Source of the DNA: a virus
Length of the DNA stretch: 43,301 nt
IMG/VR virus record: IMGVR_UViG_3300030329_002291
Span: 1-43,301 of that record
Direction: 5' to 3' (one strand)
Made by a program: the position numbers and the translations under genes. Within the stretch, counting starts at the first letter, position 1; the number at the start of each line of letters is the position of its first letter. The notes below the pieces were generated by a model. The model worked only from the letters and a program-made list of their open reading frames with translations, made no database searches and was not told where the DNA came from. Positions 1-43,301 of this stretch are shown in pieces.

Positions 1-1870
1 AACAGATGCACTTACTATTGCATTCCCTAACTCAGAAACTAAACCAGTTACTGAAGTAGGTTTTATAGTAATGGCTGTGGATGAAGCTAACACAGGAACT
101 ATATATTATGATGATTCAACTTCAGCAACATTTAATATTGCAACTAATGATGGGAATAATCCTAATCAAGTTACCTTAGCTGCACCAACAGGAACAACTA
201 TTAATGAAATAGTAATACCTGCAGCTTCAGATAACTTACAAGATTGGTGGTTAATAGATAATATTTATTATAAATATACTGCACCAACTCCTACTACTAC
301 CACTACAAGTACAACAACTACGACTACTACTACGACTACTACTACGACTACTACAATTCCACCTCCACCTCCTGCACCACCTGAACCACCTCCACCACCA
401 CCTCCACCTCCTGTAGTTACAGTTGTATTAGATGATGGAACTGAAGCAGAATATGAAGTTTATGAAGTTGAAGATGGTACAGTTGAAAGAGATAACGAAA
501 GAAGAAAGAATGAAGAGCTTTATGGTTGTTATATTACTGACGCTGCTTTGGAACGTGGTGATTGCGATATACCTGAAGAAGTTATAGAAGATGATATTTA
601 TGAAGAAGAAATATATGAAGAAGGAGAAGAGCTTCTTGATGATGTCATTGTGGTACTTGAAATGGCAGATGATGATGAATTTGAAGAACTTGAAGTCATT
701 GAACTTACTGAAGAAGAGATACTTGCTCTTGAAAAGGAGATGGAGATTGAAGCTAAGGAACTTGAACTTCTTGAAGAGTCTGAAGAGATGTTGGAAGAAC
801 TTGGTTTATTACTTACCGAAGAAGAATATGAAGAACTTACTGAAGAAGAAATCTTTGAATTAGAAAAAGAACTAGAAGAATATGTAGAAGTAATCCTTGA
901 AATTGAAGAATACATAGATGATATAGAAGTATTTGAAACTGAAGTAATTATAATTGAAGAAGATATAAACTTAATAGATATATTTATTGCTAATGATTTA
1001 TTTCCTCCTGACCCAGAGGATGTAATAGAAGACTTAAAGGAGGTACAAGATGAACTCATTGAAGAAGAAATTGAAGAGGAAATATTTGAAGATGAAGTTG
1101 AAATTTATAAAGATGAAGAACAAGTTGAAGAGACTGTATTTGAAGTACTTGATATTTTTGATACAGAAGGACCTGCTGAAGAGAAATTATCTGAGGAGAT
1201 AATAGAAGAAGAAGTTGAAGAACTAGAAGAAGTTATTGAAGAGATTATCGTTGTTGATATTCCTGAAGCTACTGAAGAAGAGATAGAAGAGTTTACTGAA
1301 GAGGAGTTAGAAGAATATGAAGAAGCTAAAGAAGAAGCAATACTGGAATTTGTACAAGACCTTCAAACCGAAGAAGTAATAGAAGTTATAGAAGAAGTTA
1401 ATGACATTGGTGTACAAAATCTATCTGAAGCCACAGAAGAAGTCCAAGAGATAGTCCAGGCTGTAGTTGAAGAAGCTATTGAAGAGATAGAAGAACTTAC
1501 TGAAGAACAAGTAGAAGTTGTTGCTGAAGTACTACAAGTAGAAGCTGAGGATGTAGAGATTATTGCCGAAGCTGTTAAGGATGATGAGATAGTAGCTGAA
1601 GCAGTAGAGGAATATGTTGAAAGAGCTGTAGAAAATAAAGATGTAGAAAATTATACTCTCGCTGATGTTGTTACAGAGGTACAGTATGAAGAGTTCTTAG
1701 AGAATCCAATAGAAACTTTTGTGGACTTTGATAACTTAGAAGAAATAACTATTGCAAACATTGGTGATGACATGACATCAGACCAAAGAGAAAAAGCCCA
1801 AGAAGTGGTAGTTCCTGTAATTTTGACTAGAATAGCTAGTATGGCAGCATTTATAATGAGGAAATCATAA
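1..1870 (+). CDS. Thr/Pro-linker, Glu-rich acidic protein (5' end missing)
   Basis: The reading frame is open from base 2, so the N-terminus lies outside the window; a Met codon at 71 is internal. Three parts are visible. A beta-type, Asn/Thr-rich N-terminal segment (to about base 285) contains a WWLIDNIYY-like stretch reminiscent of lectin or surface-adhesion folds. An almost pure Thr run followed by a Pro run (about 286-412) forms a linker. About 450 residues then consist largely of Glu, Ile, Leu, Val and Asp, with an ELTEEE-type motif recurring; coiled coil is likely. It ends in a short hydrophobic, basic tail (IASMAAFIMRKS) that could touch a membrane. Its stop overlaps the next start. 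No family is recognised. A surface, fibre or membrane-linked structural role is inference. Confidence 0.75.
   Translation, partial: TDALTIAFPNSETKPVTEVGFIVMAVDEANTGTIYYDDSTSATFNIATNDGNNPNQVTLAAPTGTTINEIVIPAASDNLQDWWLIDNIYYKYTAPTPTTTTTSTTTTTTTTTTTTTTTIPPPPPAPPEPPPPPPPPPVVTVVLDDGTEAEYEVYEVEDGTVERDNERRKNEELYGCYITDAALERGDCDIPEEVIEDDIYEEEIYEEGEELLDDVIVVLEMADDDEFEELEVIELTEEEILALEKEMEIEAKELELLEESEEMLEELGLLLTEEEYEELTEEEIFELEKELEEYVEVILEIEEYIDDIEVFETEVIIIEEDINLIDIFIANDLFPPDPEDVIEDLKEVQDELIEEEIEEEIFEDEVEIYKDEEQVEETVFEVLDIFDTEGPAEEKLSEEIIEEEVEELEEVIEEIIVVDIPEATEEEIEEFTEEELEEYEEAKEEAILEFVQDLQTEEVIEVIEEVNDIGVQNLSEATEEVQEIVQAVVEEAIEEIEELTEEQVEVVAEVLQVEAEDVEIIAEAVKDDEIVAEAVEEYVERAVENKDVENYTLADVVTEVQYEEFLENPIETFVDFDNLEEITIANIGDDMTSDQREKAQEVVVPVILTRIASMAAFIMRKS
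289..412 (+). repeat. Thr-codon minisatellite and Pro-codon run
   Basis: An ACT/ACG/ACA triplet array, with an ACGACTACTACT unit recurring about three times, is followed directly by CCA/CCT triplets. It encodes poly-Thr then poly-Pro inside the acidic protein. Such arrays are prone to slippage and to assembly error, so the repeat number may vary between related genomes. Confidence 0.85.
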
Positions 1871-1992
1871 TGGCTAAAAAAGTAAGTTGGATGTGGGGTG
1901 GCAAACGTTACTATGGTACTCTTATTAGAGAAACAAAAACGCATAAATTTGCTAGAACACATAATGGAAAGATTAAAAAAATAAAAAAATGA
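1870..1992 (+). CDS. 40-residue basic hypothetical protein
   Basis: The ATG at 1870 shares its first base with the stop of the acidic protein (TAATG), and the TGA stop overlaps the next ATG at 1989 (ATGA). This double overlap is the main evidence that it is real. The product starts MAKKVSWMWGGKRYYG and ends in a Lys-rich tail (KIKKIKK), giving a strongly basic peptide next to a strongly acidic one. Electrostatic pairing of the two is conceivable but unproven. No family is recognised. Confidence 0.6.
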   Translation: MAKKVSWMWGGKRYYGTLIRETKTHKFARTHNGKIKKIKK

Positions 1993-2210
1993 AGATTTTA
2001 AAAAATATTTATAATTGGTTTATAGAAATAATTAAAGAAACTTTAAATCTTTCCTGGACTTTAGTTGGTTTAGTTATTGCTACGCTTACTCTTACAGGTT
2101 CAGCTCAACAAATTACAGGTCTTGCGACTTTAATTACATTAGTCATATGGTTGTTAACCATAGGATTTAGAAAAGGTAATGATGATACTAAAAAATCAGC
2201 AAGTAGATAG
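1989..2210 (+). CDS. Small two-helix membrane protein, possible holin
   Basis: This 73-residue protein has a Lys/Ile-rich amphipathic N-terminus, two hydrophobic segments (about residues 22-40 and 43-61) split by a short Ser-Ala-Gln-Gln turn, and a charged C-terminal tail (RKGNDDTKK). This is the usual shape of a class II phage holin. Its place beside the DUF5675-like gene and a second holin-like gene suggests a lysis cassette. The start overlaps the preceding stop (ATGA). It could instead be a pinholin, an antiholin or another membrane protein; no family-specific motif is visible. Confidence 0.55.
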   Translation: MKILKNIYNWFIEIIKETLNLSWTLVGLVIATLTLTGSAQQITGLATLITLVIWLLTIGFRKGNDDTKKSASR

Positions 2211-2283
2211 TCAGTGTGTGTCATATAAGAACGAAAAAGGTACTCATGTTACAATTTGTAACTGCAAGTACCCTAAAAGGTAG
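2179..2283 (+). CDS. Possible 34-residue Cys-containing peptide
   Basis: An ATG at 2179 (or 2182), preceded by AAAAGG, opens a frame that overlaps the 3' end of the membrane protein and stops at 2283, ten bases before the next gene. The product ends CVSYKNEKGTHVTICNCKYP, with three Cys residues in 15, so it could bind metal or form disulfides. The same DNA also forms a hairpin (2239-2272), so the stretch may instead be regulatory RNA. Coding status is uncertain. Confidence 0.3.
   Translation: MMILKNQQVDSQCVSYKNEKGTHVTICNCKYPKR
2239..2272 (+). other. Hairpin between the two lysis-region genes
   Basis: GGTACT pairs with AGTACC (outer arm) and GTTAC with GTAAC (inner arm) around an AATTT loop, with a small internal bulge. 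No U-tract follows, so it is not a typical terminator. It sits about 20 bases upstream of the start at 2293 and could influence translation or mRNA processing. Confidence 0.4.
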
Positions 2284-2292
2284 GAGAAAAAT

Positions 2293-2847
2293 ATGAAATT
2301 ACAGGTTGTAAGGACACAATTTGGCAAAGATGCCACAAACGGTATGCTTTTCGTTGACGGACTTTTTGAGTGCTATACTCTCGAAGACCAATATCAAGCA
2401 GTTAAAGTCATGCATGAAACATGTATTCCTGAAGGAACTTATGATATAACACTAAGAACTGTCGGAGGATTTAATGACCGCTATCAAAAGAAGTATCCAG
2501 ATATGCACCGTGGTATGTTTTGGATAAAAGATGTTCCAGGATTTGAGTATATCTTGATACATCAGGGGAATACAGACGAGCATACCTCTGGTTGTCTTAT
2601 AATTGGAGACACACAACAGGATTTAGACGTATCTTTCAACGGAATGGTCGGAAGTTCGGCAAATGCGTACAAAAAACTCTATCCGAAGGTGGCAAAACAG
2701 CTACTTATGGGTAATAAAGTGACCATAGAATATAGCAAAGTACAGTTAGATAAGCAAGAACCATCTGATATTTATGAAAAGTTAAGTGAACTAAGTGGAG
2801 AAATCCAAATACTAACTGCTAAACTTGATGGTAAGAATATAATATAA
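2293..2847 (+). CDS. DUF5675-like protein, possible cell-wall enzyme
   Basis: This 184-residue protein has the features I associate with DUF5675: a start like KLQVVRTQFG, an FECYTLED motif (about residues 27-34), a PEGTYDI motif, and an IHQGN..HTSGCLIIGD signature (about 91-108). The His-Gly-Asn plus Ser-Gly-Cys pattern resembles the active site of L,D-transpeptidase-type folds, so a peptidoglycan-acting lysis role is plausible but inferred. The last 45 residues look helical and are probably an extra tail. A good ribosome site (TAGGAGAAAAAT) precedes the ATG. The stop overlaps the holin start. Confidence 0.75.
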   Translation: MKLQVVRTQFGKDATNGMLFVDGLFECYTLEDQYQAVKVMHETCIPEGTYDITLRTVGGFNDRYQKKYPDMHRGMFWIKDVPGFEYILIHQGNTDEHTSGCLIIGDTQQDLDVSFNGMVGSSANAYKKLYPKVAKQLLMGNKVTIEYSKVQLDKQEPSDIYEKLSELSGEIQILTAKLDGKNII

Positions 2848-3128
2848 TGTTTGAAAAATTCAAAAGAACAAGAGACTCTGAGGGAAAGTTTAAGAAGGAC
2901 TTGTGGTGGACTCCTTGGAACGAAGCATGGAGTTATAAAATGAGTGAAGACTTGAAAGATATGATTGAGCGAACAGCTTGGACATTCATTGAAGCCTTTA
3001 TCGGTGCTTTAACTGTTGCTCCATTAGTTGGTGTAGACGCTGAAGTTATTCAGTTAGCTGCGTTAGCTGGTGGTGGAGCTGCATTAGCAGTAGTTAAAAC
3101 ATACGCTAAAAAGCAAATTTCTAAATAA
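2847..3128 (+). CDS. Holin, phage r1t-like
   Basis: The protein has 93 residues. A charged N-terminus (KFKRTRDSEGKFKKD) is followed by ERTAWTFIEAFIGALTV and then a Gly/Ala-rich second hydrophobic helix (AALAGGGAALAVVKTYA) ending in Lys. The RTAWTF..AF.GAL arrangement matches what I know of the r1t holin family, found in lactococcal and actinobacterial phages. It would form lesions in the host membrane to release or activate the lysin. It starts one base into the stop of the DUF5675-like gene (AATG overlap), which supports a lysis operon. Confidence 0.7.
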   Translation: MFEKFKRTRDSEGKFKKDLWWTPWNEAWSYKMSEDLKDMIERTAWTFIEAFIGALTVAPLVGVDAEVIQLAALAGGGAALAVVKTYAKKQISK

Positions 3129-3176
3129 ACATATAGTCTCTCAATAACTGTATACTTGTATTAACAGGATTGGAGA

Positions 3177-4359
3177 ATGTATCGCAAAGAAAAACCCTAT
3201 ACCTGAAGAGTGGGGAAATAATTTCTATAAATCAGGTTGGAAACCAGGACTAGAAGTCAATGAACAAAGCGGCTTAGGAGAAATAACACACGTTGGAACA
3301 GACCCTAATTATAGGGAGAAGTTTGATGACATACTCTTACAATGGGGATTCGACCCTAAATTATACGAAATTGAAGGCTCAGTACGTGCATCTGCGTGGA
3401 ATACACAACTAAAAGGTGGAGAAACTACTACTTTTTATGCATTTAAAGGGATTGTACGCAAAAAAGACCCAGGACATGACAAGTATTTTCAAGAATTATT
3501 CAAAAAAGCCTCTAAAAAGCCTCCTATAACAAAGAAATATAGCGGTGGTGACACTGCTTTTATGTTTTTTATGGCTGACTGGCAGTTGGGGAAGCGAGAT
3601 TTTGGAGTTGAGAACACAATCGCAAGGTATGACCAAGCATTACAGGACGCAGTTAATAGAATTAAAGATTTACGTAGGTTGAATGTAGCTATAGATGAAA
3701 TCTATCTTGTTGGACTTGGTGATATTACAGAAAACTGTACATCTAGCTTCTACGCATCTCAGCCTTTCAATGTAGAGCTATCACTTATAGAACAATATGC
3801 TCTTGCACGTTCAATGATAATGAAAACAATAGATACTTTCCTTCCTCTTGCAGACAAAATAGTACTTTGTGGAGTTCCAGGTAACCATGGTGAGATGACA
3901 AGGGCAGGAAAAGGTGCAGTTTTTACAGACCGTCTTGATAATAGTGACATTATGCACCTACAAATATGTGAAGAGATAATGGCTGCAAATAAAAAGAGAT
4001 ATAAAGGAGTTAAGGTTGTAGTTCCTGATAATTATCATCAAGTTATAGAGGTTAAATCAATAACTTGTGCTTGGACTCACGGACATATGAGTTCTGGCAG
4101 TGGCAATGCAGAAAATAAGATAGAAAATTGGTGGAAAGGACAAATGTATGGTTTTCTTCCTGCGGCAGAGGCCAAAATTCTTGTAACAGGTCACTATCAT
4201 CACTTTCGTTCTAAACAACAAGGCGATAGGACTTGGTTTCAATCTCCATCTTTAGATAAATCAATAGATTTTACAGCAAGAACAGGAATGTGGAGTCATC
4301 CAGGAGTATTAACGTTTACAATTAACAAAAAAGGTTGGGATAACCTTTGTATTTTGTAA
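3177..4359 (+). CDS. Calcineurin-like metallophosphoesterase, start frame-disrupted
   Basis: The catalytic domain is clear: ADWQLG (first metal Asp), GDITEN, GNHGE, THGH and GHYHH appear in the order expected for calcineurin-like phosphoesterases, encoded from about 3570 to 4205. A start at the ATG at 3562 would lose about 127 well-formed upstream residues (from 3181) in the same frame, which has no standard start codon after the stop at 3145-3147. An ATG at 3177 with an upstream AGG would read MYRKEKP and needs a +1 shift at CCC-T (3195-3198) to join the main frame. The protein would then have about 393 residues. Related actinophage proteins have a similar N-terminal extension, as far as I recall. 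The likely role is nucleic-acid phosphodiester hydrolysis; the substrate is unknown. Confidence 0.75.
4330..4353 (+). terminator. Weak terminator-like hairpin at the end of the phosphoesterase
   Basis: AAAGGTT pairs with AACCTTT around GGGAT, followed by GTATTTTG. It lies inside the last codons, where the + strand gene meets the leftward operon with one base between the stops. The stem is short and the U-run broken, so termination is uncertain. Confidence 0.25.
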
Positions 4360-4360
4360 T

Positions 4361-4495
4361 TTAAATAAATCCTCTGTTGCAGTTATAACAAAGTCCTGTT
4401 TTTCCATCTAAAACATCAGTTTGTTTACATACACGACATTTTATTGGGTCTAATTCGTCATCTAAATCATCAAGTATTACACTGTCAAAAATCAT
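4361..4495 (-). CDS. Small zinc-ribbon protein (44 residues)
   Basis: An ATG at 4495 with an AGGAG site upstream gives MIFDSVILDDLDDELDP, then KCRVC and, 15 residues on, CYNC. These two CxxC knuckles are a classic zinc-ribbon pattern. The acidic N-terminus and the small size recall phage microproteins that bind host machinery, but no function can be named. It is the last gene of the leftward operon; its start overlaps the stop of the preceding peptide gene (ATGA). Confidence 0.65.
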   Translation of the reverse strand: MIFDSVILDDLDDELDPIKCRVCKQTDVLDGKTGLCYNCNRGFI

Positions 4496-4560
4496 TTGAT
4501 ATTAACTCCTATTAACATTCCTAATAATATAAGTATAAAATACTGTATTAGTTCTATCAT
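4492..4560 (-). CDS. 22-residue single-helix membrane peptide
   Basis: The ATG at 4560 opens a frame for a peptide that is nearly all Ile, Leu, Gly and Met after MIELIQYF, so one membrane helix. It overlaps the genes on both sides in ATGA fashion, which makes translation by re-initiation plausible. Its small size means it could be chance; the ordered overlaps are the main support. Confidence 0.45.
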   Translation of the reverse strand: MIELIQYFILILLGMLIGVNIK

Positions 4561-4667
4561 TCTTCTACTACTACTATTTCCAAGGGGATATGTGTAGGCT
4601 TCTCTATAACTTTATACTCTTGCAAAACATTCTCCTTATCAACAATAATTTTAATTTTTACTGTCAT
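4557..4667 (-). CDS. 36-residue hypothetical protein
   Basis: The frame starts at an ATG whose bases overlap the TGA of the upstream gene and ends in a TGA overlapping the next ATG. The product begins MTVKIKIIVDKENVLQEY and ends IVVVEE, an alternating polar/hydrophobic pattern consistent with a small beta hairpin. No family is recognised. Confidence 0.5.
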   Translation of the reverse strand: MTVKIKIIVDKENVLQEYKVIEKPTHIPLEIVVVEE

Positions 4668-4897
4668 TCTTCCTCTTGCTTTTCTTCTTCTTCTCTTACT
4701 TCATTCATCACTTGCATATTAAAATTGTAATCAGTTACAAATTGAACAACTAATTTATCTATTTTATGTGTGCTATGATTGTTTAATTTAATTCCTGTCT
4801 GTGAAACTTCTTGACCTCCACAGGCATTAGCTAAATTTATTGCCCATTTTTTTAATAGTTTTGGCTCTTTAAATATATTTTCTTTGCCTCTAGGCAT
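4664..4897 (-). CDS. 77-residue hypothetical protein
   Basis: A longer frame to 4957 exists, but the ATG at 4897 is preferred: AAAGGAG lies eight bases upstream and the codon overlaps the previous stop (TAATG). The product starts MPRGKENIFKEPKLLKKWA, has a helical middle (WAINLANACGG) and ends in a Glu-rich tail (EVREEEEKQEEE). The LLKKWA..LANACGG stretch is reminiscent of small phage nucleic-acid-associated proteins, but I cannot assign it. Confidence 0.6.
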   Translation of the reverse strand: MPRGKENIFKEPKLLKKWAINLANACGGQEVSQTGIKLNNHSTHKIDKLVVQFVTDYNFNMQVMNEVREEEEKQEEE

Positions 4898-5193
4898 TAG
4901 AAAGCTCCTTTCTTCATAAGTTCCTTTTCTTGTTTTGTTTTTAAAATCGCATAACATGTTTTTATTTTATAAATATGGTAATTTTCCTCTGTAACTTCCT
5001 TGTATTGTTCAATACAAAAATCATTACCGTCCATATCTGTTGCGTATGCTTTAGGATTGTCATTTTTTAAACTACAGAAATGCTTTCTTCTTGGCTTACT
5101 TTCAACAGTAAAGTCATGGTCTGGAAAACGTTTCTGTAGTTTGTTTACAATTTTATCTAATTTAAATGATATAGGCTCTAATCCATCTGACAT
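4897..5193 (-). CDS. 98-residue hypothetical protein
   Basis: It starts at an ATG overlapping the stop of the putative annealing protein gene (TAATG) and ends overlapping the next start. The sequence has a mixed basic and acidic character, an FPDHDFTVESKPRRKHF segment, and three scattered Cys residues without a metal-site pattern. Its tight position after the annealing-protein candidate suggests a linked nucleic-acid role, but no family is recognised. Confidence 0.6.
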   Translation of the reverse strand: MSDGLEPISFKLDKIVNKLQKRFPDHDFTVESKPRRKHFCSLKNDNPKAYATDMDGNDFCIEQYKEVTEENYHIYKIKTCYAILKTKQEKELMKKGAF

Positions 5194-6119
5194 TATTTAA
5201 CCTTATCGTTCCAATTAGAAATAATTTCACTAGCTTGTGTCCCTGTTAGGTTGCCATCTCCATAAATTGCTTTAAGTTCCTTAACTTCATCTGCGTCAAG
5301 TTTATCTTGTGCTTTACTCATAATGTCATTAACCCATTTCATTTGACCCTCACTAGCAGGATTATCTCCTCCATAATTGCTCATTTCATCACCCCCTTGT
5401 GTCTTTTCCTCTGTTTCAAATACTTTTTCTACATTATTAATATTACCTGTAGATTCTTCATACTTCTTCTCAAACTCATCAAGGAATTTATCCATCATAC
5501 CGTTAGACCATTTCTCAACATCTTCCATAAAATCGTCCTCAGATACAAGCCTCGCATAGACACTTGCCTGGATTTCCTTGCGTTGTGTTTCATCAGAACA
5601 TATTTCCTGCATAACATGTTTCATTTGCTCTGCATTTTTATTGTTTTTAGTTGTATTTGTCTTAGGTTCTGACACCATCTCATCAGCAACTTTTTCCATT
5701 GCAGCTTTCTCTTCTGCAGTAGGTTGATTCTCTTTCTTACGCATATCAACTTTTTCTACTTTGACTTTATCGTCTTTAAATTTCTGAGTCTTAGTCATTT
5801 CCTGCATAGATGGTCGCTTTTTACCACTACCTTGATACATCCAATTAGCTAATGCTCTACCTATAGCAGAAGTTTCGCAGTTCTCTACCCAGGAAGTATT
5901 ATTTACATAAGCATTACCTTGTCCTTTGGTTTCCTCTGCTATACCTGTAGCTACAGGATTTACGTCATCTATATCTTTGTAAACTGACGCTTTAATAACG
6001 ATAACTTTTGCGTCATCTGACGTATAGGTTGGTTCTGTTTCAATTCTTCCGTTTGGATAATCTTTCCAAAACTTAACTAACCTATCCTCTACGTTTTCGT
6101 ACTCGTCTTGCCATCCCAT
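5193..6119 (-). CDS. Putative ssDNA-binding/annealing-type protein
   Basis: In this 308-residue protein, residues 1-110 carry the most recognisable part: ATGIAEE (57-63), then a WVENCETSAIGRALAN block (77-92), close to motifs I recall from phage proteins linked to recombination in actinophages. A long charged, low-complexity stretch follows (about 105-250). The C-terminal module (253-308) has ASEGQMKWVNDIM and LTGTQASEIIS, the pattern of a small helical domain often found at the end of phage ssDNA or recombination proteins. A role in DNA annealing or repair is inference. No exonuclease partner is visible nearby. The start abuts the previous stop (TAAATG). Confidence 0.5.
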   Translation of the reverse strand: MGWQDEYENVEDRLVKFWKDYPNGRIETEPTYTSDDAKVIVIKASVYKDIDDVNPVATGIAEETKGQGNAYVNNTSWVENCETSAIGRALANWMYQGSGKKRPSMQEMTKTQKFKDDKVKVEKVDMRKKENQPTAEEKAAMEKVADEMVSEPKTNTTKNNKNAEQMKHVMQEICSDETQRKEIQASVYARLVSEDDFMEDVEKWSNGMMDKFLDEFEKKYEESTGNINNVEKVFETEEKTQGGDEMSNYGGDNPASEGQMKWVNDIMSKAQDKLDADEVKELKAIYGDGNLTGTQASEIISNWNDKVK

Positions 6120-6305
6120 TTACATATCCTTTCTTTTTTTGGCTCTATTTCTGAAGAAATCCTCTTCAGTAGTCATTGGCGTTCCATCCCAATCACATAT
6201 CGGCTCGTAGTATTCTTTTGACCTACGAATTTCTAATTTATAAATCGTTCCAAATAAATCAAAACGAAACTTTTTAGGTGTCTTACTTATTGTTGTCCAA
6301 GGCAT
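6120..6305 (-). CDS. 61-residue basic hypothetical protein
   Basis: The frame stays open to 6332, but the ATG at 6305 has a strong GGAGGAGG site just upstream and is preferred (MPWTTISKTPKKF). The product is rich in aromatic and basic residues (KFRFDLFGTIYKLEIRRSKEYYEPI) with a basic C-terminus (NRAKKRKDM). It overlaps the HTH gene upstream by 23 bases. No family is recognised; nucleic-acid contact is possible from charge alone. Confidence 0.6.
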   Translation of the reverse strand: MPWTTISKTPKKFRFDLFGTIYKLEIRRSKEYYEPICDWDGTPMTTEEDFFRNRAKKRKDM

Positions 6306-6522
6306 TTTCCTCCTCCAATATTTTATAAACACGCTGTCTTGTTACATTATATATTTTTGCTATGACAGTAACTTTTACACCTCTTTGTCGTAGTTCCAAC
6401 ATATGTTCTTTTCTTTCTTTAATCATTATTAGCTTCTGCTCTTTAGCATATTCTAAATGCTCCATAATCTGTTTTGCTTTTTGCCTCTCAGAATTGTTAT
6501 TTATTTCATCTATATAGGTCAT
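6283..6522 (-). CDS. Helix-turn-helix regulator
   Basis: This 79-residue protein has a basic, helical first half. Residues 43-70 (ELRQRGVKVTVIAKIYNV, then TRQRVYKILEEE) form a helix-turn-helix of the kind seen in sigma region 4 and small phage regulators: a Gly-turn, an AKIYNVTRQRVY recognition-helix pattern and a following hydrophobic helix. It probably binds DNA, perhaps at the repeats in the control region (8260-9693). That link is inference. It overlaps its neighbours on both sides. Confidence 0.6.
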   Translation of the reverse strand: MTYIDEINNNSERQKAKQIMEHLEYAKEQKLIMIKERKEHMLELRQRGVKVTVIAKIYNVTRQRVYKILEEENALDNNK

Positions 6523-6803
6523 TCAACTAAATCCCTCATACTTTCTCTCTCTTTTGCTGTTGCTATAAGCTCATATGCACACGAGTTATTCGGTAAATCA
6601 TGTGATAATATGTCATGCCCATCAGCTCTTAATTGGTGAATTGCTCCACTTATTCTTGGTATTCCATATTCATATATGAAAGTCATTGCGTGTATGTCTT
6701 TGTTTGGAGATAATCTTGCGACCTCTAACATCCATAACACTTTTGCTTTCTGACTTTTAAATTTTGGAATAGGTTTGTCCTGGAAAAACTCAAATAGTTC
6801 CAT
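6519..6803 (-). CDS. Winged-helix-like protein
   Basis: In this 94-residue protein, residues about 18-65 (KAKVLWMLEVARL, then MTFIYEYGIPRISGAIHQLRADGHDI) show the helix, helix, recognition-helix and 'LRADGHDI' wing entry pattern typical of winged-helix domains in phage regulators and replication accessory proteins. Its start overlaps the upstream stop (TAATG) and its stop overlaps the HTH gene (ATGA), so the two putative DNA-binding proteins are coupled. It could also be a replication-initiation accessory protein. Confidence 0.55.
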   Translation of the reverse strand: MELFEFFQDKPIPKFKSQKAKVLWMLEVARLSPNKDIHAMTFIYEYGIPRISGAIHQLRADGHDILSHDLPNNSCAYELIATAKERESMRDLVE

Positions 6804-6970
6804 TATTCTTTATCCTCATAAGAAATAAATTCTACTTCCTGCTCTTTACCATTAATTGACTTGCTAACTGTCAATGATTTAATTAATACATCATCATCAG
6901 AAAATACCCTTACAATATTTCCGTCATTAATATCAATATTTAAACCAATTTTTAAAGGATGTTCCGACAT
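6803..6970 (-). CDS. 55-residue hypothetical protein
   Basis: The ATG at 6970 overlaps the previous stop (TAATG) and the TAA overlaps the next start. The product (MSEHPLKIGLNIDINDGNIVRVF at its start, ending ISYEDKE) has short alternating beta-like strands and many Asp/Glu residues. No family is recognised. The overlaps on both sides are the main evidence that it is translated. Confidence 0.55.
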   Translation of the reverse strand: MSEHPLKIGLNIDINDGNIVRVFSDDDVLIKSLTVSKSINGKEQEVEFISYEDKE

Positions 6971-7089
6971 TATTTATTCCTCTCTTTCTTTAATCCTACC
7001 CATACAGCTATATCAGTAGTGCTATGAAGTAGCCATAATATAACAAAAGTTGTCAATGCAATACTTAAAGTTTGTAATTCAGCACTCAC
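6970..7089 (-). CDS. 39-residue single-pass membrane peptide, GTG start
   Basis: A GTG start at 7089 overlaps the upstream TGA (GTGA), and the stop overlaps the next ATG. The product MSAELQTLSIALTTFVILWLL has one clear membrane helix, followed by HSTTDIAVWVGLKKERNK with a basic end predicted to stay in the cytoplasm. The function is unknown; small membrane proteins in early phage operons often act on host membrane functions. Confidence 0.5.
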   Translation of the reverse strand: MSAELQTLSIALTTFVILWLLHSTTDIAVWVGLKKERNK

Positions 7090-7322
7090 TTTAGATTTTC
7101 CTTTACTTCATCAATTACGCTTTGCACATAGTTAGTTCCGTCATCTTCTCCCATAACTAACATAATGTTACCTATTAAGATGTCTATTTGTTTTCCGATT
7201 CCTAATACAGAATCAGCCAACTGCATATCGCAACCTAATTCTGTTGCTTTCGCATGAAGTTTTGCTCTAACTCTTTCTCTTTCCTCGTAGAGTTCTTTTA
7301 ACTCTTTAGGTAGTTCGCTCAT
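7086..7322 (-). CDS. 78-residue helical hypothetical protein
   Basis: An ATG at 7322 preceded by GAGGAGG is preferred over an upstream in-frame GTG. The product starts MSELPKELKELYEERERVRAKLHAKA, a strongly helical, charged coiled-coil-like segment, then GIGKQIDILIGNIMLVMGEDDG and an acidic tail. No family is recognised. The gene starts inside the end of the zinc-ribbon gene (ATGA overlap). Confidence 0.6.
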   Translation of the reverse strand: MSELPKELKELYEERERVRAKLHAKATELGCDMQLADSVLGIGKQIDILIGNIMLVMGEDDGTNYVQSVIDEVKENLK

Positions 7323-7492
7323 TTCATATCCTCCTCGCACCTACAACAGTAAATGCTTCCTAATTGTATTTCTTTAGATTGTAAGCATAAAGCACAAGTT
7401 GGAAGTTCAAAATTGTTCACTTCAATTCTTGTCCAATCTAATCCGTTCCAACTTAATCTAAATCCACTTTTATTGAATCCAGGAATACCCAT
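7319..7492 (-). CDS. 57-residue zinc-ribbon protein
   Basis: The ATG at 7492 overlaps the stop of the SGNH-like gene (TAATG). The product begins MGIPGFNKSGFRLSWNGLDWTRIEVNNF (two Trp-containing strands), then has CALC, and 14 residues later CCRC, giving four or five Cys ligands for one zinc. The mRNA of its last codons holds the GAGGAGG ribosome site of the following gene. It is one of several zinc-ribbon microproteins in this phage. Function unknown. Confidence 0.6.
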   Translation of the reverse strand: MGIPGFNKSGFRLSWNGLDWTRIEVNNFELPTCALCLQSKEIQLGSIYCCRCEEDMK

Positions 7493-8259
7493 TATATGAG
7501 TACTCCTGTTTCATTTACGTATCTTTTGACTGCTTTAGCAATTCGTCTTGCTCCAATCTCATTTGGTTCAATCTCGTTGTAATAACATTTTGGAGACATT
7601 ACTTCTCTAATGTCTAGTACATCATAAGATGATTTGTTATTACGTGAGTTTTTATCTCTAGCTATTCTTGATATTCTGTCGTTCCACATACTTACAATAG
7701 CTCTCGCTGTGTAATCCATTCCGTAAAATCGTTGTGGATTGTATGCTAGGTTACCCTCGTAACAAGTCATCAACAGATAAGTAGCTCGTGTTTTAAATTG
7801 TTGCAACATAGTTTCGTATGCATTAGACAATTTATCTAACTCACTAAGTAATAAACCATTTAACAAGTTTGTGTCATCAATTTCACTAACCATTGAAATA
7901 AGTTTCAACAAGTCGTTTCCACCTACACTAACTACAACTAATTTAGATTTGTCGTTTATCTGATTTGCTTTTTCAATGCAATCATATATTGTATCGCCAT
8001 CTCTACTTTGGTCGTTTATCATACTCATGTATGTTTCGTTGGCGTAAGATTCTGCGAAGTATTCCACAGTTCCTTTGCCTGTTCTAGTGTAGGATTTACA
8101 ATCAATAACACTATCGCCAATGAATGTGATTTCTGCTCGTTCATTAATGTTCTTTCTGTTCAAGCTAGTCTGAATCATATTTCCATAAAACTGTTCATCC
8201 TGGCGTGAGCTTTGCCCATCAATAAACCAATCATCTGGCATATCGTGTATTTTGGTCAT
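7492..8259 (-). CDS. SGNH/GDSL hydrolase-like protein with altered catalytic site
   Basis: In this 255-residue protein, block I is FIGDS (46-50, Ser50 as nucleophile), a conserved Gly lies near 88 (RDGDT), and block III is SVGGND (111-116, oxyanion Asn115). The fold is therefore SGNH-like, as in esterases and acetyl-hydrolases. The final block, normally DxxHPN before a Gly-Ala-Ile helix, reads NEIEPNEIG (228-236), so both the Asp and the catalytic His are replaced (Asn228, Glu231). The protein may be inactive, use another base, or have become a binding protein. It is the first gene of the leftward operon, with AAAGGAAAT before the ATG. The substrate is unknown; surface glycan deacetylation is only a guess. 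Confidence 0.7.
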   Translation of the reverse strand: MTKIHDMPDDWFIDGQSSRQDEQFYGNMIQTSLNRKNINERAEITFIGDSVIDCKSYTRTGKGTVEYFAESYANETYMSMINDQSRDGDTIYDCIEKANQINDKSKLVVVSVGGNDLLKLISMVSEIDDTNLLNGLLLSELDKLSNAYETMLQQFKTRATYLLMTCYEGNLAYNPQRFYGMDYTARAIVSMWNDRISRIARDKNSRNNKSSYDVLDIREVMSPKCYYNEIEPNEIGARRIAKAVKRYVNETGVLI

Positions 8260-8272
8260 ATTTCCTTTCTTT

Positions 8273-8301
8273 TTGACAATCTATATTAACATATCTATAT
8301 A
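8273..8301 (+). promoter_or_regulatory. Sigma70-like promoter candidate, TTGACA-N17-TATATA
   Basis: TTGACA (8273-8278) and TATATA (8296-8301) are separated by exactly 17 bases, a near-ideal vegetative promoter. Transcription would start near 8308 and run rightward through a structured leader of about 330 bases into the zinc-protein gene and the terminator at 8815-8867. It sits within the leader of the divergent leftward operon, so the two could interfere. Confidence 0.55.
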
Positions 8302-8586
8302 TTTATAGGAAGTTTTCTTTCTCTTTCTCGCTATATTTCTTTTGTTTTGATGGCCTGGTTCGCCAGGTCCTGCAGCTTCCTAGTTGATTTGGTGGATTCT
8401 TGGGGGATTATAAGCAAGAAAGATTAGCTTTCGGTCATACTCGCAACAGGGCTGTAATGAATATTCCTACTTGCTAATCTATCTCTAACTTTTAAATACT
8501 TGTTGCTCCTATTCAAACAGAAAAGTAACTTGTATTTATTAGTATGTTTCTAACTATACTACGCCTGGAATTTATGCAAACAGTTG

Positions 8587-8615
8587 TTTACATTATATTT
8601 TGTATCTAGTATTCT
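8587..8615 (+). promoter_or_regulatory. Promoter candidate, TTTACA-N17-TATTCT
   Basis: TTTACA (8587-8592) and TATTCT (8610-8615) are spaced by 17 bases directly upstream of the GGAAAGG ribosome site of the gene at 8636. If this proximal site serves the gene, the transcript from 8308 could be a separate RNA. Confidence 0.35.
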
Positions 8616-8635
8616 TAATATTGGAAAGGCAATAT

Positions 8636-8779
8636 ATGTGCAGTATTTGTGGTAAGAGATTGCGAGAAGTTGATGATAGACACAACGCTCAACCTGTCGC
8701 TCTCGGTCACGCTTGTGATTATTGTAATCTCAATGTCGTGATTCCTACCAGGATTGTAAATTTATATACAAGAGTCTAA
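8636..8779 (+). CDS. 47-residue zinc-finger microprotein (DRHNAQP type)
   Basis: The ATG at 8636 follows GGAAAGG by seven bases. The product has CSIC (2-5), DDRHNAQPVA (13-22), GHACDYCN (24-31) and VVIPTR. The two CxxC knuckles and the DRHNAQPV..G..CD.CN arrangement match a small zinc-protein family I recall as common in environmental phages; its function is not known to me. It stands alone between promoter candidates and a strong terminator, so it is probably a separately controlled single-gene unit. Confidence 0.7.
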   Translation: MCSICGKRLREVDDRHNAQPVALGHACDYCNLNVVIPTRIVNLYTRV

Positions 8780-8814
8780 CGCATAAGATATTCCCTCTTA
8801 TAGTACGTAGACAC

Positions 8815-8867
8815 AAGGTGTTGAAGGGTTAGTTTGATGATTTCTTACCCTTCTTCACCTTTTTTTT
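8815..8867 (+). terminator. Strong intrinsic terminator
   Basis: An arm AAGGTGTTGAAGGGTTA pairs, with two mismatches, with TTACCCTTCTTCACCTT across a 13-base loop, and the right arm runs straight into a T-run (8859-8867). It ends the rightward transcript of the zinc-protein gene. The opposite strand lacks a U-tract, so it acts only rightward. Confidence 0.85.
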
Positions 8868-8888
8868 ATGCCTTCTCTCTCTATCCTT

Positions 8889-8959
8889 CCAGGATTTAAC
8901 CAGGATGCAGCGCTGTTCAGGCCTCGCATCTCCTGATTTGACCAGATTTTAACCAGGAT
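8889..8959. repeat. CCAGGAT direct repeats
   Basis: Two imperfect units, CCAGGATTTAACCAGGAT (8889-8906) and GACCAGATTTTAACCAGGAT (8940-8959), each contain a doubled CCAG(G)AT core and share TTTAACCAGGAT. Further single CCAGGT copies lie near 8971 and 9096. The spacing suits a protein-binding array (operator or iteron). Confidence 0.55.
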
Positions 8960-9158
8960 TACTGTTCTCCAGGTATGTTTAACTGACATATCCTCGTATT
9001 TAATCAAAATGGGTACACTACATGATGTATGTGAGTCATAACAACACAATATATAGTATGTATGTAGCGTGATGGATAATCTCTGTGTTGCTCAACCAGG
9101 TAATTTCTGCTGGCTTTCAAGGCTGGGGTTCAATGCGGCGCGGCACCTCATATATATG

Positions 9159-9227
9159 TATAGTACCTAGAAATATGCTGTTAACTAGGGGTACTATATG
9201 TAGTGGTACTAGATATAGTGGTGTACC
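9159..9227. repeat. GGTACTA direct and inverted repeats
   Basis: GGTACTATATGTAGT (9190-9204) is followed directly by GGTACTAGATATAGT (9205-9219) and GGTGTACC (9220-9227). TATAGTACC (9159-9167) is an exact inverted partner of GGTACTATA (9190-9198). Three or four half-sites of the same sequence in 70 bases suggest a cooperative binding site. Confidence 0.6.
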
Positions 9228-9523
9228 TTATAAAGGCTAGTAAAAGGTGTTTTCTTTATGTTGGTTGTTATTTAACTAAGTAAAAATGGAGAGTACAGCT
9301 AACCCTGTGTCATCCCTCCCAAACCGATAACAAATCTATTTATGACTTATTTTATATTATGAAGTAATAGGCTTTTACCCTAGTTACCATGGACCTGCTA
9401 AACCACTTTATTGAAAGTTAATAATCAAGAATCCTTTTCTAAAAGCAGGAAGAACACTCTGATTGTTAGGATAAATTTAGCACAGATGTTTCCTTTTTAC
9501 AAGTTTATGTTATTATTGACCCA

Positions 9524-9662
9524 TAGGTTGCAAAAAATAATTCTTTATTCATTGCATCCTCCTTTCTGATTGAACGACACTATAGGACGCTATATAGCCC
9601 TCACGCAAGTGAGGGTTAGTCGTTTTAGGAAACCTAAGAAAAAAAATTTTTTTTACAACCTA
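9524..9662. repeat. Inverted repeat pair flanking a structured element
   Basis: TAGGTTGCAAAAAAT (9524-9538) is the near-exact reverse complement of ATTTTTTTTACAACCTA (9646-9662). Between them lies the 9572-9625 hairpin element. The right arm also forms the A8T8 palindrome. The arrangement could be an origin, a large stem in a leader RNA or an operator. Confidence 0.5.
9572..9625 (+). other. Three-part hairpin element with GCAA tetraloop
   Basis: AACGAC pairs with GTCGTT on the outside. Inside are a short TATAG/CTATA hairpin and a perfect CCCTCAC-GCAA-GTGAGGG hairpin (9598-9615) closed by a GNRA tetraloop. The tetraloop suggests function as RNA rather than DNA. It would be in the leader of the methyltransferase mRNA if transcription starts near 9550. 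Confidence 0.45.
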
Positions 9663-9693
9663 CTTTTAGAATTCAGGTATATTTAATAATGCA

Positions 9694-11268
9694 ATGAGAA
9701 TAGGAAGTTTATTTAGCGGTATAGGCGGAATCGAGTACGGACTAGAGCGGTCTGGACTAGCCACCTCTTCAGAATGGATGATAGAGATGGACGAATACTG
9801 CTGTTCTATATTAAGAAAAAATTTTCCAAATACATTAATAATAAATAAAAAAGTAGAAGAAGTAAACCCTTTGGATTTACCAAAGATAGATATACTGACA
9901 GCAGGATTTCCGTGTCAGCCTGTATCTGTAGCAGGTTCGAGAAAAGGAGTTAAAGATGAAAGATGGTTATGGGATGAAGTATGGAGATTTATTGATGTAC
10001 TTCGACCACGATACTTTATCTTGGAAAATGTCCCAGGAATATTTACAGCAAACAAAGGGAAAGCCTTTGAAAGAGTTATCAAAGATATTGCCGAGAGCAG
10101 GAGTTATAGATTTGAATGGCAAATTATATCAGCAAGAACAGTTGGTGCAGCACACCTTAGAAAAAGATTCTTCGGAGTTGGAACATTGGGAGACACCGAA
10201 CACAATGGACCACTTGAATCCGAGGACAGGGAAAGCATTGGAAAACGTACTATACAGAGGCGACAAGGAAAAGAAGTCCAAGAGAAAGTCAACAGGAAAT
10301 CTCAGGGAAAATCCAAAGATAACTCAGTACTCAACTCCAAGAGCAAGTCAAGCAACGAAACCGATAAACAAACAAGCTCCATCAGTGAAAGCAGGGAAAC
10401 ACGGCTCGACATTGGAACAGGACATGGGAGAGAGAAATCCAGAGTTGATAGGAAAAAGGCTGAACTATGGATGGGTAGCACGGCTCATGGGTTTTCCAGA
10501 TGGATGGCTGAGTTAGGTTTACTTAATGTATGGACAGGTAATGTTAATAATTGGAGAACTCCAACAACAGCAGATAAAAAAGAAGATGCTTTAAAACACG
10601 CAACTAAATTACTACAAGGAAAAGATACTAGAGCATCAGGTGAATCTGTACAAATAACATTAGCTGACCAGGTAGCTATGGATGATATAAAAAATAATCC
10701 TGAACTATTTGAAAAATATAAAGACCACATAATGATGAAAAGACCTAACTTACCTGAGCAGAAAACATTTGTAAATTATTTAAGAAGTGTTACTTCAATA
10801 AAAGAATTGTCTGACAATACAGATATAAAGCAATCTACAATAGAGCATTGGTTTAGATATGACACATCAGGATTTAGTTATCCAAACATAGAAGATTGGA
10901 ATAAGATTAAACCTTTCTTAACTGAAATAAAATATGACAAAGAAATGACAACACTTGAATCATTTGAATGGAGAAGCAATAAAATAAGTTATCCAACACC
11001 TAGTTCATCAGAACATAAATATAGATTAAAAGGTAATACACAAGCTAGTAAAAACCTTGAAGCTAGAGCTAGGAGAGGAGAACTAGATGCAGAATATGAT
11101 ACTTGGGAAGAAGGTATGCCTAGGTCAGCAGGAGATTATCCTAATAGAAAAAATAAACTTATAGCTTTAGGTAACGCTGTAGTTCCACAATGCGTAGAGC
11201 TTGTTGGAAGATTAATATTAAGAGCTAATAAATTAAAAACTTTAGTTTTTGACAACGATATAAAATAA
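9694..11268 (+). CDS. C5-cytosine DNA methyltransferase with extended target/C-terminal region
   Basis: It transfers methyl groups to cytosine C5 in DNA, probably protecting phage DNA from restriction. Motif I FSGIGG (7-12), motif IV PCQPVS (73-78, catalytic Cys74), motif VI ENV (111-113), motif VIII AHLRKRF (153-159) and motif X GNAVVPQ (493-499) are all present. About 330 residues separate motifs VIII and X, far more than usual. They include a low-complexity Lys/Ser stretch (about 170-260) that is read in two frames, two TP-containing segments (WRTPTTAD near 286 and SYPTPSSSE near 430), and an EHWFRYDTSGFSYP segment. The ATG at 9694 has no ribosome site; an earlier ATG hits a stop at once. 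No endonuclease partner is seen. Confidence 0.9.
   Translation: MRIGSLFSGIGGIEYGLERSGLATSSEWMIEMDEYCCSILRKNFPNTLIINKKVEEVNPLDLPKIDILTAGFPCQPVSVAGSRKGVKDERWLWDEVWRFIDVLRPRYFILENVPGIFTANKGKAFERVIKDIAESRSYRFEWQIISARTVGAAHLRKRFFGVGTLGDTEHNGPLESEDRESIGKRTIQRRQGKEVQEKVNRKSQGKSKDNSVLNSKSKSSNETDKQTSSISESRETRLDIGTGHGREKSRVDRKKAELWMGSTAHGFSRWMAELGLLNVWTGNVNNWRTPTTADKKEDALKHATKLLQGKDTRASGESVQITLADQVAMDDIKNNPELFEKYKDHIMMKRPNLPEQKTFVNYLRSVTSIKELSDNTDIKQSTIEHWFRYDTSGFSYPNIEDWNKIKPFLTEIKYDKEMTTLESFEWRSNKISYPTPSSSEHKYRLKGNTQASKNLEARARRGELDAEYDTWEEGMPRSAGDYPNRKNKLIALGNAVVPQCVELVGRLILRANKLKTLVFDNDIK
9956..10516 (+). CDS. Overlapping-frame gene inside the methyltransferase
   Basis: This 186-residue frame lies entirely inside the methyltransferase gene, shifted by one base. 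The ATG is preceded by GGAG at a proper distance. The product looks like a genuine protein, not a shadow: FDHDTLSWKMSQEYL and ILPRAGVIDLNGKLY near the start, two WxTP/STPxAS segments (about 76 and 123), and a NYGWVARLMGFPDGWLS ending. These resemble a phage family I recall next to or overlapping cytosine methyltransferases, with SGxMxNGxLY, W.TPTA.D and W...LMGFP.GW signatures. Local GC is raised, as two-frame constraint would predict. Function unknown; a partner or modifier of the methylase is inference. Confidence 0.65.
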   Translation: MKDGYGMKYGDLLMYFDHDTLSWKMSQEYLQQTKGKPLKELSKILPRAGVIDLNGKLYQQEQLVQHTLEKDSSELEHWETPNTMDHLNPRTGKALENVLYRGDKEKKSKRKSTGNLRENPKITQYSTPRASQATKPINKQAPSVKAGKHGSTLEQDMGERNPELIGKRLNYGWVARLMGFPDGWLS

Positions 11269-11278
11269 AATGTATTAA
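11249..11278 (+). promoter_or_regulatory. Candidate late promoter at the end of the methyltransferase
   Basis: A perfect TTGACA (11249-11254) lies inside the last codons of the methyltransferase, with TATTAA (11273-11278) 18 bases downstream. Transcription would start near 11285, so the late mRNA would begin with two stable hairpins before the first small ORF and the terminase. Confidence 0.4.
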
Positions 11279-11287
11279 CATAAAAAT

Positions 11288-11303
11288 GCGTCTGGGGAGA
11301 CGC
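11288..11303 (+). other. GCGTCT-GGGG-AGACGC hairpin
   Basis: A perfect 6-bp GC-rich stem with a GGGG loop stands in an otherwise AT-rich gap, immediately downstream of the candidate promoter. It may stabilise the 5' end of the late transcript. Confidence 0.5.
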
Positions 11304-11338
11304 CATATAAAGTAAAAGTATATGACACTGTACGACAG

Positions 11339-11361
11339 AACTGCACTTCGGTGCAGTTTTG
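11339..11361 (+). terminator. Terminator-like hairpin with UUCG tetraloop
   Basis: AACTGCAC-TTCG-GTGCAGTT is a perfect 8-bp stem with a very stable C(UUCG)G loop, followed by TTGTGTT. The U-tract is interrupted, so it may be a partial terminator between the methyltransferase and late genes, or an mRNA processing or stability element. Confidence 0.5.
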
Positions 11362-11388
11362 TGTTATCATAAAGAAAAAGGAGATAAT

Positions 11389-11454
11389 ATGCCGTACACA
11401 AAAAAAGGAAAGAAAAAGAGATACTCTTCTAAAAGGATTAAGAAGAACTCTTAG
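11389..11454 (+). CDS. 21-residue very basic peptide
   Basis: A strong ribosome site (AAAAAGGAG) precedes the ATG. The product MPYTKKGKKKRYSSKRIKKN is over half Lys/Arg. Similar tiny basic ORFs starting MPY sit upstream of packaging genes in some marine phages, as far as I recall. A DNA or RNA contact is plausible from charge; it could also be a leader peptide. Confidence 0.5.
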   Translation: MPYTKKGKKKRYSSKRIKKNS

Positions 11455-11456
11455 GT

Positions 11457-11555
11457 TTGATAAACGTAACCTGCCCAAGATGTGGTGGAGTGTTATTGCC
11501 AAGCAAAAAAATGAAATGCCTAAATAAGGAATGTAAAAATTATGGCAAAAAATAA
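11457..11555 (+). CDS. 32-residue zinc-ribbon peptide, TTG start
   Basis: A TTG at 11457, just after the preceding stop, opens a frame reading INVTCPRCGGVLLP and CLNKEC before ending inside the terminase start region. CPRCGG plus CxxxxC is a zinc-ribbon pattern. The ribosome site is weak and the stop overlaps the terminase start by 14 bases, which suggests coupling. The start codon is uncertain. Confidence 0.45.
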   Translation: MINVTCPRCGGVLLPSKKMKCLNKECKNYGKK

Positions 11556-13458
11556 TTTATGTTACGCTGCAGGATGTCATAGACCTCTTCCAAAAAATAG
11601 AAAAAAATATTGCAGTGATAGGTGTTCTAATAGAATTAACATGCAAAAAAAACGTGCTAGAAAACTAGGCGTTGAATGGGAACAAGAAGAAGATACATTA
11701 GTTATACCTAGTCAAAAAACAAATGTTCAATCAAGAAGAGGCAAAGTTTATAATGACATTGTTGAATCAGGTTTAGCCCAGGAAATATTAGAAAAGAAAA
11801 ATACAATTAAAGGTGTAGCAAAGATATTAGAAACAACTGATGGAGCAGTATCTATGGCCTATTCTGCTTATGTTGAAGATTTAGAATTAGAAAAAGCACA
11901 AGAAAAATGGTCATTACCGCAAGTTGCAGAAAAAACATTATCAGACTTTAGTGACTTTAGAGAAAGATATTTTCAAACTGAACAAGGTGTAGCGTATGAA
12001 ACACCTGATTTTCATATTAAATGGATAGAAGAAATTATGAAAACTATTGAAGAAGGTGGACAACATATGATATTATCACCGCCTCGTCATGGTAAAACAG
12101 ATTTATTAATACACTTTGCTGTATGGTTAATTTGTAAAAATCCAAATGTAAGAATACTTTGGGTTGGAGGTAATGAGGAAATATCTAAAAACGCAGTTAG
12201 CTCTGTTCTTGACCAACTAGAAAGTAATGAATTATTAATAGAAGAGTTTTGTGGACCTGGAGAAAAATTTAAACCAACTTCACGTACAGGTAAAGCCTGG
12301 TCACAAAGTGGATTTACTGTAGGAACAAGAACTGTTACAGGAATTAAAAGTCCTACAATGGTTGGATTAGGACGTGGTGGTAAAATACTTTCAAGAGACT
12401 GTGACATAATAATTGCAGATGACATTGAAGACCACAGTTCTACTATGCAACCATCTAGTAGAGAAAATACAAGAAATTGGTGGACTACAACATTATCAAG
12501 TAGAAAAGAAGAACATACAGCTATTGTAGTTATTGGTTCAAGACAACATTATGACGATTTATATTCTCATTTATCTGAAAACGAAAGTTGGACAACAACA
12601 ATAGAGGAAGCACACGATACAGCTTGTACATTACCTGAAGAAATGGAACATACAGATTGTATGTTATGGGGTTCTAAAAGAACACACAAATGGTTAATGG
12701 ATAGAAAACGTGCAGCAGAAACTACAGGTGGTAGAGCAATATATGAAATGGTTTATCTTAATGTTGCTATGCCTGAAGGACTTGCATTATTTGATAGAGT
12801 AGAAATAGAAGCATGTAGAGACCAAGGTAGAGACATAGGAAAAGTACCACCTGGAACTAGACTTATTGCAGGTTTAGACCCTGCGTCAACAGGTTATCAG
12901 GCTGCTTTTTTATGGGCTGTTGATGTTGAAAGAAATGTTTTACATATGGTAGATATGAACAATTCTTTAGGAGGAGGTATTCCACAAGCATTAAATGTAA
13001 TTAAAGAATGGTGGATGAAATATAATTTATCACATTGGGTTATTGAAGAAAACGGTTTTCAAAAAGCAATAAGACAAGATAGAAGTATTAGAGATTTTGC
13101 TTCGACTCATGGAATATTTTTAGAAGGACACGAAACTCACAACAATAAATTTGACCCAATATTTGGTGTTACTGCTATGAGACCATTATTTACTGAAAAT
13201 AAAATTTCTTTGCCATATCTTGGATTTGAAGCCCAAGAAAAGGTAAACTTATATACGAGTCAGTTGGTTTATTTTAGTTCTGCAAAAACTAAAAGTAAAT
13301 CAATAGGTACAAAGACTGATATAGTTATGGCTAGTTGGTTTCCTATGAAAGCAATAAGACGTATGCAAAAAGAACGTTTTGCTGAATTAGGTTACGATTA
13401 TAGTCCTAGCTTTTCAGGGTACGAACCTAGTAGTATTGATATAGATAATTGGAGATAA
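11542..13458 (+). CDS. terL: Terminase large subunit with N-terminal zinc and HTH-like domains
   Basis: This is the packaging motor of the phage, 638 residues long. A zinc knuckle with Cys7, Cys12, Cys24 and Cys28 comes first, then a small helical domain (about 55-115, GVAKILETTDGAVSMAYSAY) that looks like the DNA-binding HTH of small terminase subunits. The ATPase follows: Walker A SPPRHGKT (179-186) and Walker B CDIIIADDIE (287-296). The nuclease has GLDPAST (Asp446), VIEEN (Glu502 region) and TDIVMASW (Asp593). No separate small-subunit gene is visible, so the N-terminus may do that job; this is inference. The portal start abuts its stop. Confidence 0.92.
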   Translation: MAKNNLCYAAGCHRPLPKNRKKYCSDRCSNRINMQKKRARKLGVEWEQEEDTLVIPSQKTNVQSRRGKVYNDIVESGLAQEILEKKNTIKGVAKILETTDGAVSMAYSAYVEDLELEKAQEKWSLPQVAEKTLSDFSDFRERYFQTEQGVAYETPDFHIKWIEEIMKTIEEGGQHMILSPPRHGKTDLLIHFAVWLICKNPNVRILWVGGNEEISKNAVSSVLDQLESNELLIEEFCGPGEKFKPTSRTGKAWSQSGFTVGTRTVTGIKSPTMVGLGRGGKILSRDCDIIIADDIEDHSSTMQPSSRENTRNWWTTTLSSRKEEHTAIVVIGSRQHYDDLYSHLSENESWTTTIEEAHDTACTLPEEMEHTDCMLWGSKRTHKWLMDRKRAAETTGGRAIYEMVYLNVAMPEGLALFDRVEIEACRDQGRDIGKVPPGTRLIAGLDPASTGYQAAFLWAVDVERNVLHMVDMNNSLGGGIPQALNVIKEWWMKYNLSHWVIEENGFQKAIRQDRSIRDFASTHGIFLEGHETHNNKFDPIFGVTAMRPLFTENKISLPYLGFEAQEKVNLYTSQLVYFSSAKTKSKSIGTKTDIVMASWFPMKAIRRMQKERFAELGYDYSPSFSGYEPSSIDIDNWR

Positions 13459-15228
13459 ATGCCTTTAAATAGCGATAAGTTATACGATAAAATTGATTAC
13501 CTAAGAATAATTAATAGAGATAATCTTCTTGATAGGTCACGTGTAAGAGACATTATGAACGGTGGAGAAGCTGGAGTTAAAGCCTTATTGGGTGATGGTG
13601 CTAATGTTGAATACCATCAATTACCAGCACCTAATTTATTTTTAACAGCTTTAGATAGATTTGCACAAAAATTAGGTAGAAGCCCTGATTTAAAAGTAGA
13701 TATAATTAATGAAAAAGATTCACAACGTGCAAAAAAGAAATCTGAAAAACTAGAACGAATTATCATGGCGTATGACAAATATTCAAAATTAAATATGCAA
13801 TTACCACAAGTTGGTAGATGGTTACCTGGTTATGGTTTTGTTGTTTGGACTATAGGACATAAAAGAGATAAAGATGGCAATCCTTATCCTCATGCAGAAT
13901 TAAGAGATACTTTTACATGTTATCCTGGATATTTTGGAAATGACCAACAACCAAAAGAATTAGCAATAATTACAAGAGTTCCACATAAGATACTTGCAGA
14001 ACAATATCCTAAAGCTAAAAGCATAATTTATGCAAGAAATACAGATGATGAAGTATCACCGTATTCAGCATTATTAGGTTATGGTGAAAAAATGAATAAT
14101 TGGTCTTATTCAAATGGTGATGGAAAAGTTGTAGTTGAGTATAGAGATGAAGAAGGAACATACGTATTTTTACCTGAAAATAAAAAAATTATAGATTTTA
14201 TGCCTAACCCTTTAAAATCAGGTCCTTGTTTTGTAGTAGCTAAAAGATATGCTTTTGACCAACTACAAAGTCAGTTTCAACACATTACAGGACTTATGGC
14301 TAACATGGCAAAGATTAATATTCTTGGAACTATTGCTATGGAAGATGCTGTATTTACAGAAACTAATATTGTTGGTGAAATAGAATCAGGTAAATATAGA
14401 AAAGGTAGATATGCAGTTAATTACTTAGCACCAGGTTCAAATGTATCAAAACCTGTTAACAATTTACCGTATCAATTATTTCAACAAGTAGATAGATTAG
14501 AAAGACATTTACGACTAGGAGCAGCTTATCCTGTATCTGATGATGGACAATCTCCAAATGCATTTGTTACAGGTAGAGGATTAGAAGAACTTGGTACATC
14601 AGCATCATTGCATGTTAGAGAATATCAAACTGTTTTAGCAGATGCTATACAAGAACTAGATGCAAAAAGATTAGAATATGATGAAGAAATGTTTTCAGGT
14701 GTAAGAAAACCTATGGCAGGTTATCATAAAGGAACTGCTTATAAAGAAACATATTCTCCACAATCTGATATAAAACAATTTTACACAACACGAAGAGTGT
14801 ATGGTGTAATGGCAGGATTTGATGAACCGCAAAAAATAATAACAGGACTGCAATTAAAACAACAGGGTATTATTGATACTCAAACATTACAAGAAAACAT
14901 GGATGGGTTAGATAATATAACAAAAATTCAACAAAGAATAAATGCAGAAAAAGCAGAGACAGTTTTATTTGAATCTCTTATGGCACAAGCTGCAGAAGGA
15001 AATCCACAAGCTACAATGGCTGCTATAGAAATAAGAAAAAATCCTTCAAAAATGTCAGAAATATTAGATAAGTTTTATACAACAGAAGGTGATGAACCAA
15101 CTCCTGAAGAATTAGCAATGATGGGAATGGGTGGACCACAAATTCCTACAGGACCTGGAGGTGGATTACCTGGAATAGAGCAAGTCATAGGAGCTTTAGG
15201 ACAACAAGGAGGACCTCCTAGTGGATGA
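13459..15228 (+). CDS. Portal protein
   Basis: This 589-residue protein directly follows the terminase. The order, size and composition fit a phage portal: an N-terminal region with a LLGDG motif, a core with beta segments (YGFVVWTIGHKRD, near 130) followed by a YPGYFG segment, a helical stretch with QVDRLERHLRLGAAYP, and a Gln/Glu-rich helical tail ending in Gly/Pro repeats. The portal ring is the DNA entry and exit channel at one vertex. Assignment is by position and overall pattern rather than a single diagnostic motif. Confidence 0.8.
   Translation: MPLNSDKLYDKIDYLRIINRDNLLDRSRVRDIMNGGEAGVKALLGDGANVEYHQLPAPNLFLTALDRFAQKLGRSPDLKVDIINEKDSQRAKKKSEKLERIIMAYDKYSKLNMQLPQVGRWLPGYGFVVWTIGHKRDKDGNPYPHAELRDTFTCYPGYFGNDQQPKELAIITRVPHKILAEQYPKAKSIIYARNTDDEVSPYSALLGYGEKMNNWSYSNGDGKVVVEYRDEEGTYVFLPENKKIIDFMPNPLKSGPCFVVAKRYAFDQLQSQFQHITGLMANMAKINILGTIAMEDAVFTETNIVGEIESGKYRKGRYAVNYLAPGSNVSKPVNNLPYQLFQQVDRLERHLRLGAAYPVSDDGQSPNAFVTGRGLEELGTSASLHVREYQTVLADAIQELDAKRLEYDEEMFSGVRKPMAGYHKGTAYKETYSPQSDIKQFYTTRRVYGVMAGFDEPQKIITGLQLKQQGIIDTQTLQENMDGLDNITKIQQRINAEKAETVLFESLMAQAAEGNPQATMAAIEIRKNPSKMSEILDKFYTTEGDEPTPEELAMMGMGGPQIPTGPGGGLPGIEQVIGALGQQGGPPSG
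15207..15219 (+). promoter_or_regulatory. Ribosome site inside a self-complementary sequence
   Basis: AGGAGG (15207-15212) is followed after one base by CCTCCT (15214-15219), its exact reverse complement, just before the GTG start at 15221. The ribosome site could be hidden in a local hairpin until ribosomes finishing the portal gene open it. Confidence 0.45.
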
Positions 15229-15436
15229 ACAAGAAGTTTTAGTTAAGTTTATGGATATGATTAACCAAGAAGATTGGAATACTGATGTATTTACAGGAGA
15301 TTCAGAAATACAAGAATCAAGAATAATGATGACAAATTTTATTACATTACCTACACCACATCCTTATGTTTTTATAAATATACAATTTGATTACGAATTT
15401 AATCAAGAGTTAGGAGATGAGTTACGTGGCGAATAA
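15221..15436 (+). CDS. 71-residue acidic hypothetical protein, GTG start
   Basis: A GTG at 15221 with an AAGGAGG site eight bases upstream is preferred; the next in-frame ATG (15251) lacks one. It overlaps the end of the portal gene by eight bases. The product (VKFMDMINQEDWNTDVF, ending DYEFNQELGDELRGE) is acidic. Its position between portal and the next virion gene suggests a small head-completion or regulatory role; no family is recognised. Confidence 0.6.
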   Translation: MDEQEVLVKFMDMINQEDWNTDVFTGDSEIQESRIMMTNFITLPTPHPYVFINIQFDYEFNQELGDELRGE

Positions 15437-15815
15437 ATTTAATAGAGGCAGAAAAAATAAAGATTTAACAGCAGCAACTGATATGACAGGTGGTGGAGCT
15501 TATGCAGACATTGTTGTACCTCCACAAGCAGAAGGTGATTCGTTTGGACAAACTAAAGATTTACAAACACAAGTAGATTCTGTAAGTAATCCAGCAGATG
15601 CTAATTTAGTAAACGCAGCACGTATGATGCCACCTTCACCAGTGAATTTAGGTGCAGCAACAAATAAACTAAATGAACCAATTACTTCAGGTATACCATT
15701 AGGTGCAGGAGACAATGGTGGATTAAACATGGGAACAGATACAGTAAGTAACTTTATTAAAGCTGCTAAAATAGAATTTCCTGACCCAATATGGGATGAA
15801 TTGTTAGATGCGTAA
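15426..15815 (+). CDS. 129-residue hypothetical virion-region protein
   Basis: An ATG at 15417 is in frame, but AGGAG lies almost on top of it. A GTG at 15426 has the same AGGAG nine bases upstream and gives MANKFNRGRKN, so GTG is preferred. The protein is rich in Gly, Ala, Asn and Pro with little predicted helix (TDMTGGGAYADIV, MMPPSPVNLGAATNKL) and ends WDELLDA. It may be a disordered scaffold-like or structural linker protein. Its stop overlaps the giant gene start (TAATG). Confidence 0.65.
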   Translation: MANKFNRGRKNKDLTAATDMTGGGAYADIVVPPQAEGDSFGQTKDLQTQVDSVSNPADANLVNAARMMPPSPVNLGAATNKLNEPITSGIPLGAGDNGGLNMGTDTVSNFIKAAKIEFPDPIWDELLDA

Positions 15816-18800
15816 TGTATTACCGCACAAATTTTAATTTACCATTACACAAAGAATCTTTAGCATCTTTTAATTCTTTAAATAACGAACAAATAAATTC
15901 TTTTAGAAGAAGCATTACGCCTGAGTTAGCAGAAAAAATATTATCTATAGCTAAAGCATATCCAACATTAGATAAAAGATTAGCAGTATATACAGGATTA
16001 TATGGATTAGAAGCAGATGATGATTTAATATTACGACTTGCACAAAAACAACAAAATGCATTAGAAAAACAACAAAGAAGTGTTAGGCAGAGTCAAGTTG
16101 GTTTTGGTAAAAGAGCAACCCAGTTAGGATTTTTAGCATTAGATGCACCATTTCAAAACATATCACAAAATTTTAAATCTACTGTTGTAGCAGCACAAGA
16201 AACAGGAATGCCTGTAGGAAAAGCAGTAGCTAAAAATTTACTTACAGCATTTAGTCCATCAGTAGAATCTTCAGATGCAGCTAGAGAATCATTATTAGGA
16301 GAAGAATTTGCTAAAACATACAGGGCAACTAAAGAAGCATATGGTCCTACAGAATGGAGAAGAGCTAGAGAACAACAGAAAGCAGGTAATCCTTTAAATT
16401 TAGGAACAGGTATTTTACCTAATTCTATGGATTTACAAGATACAGAAGTATATAGAAAAGAAATAAAATTAGGTAAGACACCATTAGAAGCGTATACGAT
16501 TGCTGAACAAACTTATGGAAAACCAATAACAGACGAATTTGAAAAAGATGAATATAGATATAAATATACAACACCACAAGGAGAAAGAGTTCCTATATCA
16601 CCAGGAAGAGTTGTTGCAGGACAATTTAGTAAAGAAGCTGACGTATCGTATGCAATAGTAAGTACGATAATTGATGGTGCTTTTAGATTAGGTGCAGACC
16701 CAATAAATATTTTATTAGGTTACGGTGCAGGAGTTAAAACTGCAGCTAGAACTGTTGTAACACAAGCTGCTGTAGATGATTTTATAAAAAATACTCCAAC
16801 TATAGCTAGAGCATTAAAAACTTTAAAACCTACTAAAGGAGGAAGAGAAGCTAGAGCATTAACATTTGGAAAAACAGCAAATCAAATACTTGATACAAAA
16901 TGGGGAGATGAATTTGTAGATGCTATGACTCAAAACACTTCTGTAGCTAGATTACGAATGATACCTGGTTTTAAAAAACTTGACCCTAGAGTTTTAGATT
17001 ATTTAGCAAAAGTAGGTGACAAAAATATAATGAGAGAATCACTTAGAAGTTTAATGAGACAAGGTGATTTTTCAGAACTTATGATTGCACCATATTCAGG
17101 TGCTTTTGTTGGAGATGAAATAAGATTAGCTGCACAAAATGCACCATTAACAAAATTACCAATGCGTAAAAGTTTAGTAGGTGAAGCATCAGACGCATTA
17201 GCTAAAAGATTAGGTGGAAGTACAGACGTTGCACCACTAAGAAGAACAGTTGGTGCGTTTATGGGTAAAATAAAAAACGACCCATTTGCTGGTTTAGTAG
17301 GAATGGGAAGTCAATTTATGTATACTCTACCTTTACCAACAAGAAGATTATTTGATTTAGCACCTGATAAATATGCAGCAATAACACAAATTACAGAAAC
17401 AATAAACAACATAGAAGGCTCTTTAGTCGCTATGGGAGAAAAAGAACCTGTAAGAGATTTATATATAAAAGAATTATTAGAATCAAAAAATCAACAAGAT
17501 GTTGTTAATGTTGTAGAAAAACTTAATGAAAGAATTGCAAAATTTGTAGTAAAAAATAATCCTGATTTAGCTGAAGACCCAGATGCACTTGAAGAAATGA
17601 TAAGAGTTTCAAAGGTGGTATCTAATACTTTAGAAACTAAAAAATATTTTTATGATGCAGATGGAGTAGCATTATCGTTTCCAGGAACTAAAATTGAATA
17701 TTTAGCTGATGCAGTTCAAAAAGCTGATGGTACTTTCCAAAGTAAAACAGTAGCTGCACCTACAGCTTTAACTATGTCTCAGTTTGCAGAACATTTTATT
17801 CCTTTAATTGATTATCAACAAATAGCTAAAGCAGGTAAAACATTTAATAGATTAGTTGGACCTAGTGGAAGTAGATTAAAATCTGTTATGTGGCATGACC
17901 CTAAAGCATCTGCTTTTTCTAAAATTAATCAACAGTTTTTTAAAGTTCCTAGAAAAGCATTTGTACCTGACCCTTCAAGAGGCGGAAGAGTATCATTATC
18001 TCCACCAGGAAACGTAGATTACGTATATAACGATATTGTTATGCAGAGAGTATTAAAACCATCATGGATGTTACGTTTAGCATTAGCGTTAAGAGTTCCA
18101 CCTGAAGAATCAGTTCGTATAGCATTTTATGGAGGACCTAATGTATTTTCACATCCTTTACTTTTAACTTCATTAAAAAGTGATATTGGACGTAAAGGTA
18201 AAACTGTTGTACAGATGCAAGGAAGTCTAGGAGAACAATTTTTTGCTACAAAAATATTTAATGAAGAAGCAGAGATGATAGCTGAAATGGTTGGTAACAA
18301 AGATATGGTAGATGCTGTTACTAATTTAAAATACGAACAAATTGAAAAATCAATTAAACATTTACGATTAAATGTAAATACAGCAGGAGAAGTAGGCGAT
18401 TCTTATTTAGCATCTTTTTTACGTGGCGACAATATGACAGATTATGCTTTTGACGAAGTAGTTGGTGAATTACCTAAATTAAAAAAACAAAGAGTTACTG
18501 ACCGTAATGTTAGATTAATGGCTGAAGATATAATGAAATGGGATTTAGAAGATATTGAAAATGCTGTTTTAAAAATTGATGGTACAACATTAGAAGGTGC
18601 TGCTGTTTCAGTTGCACCGTATAAAAGTTTAAAAACAACAATAGATAAAGCAGAAGAAGGTTTTCAACAAACTATAGAACAATATTTATCACAACCAAAT
18701 GTGATGAAAGCATTACAAAAAGAAAATCATGTATTACAAGTTACAAGAAATTTTGCAGGAGATGTAACACAAGGAGAAGCATTAGTTCCTCCTACATTAA

Positions 18801-21800
18801 TTGATTTAAATGTAGGGATTGTAAACAAAACTGTTAATAATATGACTCTTGAACAAGCTAAAGATACTTTAATAAACTCTTTATCAATAGCTATTAAAAG
18901 CCATGAAAGATATGTTTACCCTACTATACCTATGGTAAATGCATTAAAGAGAGATAAAAATTTATATAAGTTAATAGATTTACGTGGTCAAATACCAAGA
19001 ATAAGAGTTTATGACGGTATAGATAATATAAATATTGATTCTGTAGTTAGAAAAGAAATTCTTGAAGCTATGTTTGAAAGTAATTTTAATACAGCAAAAC
19101 TAATTATGAAGAAAAAAGGTGGCTATGCACAAGCTGCACCATCAGGAACTATTTTTAATGGTGACCCTATGTATATACAAGCTATGTCAAATCAAACTTT
19201 ATTACAAAGATTTTTACCTGGTAAAAGTCCAAAAGGAAAAGATGAAATGTATTTAATGGCTAAGAAACATAAAAATACAGGTTCTGATGTAATACAAGAA
19301 GAATGGTGGTACGGATTTATTGAAGATTTATTTAGTGTAACAAAAGACCCTGCATATGTAATGGTAGCTAGAGATGGTGTTGAAAATGCAGTTGAGTATT
19401 TTACAAAAAATCCTAATGGTAAACAATACATACAAGATTTAATAAAACAAAGTGATGAGCCAGAAATAAGAAGAATATTAGAAAAAGAATCAGAACTTAA
19501 AAAATGGTTACAAGCTATTAATTACGATATTGCAAGATTACAAGGAAATCCTTCAAGAAAAATTAGAAGAGGAAACAGAGGAATATCTCAAAGACAAGCT
19601 AGAGAAATAATACATAATGCAGAAGGAGACATGATTCTTCCTGATTATGAAGCAGATTTATCACTAGGTTCACAACAAGTTAAAGAATTTATTGCTAATA
19701 GTGGATTTTTAAATGGAGAAGATTGGCTTGAACTAGCACAAAAACATGCTGTTTTAAATAACAGAACAAGAAGTTATTATGGAAAATTTTATAAAAAAGT
19801 TAAAAAAGCATTTAATGAAGACATTGTTGTAAACGGATTAGGACCTAGAGAACAAGCATATCTTAAATCAGGGTATGATTTTAACCGAGGTGCAACATAT
19901 GAATCATCAATGGAAAAATGGGATAAAGTATTAGAAGCAGGATATAGAAACTTATTAGCAAAACCTTCTGATTGGTTAAATAGAGACCCATTGTTTAGAT
20001 GGTCTTTTTATACAGAAACACCAAATTTTATACCTACGTTTGATGAAAAAACAACAAAAGAATTTTTAGTAGGTGCAAAACCTTGGATTGAAGGTAGTCA
20101 AATGTGGGATGATATAGTCCGTGCATCAAAAATACCTAAAATAAAAGAAGAAGTAAGTGTTACTAGCCTTGAACAAGCAGAACAATTATTGAAATATAAA
20201 GCATTAGAAAATGTAAAAGACTTACTGTATGCAAGTTCTGACAGACATGTATTGTCTGATGTTATGTCTACGTATGTTCCATTTCCTGAAATATGGCAAG
20301 AAGTTGCAAAGACATGGGGTAAATTAACAATAGATAATCCACAAAAATTTAATAGAACACGTATAGCTATAGACGCAGGTAAAGAATCAAAACCTTGGGA
20401 TACGCACAATGCTTTTTTTGAAACAGACCCTGTAACAGGAGAATTAATGTTTAATTGGGTTGATGTTGCTAATGTAATGACATTTGGTGTAGCATCCATT
20501 CCAGGACAAATGGGATTTGCACCTGTGCAGTCAGCTTTATTAGGAGAAGATTTAAGAGACGAAGGTGTAAAAGTAAGACCATATGGATTCTTAGAAGGTT
20601 TGAACTTAGTAGCAGCTAATGGTTTTTCACCTGGTTTTGGTCCTAATGTACAAATGGCTTACAAAGTATTTACAAAATATTTTCCTACACCAAAATTTTT
20701 AGATGATTTTATTTTAGGAAACTTTAATGCACCTGGTGGTGGTTTTAATATTGCTGATGAATTACCAGGTTGGGCTAAAGATATTATATTAAAACAACCA
20801 TTTATGGGTGATGGTGCTGCTTCAGAAGAAATGGAAGCATCAGTAGCTGCAACAGTAATGGATATATATACTATGTATTACTATGCAGGTAAATGGTCAC
20901 CTGAAGATACTGAATCACAAAAAGCAGCATTAATAGAAGCTATGGATGCAGCATCAAAACATTGGATTATTAGAGGAATGGCTAAAGGTGCTTTTCCTAC
21001 AGCTATACAACCACGTTATGAATTAAAAGATAAAAATGGTACTTGGTGGGGAATACAGGTATTAGCACAAAAATATCAACAGATGTTAGAAAATAATGAC
21101 TTTGATTATTTTGTAACATCACAACAATTTATTACTAGATTTGGTATTAACCCAATACCATTAAGACAAGCAACTACTGAAAAAAAAGGTAGATTTCCTG
21201 CTAGAAAAGAATCATTTAAATTTTGGCAACAAACTGAAAATAAACAATTAATAGAGGAATATCCACAAACAGCTATATATATAAAAATGGACAGTTGGGA
21301 TGATGAATTTTCATACCCTGCATTCTTAGAAGGTTCTGAAACATTAGACCCACAAGACTATAGAAGAGCATTACAACAAACACTTTTACAATTTGAGTTA
21401 GAAGAATACAGACAGGATTTAGTAAATGACCCATCAATGACTGACTCTGCTAGAAGAGAAGCATACACATCAAAAAAGAATAAATTAGTTGAAGAATACA
21501 ACATGATTCCATATGGAAACATAGGTAATGCAATTATTAGAGCAGAACAAGATTATGTAATGCAAGAATTTAGAATGTGGGAAGACAATGAAATATTAAA
21601 AAATTCTGCTGAATATAAACCTCTTAAATTATTCTTAGATAAATATGATGAAGCAATAAATGTAGTATTAAACGGTGGTACTTTTACTGTGGGAGATGAG
21701 AGCTATACTGTATATGGTAGTGGTGTTAAAAATAAGACTGCTGCAAACTTAAAAGGTAGTAACGAAAATACTGCAGCTATAAGGATATTGTTAGATAAAT

Positions 21801-21907
21801 ATGCTAGACAATTAGCTAATGAGTATAAAAATACTAACTTTATAGACATGTATTTAGGTAACTTTTGGAAAGAGCTAGATAACAGAAGATATGAGAAGGA
21901 TTTTTAA
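15815..21907 (+). CDS. Giant virion protein, 2030 residues
   Basis: This is one uninterrupted frame of 6.1 kb. Features seen: a helical N-terminus (SLNNEQINSFRRSITPELAEK), many Lys/Gln-rich helices, a SPGRVVAGQFSKEADVSYAIVSTIIDGAFRLGADP segment near residue 265-300, NLLAKPSDWLNRDPLFRWSFY near 1385, and a VPFPEIWQEVAKTWGKL stretch near 1485. The last two recall motifs in very large structural proteins of environmental phages. Its place after the portal and before scaffold/capsid, without tape-measure hallmarks, suggests an internal virion (ejection) protein in a podovirus-like particle. This is inference; no enzymatic motif was recognised. Confidence 0.7.
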   Translation: MYYRTNFNLPLHKESLASFNSLNNEQINSFRRSITPELAEKILSIAKAYPTLDKRLAVYTGLYGLEADDDLILRLAQKQQNALEKQQRSVRQSQVGFGKRATQLGFLALDAPFQNISQNFKSTVVAAQETGMPVGKAVAKNLLTAFSPSVESSDAARESLLGEEFAKTYRATKEAYGPTEWRRAREQQKAGNPLNLGTGILPNSMDLQDTEVYRKEIKLGKTPLEAYTIAEQTYGKPITDEFEKDEYRYKYTTPQGERVPISPGRVVAGQFSKEADVSYAIVSTIIDGAFRLGADPINILLGYGAGVKTAARTVVTQAAVDDFIKNTPTIARALKTLKPTKGGREARALTFGKTANQILDTKWGDEFVDAMTQNTSVARLRMIPGFKKLDPRVLDYLAKVGDKNIMRESLRSLMRQGDFSELMIAPYSGAFVGDEIRLAAQNAPLTKLPMRKSLVGEASDALAKRLGGSTDVAPLRRTVGAFMGKIKNDPFAGLVGMGSQFMYTLPLPTRRLFDLAPDKYAAITQITETINNIEGSLVAMGEKEPVRDLYIKELLESKNQQDVVNVVEKLNERIAKFVVKNNPDLAEDPDALEEMIRVSKVVSNTLETKKYFYDADGVALSFPGTKIEYLADAVQKADGTFQSKTVAAPTALTMSQFAEHFIPLIDYQQIAKAGKTFNRLVGPSGSRLKSVMWHDPKASAFSKINQQFFKVPRKAFVPDPSRGGRVSLSPPGNVDYVYNDIVMQRVLKPSWMLRLALALRVPPEESVRIAFYGGPNVFSHPLLLTSLKSDIGRKGKTVVQMQGSLGEQFFATKIFNEEAEMIAEMVGNKDMVDAVTNLKYEQIEKSIKHLRLNVNTAGEVGDSYLASFLRGDNMTDYAFDEVVGELPKLKKQRVTDRNVRLMAEDIMKWDLEDIENAVLKIDGTTLEGAAVSVAPYKSLKTTIDKAEEGFQQTIEQYLSQPNVMKALQKENHVLQVTRNFAGDVTQGEALVPPTLIDLNVGIVNKTVNNMTLEQAKDTLINSLSIAIKSHERYVYPTIPMVNALKRDKNLYKLIDLRGQIPRIRVYDGIDNINIDSVVRKEILEAMFESNFNTAKLIMKKKGGYAQAAPSGTIFNGDPMYIQAMSNQTLLQRFLPGKSPKGKDEMYLMAKKHKNTGSDVIQEEWWYGFIEDLFSVTKDPAYVMVARDGVENAVEYFTKNPNGKQYIQDLIKQSDEPEIRRILEKESELKKWLQAINYDIARLQGNPSRKIRRGNRGISQRQAREIIHNAEGDMILPDYEADLSLGSQQVKEFIANSGFLNGEDWLELAQKHAVLNNRTRSYYGKFYKKVKKAFNEDIVVNGLGPREQAYLKSGYDFNRGATYESSMEKWDKVLEAGYRNLLAKPSDWLNRDPLFRWSFYTETPNFIPTFDEKTTKEFLVGAKPWIEGSQMWDDIVRASKIPKIKEEVSVTSLEQAEQLLKYKALENVKDLLYASSDRHVLSDVMSTYVPFPEIWQEVAKTWGKLTIDNPQKFNRTRIAIDAGKESKPWDTHNAFFETDPVTGELMFNWVDVANVMTFGVASIPGQMGFAPVQSALLGEDLRDEGVKVRPYGFLEGLNLVAANGFSPGFGPNVQMAYKVFTKYFPTPKFLDDFILGNFNAPGGGFNIADELPGWAKDIILKQPFMGDGAASEEMEASVAATVMDIYTMYYYAGKWSPEDTESQKAALIEAMDAASKHWIIRGMAKGAFPTAIQPRYELKDKNGTWWGIQVLAQKYQQMLENNDFDYFVTSQQFITRFGINPIPLRQATTEKKGRFPARKESFKFWQQTENKQLIEEYPQTAIYIKMDSWDDEFSYPAFLEGSETLDPQDYRRALQQTLLQFELEEYRQDLVNDPSMTDSARREAYTSKKNKLVEEYNMIPYGNIGNAIIRAEQDYVMQEFRMWEDNEILKNSAEYKPLKLFLDKYDEAINVVLNGGTFTVGDESYTVYGSGVKNKTAANLKGSNENTAAIRILLDKYARQLANEYKNTNFIDMYLGNFWKELDNRRYEKDF

Positions 21908-23455
21908 ATGAGTCAATACTTAGATGAGAAAACGTTAGAAGATATAAAAAACTATCTTGCAGGACTAGATGAAACAGGTGGTTTTGCAGATTTTCAACAA
22001 GAACAAGGTATACAAAGTTTCTTAGTAGAAATAACTAAAAACATACAAGTACCAATAAGAATGGAACAAGATGGTGATTATCTAGGTATTACAGTATATA
22101 GTTTGTTTGATATTATATCAGGAAATACAGACTTTGATTTAACAACAGGAACAGGTGACGTAGAAAAATTTGCAGAAGCAGATGATGCAATATTTAATGC
22201 TACTGATATGACAACATATATTGATAGTGTTGTTAATTATTTAGAAATTCTTATACAACCACAAACAGATAGAAATGGTTTAACTGTAAGTATTGGTCCT
22301 ACATTACTAGGTGAAGATGACCCTACAGGAGCTGCTTCAGAAGAAATTAAAATAGCATTAGGTGATGTATTTGATTTAGTTAACAGTTGGTCGCAAGGAA
22401 CTATTGATAATGAAGATGGTACAACAACAGTATTTACTGATGTAAATCCTAAAATACCTGGATTATTTACAACTAAAAAAGAAGAAAGAGACCCTCAAAC
22501 AGGTGAAATAGTAAGTCGTTCAAGTGAATTTTATACAGGATATAACATTCAAATTGATGACAAAAATCAATATGTTAGATACGAAGTAGACCCTGTAACA
22601 GGAGACCCAATATTAGAAATAGTTAGAGATAAAAATGGTGACCCTATAAAGCCATGGTTTACACGTGGTTCTGCGGCAGAAGCATTTATTGGAATGTCAC
22701 CTACTGAAATATTTAATATGCAACAACAATTAGCTGCTGCAGGATTAGATTTATCATCTTATAATTTTGTTCCAGGAGAAATAGACTTTTCAACAACAGA
22801 AAATGAAATAGGATTTTTAGCAAATTTAATGACACAAGCAAATGATATGCAATGGTTAGCACCAAATATGCAATATATAGATAAAGAAGCACCAACAATA
22901 TTAGGTCAATTATCACCATTTCTTAAATTAAGAGAAGATGATATGTTACTTTCAGGTACTGCTTTAGACCCAAAATTTCAAAAATCATTAGAACAATACG
23001 GACAAGAAGTTTTACCTCCTTCAGATGTAGAAGTAAAACAAGCTATAGATGGTTTATTTGCATCTAAAGGATTAACAGCAACTGCTGCAGATTATAAAAA
23101 ATATGGAGAAATATTAGCAGATTTACAATCACAAGCAGCCGCAAGAGAAATACAAATACAACAAAATCAAATGTCATTAAATGACATAATAGGTTTATCT
23201 ACAGGAGAATATACAAGAACTCCTGGACAAGGATTCCGTGATATAAAATTTAATGTTAAATTACCTACACCTGAAGAAGCTAGAAGTAAATTAGGAAAGC
23301 CTATGCTTACTCCTATAAATGTAGCTCAGGAATTAAATAATCAGTTTGAAAAACTAGAAGCTGGTAAAATATCAGCAGTATCTGAAATGGCAGGTAGAAG
23401 AGCTTTAGCAAATAGTTTTAGAGATAACTTTTTAGCTTTTGAGGAGAGTTGGTAA
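21908..23455 (+). CDS. Virion-associated protein, 515 residues
   Basis: It starts directly after the giant gene. The first half is acidic and mixed (DETGGFADFQQEQG). The second half has AEAFIGMSPTEIFNMQQQLAAAGLDLSSYNFVPG (about 255-290), a pattern like repeat helices in phage internal proteins (GMs..ev...Q..L..AGl...-..PG), then a long Gln-rich helical tail. It is likely packaged with the giant proteins; the assignment rests on context. Confidence 0.6.
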   Translation: MSQYLDEKTLEDIKNYLAGLDETGGFADFQQEQGIQSFLVEITKNIQVPIRMEQDGDYLGITVYSLFDIISGNTDFDLTTGTGDVEKFAEADDAIFNATDMTTYIDSVVNYLEILIQPQTDRNGLTVSIGPTLLGEDDPTGAASEEIKIALGDVFDLVNSWSQGTIDNEDGTTTVFTDVNPKIPGLFTTKKEERDPQTGEIVSRSSEFYTGYNIQIDDKNQYVRYEVDPVTGDPILEIVRDKNGDPIKPWFTRGSAAEAFIGMSPTEIFNMQQQLAAAGLDLSSYNFVPGEIDFSTTENEIGFLANLMTQANDMQWLAPNMQYIDKEAPTILGQLSPFLKLREDDMLLSGTALDPKFQKSLEQYGQEVLPPSDVEVKQAIDGLFASKGLTATAADYKKYGEILADLQSQAAAREIQIQQNQMSLNDIIGLSTGEYTRTPGQGFRDIKFNVKLPTPEEARSKLGKPMLTPINVAQELNNQFEKLEAGKISAVSEMAGRRALANSFRDNFLAFEESW

Positions 23456-24783
23456 TGGAATATACACCACAACAATTAGCAGAATTTTTACAATTTGCAG
23501 TTAATTATTTGAAACTAAATGAAGAAAAAATAGAGTTTATTAGTGATGATTTACATTTAGACCCAACTAAAGATAAGGATATACAAAAATATATTGCTAT
23601 TGCTTTAGCTGAACATGGTGACCCACAAACTGCAACAAGCACTGGTATTTCAACAAATACACCAGGAGATGGTGGAGATTCAAGAGGACCATGGCAGATA
23701 CACATACCTACATGGGAATCAACATTAAGAACTTATGAAGTGTTTGACAAGTATGATGATATTAAAGAGGCTTTAGATGACCCTGGATTAAATGCATTAG
23801 CTGCAGTTATTATTGCACAACAAAAAACAGGGGATGAAAGAACTGACGGAATTAATAATTGGCAAACAGTTATGAATAAATCAAAAACAGAAGCAGGAAC
23901 AGAGATAATAGAAGATGACCCATATGGAATTAAAAGCGGTAAAGGACAACTTTACGAGTTTACTGATAAATACAAACCACAAATTATGACTGATACTTTA
24001 GGACAAGAACAGCAAGAAACACAAGCTATAAAAGATAAAGTAGATAGTATTGAAAGATTCCAAGAAGACTCTATGAATATGTCATTGATAAAAGGTAAGT
24101 TACTATCTGCACAAGAAGGTAATTTATTTAATCCATCTGAAACATTTGTACATATGGTAGGTGGAAGAATGGCACAAACAAGTGGTTCTGCTATAAATAA
24201 TACAATTCAAAATTCATTATCTAATGTAGATGTTAGTACATTATCTAACAATATGGCATTAGATTTATATTCTTCTTTAGTTAATCCATACGTTTCATTA
24301 AATTCAGAATATGGAGGATTAAGTGCAGAAGGAGATACAACTAATATTATGGATAAATTACAAACTCAGATGTTTGAAGATGATGCCAAATATTACGATA
24401 CTAAAACTAAAAAAATATATTCAGGTAGTGAAATAAATAAAAAAGATGCATTAGTTAGAAATGCTCATTATACAAGACTTAAAAATAGTACATCAAGTGA
24501 TGATTTGGGTAATTTAATGTTAACTTATCAATACATTTTAAGAAACAAAAATCCTTATGTAAAAGTAGATGACAGTATTTCATCAGAAGTAGCTAACAAC
24601 AAAAAAGAAGATAATGAAGAAGGCGTACTAGCATCAATGGGTAATGCAATGCCTGATAATAATGCAGGTGCAAACTTCTTAGATAACTTTGAAAAAGTAT
24701 TACGTATTAATCCACAAAATGGAAATAAAAAAGTAAATAATGATGTAGGAAATAGTTCACGTGATTTTATGAGAGATAGATAA
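23455..24783 (+). CDS. Virion protein with lysozyme-like (transglycosylase) domain
   Basis: The ATG at 23455 (TAATG overlap, GAGGAG upstream) is preferred over a TTG six bases earlier; the product has 442 residues. Residues 50-140 read as a lysozyme-like fold: ALAEHGD (catalytic-type Glu53), GDSRGPWQIHIPTW (74-87), a DDPGLNALAAV helix and a NNWQTVM end. This matches lytic transglycosylase/lysozyme-like domains (G-x-WQI, then LNA.AA). The rest is helical and Asn/Ser-rich. A virion-borne peptidoglycan enzyme would open the host wall during DNA entry; this is inference from context. Confidence 0.65.
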   Translation: MEYTPQQLAEFLQFAVNYLKLNEEKIEFISDDLHLDPTKDKDIQKYIAIALAEHGDPQTATSTGISTNTPGDGGDSRGPWQIHIPTWESTLRTYEVFDKYDDIKEALDDPGLNALAAVIIAQQKTGDERTDGINNWQTVMNKSKTEAGTEIIEDDPYGIKSGKGQLYEFTDKYKPQIMTDTLGQEQQETQAIKDKVDSIERFQEDSMNMSLIKGKLLSAQEGNLFNPSETFVHMVGGRMAQTSGSAINNTIQNSLSNVDVSTLSNNMALDLYSSLVNPYVSLNSEYGGLSAEGDTTNIMDKLQTQMFEDDAKYYDTKTKKIYSGSEINKKDALVRNAHYTRLKNSTSSDDLGNLMLTYQYILRNKNPYVKVDDSISSEVANNKKEDNEEGVLASMGNAMPDNNAGANFLDNFEKVLRINPQNGNKKVNNDVGNSSRDFMRDR

Positions 24784-24965
24784 TGGCTACAAAAATAAAA
24801 TGGAAAGATGATGAAGAGTTAGTAGAAGTATTTGAAAGCATGGGTATGCATAACATTGATGAATTTGTTGATGGAGATTACATTAAAGAAGATTTTTATA
24901 ATGATGATGGTGTTCAAACATTATTAGAAAAAGGAATGTCGTTAGCTGAAATTATAAGGTTGTAA
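24783..24965 (+). CDS. 60-residue acidic protein
   Basis: It overlaps the preceding stop (TAATG) and ends just before the next gene. It is very acidic with a short hydrophobic end (EKGMSLAEIIRL). It could act as a small chaperone for the surrounding large virion proteins, but nothing in it is family-specific. Confidence 0.55.
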   Translation: MATKIKWKDDEELVEVFESMGMHNIDEFVDGDYIKEDFYNDDGVQTLLEKGMSLAEIIRL

Positions 24966-24966
24966 T

Positions 24967-27900
24967 ATGCCTACAAGCAGAGGAATGAGAATACCAGAGT
25001 TTGAAAGAACAATACTTGATAATTTAAATCTTTTATTAATACAAGATGGTGTTGAAGAATTAAGAAGAATTTTTAGTGAGATTGATGATTCAACACAATT
25101 AGAAGTAGTAAGAGGTATATTAGAAGAATTTGAAAGAGGAACAACAAATAATGATATTGCAAGAATGGTTGGAACACAAGCTAGTTCACAAGGTTCTTCT
25201 TTAAGTAATCCAAACGTTCCAACTCTTTTAGACATAATAGAGAAACTACGTGAAAATAGAGACTCGATTGTAAGTCAAAATACAAATTTACAAACAGCGT
25301 ATCTTGGAGATAGACCAGAACCTAGAAGAGAACCTAGAAGAGAACCTAGAAGAGATAGACAACAAACAAGTCCAAGAAGCGGTTCAGGAAATATTACTGT
25401 AGAAGAAGGAGACCATAAATTTTTTATTGAATTGTACGAAGCATTAAAAGAAGATAATCCTGATTTTGAAAATTATTTTAAAGAAGCTGTTCTTGCAGAA
25501 GACATGACATTTGATGAAATATTTGATATTAGCAATAGAAATAAATTTGTTATGGCATTAGATAATATGGGTATTACAACAAGAAAATATGGTTTAGATG
25601 TTCAACATTCTGGAGATTGGCATCCTGTTGGTAATCAACTTTATGAATTTGTAAATTTTGATTACATTAAAGAAGATTATAGCTGGTGGGTAAATCAAAC
25701 ACCAAGTGGTAATGCAGTACAAGAGTTTGCTAAAAAGAATAAAATTGTTCTTTCTCATAGTGGTTTAGCATTACCTAGATTTAATGAACAATATTTAGAT
25801 GGAGATGGAAAATTACCTGATAATTGGGTTATGTTAAATCAGTTTCGTTCAGGAGATATTGAGGACAATACTCTGCCTTTATCTTCAGGAAATAATAGAG
25901 ATGTAACAATAAAAAATAATTTTGATGAACTAGCAGAAGCAAATGCTCGTAATAGATTATTTATATTTCCTGAAGATATGGAAACAGTACAAAATAAACT
26001 TGGAAAGTTACATAATAAAATAATAAAAACAAAATTATTTGAAGGTGGTAGCGATAAAATAGTTTCAAAAATAGGTCAAAAAGTAGGTCGTGGTAATAAT
26101 GCAAGAACTCTTAACGCTTTATTTACATCAAGAATAAATACTTCCGCACACGAATCAAGTTTTTATGAATCATTAAATTTGCTTTATGGAAGAAATGATA
26201 CAAATGATATTACAAGGTTAATTAATAGAGCTGTAATAGATAGGGTACAAAAAAGAAATTCAATACTCATTGGTTCTAAAAAAAGGGGTGGATATATGGA
26301 TATTCGAAAAAGTATTGTAAAAGACAGAATACCAAATGGTAATCCTAAAGAATGGTTTGATAAAATAAAACAACGTGGTTTGCCTTGGCAGAAAATATCT
26401 ACTAGACCTAGTCAAGTATTTGGTTTAGTTTATACATTACCTGATGGAACAGACATAATAGCAACAATATTAGGTAGTGATGGTTCAGGTTCAAGACAAT
26501 ATGCACACCAAATAGAACCTAATGGTGCAATAGTAGCTAATTTTATAAATCTTGACCCTTACCATGTAATAGGTGCTTATCCTAGTATGAAAAAAATAGA
26601 ATCGGTTAAAAAAGGTTTAATGAGACAATCTGCTACCTGGTGGATGGAACTTATGGAATATGCAGATGAAGTTGGTGTGGCTTTTGTAAACTCACCTATC
26701 AATGCTCACGTTGCAGATACTTATCATGGTCTTGGTACTTTTGACTTTCAAAATGACCATATACCAGGAGTAGATATTGGATGGGATGGAGCTGGTGGTA
26801 TGGTTAGAATGCCAATACCACCTGAAATAAATAAGTTAGGAAAAGGAAGAAGATTTAAATTTGATTATAGTTTAATGCACTTTGCTGCAGAAGCTCCTTA
26901 TCTTGTTAGTGACAAAGTTATAGTAAAAACACTACCTATTAGAAACGCTTTAGATTCAAGAGATGTCAGATTCTTAATAGCTGCATCAGAAGGATATTAT
27001 GACCCTGAAAGTGATTATATAAAAATGGGTTCACGAATAAGGTCAGAGTTAAAAGCTGATAGGCTTATTACTAAATATCTTAAATCAAGAAGTTTAGATG
27101 CAAATTCTTTATTTCCCATTTACAGCGATAAAATAAATGATTTGGATAATGCAGTTAGTGGTTCTTATTTAGCAGATTTTACTACTCTTAATGAAATTTT
27201 TAATATGATTAAAAACGGAGAAATTCCAACAAGTGACATTGCAAGAATACTATTAGCATCAGATGCATTAGATGATTATGTTTTAGGAAATTTAGTAGAA
27301 GGTGCTGATGGTTATGTGGAACATCCTATATGGGAAAGGAATGAACCTTTTTCAAAAAGCATTCTTGATGAATTAGGAACAGCACAATTTGAAACAGGTG
27401 ACGCAACAAAATTTAAAAAAACATTAGAAGGTGTAAGACATTTAGCTAGTGAAAACTTTGATTGGGCAACTAATGCTTCTCTAGCAAATATGACTAGAGA
27501 AGCAGGAGCTATAGATTTTTTAATAAGTTCTTTATTATCACAAGCAAATGATATTGTATTAAATGATTATGAAGGTAAAACATTAGCTGATAAAATATCT
27601 GATGTAAACGGTTCATATACTCTTGTTGAAGATGCTCGTCAATTACCTGCAGAAACTTTACAAACATACAAAGATACATTCATTAGAGAAGGTGCAGAAG
27701 TAGAAACAGTTGCAGAAGTAGAAAGACCAAGAGATGTTGTTTCTACAAATCTTGAAAATAATCCAACGCAAGGAAACCTTTATAGAGAACTAGAAAATCA
27801 AGCCATGGCACAAGATGTAGATATCTTTGAAGCAGAAAGTGGAGAGTATCTAAATGATATTGTAAACGATACGGATTTAGCTGTATTTGTTCCTGATGAT

Positions 27901-29976
27901 ATGACATTATTTGGACAAATGCGTAGTGGATATGCTAGTAGTCCTGTTAGTTATTTTGATGAGATGTTGCAAATTAATCAAATGGAAGTTTTAACAGAAC
28001 GTTATCAAACATTAGCAAATATGTTTGAATTAGGTAATGGTGCTATTGATGGTGAAAGTAGAGTAGTTCATACAGGTAAAAAAATATCAGATTATTTTAG
28101 ACATGAGTTTATGAAAAATATAGATAAAATCGTTACTCATTCAGAAGGAATTTTTGAAACAGGAATAGAAATAATTGCTGCAGATATAGAAGTAACTCAA
28201 CATAATCATGTAGATGATTTTATTGAAATGGCTCTTATTTATAAAGATAGTGATGGTGAAATTAAAAAAACTTATGCAGTAACAAATGTAGACATAAGAG
28301 GTGGTGGTGATGCTATTACTATGTATGATACATTAGTTGCAGGTGCAGGACCTGATAATGTACCTTCATATATTTTAAAAAATGCATTACTTACAGCTAT
28401 AGAAGATTTAGAACAAAAAGCATCTGCTGATATAAATCAAGCACCAAGAGAAATAAGGCATGTAAATTTATTGCATGACGTAGATAACATACTAGAACAC
28501 AGAATGTTTGCTATGGGAAGAGTCGGTAATGCATTAGGTGCATTTGAATATACAAACACTCCTTTTGAAGGATTTAGTGAGCATGTACTTGGTGATACAA
28601 CAGACATAAATAGTATGACTCCTGGTCAATTACAAGCAGGTAGTGATACTAGCTATATAGATAGAGATTTTAGAAATACACCTGATGGAAATATGAATAT
28701 TGGTACATTATGGCAATCAATAACGTTTGATGAAGTAGATTTCTATAACCTTTATCAGACACAGTTCACAATTCAAGAGTTGGAAATATTTATAAATGGT
28801 ATAGAATCAATCGCTGAAAACAATGACATTATTATAAGTGGACAAATAGCAGACGTTACATATGGAAGGTATAGAGAAGTATTAGATTTTGAAAAAAGAG
28901 GCAATAATCCTATTAATGAAATTAATAGAATAGATGAAGGTGCTACAACATTTGTTTTAAGAAATTTACAAATTGATGCACCATCACATTTATTTGGACC
29001 TTATTTAGATACTGAATTAAATAAAGTGTTTAAAGATGCACAAATATTTTCTCAACCAGATAGACAAGCAATCGGTGAAATGGGAAATATAGGAACATAC
29101 AGAATGGCTAGAAATCAAATATCAGATACACGTTCAAATTTAAACAATACAGGTCAATATGATATAGATGAACTAAGAATGAACTATTCATTAAATAGAG
29201 ATGTAGGCACAGGCTTTGGAAATGTAGAAGGTAATGTTGGTAAATTACATAGTGCATCACCTGTTAAACCTGTTCCTTTAAGAAAAGAATTAAGACAGTT
29301 AGCTAAAGCATTTGCTAAAACACCTGTAGGTAGAGCATTAGGTGTTGCCTGGAAAGGTATAGATATAGGTGAAACATTAATAGCTGCAGGATTTAAAAAA
29401 GCAAGTGAATCAGCCGCTAAACGTGCAATAGCTAAAGGCTTAGGTGCAGCAGGTGCAGCAGCAGCCTCAGCGCCAATTACATTTGCAGCAACTGTGTGGG
29501 GAATATACGAAATATCAAACCTTATTGTACAGATGGGTCAAGAAATACCTGACATGGTTAGCTTAATTAAAAAGAGAAACAACGTTATGAAGAATGGTCA
29601 GGATTGGGAAAAAGCTGAAATGGAAGATAGGTTTTGGAAAGATATGGGTAAAGAAGCATTAGAAGGATTACAAGGTGCAGCTAAGTATTCTCCTGCAGAA
29701 CAAATAGCAGATTTTATTTGGCAACCTGCTTTTGATGCAATAGGTAGATATGCTGAAGGAAGAGATGAAACAGAATTAAACTTTCCTGCAGTAGAAACAG
29801 TACCTGACACTAATGATATTTATTACTCTAATAGAACACCGCAAGATAAATTAGACTTAATGCAAGATAGAATTGATTATGATACTCTATTTTATGGGTA
29901 TTTAAACAATAATCCAGATGCTAACGTTGTAGCTGATAGAACGTTAGAATTAACTAATACAGTATATAATAGGTAA
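24967..29976 (+). CDS. Giant virion protein, 1669 residues
   Basis: A second giant frame of 5 kb. Residues 118-129 hold three EPRR repeats. Residues about 515-590 (PYHVIGAYPSMKK, GLMRQSATWWMELMEYADEVGVAFVNSPINAHVADTYHGLGTF) look like a GNAT-type acyltransferase end, which may be chance. A Gly/Ala-rich hydrophobic segment lies near 1495-1525 (KGLGAAGAAAASAPITFAATVWGIYEI), possibly membrane-active. The C-terminus is Asp/Asn-rich. It is probably an internal virion protein ejected with DNA; this rests on position, size and the hydrophobic stretch rather than homology I can verify. Confidence 0.65.
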   Translation: MPTSRGMRIPEFERTILDNLNLLLIQDGVEELRRIFSEIDDSTQLEVVRGILEEFERGTTNNDIARMVGTQASSQGSSLSNPNVPTLLDIIEKLRENRDSIVSQNTNLQTAYLGDRPEPRREPRREPRRDRQQTSPRSGSGNITVEEGDHKFFIELYEALKEDNPDFENYFKEAVLAEDMTFDEIFDISNRNKFVMALDNMGITTRKYGLDVQHSGDWHPVGNQLYEFVNFDYIKEDYSWWVNQTPSGNAVQEFAKKNKIVLSHSGLALPRFNEQYLDGDGKLPDNWVMLNQFRSGDIEDNTLPLSSGNNRDVTIKNNFDELAEANARNRLFIFPEDMETVQNKLGKLHNKIIKTKLFEGGSDKIVSKIGQKVGRGNNARTLNALFTSRINTSAHESSFYESLNLLYGRNDTNDITRLINRAVIDRVQKRNSILIGSKKRGGYMDIRKSIVKDRIPNGNPKEWFDKIKQRGLPWQKISTRPSQVFGLVYTLPDGTDIIATILGSDGSGSRQYAHQIEPNGAIVANFINLDPYHVIGAYPSMKKIESVKKGLMRQSATWWMELMEYADEVGVAFVNSPINAHVADTYHGLGTFDFQNDHIPGVDIGWDGAGGMVRMPIPPEINKLGKGRRFKFDYSLMHFAAEAPYLVSDKVIVKTLPIRNALDSRDVRFLIAASEGYYDPESDYIKMGSRIRSELKADRLITKYLKSRSLDANSLFPIYSDKINDLDNAVSGSYLADFTTLNEIFNMIKNGEIPTSDIARILLASDALDDYVLGNLVEGADGYVEHPIWERNEPFSKSILDELGTAQFETGDATKFKKTLEGVRHLASENFDWATNASLANMTREAGAIDFLISSLLSQANDIVLNDYEGKTLADKISDVNGSYTLVEDARQLPAETLQTYKDTFIREGAEVETVAEVERPRDVVSTNLENNPTQGNLYRELENQAMAQDVDIFEAESGEYLNDIVNDTDLAVFVPDDMTLFGQMRSGYASSPVSYFDEMLQINQMEVLTERYQTLANMFELGNGAIDGESRVVHTGKKISDYFRHEFMKNIDKIVTHSEGIFETGIEIIAADIEVTQHNHVDDFIEMALIYKDSDGEIKKTYAVTNVDIRGGGDAITMYDTLVAGAGPDNVPSYILKNALLTAIEDLEQKASADINQAPREIRHVNLLHDVDNILEHRMFAMGRVGNALGAFEYTNTPFEGFSEHVLGDTTDINSMTPGQLQAGSDTSYIDRDFRNTPDGNMNIGTLWQSITFDEVDFYNLYQTQFTIQELEIFINGIESIAENNDIIISGQIADVTYGRYREVLDFEKRGNNPINEINRIDEGATTFVLRNLQIDAPSHLFGPYLDTELNKVFKDAQIFSQPDRQAIGEMGNIGTYRMARNQISDTRSNLNNTGQYDIDELRMNYSLNRDVGTGFGNVEGNVGKLHSASPVKPVPLRKELRQLAKAFAKTPVGRALGVAWKGIDIGETLIAAGFKKASESAAKRAIAKGLGAAGAAAASAPITFAATVWGIYEISNLIVQMGQEIPDMVSLIKKRNNVMKNGQDWEKAEMEDRFWKDMGKEALEGLQGAAKYSPAEQIADFIWQPAFDAIGRYAEGRDETELNFPAVETVPDTNDIYYSNRTPQDKLDLMQDRIDYDTLFYGYLNNNPDANVVADRTLELTNTVYNR
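25318..25353 (+). repeat. 12-base tandem repeat encoding EPRR x3
   Basis: The unit GAACCTAGAAGA occurs three times in exact tandem inside the giant gene, giving (Glu-Pro-Arg-Arg)3 followed by DRQQ. It forms a charged, flexible linker and is a site where copy number may vary. Confidence 0.85.
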
Positions 29977-29978
29977 AT

Positions 29979-31211
29979 ATGGCAACATTTAAAGAAGGTA
30001 TAGGACTAGACCAAGCAGATAGATTAATTATTGTAGATGATAAGTATTACGCTATATACGACTATACAACGATTGGTGGAAATACTATGCCTTTAGTTAT
30101 AGAAGTAGATGTATTAGATGTATTAGCTAACCCAGGTGCAGCAATAGAAACAAGTATAGAACAGTTTGAAAGCGATACAGGATATATATTTCAACCAATA
30201 TTTATGGTTTCACAACTTTCAAAGACAGACCCTACAGATGAAACTACAGATTTAGATTATATTTTAAATTTTACTAAAAATCAGTTAGAGAAAAAAGCAA
30301 ATGTATTAGGTAAAAAATGGTTTTTAAATGATGATGTTCAAAGGTTATTTGCTTTACAAGCAATAACAGGTGAAGATGTTTCAGAATATTTAGACCCTAT
30401 ATTAGAAGGGTATGGAACTGCTGATGAAAGAGAATGGATAGAGTTAGTATATAGAGACCATAGTAAAGCAGAAGAAATAGTTTATGATAACTATGAAAAT
30501 TTATTGTTAAGTACTAATCAAATGAGAATTACAGGACCTGGAGTTGATGCTTTGTTAAAAGATTTAGCAGGAGACGTATCATCAGGCAAGTTTGGTACAG
30601 GACAAGCAGCTTCATCTAAAGTAAATGAAATCATTAGTTACCTTACTGATAGTGTAAAAAGAGATATGGCAGGTGGAATAAACGCCATAGATGAAGAATA
30701 TAGACAATATGTAGGACAAATAGATGAAACACAATCAGGAATTGCAGCAGCTTATAAATTAGTTAAAGATTATTTAGGGGAAGATATTGCTAAAACATAT
30801 AGAAGCAATGGTATGTTAGAGCAATATGCAGGTCTTCTACGTGCAGATGCTTCAGCAGGATACACAGAAGGTGGTGGACCTAATGAAACAAAACTTACTA
30901 ATGATTTACAAGCAGCACATGATAAAATATTTCCTGGTTTTGAAGGAAGTAAACATAGTGATTGGTCAGTACCTATATATGAAATAGGCGGTACTACTTT
31001 AGGTAAAAGTTTTTTAACAGTAGAAGAAAAAAAACAAATGGATTTAATAGCACAAAAAGTAGGTGGAGATATGAATCTGTATGAACAAGAGTTAAGAATA
31101 CAATTTGAAAATGATGCTGATTACCAAGACAAAGTATTGTCAAATTCTACATCAGTATTTAATCAAGACATATCAGCAGTATTTGTAGGACAAGGAATGA
31201 GTAGAAGATAA
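29979..31211 (+). CDS. Virion-associated protein, 410 residues
   Basis: It lies two bases after the giant gene. A beta-type N-terminus is followed by helices (LDYILNFTKNQLEKKANVLGKKWFLNDDV), a middle with YGTADEREWIELVYRD, and a C-terminus with KKQMDLIAQKVGGDMNLYEQ. No family is recognised. Together with the next gene it resembles the run of internal virion proteins in this block. Its stop overlaps the next start (TAATG). Confidence 0.55.
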   Translation: MATFKEGIGLDQADRLIIVDDKYYAIYDYTTIGGNTMPLVIEVDVLDVLANPGAAIETSIEQFESDTGYIFQPIFMVSQLSKTDPTDETTDLDYILNFTKNQLEKKANVLGKKWFLNDDVQRLFALQAITGEDVSEYLDPILEGYGTADEREWIELVYRDHSKAEEIVYDNYENLLLSTNQMRITGPGVDALLKDLAGDVSSGKFGTGQAASSKVNEIISYLTDSVKRDMAGGINAIDEEYRQYVGQIDETQSGIAAAYKLVKDYLGEDIAKTYRSNGMLEQYAGLLRADASAGYTEGGGPNETKLTNDLQAAHDKIFPGFEGSKHSDWSVPIYEIGGTTLGKSFLTVEEKKQMDLIAQKVGGDMNLYEQELRIQFENDADYQDKVLSNSTSVFNQDISAVFVGQGMSRR

Positions 31212-32353
31212 TGGCAGAAGTAACAGTATGGAGACAAGATACACCTGATGGTGAAACATTTAGTGATGAATATGCAAAATCAGAGGGTTTTACTAACGCT
31301 AAAGATTTTGCTCAACACTTAATAGAAACTGCAGGATATAGTGCAACACCTGTTACTTTAAATCCTGATTTTGGTGGAGGTATTCCTGAACCAACAGGAA
31401 ATGAAATAGATGCTGCATCAGTTGCAGCTGCATCTGCTTCAAGAAGTTTAAGTAGTAAATTTAAATTAAATCAAGTTGATTTAGAAGGAACGTTTAAAGA
31501 ATATTTTGATGCACAAGCTGCACAAGAAAGTACAGCACAAGGTCCATCTACTTTTGACCAAATGAAAGGTTTATATCCTTGGTTAGATGATAGATTAGTT
31601 AGAATTTATTTAGATAAATTTGCAGAATCAGGTAGCGAAAGATTGGCTATCGCTGAAATGAGAGTTGACCCAATTATGGATACAATTTATCCAGGTATTA
31701 GAAGAGATGATGGTACATTAAGAATGACTGAACAAGAATATGTTTTTGCGATAGATAGTATGAAAGCAAGTTTAAGAAAATTTAATTTAAATCCTAATGA
31801 ATTTGTAGATGATATGTCTTCTGCTATAGCAGGTGATGTATCTCCAATGGAGTTTGACGAAAGATTAGAGATGGGATATGAAGCAGTTGTTAATAACATT
31901 CCAGAAATAAAACAAGCATATTTAGCAAACTTTGGTGTTGATTTACCTAACGAATCTATATTTGCTATGTTTGTTTCTCCTACTGTATCTAAAAATATAT
32001 TAGAAGGTAACATACGTGCATCCCAAGTATTAGGTGAAGCAGAAAGTGCAGGTATTACAGGCATTACAACATCAGCAGCTTCTAATTTAGTATCGCAAGG
32101 ATTAACACAAGAATCAGCTAGAAAAGGATTTTTATCTGCTTCACAATCATTAACAGGAATACAAGCAGCAGCTAGAAGTCAAGGTAGAGAAAACATTACA
32201 GCAGTAGATTATGTTGAAGCTACACAGTTAGGTTCTGCAGAAGATGTAGAAGCACTTAACAGAATTATGGCACAACAGAAAAGTGGTAGTGCTGTGAGAA
32301 CAGGTGCTAAGAAAACACAAACAGGCGAAACAACAGGATTAATCGAAGGATAA
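31211..32353 (+). CDS. Internal virion-type protein, 380 residues
   Basis: The helical repeats include NLNPNEFVDDMSSAIAGDVSPMEFDERLEMG (about 195-225) and an ITGITTSAASNLVSQGLTQESARKGF stretch (about 275-305). The pattern 'NP.EF...IAGDVSP.EF..R' followed by a Gly-Ile..A..L...G-L..E-A-R helix recalls a family I know from marine phage virion loci. Biological role unverified. It is the last gene of the large block; a promoter-like site follows. Confidence 0.6.
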   Translation: MAEVTVWRQDTPDGETFSDEYAKSEGFTNAKDFAQHLIETAGYSATPVTLNPDFGGGIPEPTGNEIDAASVAAASASRSLSSKFKLNQVDLEGTFKEYFDAQAAQESTAQGPSTFDQMKGLYPWLDDRLVRIYLDKFAESGSERLAIAEMRVDPIMDTIYPGIRRDDGTLRMTEQEYVFAIDSMKASLRKFNLNPNEFVDDMSSAIAGDVSPMEFDERLEMGYEAVVNNIPEIKQAYLANFGVDLPNESIFAMFVSPTVSKNILEGNIRASQVLGEAESAGITGITTSAASNLVSQGLTQESARKGFLSASQSLTGIQAAARSQGRENITAVDYVEATQLGSAEDVEALNRIMAQQKSGSAVRTGAKKTQTGETTGLIEG

Positions 32354-32355
32354 AC

Positions 32356-32382
32356 TTGCACCACTATATATTGTGGTATAAT
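32356..32382 (+). promoter_or_regulatory. Promoter candidate for scaffold/capsid genes
   Basis: TTGCAC (32356-32361) and a perfect TATAAT (32377-32382), 15 bases apart, lie just after the stop at 32353. A leader of about 165 bases would follow. The slightly short spacing lowers confidence, but a promoter for the highly expressed capsid genes here is logical. Confidence 0.55.
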
Positions 32383-32556
32383 AATTTTAAGCTGCGTTTG
32401 TAAGTCCGCAGGTAAATATGACTTCTATTTTGTATTCGGTCTTGATGCCTACTACAAGACCTGTCAAATAAAAAAAGTAGAGAAAAAGTGGAGATAGGCA
32501 GAGGATACTCATACACCTCTTGTAAAAATAACGTGTGAAGTAAGGACAATTAAATA
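32383..32556 (+). other. Structured leader upstream of scaffold gene
   Basis: About 170 bases hold no clear full-size gene. They contain a 17-codon ORF (32418-32471) with AGG before its ATG, and a perfect GGTCTTG...CAAGACC hairpin (about 32439-32462) within it. This may be a translated leader peptide or a structured untranslated region controlling the scaffold/capsid unit. Confidence 0.4.
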
Positions 32557-33015
32557 ATGGCAGAAGAGCAAAATAACTCGGAAGTAAACGATTCAGGCGA
32601 TAAAAACTGGAAAGCTATGAGAACTGAAAATGAACAATTAGCTAAAAGAGTCGCAGAATTTGAAGCTAAAGAAAGAACAAATGTTTTTAAGGAAGCAGGT
32701 CTTGATACTTCAAAGGGAGTCGGAAAAGCAGTTGAAATGATTTATGACGGTGACCTAACTATTGAAGGAATACAATCATACGCATCTGAAGAATTTGGAG
32801 TAGAGTTTGGGCAACAAGACGGAATACAAGATACTATAAAAAGTACAGAACAAAGTCAGGAACGTCTAAACAATATTAACCAAAGTTCGGTTGTAGATAT
32901 TTACAGCGAAGATGTAGTTGGTGCTATTCGTGATATAGAACAAAAGGGAACTACCAAACAATCAATAACTGCCAAACTTACTGCTATAGAAGAAGCTAAA
33001 AAGAACGACAAATAG
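32557..33015 (+). CDS. Head scaffold protein
   Basis: The protein has 152 residues. A very polar N-terminus, a coiled-coil helix (WKAMRTENEQLAKRVAEFEAK), then VFKEAGLDTSKGVGKAVEMIYDG and a Glu/Gln-rich body are the usual make-up of a phage scaffolding protein. It lies immediately upstream of the capsid gene, the standard location. It would guide capsid assembly and then leave or be degraded. No protease domain is visible. Confidence 0.7.
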   Translation: MAEEQNNSEVNDSGDKNWKAMRTENEQLAKRVAEFEAKERTNVFKEAGLDTSKGVGKAVEMIYDGDLTIEGIQSYASEEFGVEFGQQDGIQDTIKSTEQSQERLNNINQSSVVDIYSEDVVGAIRDIEQKGTTKQSITAKLTAIEEAKKNDK

Positions 33016-33075
33016 TAACTTTTAAGTCTTCTTCAAAAAAGTAAAAGTAAACAATTTAAATAGGAGAAGATTAAT

Positions 33076-34194
33076 ATGGCAGACATATCGTTAACTAACA
33101 ATACGATTTATGCACAAAATATCAATAACTTTACTGGTGAATTGTTTAAAGTTGGTGGTCAAAGAACACCTTTACTTGCCGCAGCTGGTGGTCTGAACGG
33201 TGGTAAAACATTAAATTCTACATTTTGGCAAGTCCAAGTAGAAGATAATGCAACCATTTCTTCAGAACCTGGCAAAGGACAAGAAGGTGCTGCACCTACA
33301 GAATATCTTGGAAGAGATAGAGCTGCATATACTTATGTAACTCAAATTTTCCATAAAGGTGTACAAATGACCTATACAGCTTTAGCATCCACAGGTAACC
33401 AAAATCCTTTTGCGTTGTCAGCTAACATTGCTAATCAATCAGATGGTGATGGTACAACAACAGCCGCAAACGAATTAGGGTTATTCGGTGGAAATCCAGT
33501 AACAGATGAATTTGCATTACAGCTTGAAAAAGCTATGGAAAAAGTAGCAAGAGAAGTTGAGTGGTTTGCATTCAACGGTTCTTTCTCTGACGGTGCTAAT
33601 ACCACTCCAGGTGATGGAACTAGAGAAATGTACGGTATTGATGTATGGATTACATTAAACAAGAACGCTAACAACTCTGCAGCAGTAAACCCATTAGGTG
33701 GTAACTGCTACTACAACGACACTGCAGGTGACGGAACTGGTTCGGCACAAGTAATTTCCTTTAAAACCATTTCAGGTGCTTTAAAGAGAATGTATGACAA
33801 CCATGCTCCAATGAAACAACCTGTACTTTGTGTTAGTCCACAACAACTGCTAGACCTTAACAACGAACTTGTTAAAGGTACAGTTGATATAGCTGGAGCA
33901 ATTATTCCTAGAGATAGGAACATTGCTGGTATTGATGTAGATACAGTGGTTACACCGTTTGGTTCAATAGGACTAATGGTTATTGACCCTGACATCATGC
34001 CAACAGGTTCAGCTTTCATCTTAGACCTAGCTTACATACAACCAGTATTTACCAACATCCCAGGATTTGGTACTGTGTTTGTTCGTGACCTAGACCAAGA
34101 TGCTAACGCAAGAATTGGTAAAGCAATTTATATGGAGATGGGATTCGAGTTCGGACCTCCTTCATATCACTGTAAAATCCAAGCAGTATCGTAA
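33076..34194 (+). CDS. Major capsid protein (SU10-like)
   Basis: In this 372-residue protein, residues about 15-110 (NFTGELFKVGGQRTPLLAAAGGLNGGKTLNS, then YVTQIFHKGVQMTYTALAST) fit the N-terminal pattern of the SU10/DUF5309 major capsid family, known from podoviruses and others. The core (MEKVAREVEWFAFNGSF) and the C-terminus (GTVFVRDLDQDANARIGKAIYMEMGFEFGPP) are typical capsid shell regions. Codons ending in C (AAC, TAC, GAC) are commoner here than in neighbouring genes, as expected for the most abundant virion protein. TAGGAG precedes the ATG. Confidence 0.8.
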   Translation: MADISLTNNTIYAQNINNFTGELFKVGGQRTPLLAAAGGLNGGKTLNSTFWQVQVEDNATISSEPGKGQEGAAPTEYLGRDRAAYTYVTQIFHKGVQMTYTALASTGNQNPFALSANIANQSDGDGTTTAANELGLFGGNPVTDEFALQLEKAMEKVAREVEWFAFNGSFSDGANTTPGDGTREMYGIDVWITLNKNANNSAAVNPLGGNCYYNDTAGDGTGSAQVISFKTISGALKRMYDNHAPMKQPVLCVSPQQLLDLNNELVKGTVDIAGAIIPRDRNIAGIDVDTVVTPFGSIGLMVIDPDIMPTGSAFILDLAYIQPVFTNIPGFGTVFVRDLDQDANARIGKAIYMEMGFEFGPPSYHCKIQAVS

Positions 34195-34218
34195 AGCAAA
34201 CAGTATAAATAATTAGTA

Positions 34219-34255
34219 GAACTTTGTGTGGCACTCCACCGCCACACAAGTTCTG
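34219..34255 (+). other. Strong hairpin after the capsid gene
   Basis: TAGAACTTTGTGTGGC pairs with GCCACACAAGTTCTG with one bulged T, closing an ACTCCACC loop. It follows the capsid stop by 25 bases and precedes the next ribosome site. No U-tract follows, so it is more likely an mRNA end-protection or processing element than a full terminator; it could limit read-through into the less-needed downstream genes. Confidence 0.6.
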
Positions 34256-34271
34256 CTATAGTAAGGAAGAT

Positions 34272-34604
34272 ATGATAAGTAAAATAGCTTTAATAGATGT
34301 TTCAGAAGATAACAATGATAGCCTCGCTGTAAAAACAGACGGTATGTTACTTGCTGGTGTTGAGTTTCCTGCAGCAATGACAGGTTCTGCAATCACATTT
34401 GATTTTTCTATGAACGGTAGCACAGGCTGGGTTGATGTTTTTGAAACAGATGGCACAGAAGTAAGTTATACAGTTTCAGCAGGAAACATGGTAAGAGTAG
34501 ACCCTTCAGGTTGGGCTTTTGCAAGTAACGGTTACATAAGAGTATCATCTAACGGAACAGAAGCAGCAGACAGAAGCATAGTATTACACTTTAGACATAG
34601 TTAG
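34272..34604 (+). CDS. 110-residue virion accessory protein
   Basis: The frame extends upstream to a TTG at 34224 inside the hairpin, but the ATG at 34272 has AAGGAAG ahead of it and is preferred. The product is beta-rich (SLAVKTDGMLLAGVEFPAAMTG, FDFSMNGSTGWVDVF) with few charged helices. It resembles small capsid-decoration or neck proteins in shape and place, right after the capsid gene. No family is confirmed. Confidence 0.65.
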   Translation: MISKIALIDVSEDNNDSLAVKTDGMLLAGVEFPAAMTGSAITFDFSMNGSTGWVDVFETDGTEVSYTVSAGNMVRVDPSGWAFASNGYIRVSSNGTEAADRSIVLHFRHS

Positions 34605-34612
34605 GAGTTACA

Positions 34613-34807
34613 ATGAGTATGCTCTTAATGCTTAAAGAAGGTAGAGTTTTAGATATTGATTCTAAAGGTTCTACACCTATTCAGGAATCCTATCCTATGG
34701 AAGCTGCTGTACCTGTAAGTGAAGTACGTAGTGCTTCTTTTGGTATGGCTATGTTCGGACAATCACACTTTGCTAAAGCAGTAAACGCAGAAGATAAGGC
34801 AGCTTAA
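34613..34807 (+). CDS. 64-residue hypothetical protein
   Basis: The ATG has TTAGGAG upstream. The product (MSMLLMLKEGRVLDIDSKGSTP, ending HFAKAVNAEDKAA) is short and amphipathic. Its stop overlaps the start of the connector gene (TAATG). It may be a minor head or neck component; no family is recognised. Confidence 0.55.
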   Translation: MSMLLMLKEGRVLDIDSKGSTPIQESYPMEAAVPVSEVRSASFGMAMFGQSHFAKAVNAEDKAA

Positions 34808-35817
34808 TGAGTACAACAATAGGCGGATTAGTAGATAGAGTTTTTAGAGAGTATCTTGAACCTGCTGATGATTTACAATCTTATACAGCATTAGATTCAA
34901 CATTATCTTCTAGTGGTACAACGTTATCTTTTAACGGTGATTTATTAACACAAGAAGAAGAAGATGTTATGGATGCAGGAACTATTATAGAAGTTAATCA
35001 AGAACTTATGTATTGTACTGATTTAGATACTGTAAATAATAATGTTACAGTTGTAAGAGGACAAAGAGGAACAACTGCAGTAGAACATGCAGATGGCTCT
35101 TTAGTTAAGATAGCACCTGTTTTTACAAGAAAAGCTGTTTTTGATGCAGTGTGTGACCAAATTAAAAATTTATTTCCAACTTTATTTGCTGTAGATACAC
35201 AATCTATTACAGCATCGACAGGTTATACATTAATTGGTGATTACTCTTCGCCTGGAACGCACAATTATATAGTATCAATATTAGGTGCTATATCACAATA
35301 TACAGATTTTAGTGCAGGTTCAGATACTACAGGAACAGTTTTTCAACCTGTAACAACATCTCTAGTAGAATTACCAAATCCTTTTACTTATACAGACGAT
35401 ACAAGCACAGAAAGAACAATGACATATTCTACAGGTCCTAGTGTTGTACATGCAGTACAGTTTTCAAATATAGCTTCAGGTCATACAGTATATGTAACTT
35501 TTAAGAAAAAATTTATAGAACCTACAGCAGAGTCTGATACATTAGCAACTATTGGTTTAGAAGATGAGTATGAACCAATCATTATGGTTGGAGTAACAGC
35601 TCAATTAATGTCTGGTAGAGATGTACCTTCAGCTACAACAGATTATATATCTGACCAATTAGCAGTTTCTAATTTTCCTGTAGGTAGCAGTAATGCTGTT
35701 AGAAATTCATTGCTTCAATATCAACAACTTTTAATTAATCAAGCAAGAAAATATCTAAGAGCCAAATATCCTGAAGCAGTATCAGTAGATGGTAAGGTAT
35801 TTGGCATTCAGTCATAA
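34807..35817 (+). CDS. Head-tail connector/adaptor-like protein
   Basis: The protein has 336 residues. An N-terminal beta region (TTLSFNGDLLTQEEE...GTIIEVNQELMYC), then VTVVRGQRGTTAVEHADGSLVKIAPVFTRKAVFDAVCDQIKNLFP (about 75-125), carry the 'RG..GT.A..H..G..V.I.P.F.R..i.dai' pattern I associate with actinophage head-tail connector proteins. The C-terminus is helical. It would link the portal to the tail. Its stop abuts the next ATG. Confidence 0.65.
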   Translation: MSTTIGGLVDRVFREYLEPADDLQSYTALDSTLSSSGTTLSFNGDLLTQEEEDVMDAGTIIEVNQELMYCTDLDTVNNNVTVVRGQRGTTAVEHADGSLVKIAPVFTRKAVFDAVCDQIKNLFPTLFAVDTQSITASTGYTLIGDYSSPGTHNYIVSILGAISQYTDFSAGSDTTGTVFQPVTTSLVELPNPFTYTDDTSTERTMTYSTGPSVVHAVQFSNIASGHTVYVTFKKKFIEPTAESDTLATIGLEDEYEPIIMVGVTAQLMSGRDVPSATTDYISDQLAVSNFPVGSSNAVRNSLLQYQQLLINQARKYLRAKYPEAVSVDGKVFGIQS

Positions 35818-37766
35818 TGCCTAGACTTACAACACAAGCTGAAGAAAATAATCCTAAAAGAAAAGGTTACGATTTTCGTGTAGATAATCAATTATATAGG
35901 TCTGCAATTACTCCTGATAGAGAAATGATGATACAGTCATCTGATGTTCAAGAACAAGGTGTTAATGTAAAACAAAATGCTGAAGATTTTACTTCTAACA
36001 TTGGACGTATATATTCAAGAACAAATTTTTCAGGTGGTTCTAATTTAGATAACGCACATAGAAGAGATGGAACAGAAAAAGATGTTAAAAGGTTTTGGGA
36101 TAGTGAAGGTGTAGATGTATTTAATCAAGATTTAGGTAAAGCATATAATGTTCAGTTATTAAATACTACAGAATTAGAACAAGCGTTAAGTTCAAGTGAT
36201 AATGATAATTCTTTAGCTGTGGCAGGAACAAATATTTTTGCGTCAGATGATGCTACTTTATATATATCTACTGATGGTGGAGATACATGGAGTACACAAT
36301 CTACAAACTTAACAGCAGGTTATCACATAAAAGGTTTAGCAGTAAGTGGTTCAGATTTATATATAACTGCTAACAATGGTTCAGCAGGAGAAATAGAATT
36401 ACTTCCTACTGCTAATGCAACTCCTGGTTCTTCATCACAAAAAATGTCTGCTGCTATCTATGATAAGATATGGGCGGTTAAAGGACAGTTCTTAGTAACT
36501 ATAGGTAATGCAATACACGCTTATGATGGAAATACAACTGTAGGTTCTGCAATTATTACATTAGGAACAGGAGAAACATTCACAGACGTTTGTGATGCAG
36601 GTGCTGCTGTTTTAGCTACAGCTTCTGATGGAAAAATATATTCTTTTAAAGATATATCAGGAGTATTAACTGCTAAAGGTCAAACAGAAATTACAGGTGA
36701 ATCTCCAACTTGTATAGTTGAATCCCAGGGTATAGTTTTTTATGGAACTAAAGCTACACAGATAACAGGTAACAAAGTTATTGGAAGATTATACCGTGCA
36801 GATTTAACTGTAGCTGATGACTTATATGTATTAGCAAATAATCAATTAATAAAACAATGGGATGTAGACGCCATTGATAATGCACCTTATGCTTTATATA
36901 CAACAAGAGATTCTGTTTATTGTGGAATAAAAGAATCAGGTAGCACAACATTTTTATGGAGATATTATTTACCTACTACAGGTATAGCTAGATACTGGAA
37001 AGCAAGTGCTGGTGGAAATGTTTATGGGATATGTGAAGTTAATGAAAAGTTTTTATTTACAGTTAGTGGTAGTGGGTTGGGTGGAGTTTATCAACAAACA
37101 AGTAATTATGAAGAAGAAGGTTATTTAATTGCACCTCCTGCAGATTTTTATACAGCAGAAGCAAAACAATTTGTAGGTGCAGAAGTAGATGTAGAAGAAC
37201 TTGCATCAGGTGAAAGTGTAGAGTTACATATATCAAATAAATACGAAGCAATAAATAATTCTAATGACAGTAGTTTTGATTTAGAAGTAAATGTTGATTC
37301 AGGTGTTGGAGGAGAAGAAGCACAGATTTCAAGGGTAGCTAGGTATGTTATACCTAAAATAGTTTTAAAAGGTAATAGCACTTCAACTCCAAAATTTAAA
37401 TCTTTTCAAATAAGAGCTTTGGCAAGACCTGAATTAGTAGTAGTACAAATACCAGTTAATTTATCAGACAGAGTAGAAAGACCTTTTAGAAAACCTATTA
37501 AAGTTAAAAATTTAGGGGAAACAATTTATCAATCTTTAAAGGATAAAGAAGGAAATGCTGTAACTCTTGAAATATATGACCCTGCAGAAATAATTAGAGG
37601 TGTTGTAGAAAAAATAAGTTATCCAATACAAAGTAACCCAAACATTGGCAGCGTAACACAATATGCTATACTGACTATCAGAGGTACTCGACAAGAGACC
37701 TTCAGCCAAATTACATCAGGAGATATACTTGGTGTAAATGGTTTCTCAATAATGAGATTTGGATAA
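35817..37766 (+). CDS. Tail protein, beta-propeller-like
   Basis: The protein has 649 residues. The N-terminal 110 residues are mixed, followed by a repetitive beta region with ATLYISTDGGDTWSTQS (a BNR/Asp-box-like motif), VTIGNAIHAYDGNTT, VLATASDGKIYSFKDI and similar blades, about 140-450. The C-terminal part is beta-rich. This is the look of a propeller-bearing tail or nozzle protein, as in some podoviruses. Binding of glycans by the Asp-box repeats is possible; enzymatic sialidase residues are not evident. Confidence 0.6.
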   Translation: MPRLTTQAEENNPKRKGYDFRVDNQLYRSAITPDREMMIQSSDVQEQGVNVKQNAEDFTSNIGRIYSRTNFSGGSNLDNAHRRDGTEKDVKRFWDSEGVDVFNQDLGKAYNVQLLNTTELEQALSSSDNDNSLAVAGTNIFASDDATLYISTDGGDTWSTQSTNLTAGYHIKGLAVSGSDLYITANNGSAGEIELLPTANATPGSSSQKMSAAIYDKIWAVKGQFLVTIGNAIHAYDGNTTVGSAIITLGTGETFTDVCDAGAAVLATASDGKIYSFKDISGVLTAKGQTEITGESPTCIVESQGIVFYGTKATQITGNKVIGRLYRADLTVADDLYVLANNQLIKQWDVDAIDNAPYALYTTRDSVYCGIKESGSTTFLWRYYLPTTGIARYWKASAGGNVYGICEVNEKFLFTVSGSGLGGVYQQTSNYEEEGYLIAPPADFYTAEAKQFVGAEVDVEELASGESVELHISNKYEAINNSNDSSFDLEVNVDSGVGGEEAQISRVARYVIPKIVLKGNSTSTPKFKSFQIRALARPELVVVQIPVNLSDRVERPFRKPIKVKNLGETIYQSLKDKEGNAVTLEIYDPAEIIRGVVEKISYPIQSNPNIGSVTQYAILTIRGTRQETFSQITSGDILGVNGFSIMRFG

Positions 37767-37776
37767 GAAAGTAGTA

Positions 37777-37782
37777 TATAAT
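37777..37782 (+). promoter_or_regulatory. TATAAT box before tail fibre genes
   Basis: A perfect TATAAT lies 11 bases upstream of the ATG at 37794 in a 27-base gap; no convincing -35 is seen. If used, the mRNA leader would be only about five bases. It may be chance in AT-rich DNA. Confidence 0.25.
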
Positions 37783-37793
37783 GAAAGATAGAT

Positions 37794-38447
37794 ATGACAG
37801 CTAGAGAAACTAATTTAGTAAACGCTTTTGAAACCACACTTGCTGCACAGTTAGCTAGTGGTGGTACATCAATTAATTTAACAGATGACCCAGGAGTTGA
37901 TGCACCTGTTTATTTAGTAATAGACCCTGATAATGACAGCAACAGAGAAGTTGTATTATGGTCAACAGGAACAAACCATGCTGCTGCTACAGTCACAAGA
38001 GATATTGATAGTAAGCATGGAACAGACCCTACACATGCGTCAGGTACAAAAGTCAGATTAGCTGTAGTTAAACAACATTTTGAAGAAGCACATGATGCTA
38101 TACAACAAGGTTTTATATTAGAAGATGGAGATGGTACTGAAGTTACTATTGCTCCTGCTGTTGCATCAGGTGTATATACAGCAAGAGAAGTAAAGTTTGT
38201 TGAGGGTGGTGGTATTGACATCAACTGGACTGATACTGATAATGGTACAGATGCAGACCCTTATGATTTAACTTTTACTGTAGAAGTTACTGCATCAGAA
38301 ATTGCTGCAGGTACACTTGTTACAGAATCAGAAGGTATCTCATCAAACGATAATGACACAACAATACCAACATCAGCAGCAGTTAAAAATTATGTAGATA
38401 GTCAAGGCTTTGCTGATATTGGTATGATAATAGCATTAGGAGGTTAG
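37794..38447 (+). CDS. Tail fibre-type protein, 217 residues
   Basis: The sequence is Thr/Asp/Gly-rich with beta character (VYLVIDPDNDSNREVVLWSTGTNHAAATVTRDIDSKHGTDPTHASGTKVR). A TIPTSAAVKNYVDSQG segment near 190-205 is the collar-fibre motif seen in many phage tail fibres, and the end is GMIIALGG. It is the first gene of the receptor-region cluster and probably anchors later fibres to the tail. Confidence 0.65.
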   Translation: MTARETNLVNAFETTLAAQLASGGTSINLTDDPGVDAPVYLVIDPDNDSNREVVLWSTGTNHAAATVTRDIDSKHGTDPTHASGTKVRLAVVKQHFEEAHDAIQQGFILEDGDGTEVTIAPAVASGVYTAREVKFVEGGGIDINWTDTDNGTDADPYDLTFTVEVTASEIAAGTLVTESEGISSNDNDTTIPTSAAVKNYVDSQGFADIGMIIALGG

Positions 38448-38456
38448 GAGTAAAAT

Positions 38457-38780
38457 ATGGCAAATGTATTTCAAACAGTAACTGTAGCCTTGGGTAACTC
38501 TGCAGACGCAGTAGTTTATACATGCCCAGGTTCAACTACAGCTATCGTTGTTCATTGTCAAGTCGCAAATGTTGACGGTACAAACTCAGCAGACTTAAAT
38601 ATGGATATTAATGATGGTTCTGTAGTTGCAGCTTTAGTTTCAACTCTTGCAGTTCCAGCAGATACAGCAGTTAATCCTATTGGAGGAAAAGCTGTATTAG
38701 AAGCTGCGGACGAATTAAGAGCTTGGGCTAGTGCAGCAGGTGACTTAGAACTGACATTAGGCATCTTAGAGATTAGTTAA
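38457..38780 (+). CDS. 107-residue Ala/Val-rich virion protein
   Basis: A good ribosome site (TAGGAG) precedes it. The product (VFQTVTVALGNSADAVVYTCPGS, AALVSTLAVPADTAVNPIGG, ending LGILEIS) is a compact beta-type protein of Ala, Val, Thr and Asp, like capsid-decoration or fibre-tip proteins. No family is confirmed. It starts ten bases after the preceding stop and is followed closely by the duplicated cassette. Confidence 0.55.
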   Translation: MANVFQTVTVALGNSADAVVYTCPGSTTAIVVHCQVANVDGTNSADLNMDINDGSVVAALVSTLAVPADTAVNPIGGKAVLEAADELRAWASAAGDLELTLGILEIS

Positions 38781-38790
38781 GGAGTAACAT

Positions 38791-39423
38791 ATGCCTAACG
38801 GATATTTGGGTAGTCCTCCTAAACAATTAGTAAAAAACGAAGGTCTTCATACTATTAGTGAAGTATTTGATTTACAATCAAAAGGTCATTGGGATGGTTC
38901 ATTAAAATTAATTACAAGTGGTAGCTCTGATAACTCTGCACAAACTTTAGAATTTAACGATTGTCTTGTAGGTAATCATGATGTTTATTTAATTCAATGG
39001 AAAAACTTTGTACCTGCTAATGATGAAAATATGCTTTACTTTAGATTAAAAAATGCAAGTGGAGAAATATCAAGTGGCTATCAATATGCAAATTTTTATA
39101 ATACTGCGGCTACTGGTAGTGGAGAAAATAAATCTACAAGTGCAACTTATTTAAGAATAATGGGTGGTGGTGGCTCTAGTACAGGCGAAAATGCTAACGG
39201 ACATATTTACATTTATGGTGCTGATACTTCTGAAAGAACAGCAGTAAGTTATTCATCAACTTTTTTTGACCAAAATGGTACTTATACAACAATTATGGGT
39301 GGTGGTCTTTATGATACTGCAGAAGTTTCAACAGGTGTTATGTTTAGAAGTATTAGTTCAGGTGGAACATTAGGAAATATAAATACTCTTGATGTATCTA
39401 TTCATGGTGTAAAAAAAATATGA
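38791..39423 (+). CDS. Tail fibre module A (with N-terminal anchor), 210 residues
   Basis: The N-terminal ~45 residues (GYLGSPPKQL, then TISEVFDLQSKGHWDGSLKLI) form an anchor-like part; the rest is a Gly/Ser/Thr/Asn beta sandwich or helix ending DVSIHGVKKI. Residues such as NMLYFRLKNASG and STSATYLRIMGGGGSSTG recur in pattern among its neighbours. It is the first of six related proteins and matches the gene at 40471 in length, anchor and position. Likely part of the host-binding tail tip. Confidence 0.7.
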   Translation: MPNGYLGSPPKQLVKNEGLHTISEVFDLQSKGHWDGSLKLITSGSSDNSAQTLEFNDCLVGNHDVYLIQWKNFVPANDENMLYFRLKNASGEISSGYQYANFYNTAATGSGENKSTSATYLRIMGGGGSSTGENANGHIYIYGADTSERTAVSYSSTFFDQNGTYTTIMGGGLYDTAEVSTGVMFRSISSGGTLGNINTLDVSIHGVKKI

Positions 39424-39956
39424 GTAATTTAAGATTAATAAAACAAACAGCAACATCTTCAGGTATATCAACCGTATCTTTAGAGGATGTATTTTCTTCT
39501 GATTTTGATATTTATAAAGTTACTGTTGCACGAACTACTTATGATGTTTCTAACACAAATGTAATCGCTTTAAAAGCAAGATTTATAAGTGCAGGTGGTT
39601 CAATAGTTAGTGCAAGTAATTATGACTCTGCAAATATGCACATGAAAGCAGATACAACAAAAGATGAAGATAAGTTTCAAAATGGTACTTACTCTTATGC
39701 AGGTCCAATAATTGGTAATTATGAAAATGGTGGGGGTAGTCATTGGATTTATAATCCTTATCAAAGTGATACCTATACATTTATGACTTTTGAAGGTGTT
39801 GGTGGATATGATACTTCAAACAATAGAATGAGGTCGCAAAAAGGTATTGGTTGTTTAAAACAACAAGCAAGTATGACAGGAATTAATTTCTATTCTTCTA
39901 CTGCTACTAATACATTTTCTGCTTATATAAGTGTATATGGATTGAGGGTAGATTAA
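39420..39956 (+). CDS. Tail fibre module B, 178 residues
   Basis: It starts inside the stop of module A (ATGA). It begins LRLIKQTATSSGISTVSLEDVFSS, with the LxLIK, then SLEDVF and DIYKVTV pattern of this family, followed by NYDSANMH, WIYNPYQSDTYTFMTFEG and ending YISVYGLRVD. It lacks the anchor of module A. It pairs with module B' (41096) by the SLED/NLED and NPY..S.YT motifs. Probably an assembly partner or alternative tip. Confidence 0.65.
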   Translation: MSNLRLIKQTATSSGISTVSLEDVFSSDFDIYKVTVARTTYDVSNTNVIALKARFISAGGSIVSASNYDSANMHMKADTTKDEDKFQNGTYSYAGPIIGNYENGGGSHWIYNPYQSDTYTFMTFEGVGGYDTSNNRMRSQKGIGCLKQQASMTGINFYSSTATNTFSAYISVYGLRVD

Positions 39957-40471
39957 TGGCTAGTAAATTAATTTATGTAAATAAAGTAGTTAGTGATGGA
40001 AGTGCTACAACATTAAAAGTTACAGGTATAGATAGTGATAATGTATATTTATTAGCTTTAAGATTAATACAAACTCAAAACAATAATGAAGTAATAAATT
40101 TACGAGTAACTAAATCAGGTACTGCTGACTCAACTTCGAATTATGATTATGGTACTAAAGTATTAAGTTCTATCACAGGTTTTACTAATAATGGCTATAC
40201 AAATGGAACAGCTACTAGAATTATGGAAAATGTTGATGACGCTTATGGTGGTGGACAAGCAGTACTTTATCTTTATAACTTTAATTCATCATCTCTATAT
40301 AGTATTATTCAAAATGAAAACTGTTGTATAGTATCTAATCAAACAGCAGGTGCTATTGGCGGTGGACTTCATAAAGTAGCAAGTGCTAGTGATGGTATAG
40401 AACTATACGGTACAAGTGGTGGCACATTTATAAGTGGTGCAAGTGCAATTTTATATAAGGTAGCAACATAA
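39956..40471 (+). CDS. Tail fibre module C, 171 residues
   Basis: The TAATG overlap continues the coupling. It begins KLIYVNKVVSDGSATTLKVTGIDSDNVYLLAL and has LRVTKSGTADSTSNYDYG, LYLYNFNSSSLYSIIQ, then HKVASASDGIELYGTSGGTF and an ILYKVAT end. It shares VASASDGI at residue and nucleotide level with module C' (41608). Like B, it lacks an anchor. Confidence 0.65.
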   Translation: MASKLIYVNKVVSDGSATTLKVTGIDSDNVYLLALRLIQTQNNNEVINLRVTKSGTADSTSNYDYGTKVLSSITGFTNNGYTNGTATRIMENVDDAYGGGQAVLYLYNFNSSSLYSIIQNENCCIVSNQTAGAIGGGLHKVASASDGIELYGTSGGTFISGASAILYKVAT

Positions 40472-41094
40472 TGAGTAAGTACGGATACATAGGAAAAGAC
40501 GGACCAACACAAACAATTAATGATAATACAGGTTTGTTGAGTCTTGAAGAACATAAAGATTTAATACTTGACGAAAAGTTATTAATACTAGGACAATTAG
40601 ATTTAATTCAAACTCAAACTGTAAGTGGTGTTACAACAGTAGACTTTACATCTTTAGGTAGTTACAATATACACTTTTTAACAAATCATAATTTAGAAAG
40701 TTCTACAACAAATGTTAGATGGGGTGTTAGATTATATGAAAGTGGCGTTTTGGAAACAGGAAGTGTTTATGAATGGGCTTATAGCCAACAACTTGATAGT
40801 GGTTCAACTTCTGATTTTAATTCATCTAGTCATTCAAGTTTACCAATACAATTAGAACAGCCAACAAGTTTGCAGGGTAATGCATATACTTATTTTTATA
40901 ACTTAATAGATAGTAGTAAATATTCTCATATTTCAAATCATCATAATAGAAGTACAGGTGGTATTATTGCAGAATTTGGTATGGGTGTAATGAAACAAGC
41001 AAGTACTGTAACAGGTTTTCAAATTAGTGCTTATGATACTTCTTCAGCAGCATTTTCTGGAACATTCTCTTTGTATGGAATGAAGGATTATTAA
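40471..41094 (+). CDS. Tail fibre module A' (with N-terminal anchor), 207 residues
   Basis: It starts at a TAATG overlap. The anchor-like N-terminus (YGYIGKDGPTQTINDNTGLLSLEEH, then KLLILGQLDLIQTQT) parallels module A, with GYIG for GYLG and a similar spacing to the first 'LxLI' strand. The remainder has SVYEWAYSQQ, YTYFYNLIDSSKYSHIS and an FSLYGMKDY end. It is the start of the second cassette copy. Confidence 0.7.
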   Translation: MSKYGYIGKDGPTQTINDNTGLLSLEEHKDLILDEKLLILGQLDLIQTQTVSGVTTVDFTSLGSYNIHFLTNHNLESSTTNVRWGVRLYESGVLETGSVYEWAYSQQLDSGSTSDFNSSSHSSLPIQLEQPTSLQGNAYTYFYNLIDSSKYSHISNHHNRSTGGIIAEFGMGVMKQASTVTGFQISAYDTSSAAFSGTFSLYGMKDY

Positions 41095-41095
41095 T

Positions 41096-41608
41096 ATGAG
41101 TAGTAATTTACATTTTATAAAATCAGCTAAATTAACTACTACTGCAGGTTCTATCAATCTAGAAGATTGTTTTAATGATACTTATGATGTGTATTATGTA
41201 GCATTAAGAAATTTTAATTCAGATGGTAGTGCTAATACTTTATATTTAAGATTTTTAGATAGTTCAAATGCTGTTATAAATAGTGGAAGTCTTTATAATA
41301 GAGCACAATTATCTTTAAATAGTGGAAGTAGTTTCTCAGAGGAAACTGATACAGGTGGAGATAGAATAACTATTGGTACTGTAAATGCTGATACTGCAGG
41401 TGTCATGAATGCTTCTATATATGTATTTAATCCATATAATAGTTCAAGATATACTTATGTACATTTTCAATCATCCTGCAGAGAATTAGAAGCAAGAAAA
41501 GGTGCTGGAAGATTAGCTCAAACATCAACAATAAAAGGTTTGCAAATAAAAAGTGACAATAGTGATGATATGACACAAGGAAATATAGTAGTATATGGAG
41601 TTGAATAA
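41096..41608 (+). CDS. Tail fibre module B', 170 residues
   Basis: It begins NLHFIKSAKLTTTAGSINLEDCFND, the counterpart of module B's SLEDVF, followed by YDVYYVAL, LYLRFLDSSNAVINSG, ASIYVFNPYNSSRYTYVHFQ and an IVVYGVE end. NPYNSSRYTYV parallels NPYQSDTYTFM in B. It lacks an anchor. Its stop overlaps the next start (TAATG). Confidence 0.65.
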   Translation: MSSNLHFIKSAKLTTTAGSINLEDCFNDTYDVYYVALRNFNSDGSANTLYLRFLDSSNAVINSGSLYNRAQLSLNSGSSFSEETDTGGDRITIGTVNADTAGVMNASIYVFNPYNSSRYTYVHFQSSCRELEARKGAGRLAQTSTIKGLQIKSDNSDDMTQGNIVVYGVE

Positions 41609-42129
41609 TGTCAGGTAGTTTAAATTTAGTTAGTAGTGTAAGTGTTTCAAGTGCAACTGCTACTGTTTCTTTGACAGGTATTGACAGCACTTATAATGTT
41701 TACAAAGTTATTGGAAGCAATCTTAGACCTGCATCAGCAGCACAATTAGAAGTAAGATTAACTAAGGGTGGCTCTGTACAATCTGATAGTGAATACGATT
41801 GGGCTTATTTGGGAATGTACACAGGTGGTACTTTTGTCCACGAAGGTTCAACAGGGGCAGATAGTTTTTTTGTCTATAACGCTTATGAAGAAACTACTGG
41901 AACAGGTAGGGGAAATGGTTTTATTATGTATTTATTTAACTTTAATGAAAGTGAATATTCACAATTTACTTTAGAGCAAACTTATTCTCATTCAACAGGT
42001 GCTATGGCAGGTAATCAAGGTGGTTGTATACATACAGTAGCAAGTGCTAGTGATGGCATACAGTTTTTATGGGATGGTGGACATAATTTTGAACAAGGAG
42101 ATTTTAAACTTTACGGACTATCAAAGTAA
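41608..42129 (+). CDS. Tail fibre module C', 173 residues
   Basis: It begins LNLVSSVSVSSATATVSLTGIDSTYNVYKVI, parallels module C (TGIDS), and has SEYDWAYLGMYTGG, MYLFNFNESEYSQFT and HTVASASDGIQFLWDGGHN before an FKLYGLSK end. The VASASDGI codons are identical in C and C' over a 21-base run. It closes the second cassette. Confidence 0.65.
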   Translation: MSGSLNLVSSVSVSSATATVSLTGIDSTYNVYKVIGSNLRPASAAQLEVRLTKGGSVQSDSEYDWAYLGMYTGGTFVHEGSTGADSFFVYNAYEETTGTGRGNGFIMYLFNFNESEYSQFTLEQTYSHSTGAMAGNQGGCIHTVASASDGIQFLWDGGHNFEQGDFKLYGLSK

Positions 42130-42153
42130 AAGTATGCTAACATAGGAGATAAT

Positions 42154-42492
42154 ATGGCAATTAAAACATTAGAACAATTTACTGCAGAAGCTCAAGCAGA
42201 GGTTGATGCAAAGAAGACAGCTAACGGTGGCGATGGTATGTTTGCTCAAGTCAATAATGAAAGACGAGAGTTTACAGAGGCAGAGTACGACCAAGCTGTA
42301 ACTGACATTGCTGCTAGTAAATTAGATTCACAAGATAACGATTACAGTAGAGCAAGACAAGCTTCTTACGCTGCAATAGGAGACCAACTTGATATGTTAT
42401 ATCATGACATGGCTGCTGATAAAGGTGATAAGACAGGCGACTGGTTTGCTGCTGTAAAAAAAGTTAAAGACGATAACCCTAAACCTAGTTAA
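42154..42492 (+). CDS. Tail-associated small protein, 112 residues
   Basis: The ATG has AGGAG ahead of it. A helical, charged N-terminus (FTAEAQAEVDAKKTA) is followed by YAAIGDQLDMLYHDMAADKG (about 72-91), a motif (Y..IGDQLD.L.HD) I recall from small proteins at the end of phage tail modules, often near fibre chaperones. It ends DNPKPS. A chaperone or assembly role is inference. Confidence 0.65.
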   Translation: MAIKTLEQFTAEAQAEVDAKKTANGGDGMFAQVNNERREFTEAEYDQAVTDIAASKLDSQDNDYSRARQASYAAIGDQLDMLYHDMAADKGDKTGDWFAAVKKVKDDNPKPS

Positions 42493-42508
42493 TACTTAAT
42501 CTTTCATT

Positions 42509-42757
42509 ATGAAAGTATGGATTGACCAAGACCTTTGTACTGGGGATGGACTATGCGAAGAAATAGCACCTGATGTATTCATTGGTTTAGATGATGGATT
42601 ATTTTATGTTAAAGAAGGCAATAAAGTTTACGCTGAATCAGAAGGTAATGTAGAAGGAGCAAAAGGTTTAGCTTTAGTTCCAAAAGGTTTAGAAGAAGCA
42701 GTCATAGAGTCAGCAGAAGAATGTCCTGGCGAATGTATAATGATAGAACCTGATTGA
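42509..42757 (+). CDS. Phage-encoded ferredoxin, actinobacterial [3Fe-4S] type
   Basis: This small electron carrier has 82 residues. VWIDQDLCTGDGLC and EEIAPDVF at the start and EECPGECIMIEPD at the end give Cys10, Cys16 and Cys72 in the C-x5-C...CP arrangement of [3Fe-4S] ferredoxins, with a fourth Cys at 76. The wording is very close to short ferredoxins known from actinobacteria. No ribosome site precedes the ATG, so it may be leaderless. Supply of reducing power to a host enzyme (for example a P450 or fatty-acid desaturase) during infection is inference. No redox partner gene is seen here. Confidence 0.85.
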   Translation: MKVWIDQDLCTGDGLCEEIAPDVFIGLDDGLFYVKEGNKVYAESEGNVEGAKGLALVPKGLEEAVIESAEECPGECIMIEPD

Positions 42758-42765
42758 ATTTATGT

Positions 42766-42771
42766 TATAAT
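42766..42771 (+). promoter_or_regulatory. TATAAT box giving a leaderless-type start
   Basis: A perfect TATAAT ends nine bases before the ATG at 42780. Transcription about seven bases downstream of the box would begin almost at the start codon, as in actinobacterial leaderless mRNAs. No clear -35 is visible. Confidence 0.4.
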
Positions 42772-42779
42772 GTCTCATC

Positions 42780-42920
42780 ATGGATTATATAGTAGGATTT
42801 TTATTAGGTTATTACTCACCTAGATTTTTTAGTTGGTTAAAAGAATTAGCCGAAGTTAAGTTACCTGATGAATATCTAAAAGAAGATTGGGATTGGCAAT
42901 CTACAGATGACATCCAATAA
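42780..42920 (+). CDS. 46-residue membrane-anchored peptide
   Basis: The product MDYIVGFLLGYYSPRFFSWL is hydrophobic at its start and could form one membrane helix or an amphipathic anchor. The rest (KELAEVKLPDEYLKEDWDWQ) is acidic with Trp residues. It overlaps the next gene by 14 bases. No ribosome site is evident. No family is recognised; small membrane peptides are common near lysis genes. Confidence 0.55.
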   Translation: MDYIVGFLLGYYSPRFFSWLKELAEVKLPDEYLKEDWDWQSTDDIQ

Positions 42921-43092
42921 TGGTTACACAAACAAAGAAATGCTCCACATCATCAAAGAAGATGTCCAAAACTTGCATAAGAGGATTGATTTCCTTCACG
43001 AAAAAATAAATAAAACTCCTACAAGAGCTGAAATAGTTGGATGGTTAGTCGGATTAAGTAGTGCAGCAGCGTTTTTAAATACTATAATGTAA
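42907..43092 (+). CDS. XhlA-like coiled-coil membrane protein
   Basis: The protein has 61 residues. The first two-thirds (MLHIIKEDVQNLHKRIDFLHEKINKTPTRAE) is a heptad-type coiled coil; the end (IVGWLVGLSSAAAFLNTIM) is one membrane helix. This matches the layout of XhlA-type hemolysin/holin-associated proteins in phage lysis modules. The assignment is by pattern only. It overlaps its upstream neighbour, with no clear ribosome site. Confidence 0.55.
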   Translation: MTSNNGYTNKEMLHIIKEDVQNLHKRIDFLHEKINKTPTRAEIVGWLVGLSSAAAFLNTIM

Positions 43093-43095
43093 AAT

Positions 43096-43301
43096 ATGAA
43101 AGCACAAGTAAATTTAGGACAGATACTACAAGGTGGATTAGCAGCTTTAGTTGGTTGGTTATTTAAAACAGTTAATGATTTACAGCAAGAAGTAGCTACA
43201 TTAAAGGCACAAGTTGCTGCATACCAAGATAGTATTAGTGGATTTAATCAAAATTTATTAGTAATAGAAGAAGTTATTAGAGAGATATTATTTAAGGTAG
43301 G
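43096..43301 (+). CDS. Membrane/coiled-coil protein, 3' end missing
   Basis: It starts four bases after the previous stop and runs off the window after 68 codons. A short helix (LGQILQGGLAALVGWLF) is followed by a coiled coil (VNDLQQEVATLKAQVAAYQ) and a hydrophobic stretch. If the window ends were joined, this frame would continue into the left-edge frame. It may be a tail-tip, lysis or membrane-anchored protein. No family is recognised. Confidence 0.55.
   Translation, partial: MKAQVNLGQILQGGLAALVGWLFKTVNDLQQEVATLKAQVAAYQDSISGFNQNLLVIEEVIREILFKV

Follow-up and report, generated by a model that had tools for sequence, protein, structure and literature searches.

Two cassettes of three paralogous beta-sandwich proteins in a putative marine phage as probable parallel receptor-binding modules

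Six consecutive genes in a viral DNA of 43,301 nucleotides (IMG/VR record IMGVR_UViG_3300030329_002291; the window, meaning the whole stretch that was analyzed) are paralogues of one beta-sandwich domain, arranged in the order A-B-C-A'-B'-C'. They probably encode a parallel pair of receptor-binding modules, in each of which A, B, and C probably form a hetero-oligomer with A as the plug, a reading to which we assign a probability of roughly 0.6. The ORF list agrees with the sequence-only reading on the six open reading frames, of 210, 178, and 171 residues in the first set and 207, 170, and 173 residues in the second, and on the spans of cassette 1 (38791-40471, 1681 bases) and cassette 2 (40471-42129, 1659 bases). 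The genes and their neighbors are as follows.

Z, 38457-38780, plus strand: 107 aa, candidate docking or adaptor protein of socket 1
A1, 38791-39423, plus strand: 210 aa, anchor subunit of cassette 1 (socket 1), class A in the trees, matched by the family HMM
A1 variable N-terminal anchor (MPNGYLGSPPKQLVKNEGLHT...), 38791-38855, plus strand: differs from the usual GYLGDTSTKIKQ
B1, 39420-39956, plus strand: 178 aa, second subunit of cassette 1, type I, class B (100/99)
C1, 39956-40471, plus strand: 171 aa, third subunit of cassette 1, type I with C terminus LYK, class C
A2, 40471-41094, plus strand: 207 aa, anchor subunit of cassette 2 (socket 2), anchor MSKYGYIGKDGPTQ, class A
B2, 41096-41608, plus strand: 170 aa, second subunit of cassette 2, type II; class B, not in the type I subclade
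C2, 41608-42129, plus strand: 173 aa, third subunit of cassette 2, type II with C terminus LYGLSK, class C
D, 42154-42492, plus strand: 112 aa, conserved gene closing the variable region

Within cassette 1, A1 and B1 overlap by 4 bases and B1 and C1 by 1 base. Both A and A' have an extra N terminus of about 40 residues starting with GYLG or GYIG, and each socket has an A anchor of its own, GYLG... in one and GYIG/YIPKD... in the other. Global alignments scored against shuffled sequences gave z values of 19.1 for B/B', 17.3 for C/C', and 3.7 for A/A'. Pairs from different classes reached z values of 6-15, indicating that all six proteins are homologous. The BLASTP E values were 4e-15 for B/B' and, for C/C', as low as 5e-15, with no match reported for A/A', and the identities were 26% for B/B' and about 30% for C/C', A and A' being barely alike. 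A profile of class C hit exactly six places in the window, which are the six genes (E 1e-58 to 9e-16), and the adjacent Y (37794-38447), Z, and D lie outside the family with alignment z values of about 0. The 21-base identity between C and C' noted in the sequence-only reading is real (AGTAGCAAGTGCTAGTGATGG at 40375 and 42036, within the class C motif VASASDGI), and TGIDS occurs in both proteins. Of the patterns ascribed to the B pair, SLED is confined to B, with NLED in B', and the common one reads NPY.S..YT, not NPY..S.YT. The domain gave no significant match to Pfam or PHROG families, the family has no sequence relatives in the PDB, and a scan of the collection with B2 as a single protein gave no match; no cultured relatives came to light when 50,697 phage records were searched by tblastn with the upstream 649-aa protein and with A and C proteins.

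Related viral contigs were gathered through the upstream 649-aa protein (43 loci) and the anchor patterns. A maximum-likelihood tree of 68 proteins has separate groups for A (97/85), B (100/99), and C (97/96, a value that sets aside one long-branch row), and in a tree of 141 proteins two changes suffice for the three class labels, which is the lowest number possible. Both trees group the proteins by position, in line with the predicted pairing of A with A', B with B', and C with C', and grouping within a cassette (A-B-C) was rejected. Uncut contigs always have 3 or 6 genes, always in the order A-B-C, and cassette number, proposed for comparison across relatives, varies between one and two per contig. 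No fused multi-domain versions occur in the fetched loci. The A and B genes overlap by 4 or 1 bases at 39 of 51 junctions, and B and C by 1 base at 42 of 50. The predicted two cassettes of the same gene order, each with an anchored A, are supported. An apparent loss of B in L064 was rejected, as an over-long C1 start had displaced B in ORF picking. D lies 3' of the last cassette gene in nearly all contigs and matches PHROG families of unknown function (E 5.5e-15); the PHROG matches of Z are weak and include unknown-function families only.

The predicted core fold is an all-beta, lectin-like sandwich. The AlphaFold2 monomer models are confident: that of B1 is all-beta (pLDDT 86.4, pTM 0.85), and that of A2 has a pLDDT of 86.2, though its anchor is poorly predicted, confidence being low over the first ~20 residues. 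Among predicted viral structures the best fold match had an E value of 1.3e-22 and a TM score of 0.87, and some of the matched viral proteins are annotated as tail fiber, Stf side-fiber repeat, or collagen triple-helix. Matches to solved structures were weak and mixed (Z about 7-8), comprising C-terminal domains of GH32 enzymes, galectins, legume lectins, and ERGIC-53; the best ones listed are beta-sandwich domains, and T4 gp37 is absent from that list. No cassette protein gave a Pfam C1q or TNF match, and Foldseek returned one weak TNF-family match (4-1BBL, TM 0.24-0.27) among many beta-sandwich proteins. Carbohydrate binding by the predicted cores is a reasonable guess.

The A proteins are divided into conserved anchors and variable cores, with a median identity of 69% in the anchor versus 33% in the core for socket 1, and of 52% versus 32% for socket 2. 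The socket 2 anchor MSKYGYIGPDSATPTQ bears a triad in L005 and a glycine-rich fiber with a partner in L034 and L038, where the fiber of 310-334 aa (Pfam Gly_rich_2, PF21722) is followed by a partner of 121-126 aa. A third anchor, M[AV]GP[TS][ST]F[GA]YQ, bears a triad in L012 and glycine-rich fibers in L004, where the Pfam match is below the cut-off, and in L007, where the call was made from the sequence only. As the same anchors bear either a triad or a fiber and partner, the triad replaces one whole fiber and its helper, which is the main reason for regarding A, B, and C as acting as one unit. Z lies immediately 5' of socket 1 in every contig that has the GYLGDTSTKIKQ anchor, and a divergent Z occurs together with a divergent anchor in the window, L011, L026, L028, and L029; judged solely by this correlation, Z may be the socket 1 adaptor. 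Homologues of Y have a conserved N terminus and vary in length from about 187 to 737 aa between relatives, and Y may be a further attachment protein or a docking base.

Comparison of the window with L003 gave a DNA identity of 97.3% over 4461 bases up to about position 38471, and the backbone identity breaks inside the start of Z. Beyond that point only the start of B1 and the A2 anchor can be aligned, the latter with 86% DNA identity over the anchor only (40465-40621), and L003 ends inside A2. Within the region, identity to L003 falls from 97% in the conserved backbone to no alignment. The 649-aa proteins of the two contigs are 99% identical, against 35-39% for A1, B1, and C1, and L005 and L039 show the same pattern (99% for the 649-aa protein against 36-40% for the cassette). 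The window and L039 have backbones with 87% DNA identity, versus 95% from the A1 core to C1 (38856-40494), an identity that starts only at 38856, past the start of the A1 anchor. Cassette 2 is common to L048 and L054 (88-98%) and cassette 1 is not (27-43%), and the window has A1, B1, and C2 in common with L023 (79-81%; C2 79%) but not C1, A2, and B2 (36-39%; A2 39%, B2 36%). In L049 and L058, the 2.7-kb receptor region is 98.5% identical and the adjoining structural gene 77-78%, pointing to recent transfer or chimeric assembly. These comparisons show exchange at three levels, of an entire cassette, of one subunit, and of the A core while the anchor stays fixed; the contigs are metagenomic and some are possibly chimeric, and the exchange pattern recurs across many of them. 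Such extensive exchange among relatives is consistent with the earlier suggestion that the cassettes are a reservoir for host-range change. The type of B equals that of C in 41 of 44 cassettes (Fisher p 5e-9), though B and C also swap singly, and such a match would be expected of a B-C interface or of tight linkage. One contig of 52621 bases (IMGVR_UViG_3300025769_000167; L014, L020) has the 649-aa protein twice, near both ends and with different receptor regions, and may be a chimera of two related phages. In another of 42500 bases (IMGVR_UViG_3300030419_000754; L029, L044) the 649-aa gene lies in two parts, one at each end of the contig, which suggests a complete genome that is circularly permuted or was circularly assembled.

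DNA-level similarity between the two cassettes is minimal, the best C/C' match being 54 nt at 78%, indicating that they are not the result of a recent tandem duplication, which the trees also rule out; judged by these sequences, the A-B-C duplication appears to be old. Two types of class C can be told apart by their C termini, LYK, LFK, LYE, or LYR in type I and YGL, YGI, or YGM in type II. Every two-cassette contig has a type I C in socket 1 and a type II C in socket 2. A single clade of type I C proteins is compatible with the data (p-AU 0.655), and a clade of the socket 1 C genes alone is rejected (p-AU 0.009), since type I also includes four single-cassette phages. The simple tandem duplication in this genome put forward by the sequence-only reading is not supported, since the separation of the two cassettes' B and C lineages predates the divergence of these phages, single-cassette phages have one type or the other, A cores move between positions, and the second position can alternatively bear an unrelated glycine-rich fiber on the same anchor. 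Ancient duplication with loss and the joining of two already divergent cassettes would both fit the unrooted tree. It is close to an even bet that a one-cassette phage recruited, through recombination with another phage, a second cassette that had already diverged, with no tandem duplication within the lineage. Such recruitment would agree with the occurrence of either type I or type II B and C in single-cassette phages, with the rejection of the socket 1 clade but not of the whole type I clade, with the intermixing of A cores between sockets (15 label changes, minimum 2), and with near-identical cassette DNA in backbones about 77% identical. However, the constant assignment of C type I to socket 1 and type II to socket 2 is the trace expected of one ancestral event, and unrooted trees do not separate gain from loss.

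In the arrangement that we favor, two receptor-binding modules each built of A, B, and C, the short N-terminal peptide of A would dock at one of two distinct virion sites, and the beta-sandwich domains of A, B, and C would assemble side by side as the host-binding tip, most likely with one copy of each per hetero-oligomer, their divergent core surfaces contacting the host. The overlapping A/B and B/C junctions would favor balanced synthesis. The modules would descend from an old split between type I (socket 1) and type II (socket 2) B and C lineages. Among relatives, diversity comes from exchange of an entire cassette, of one subunit for another of its class, or of the A core while the anchor stays constant. 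This arrangement is favored by the position-specific groups, the fixed A-B-C sets of 3 or 6, the coupled junctions, the conserved anchors with variable cores, the alternation of triad and fiber on one anchor, the divergent cassettes on near-identical backbones (window and L003), the agreement of B and C types, and the fold match to annotated fiber proteins. Counting against an A-B-C complex, A cores mix freely across type I and type II, which a tight interface might forbid, and the single-subunit swaps (L023, L003/L049) indicate that strict three-way co-evolution is not required; the triad could alternatively form three separate fibers or stacked domains. More tentatively, and with odds somewhat short of even, the six paralogous subunits of one virion would form two heterotrimeric tips in two sockets, with specificities reassorted combinatorially from a shared gene pool. 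If true, three interchangeable paralogues in each of two sockets would provide combinatorial receptor specificity in a small-genome phage.

The receptor-binding tip of a tailed phage is usually a homotrimer encoded by one gene. It is unlikely, though worth weighing, that A, B, and C are each homotrimeric and form three different receptor-binding proteins; A would then attach directly, and B and C would do so through A or through other tail proteins. The usual homotrimeric state of tail-fiber tips would suit this, as would the single occurrence of the domain at the end of other predicted viral fibers, collagen-repeat ones included, and the exchange of subunits one at a time; B and C, however, have no anchor of their own and begin directly with the domain, never occur alone or in other numbers, and belong to a triad that as a whole alternates with one fiber-plus-partner unit on the same anchor. 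Beta-sandwich folds are also found in capsid decorations. That the six proteins are head fibers or capsid decorations, not tail receptor-binding proteins, is nevertheless improbable: this phage group has no characterized tail protein and the genes lie downstream of the capsid gene, but the region comes after genes with weak tail and tail-fiber PHROG matches, the fold matches proteins annotated as tail fibers, and an anchor with a hypervariable core is typical of receptor-binding proteins (PMC6872550).

For two A-B-C modules on two sockets, the nearest known architecture appears by analogy to be the anchor-branched or adapter systems with two receptor-binding proteins, such as those of G7C, K1-5, and Klebsiella KP32 group A (PMC6872550), and the nearest analogue of the triad the heterotrimer of the virophage DSLV2. 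As in the former, judged here from the genes alone, each virion would have two receptor-binding units, with conserved anchors or peptides at the N terminus and exchangeable specificity modules at the C terminus. The conserved anchor and variable C-terminal part of such systems are found here (69% and 52% versus 33% and 32%), with both cassettes intact and together in the same genome. In contrast to the present units of three small paralogues of one beta-sandwich domain, those systems have one large protein per unit, often a depolymerase, joined via a T4gp10-like domain. No Pfam or PHROG match to a gp10-like domain was obtained for the cassettes, Y, Z, or the upstream proteins, and no enzyme was recognized in the cassettes. 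DSLV2 has three consecutive paralogous genes for products of ~200 aa that co-purify as a heterotrimer and bind Synechococcus cells (PMC12724248). Three consecutive genes with products grouping by position are common to both cases, whereas DSLV2 is a virophage with one set and a T4 gp37 needle-like fold, and the window would represent a tailed phage with two sets, an anchored subunit, a lectin-like beta-sandwich, and a putative heterotrimer. Marine metaviromic islands comprise under-recruiting, hypervariable tail-fiber, lectin-like, and C1q-like genes in otherwise conserved phage genomes, including fiber genes with conserved N termini and variable C termini, and the available portion of that report describes no two-socket, three-paralogue cassette (PMC3909814). 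The "heterotrimeric" parts of phage A-1(L) were rejected as a parallel, being baseplate wedges and not fibers. A literature search covering few subscription journals found no description of the two-socket triad combination.

The source appears to be a marine tailed phage, with the six proteins presumably located on the tail. Its host is likely actinobacterial, probably "Candidatus Actinomarina", as judged from the window, which has a GC content of 33%. The gene at 42509-42757 encodes a 4Fe-4S ferredoxin (Fer4_15, E 2.8e-14) that is 83-88% identical to homologues of "Ca. Actinomarina"/OCS155, has close homologues in the related contigs L010, L025, and L034, and is likely both a host-derived metabolic gene and a host marker. 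The capsid protein is of SU10 type, and its nearest cultured relatives are mycobacteriophages (31%). The two modules proposed here would offer a testable case of phages keeping pace with ultra-small, uncultured marine actinobacteria, whose single major flexible genomic island has a part in diversifying the cell envelope (PMC7771536). Elsewhere in the window, two very large proteins of 2030 and 1669 aa (15815-21907 and 24967-29976) have no Pfam or PHROG match and are possibly internal virion or ejection proteins. A GDSL-like lipase/acylhydrolase is encoded on the minus strand (7492-8259) among genes mostly on the plus strand. The gene at 9694-11268 encodes a 524-aa C-5 cytosine DNA methylase (Pfam E 2.6e-49) in which the catalytic match covers residues 1-246 only, leaving a long C-terminal part beyond the Pfam model.
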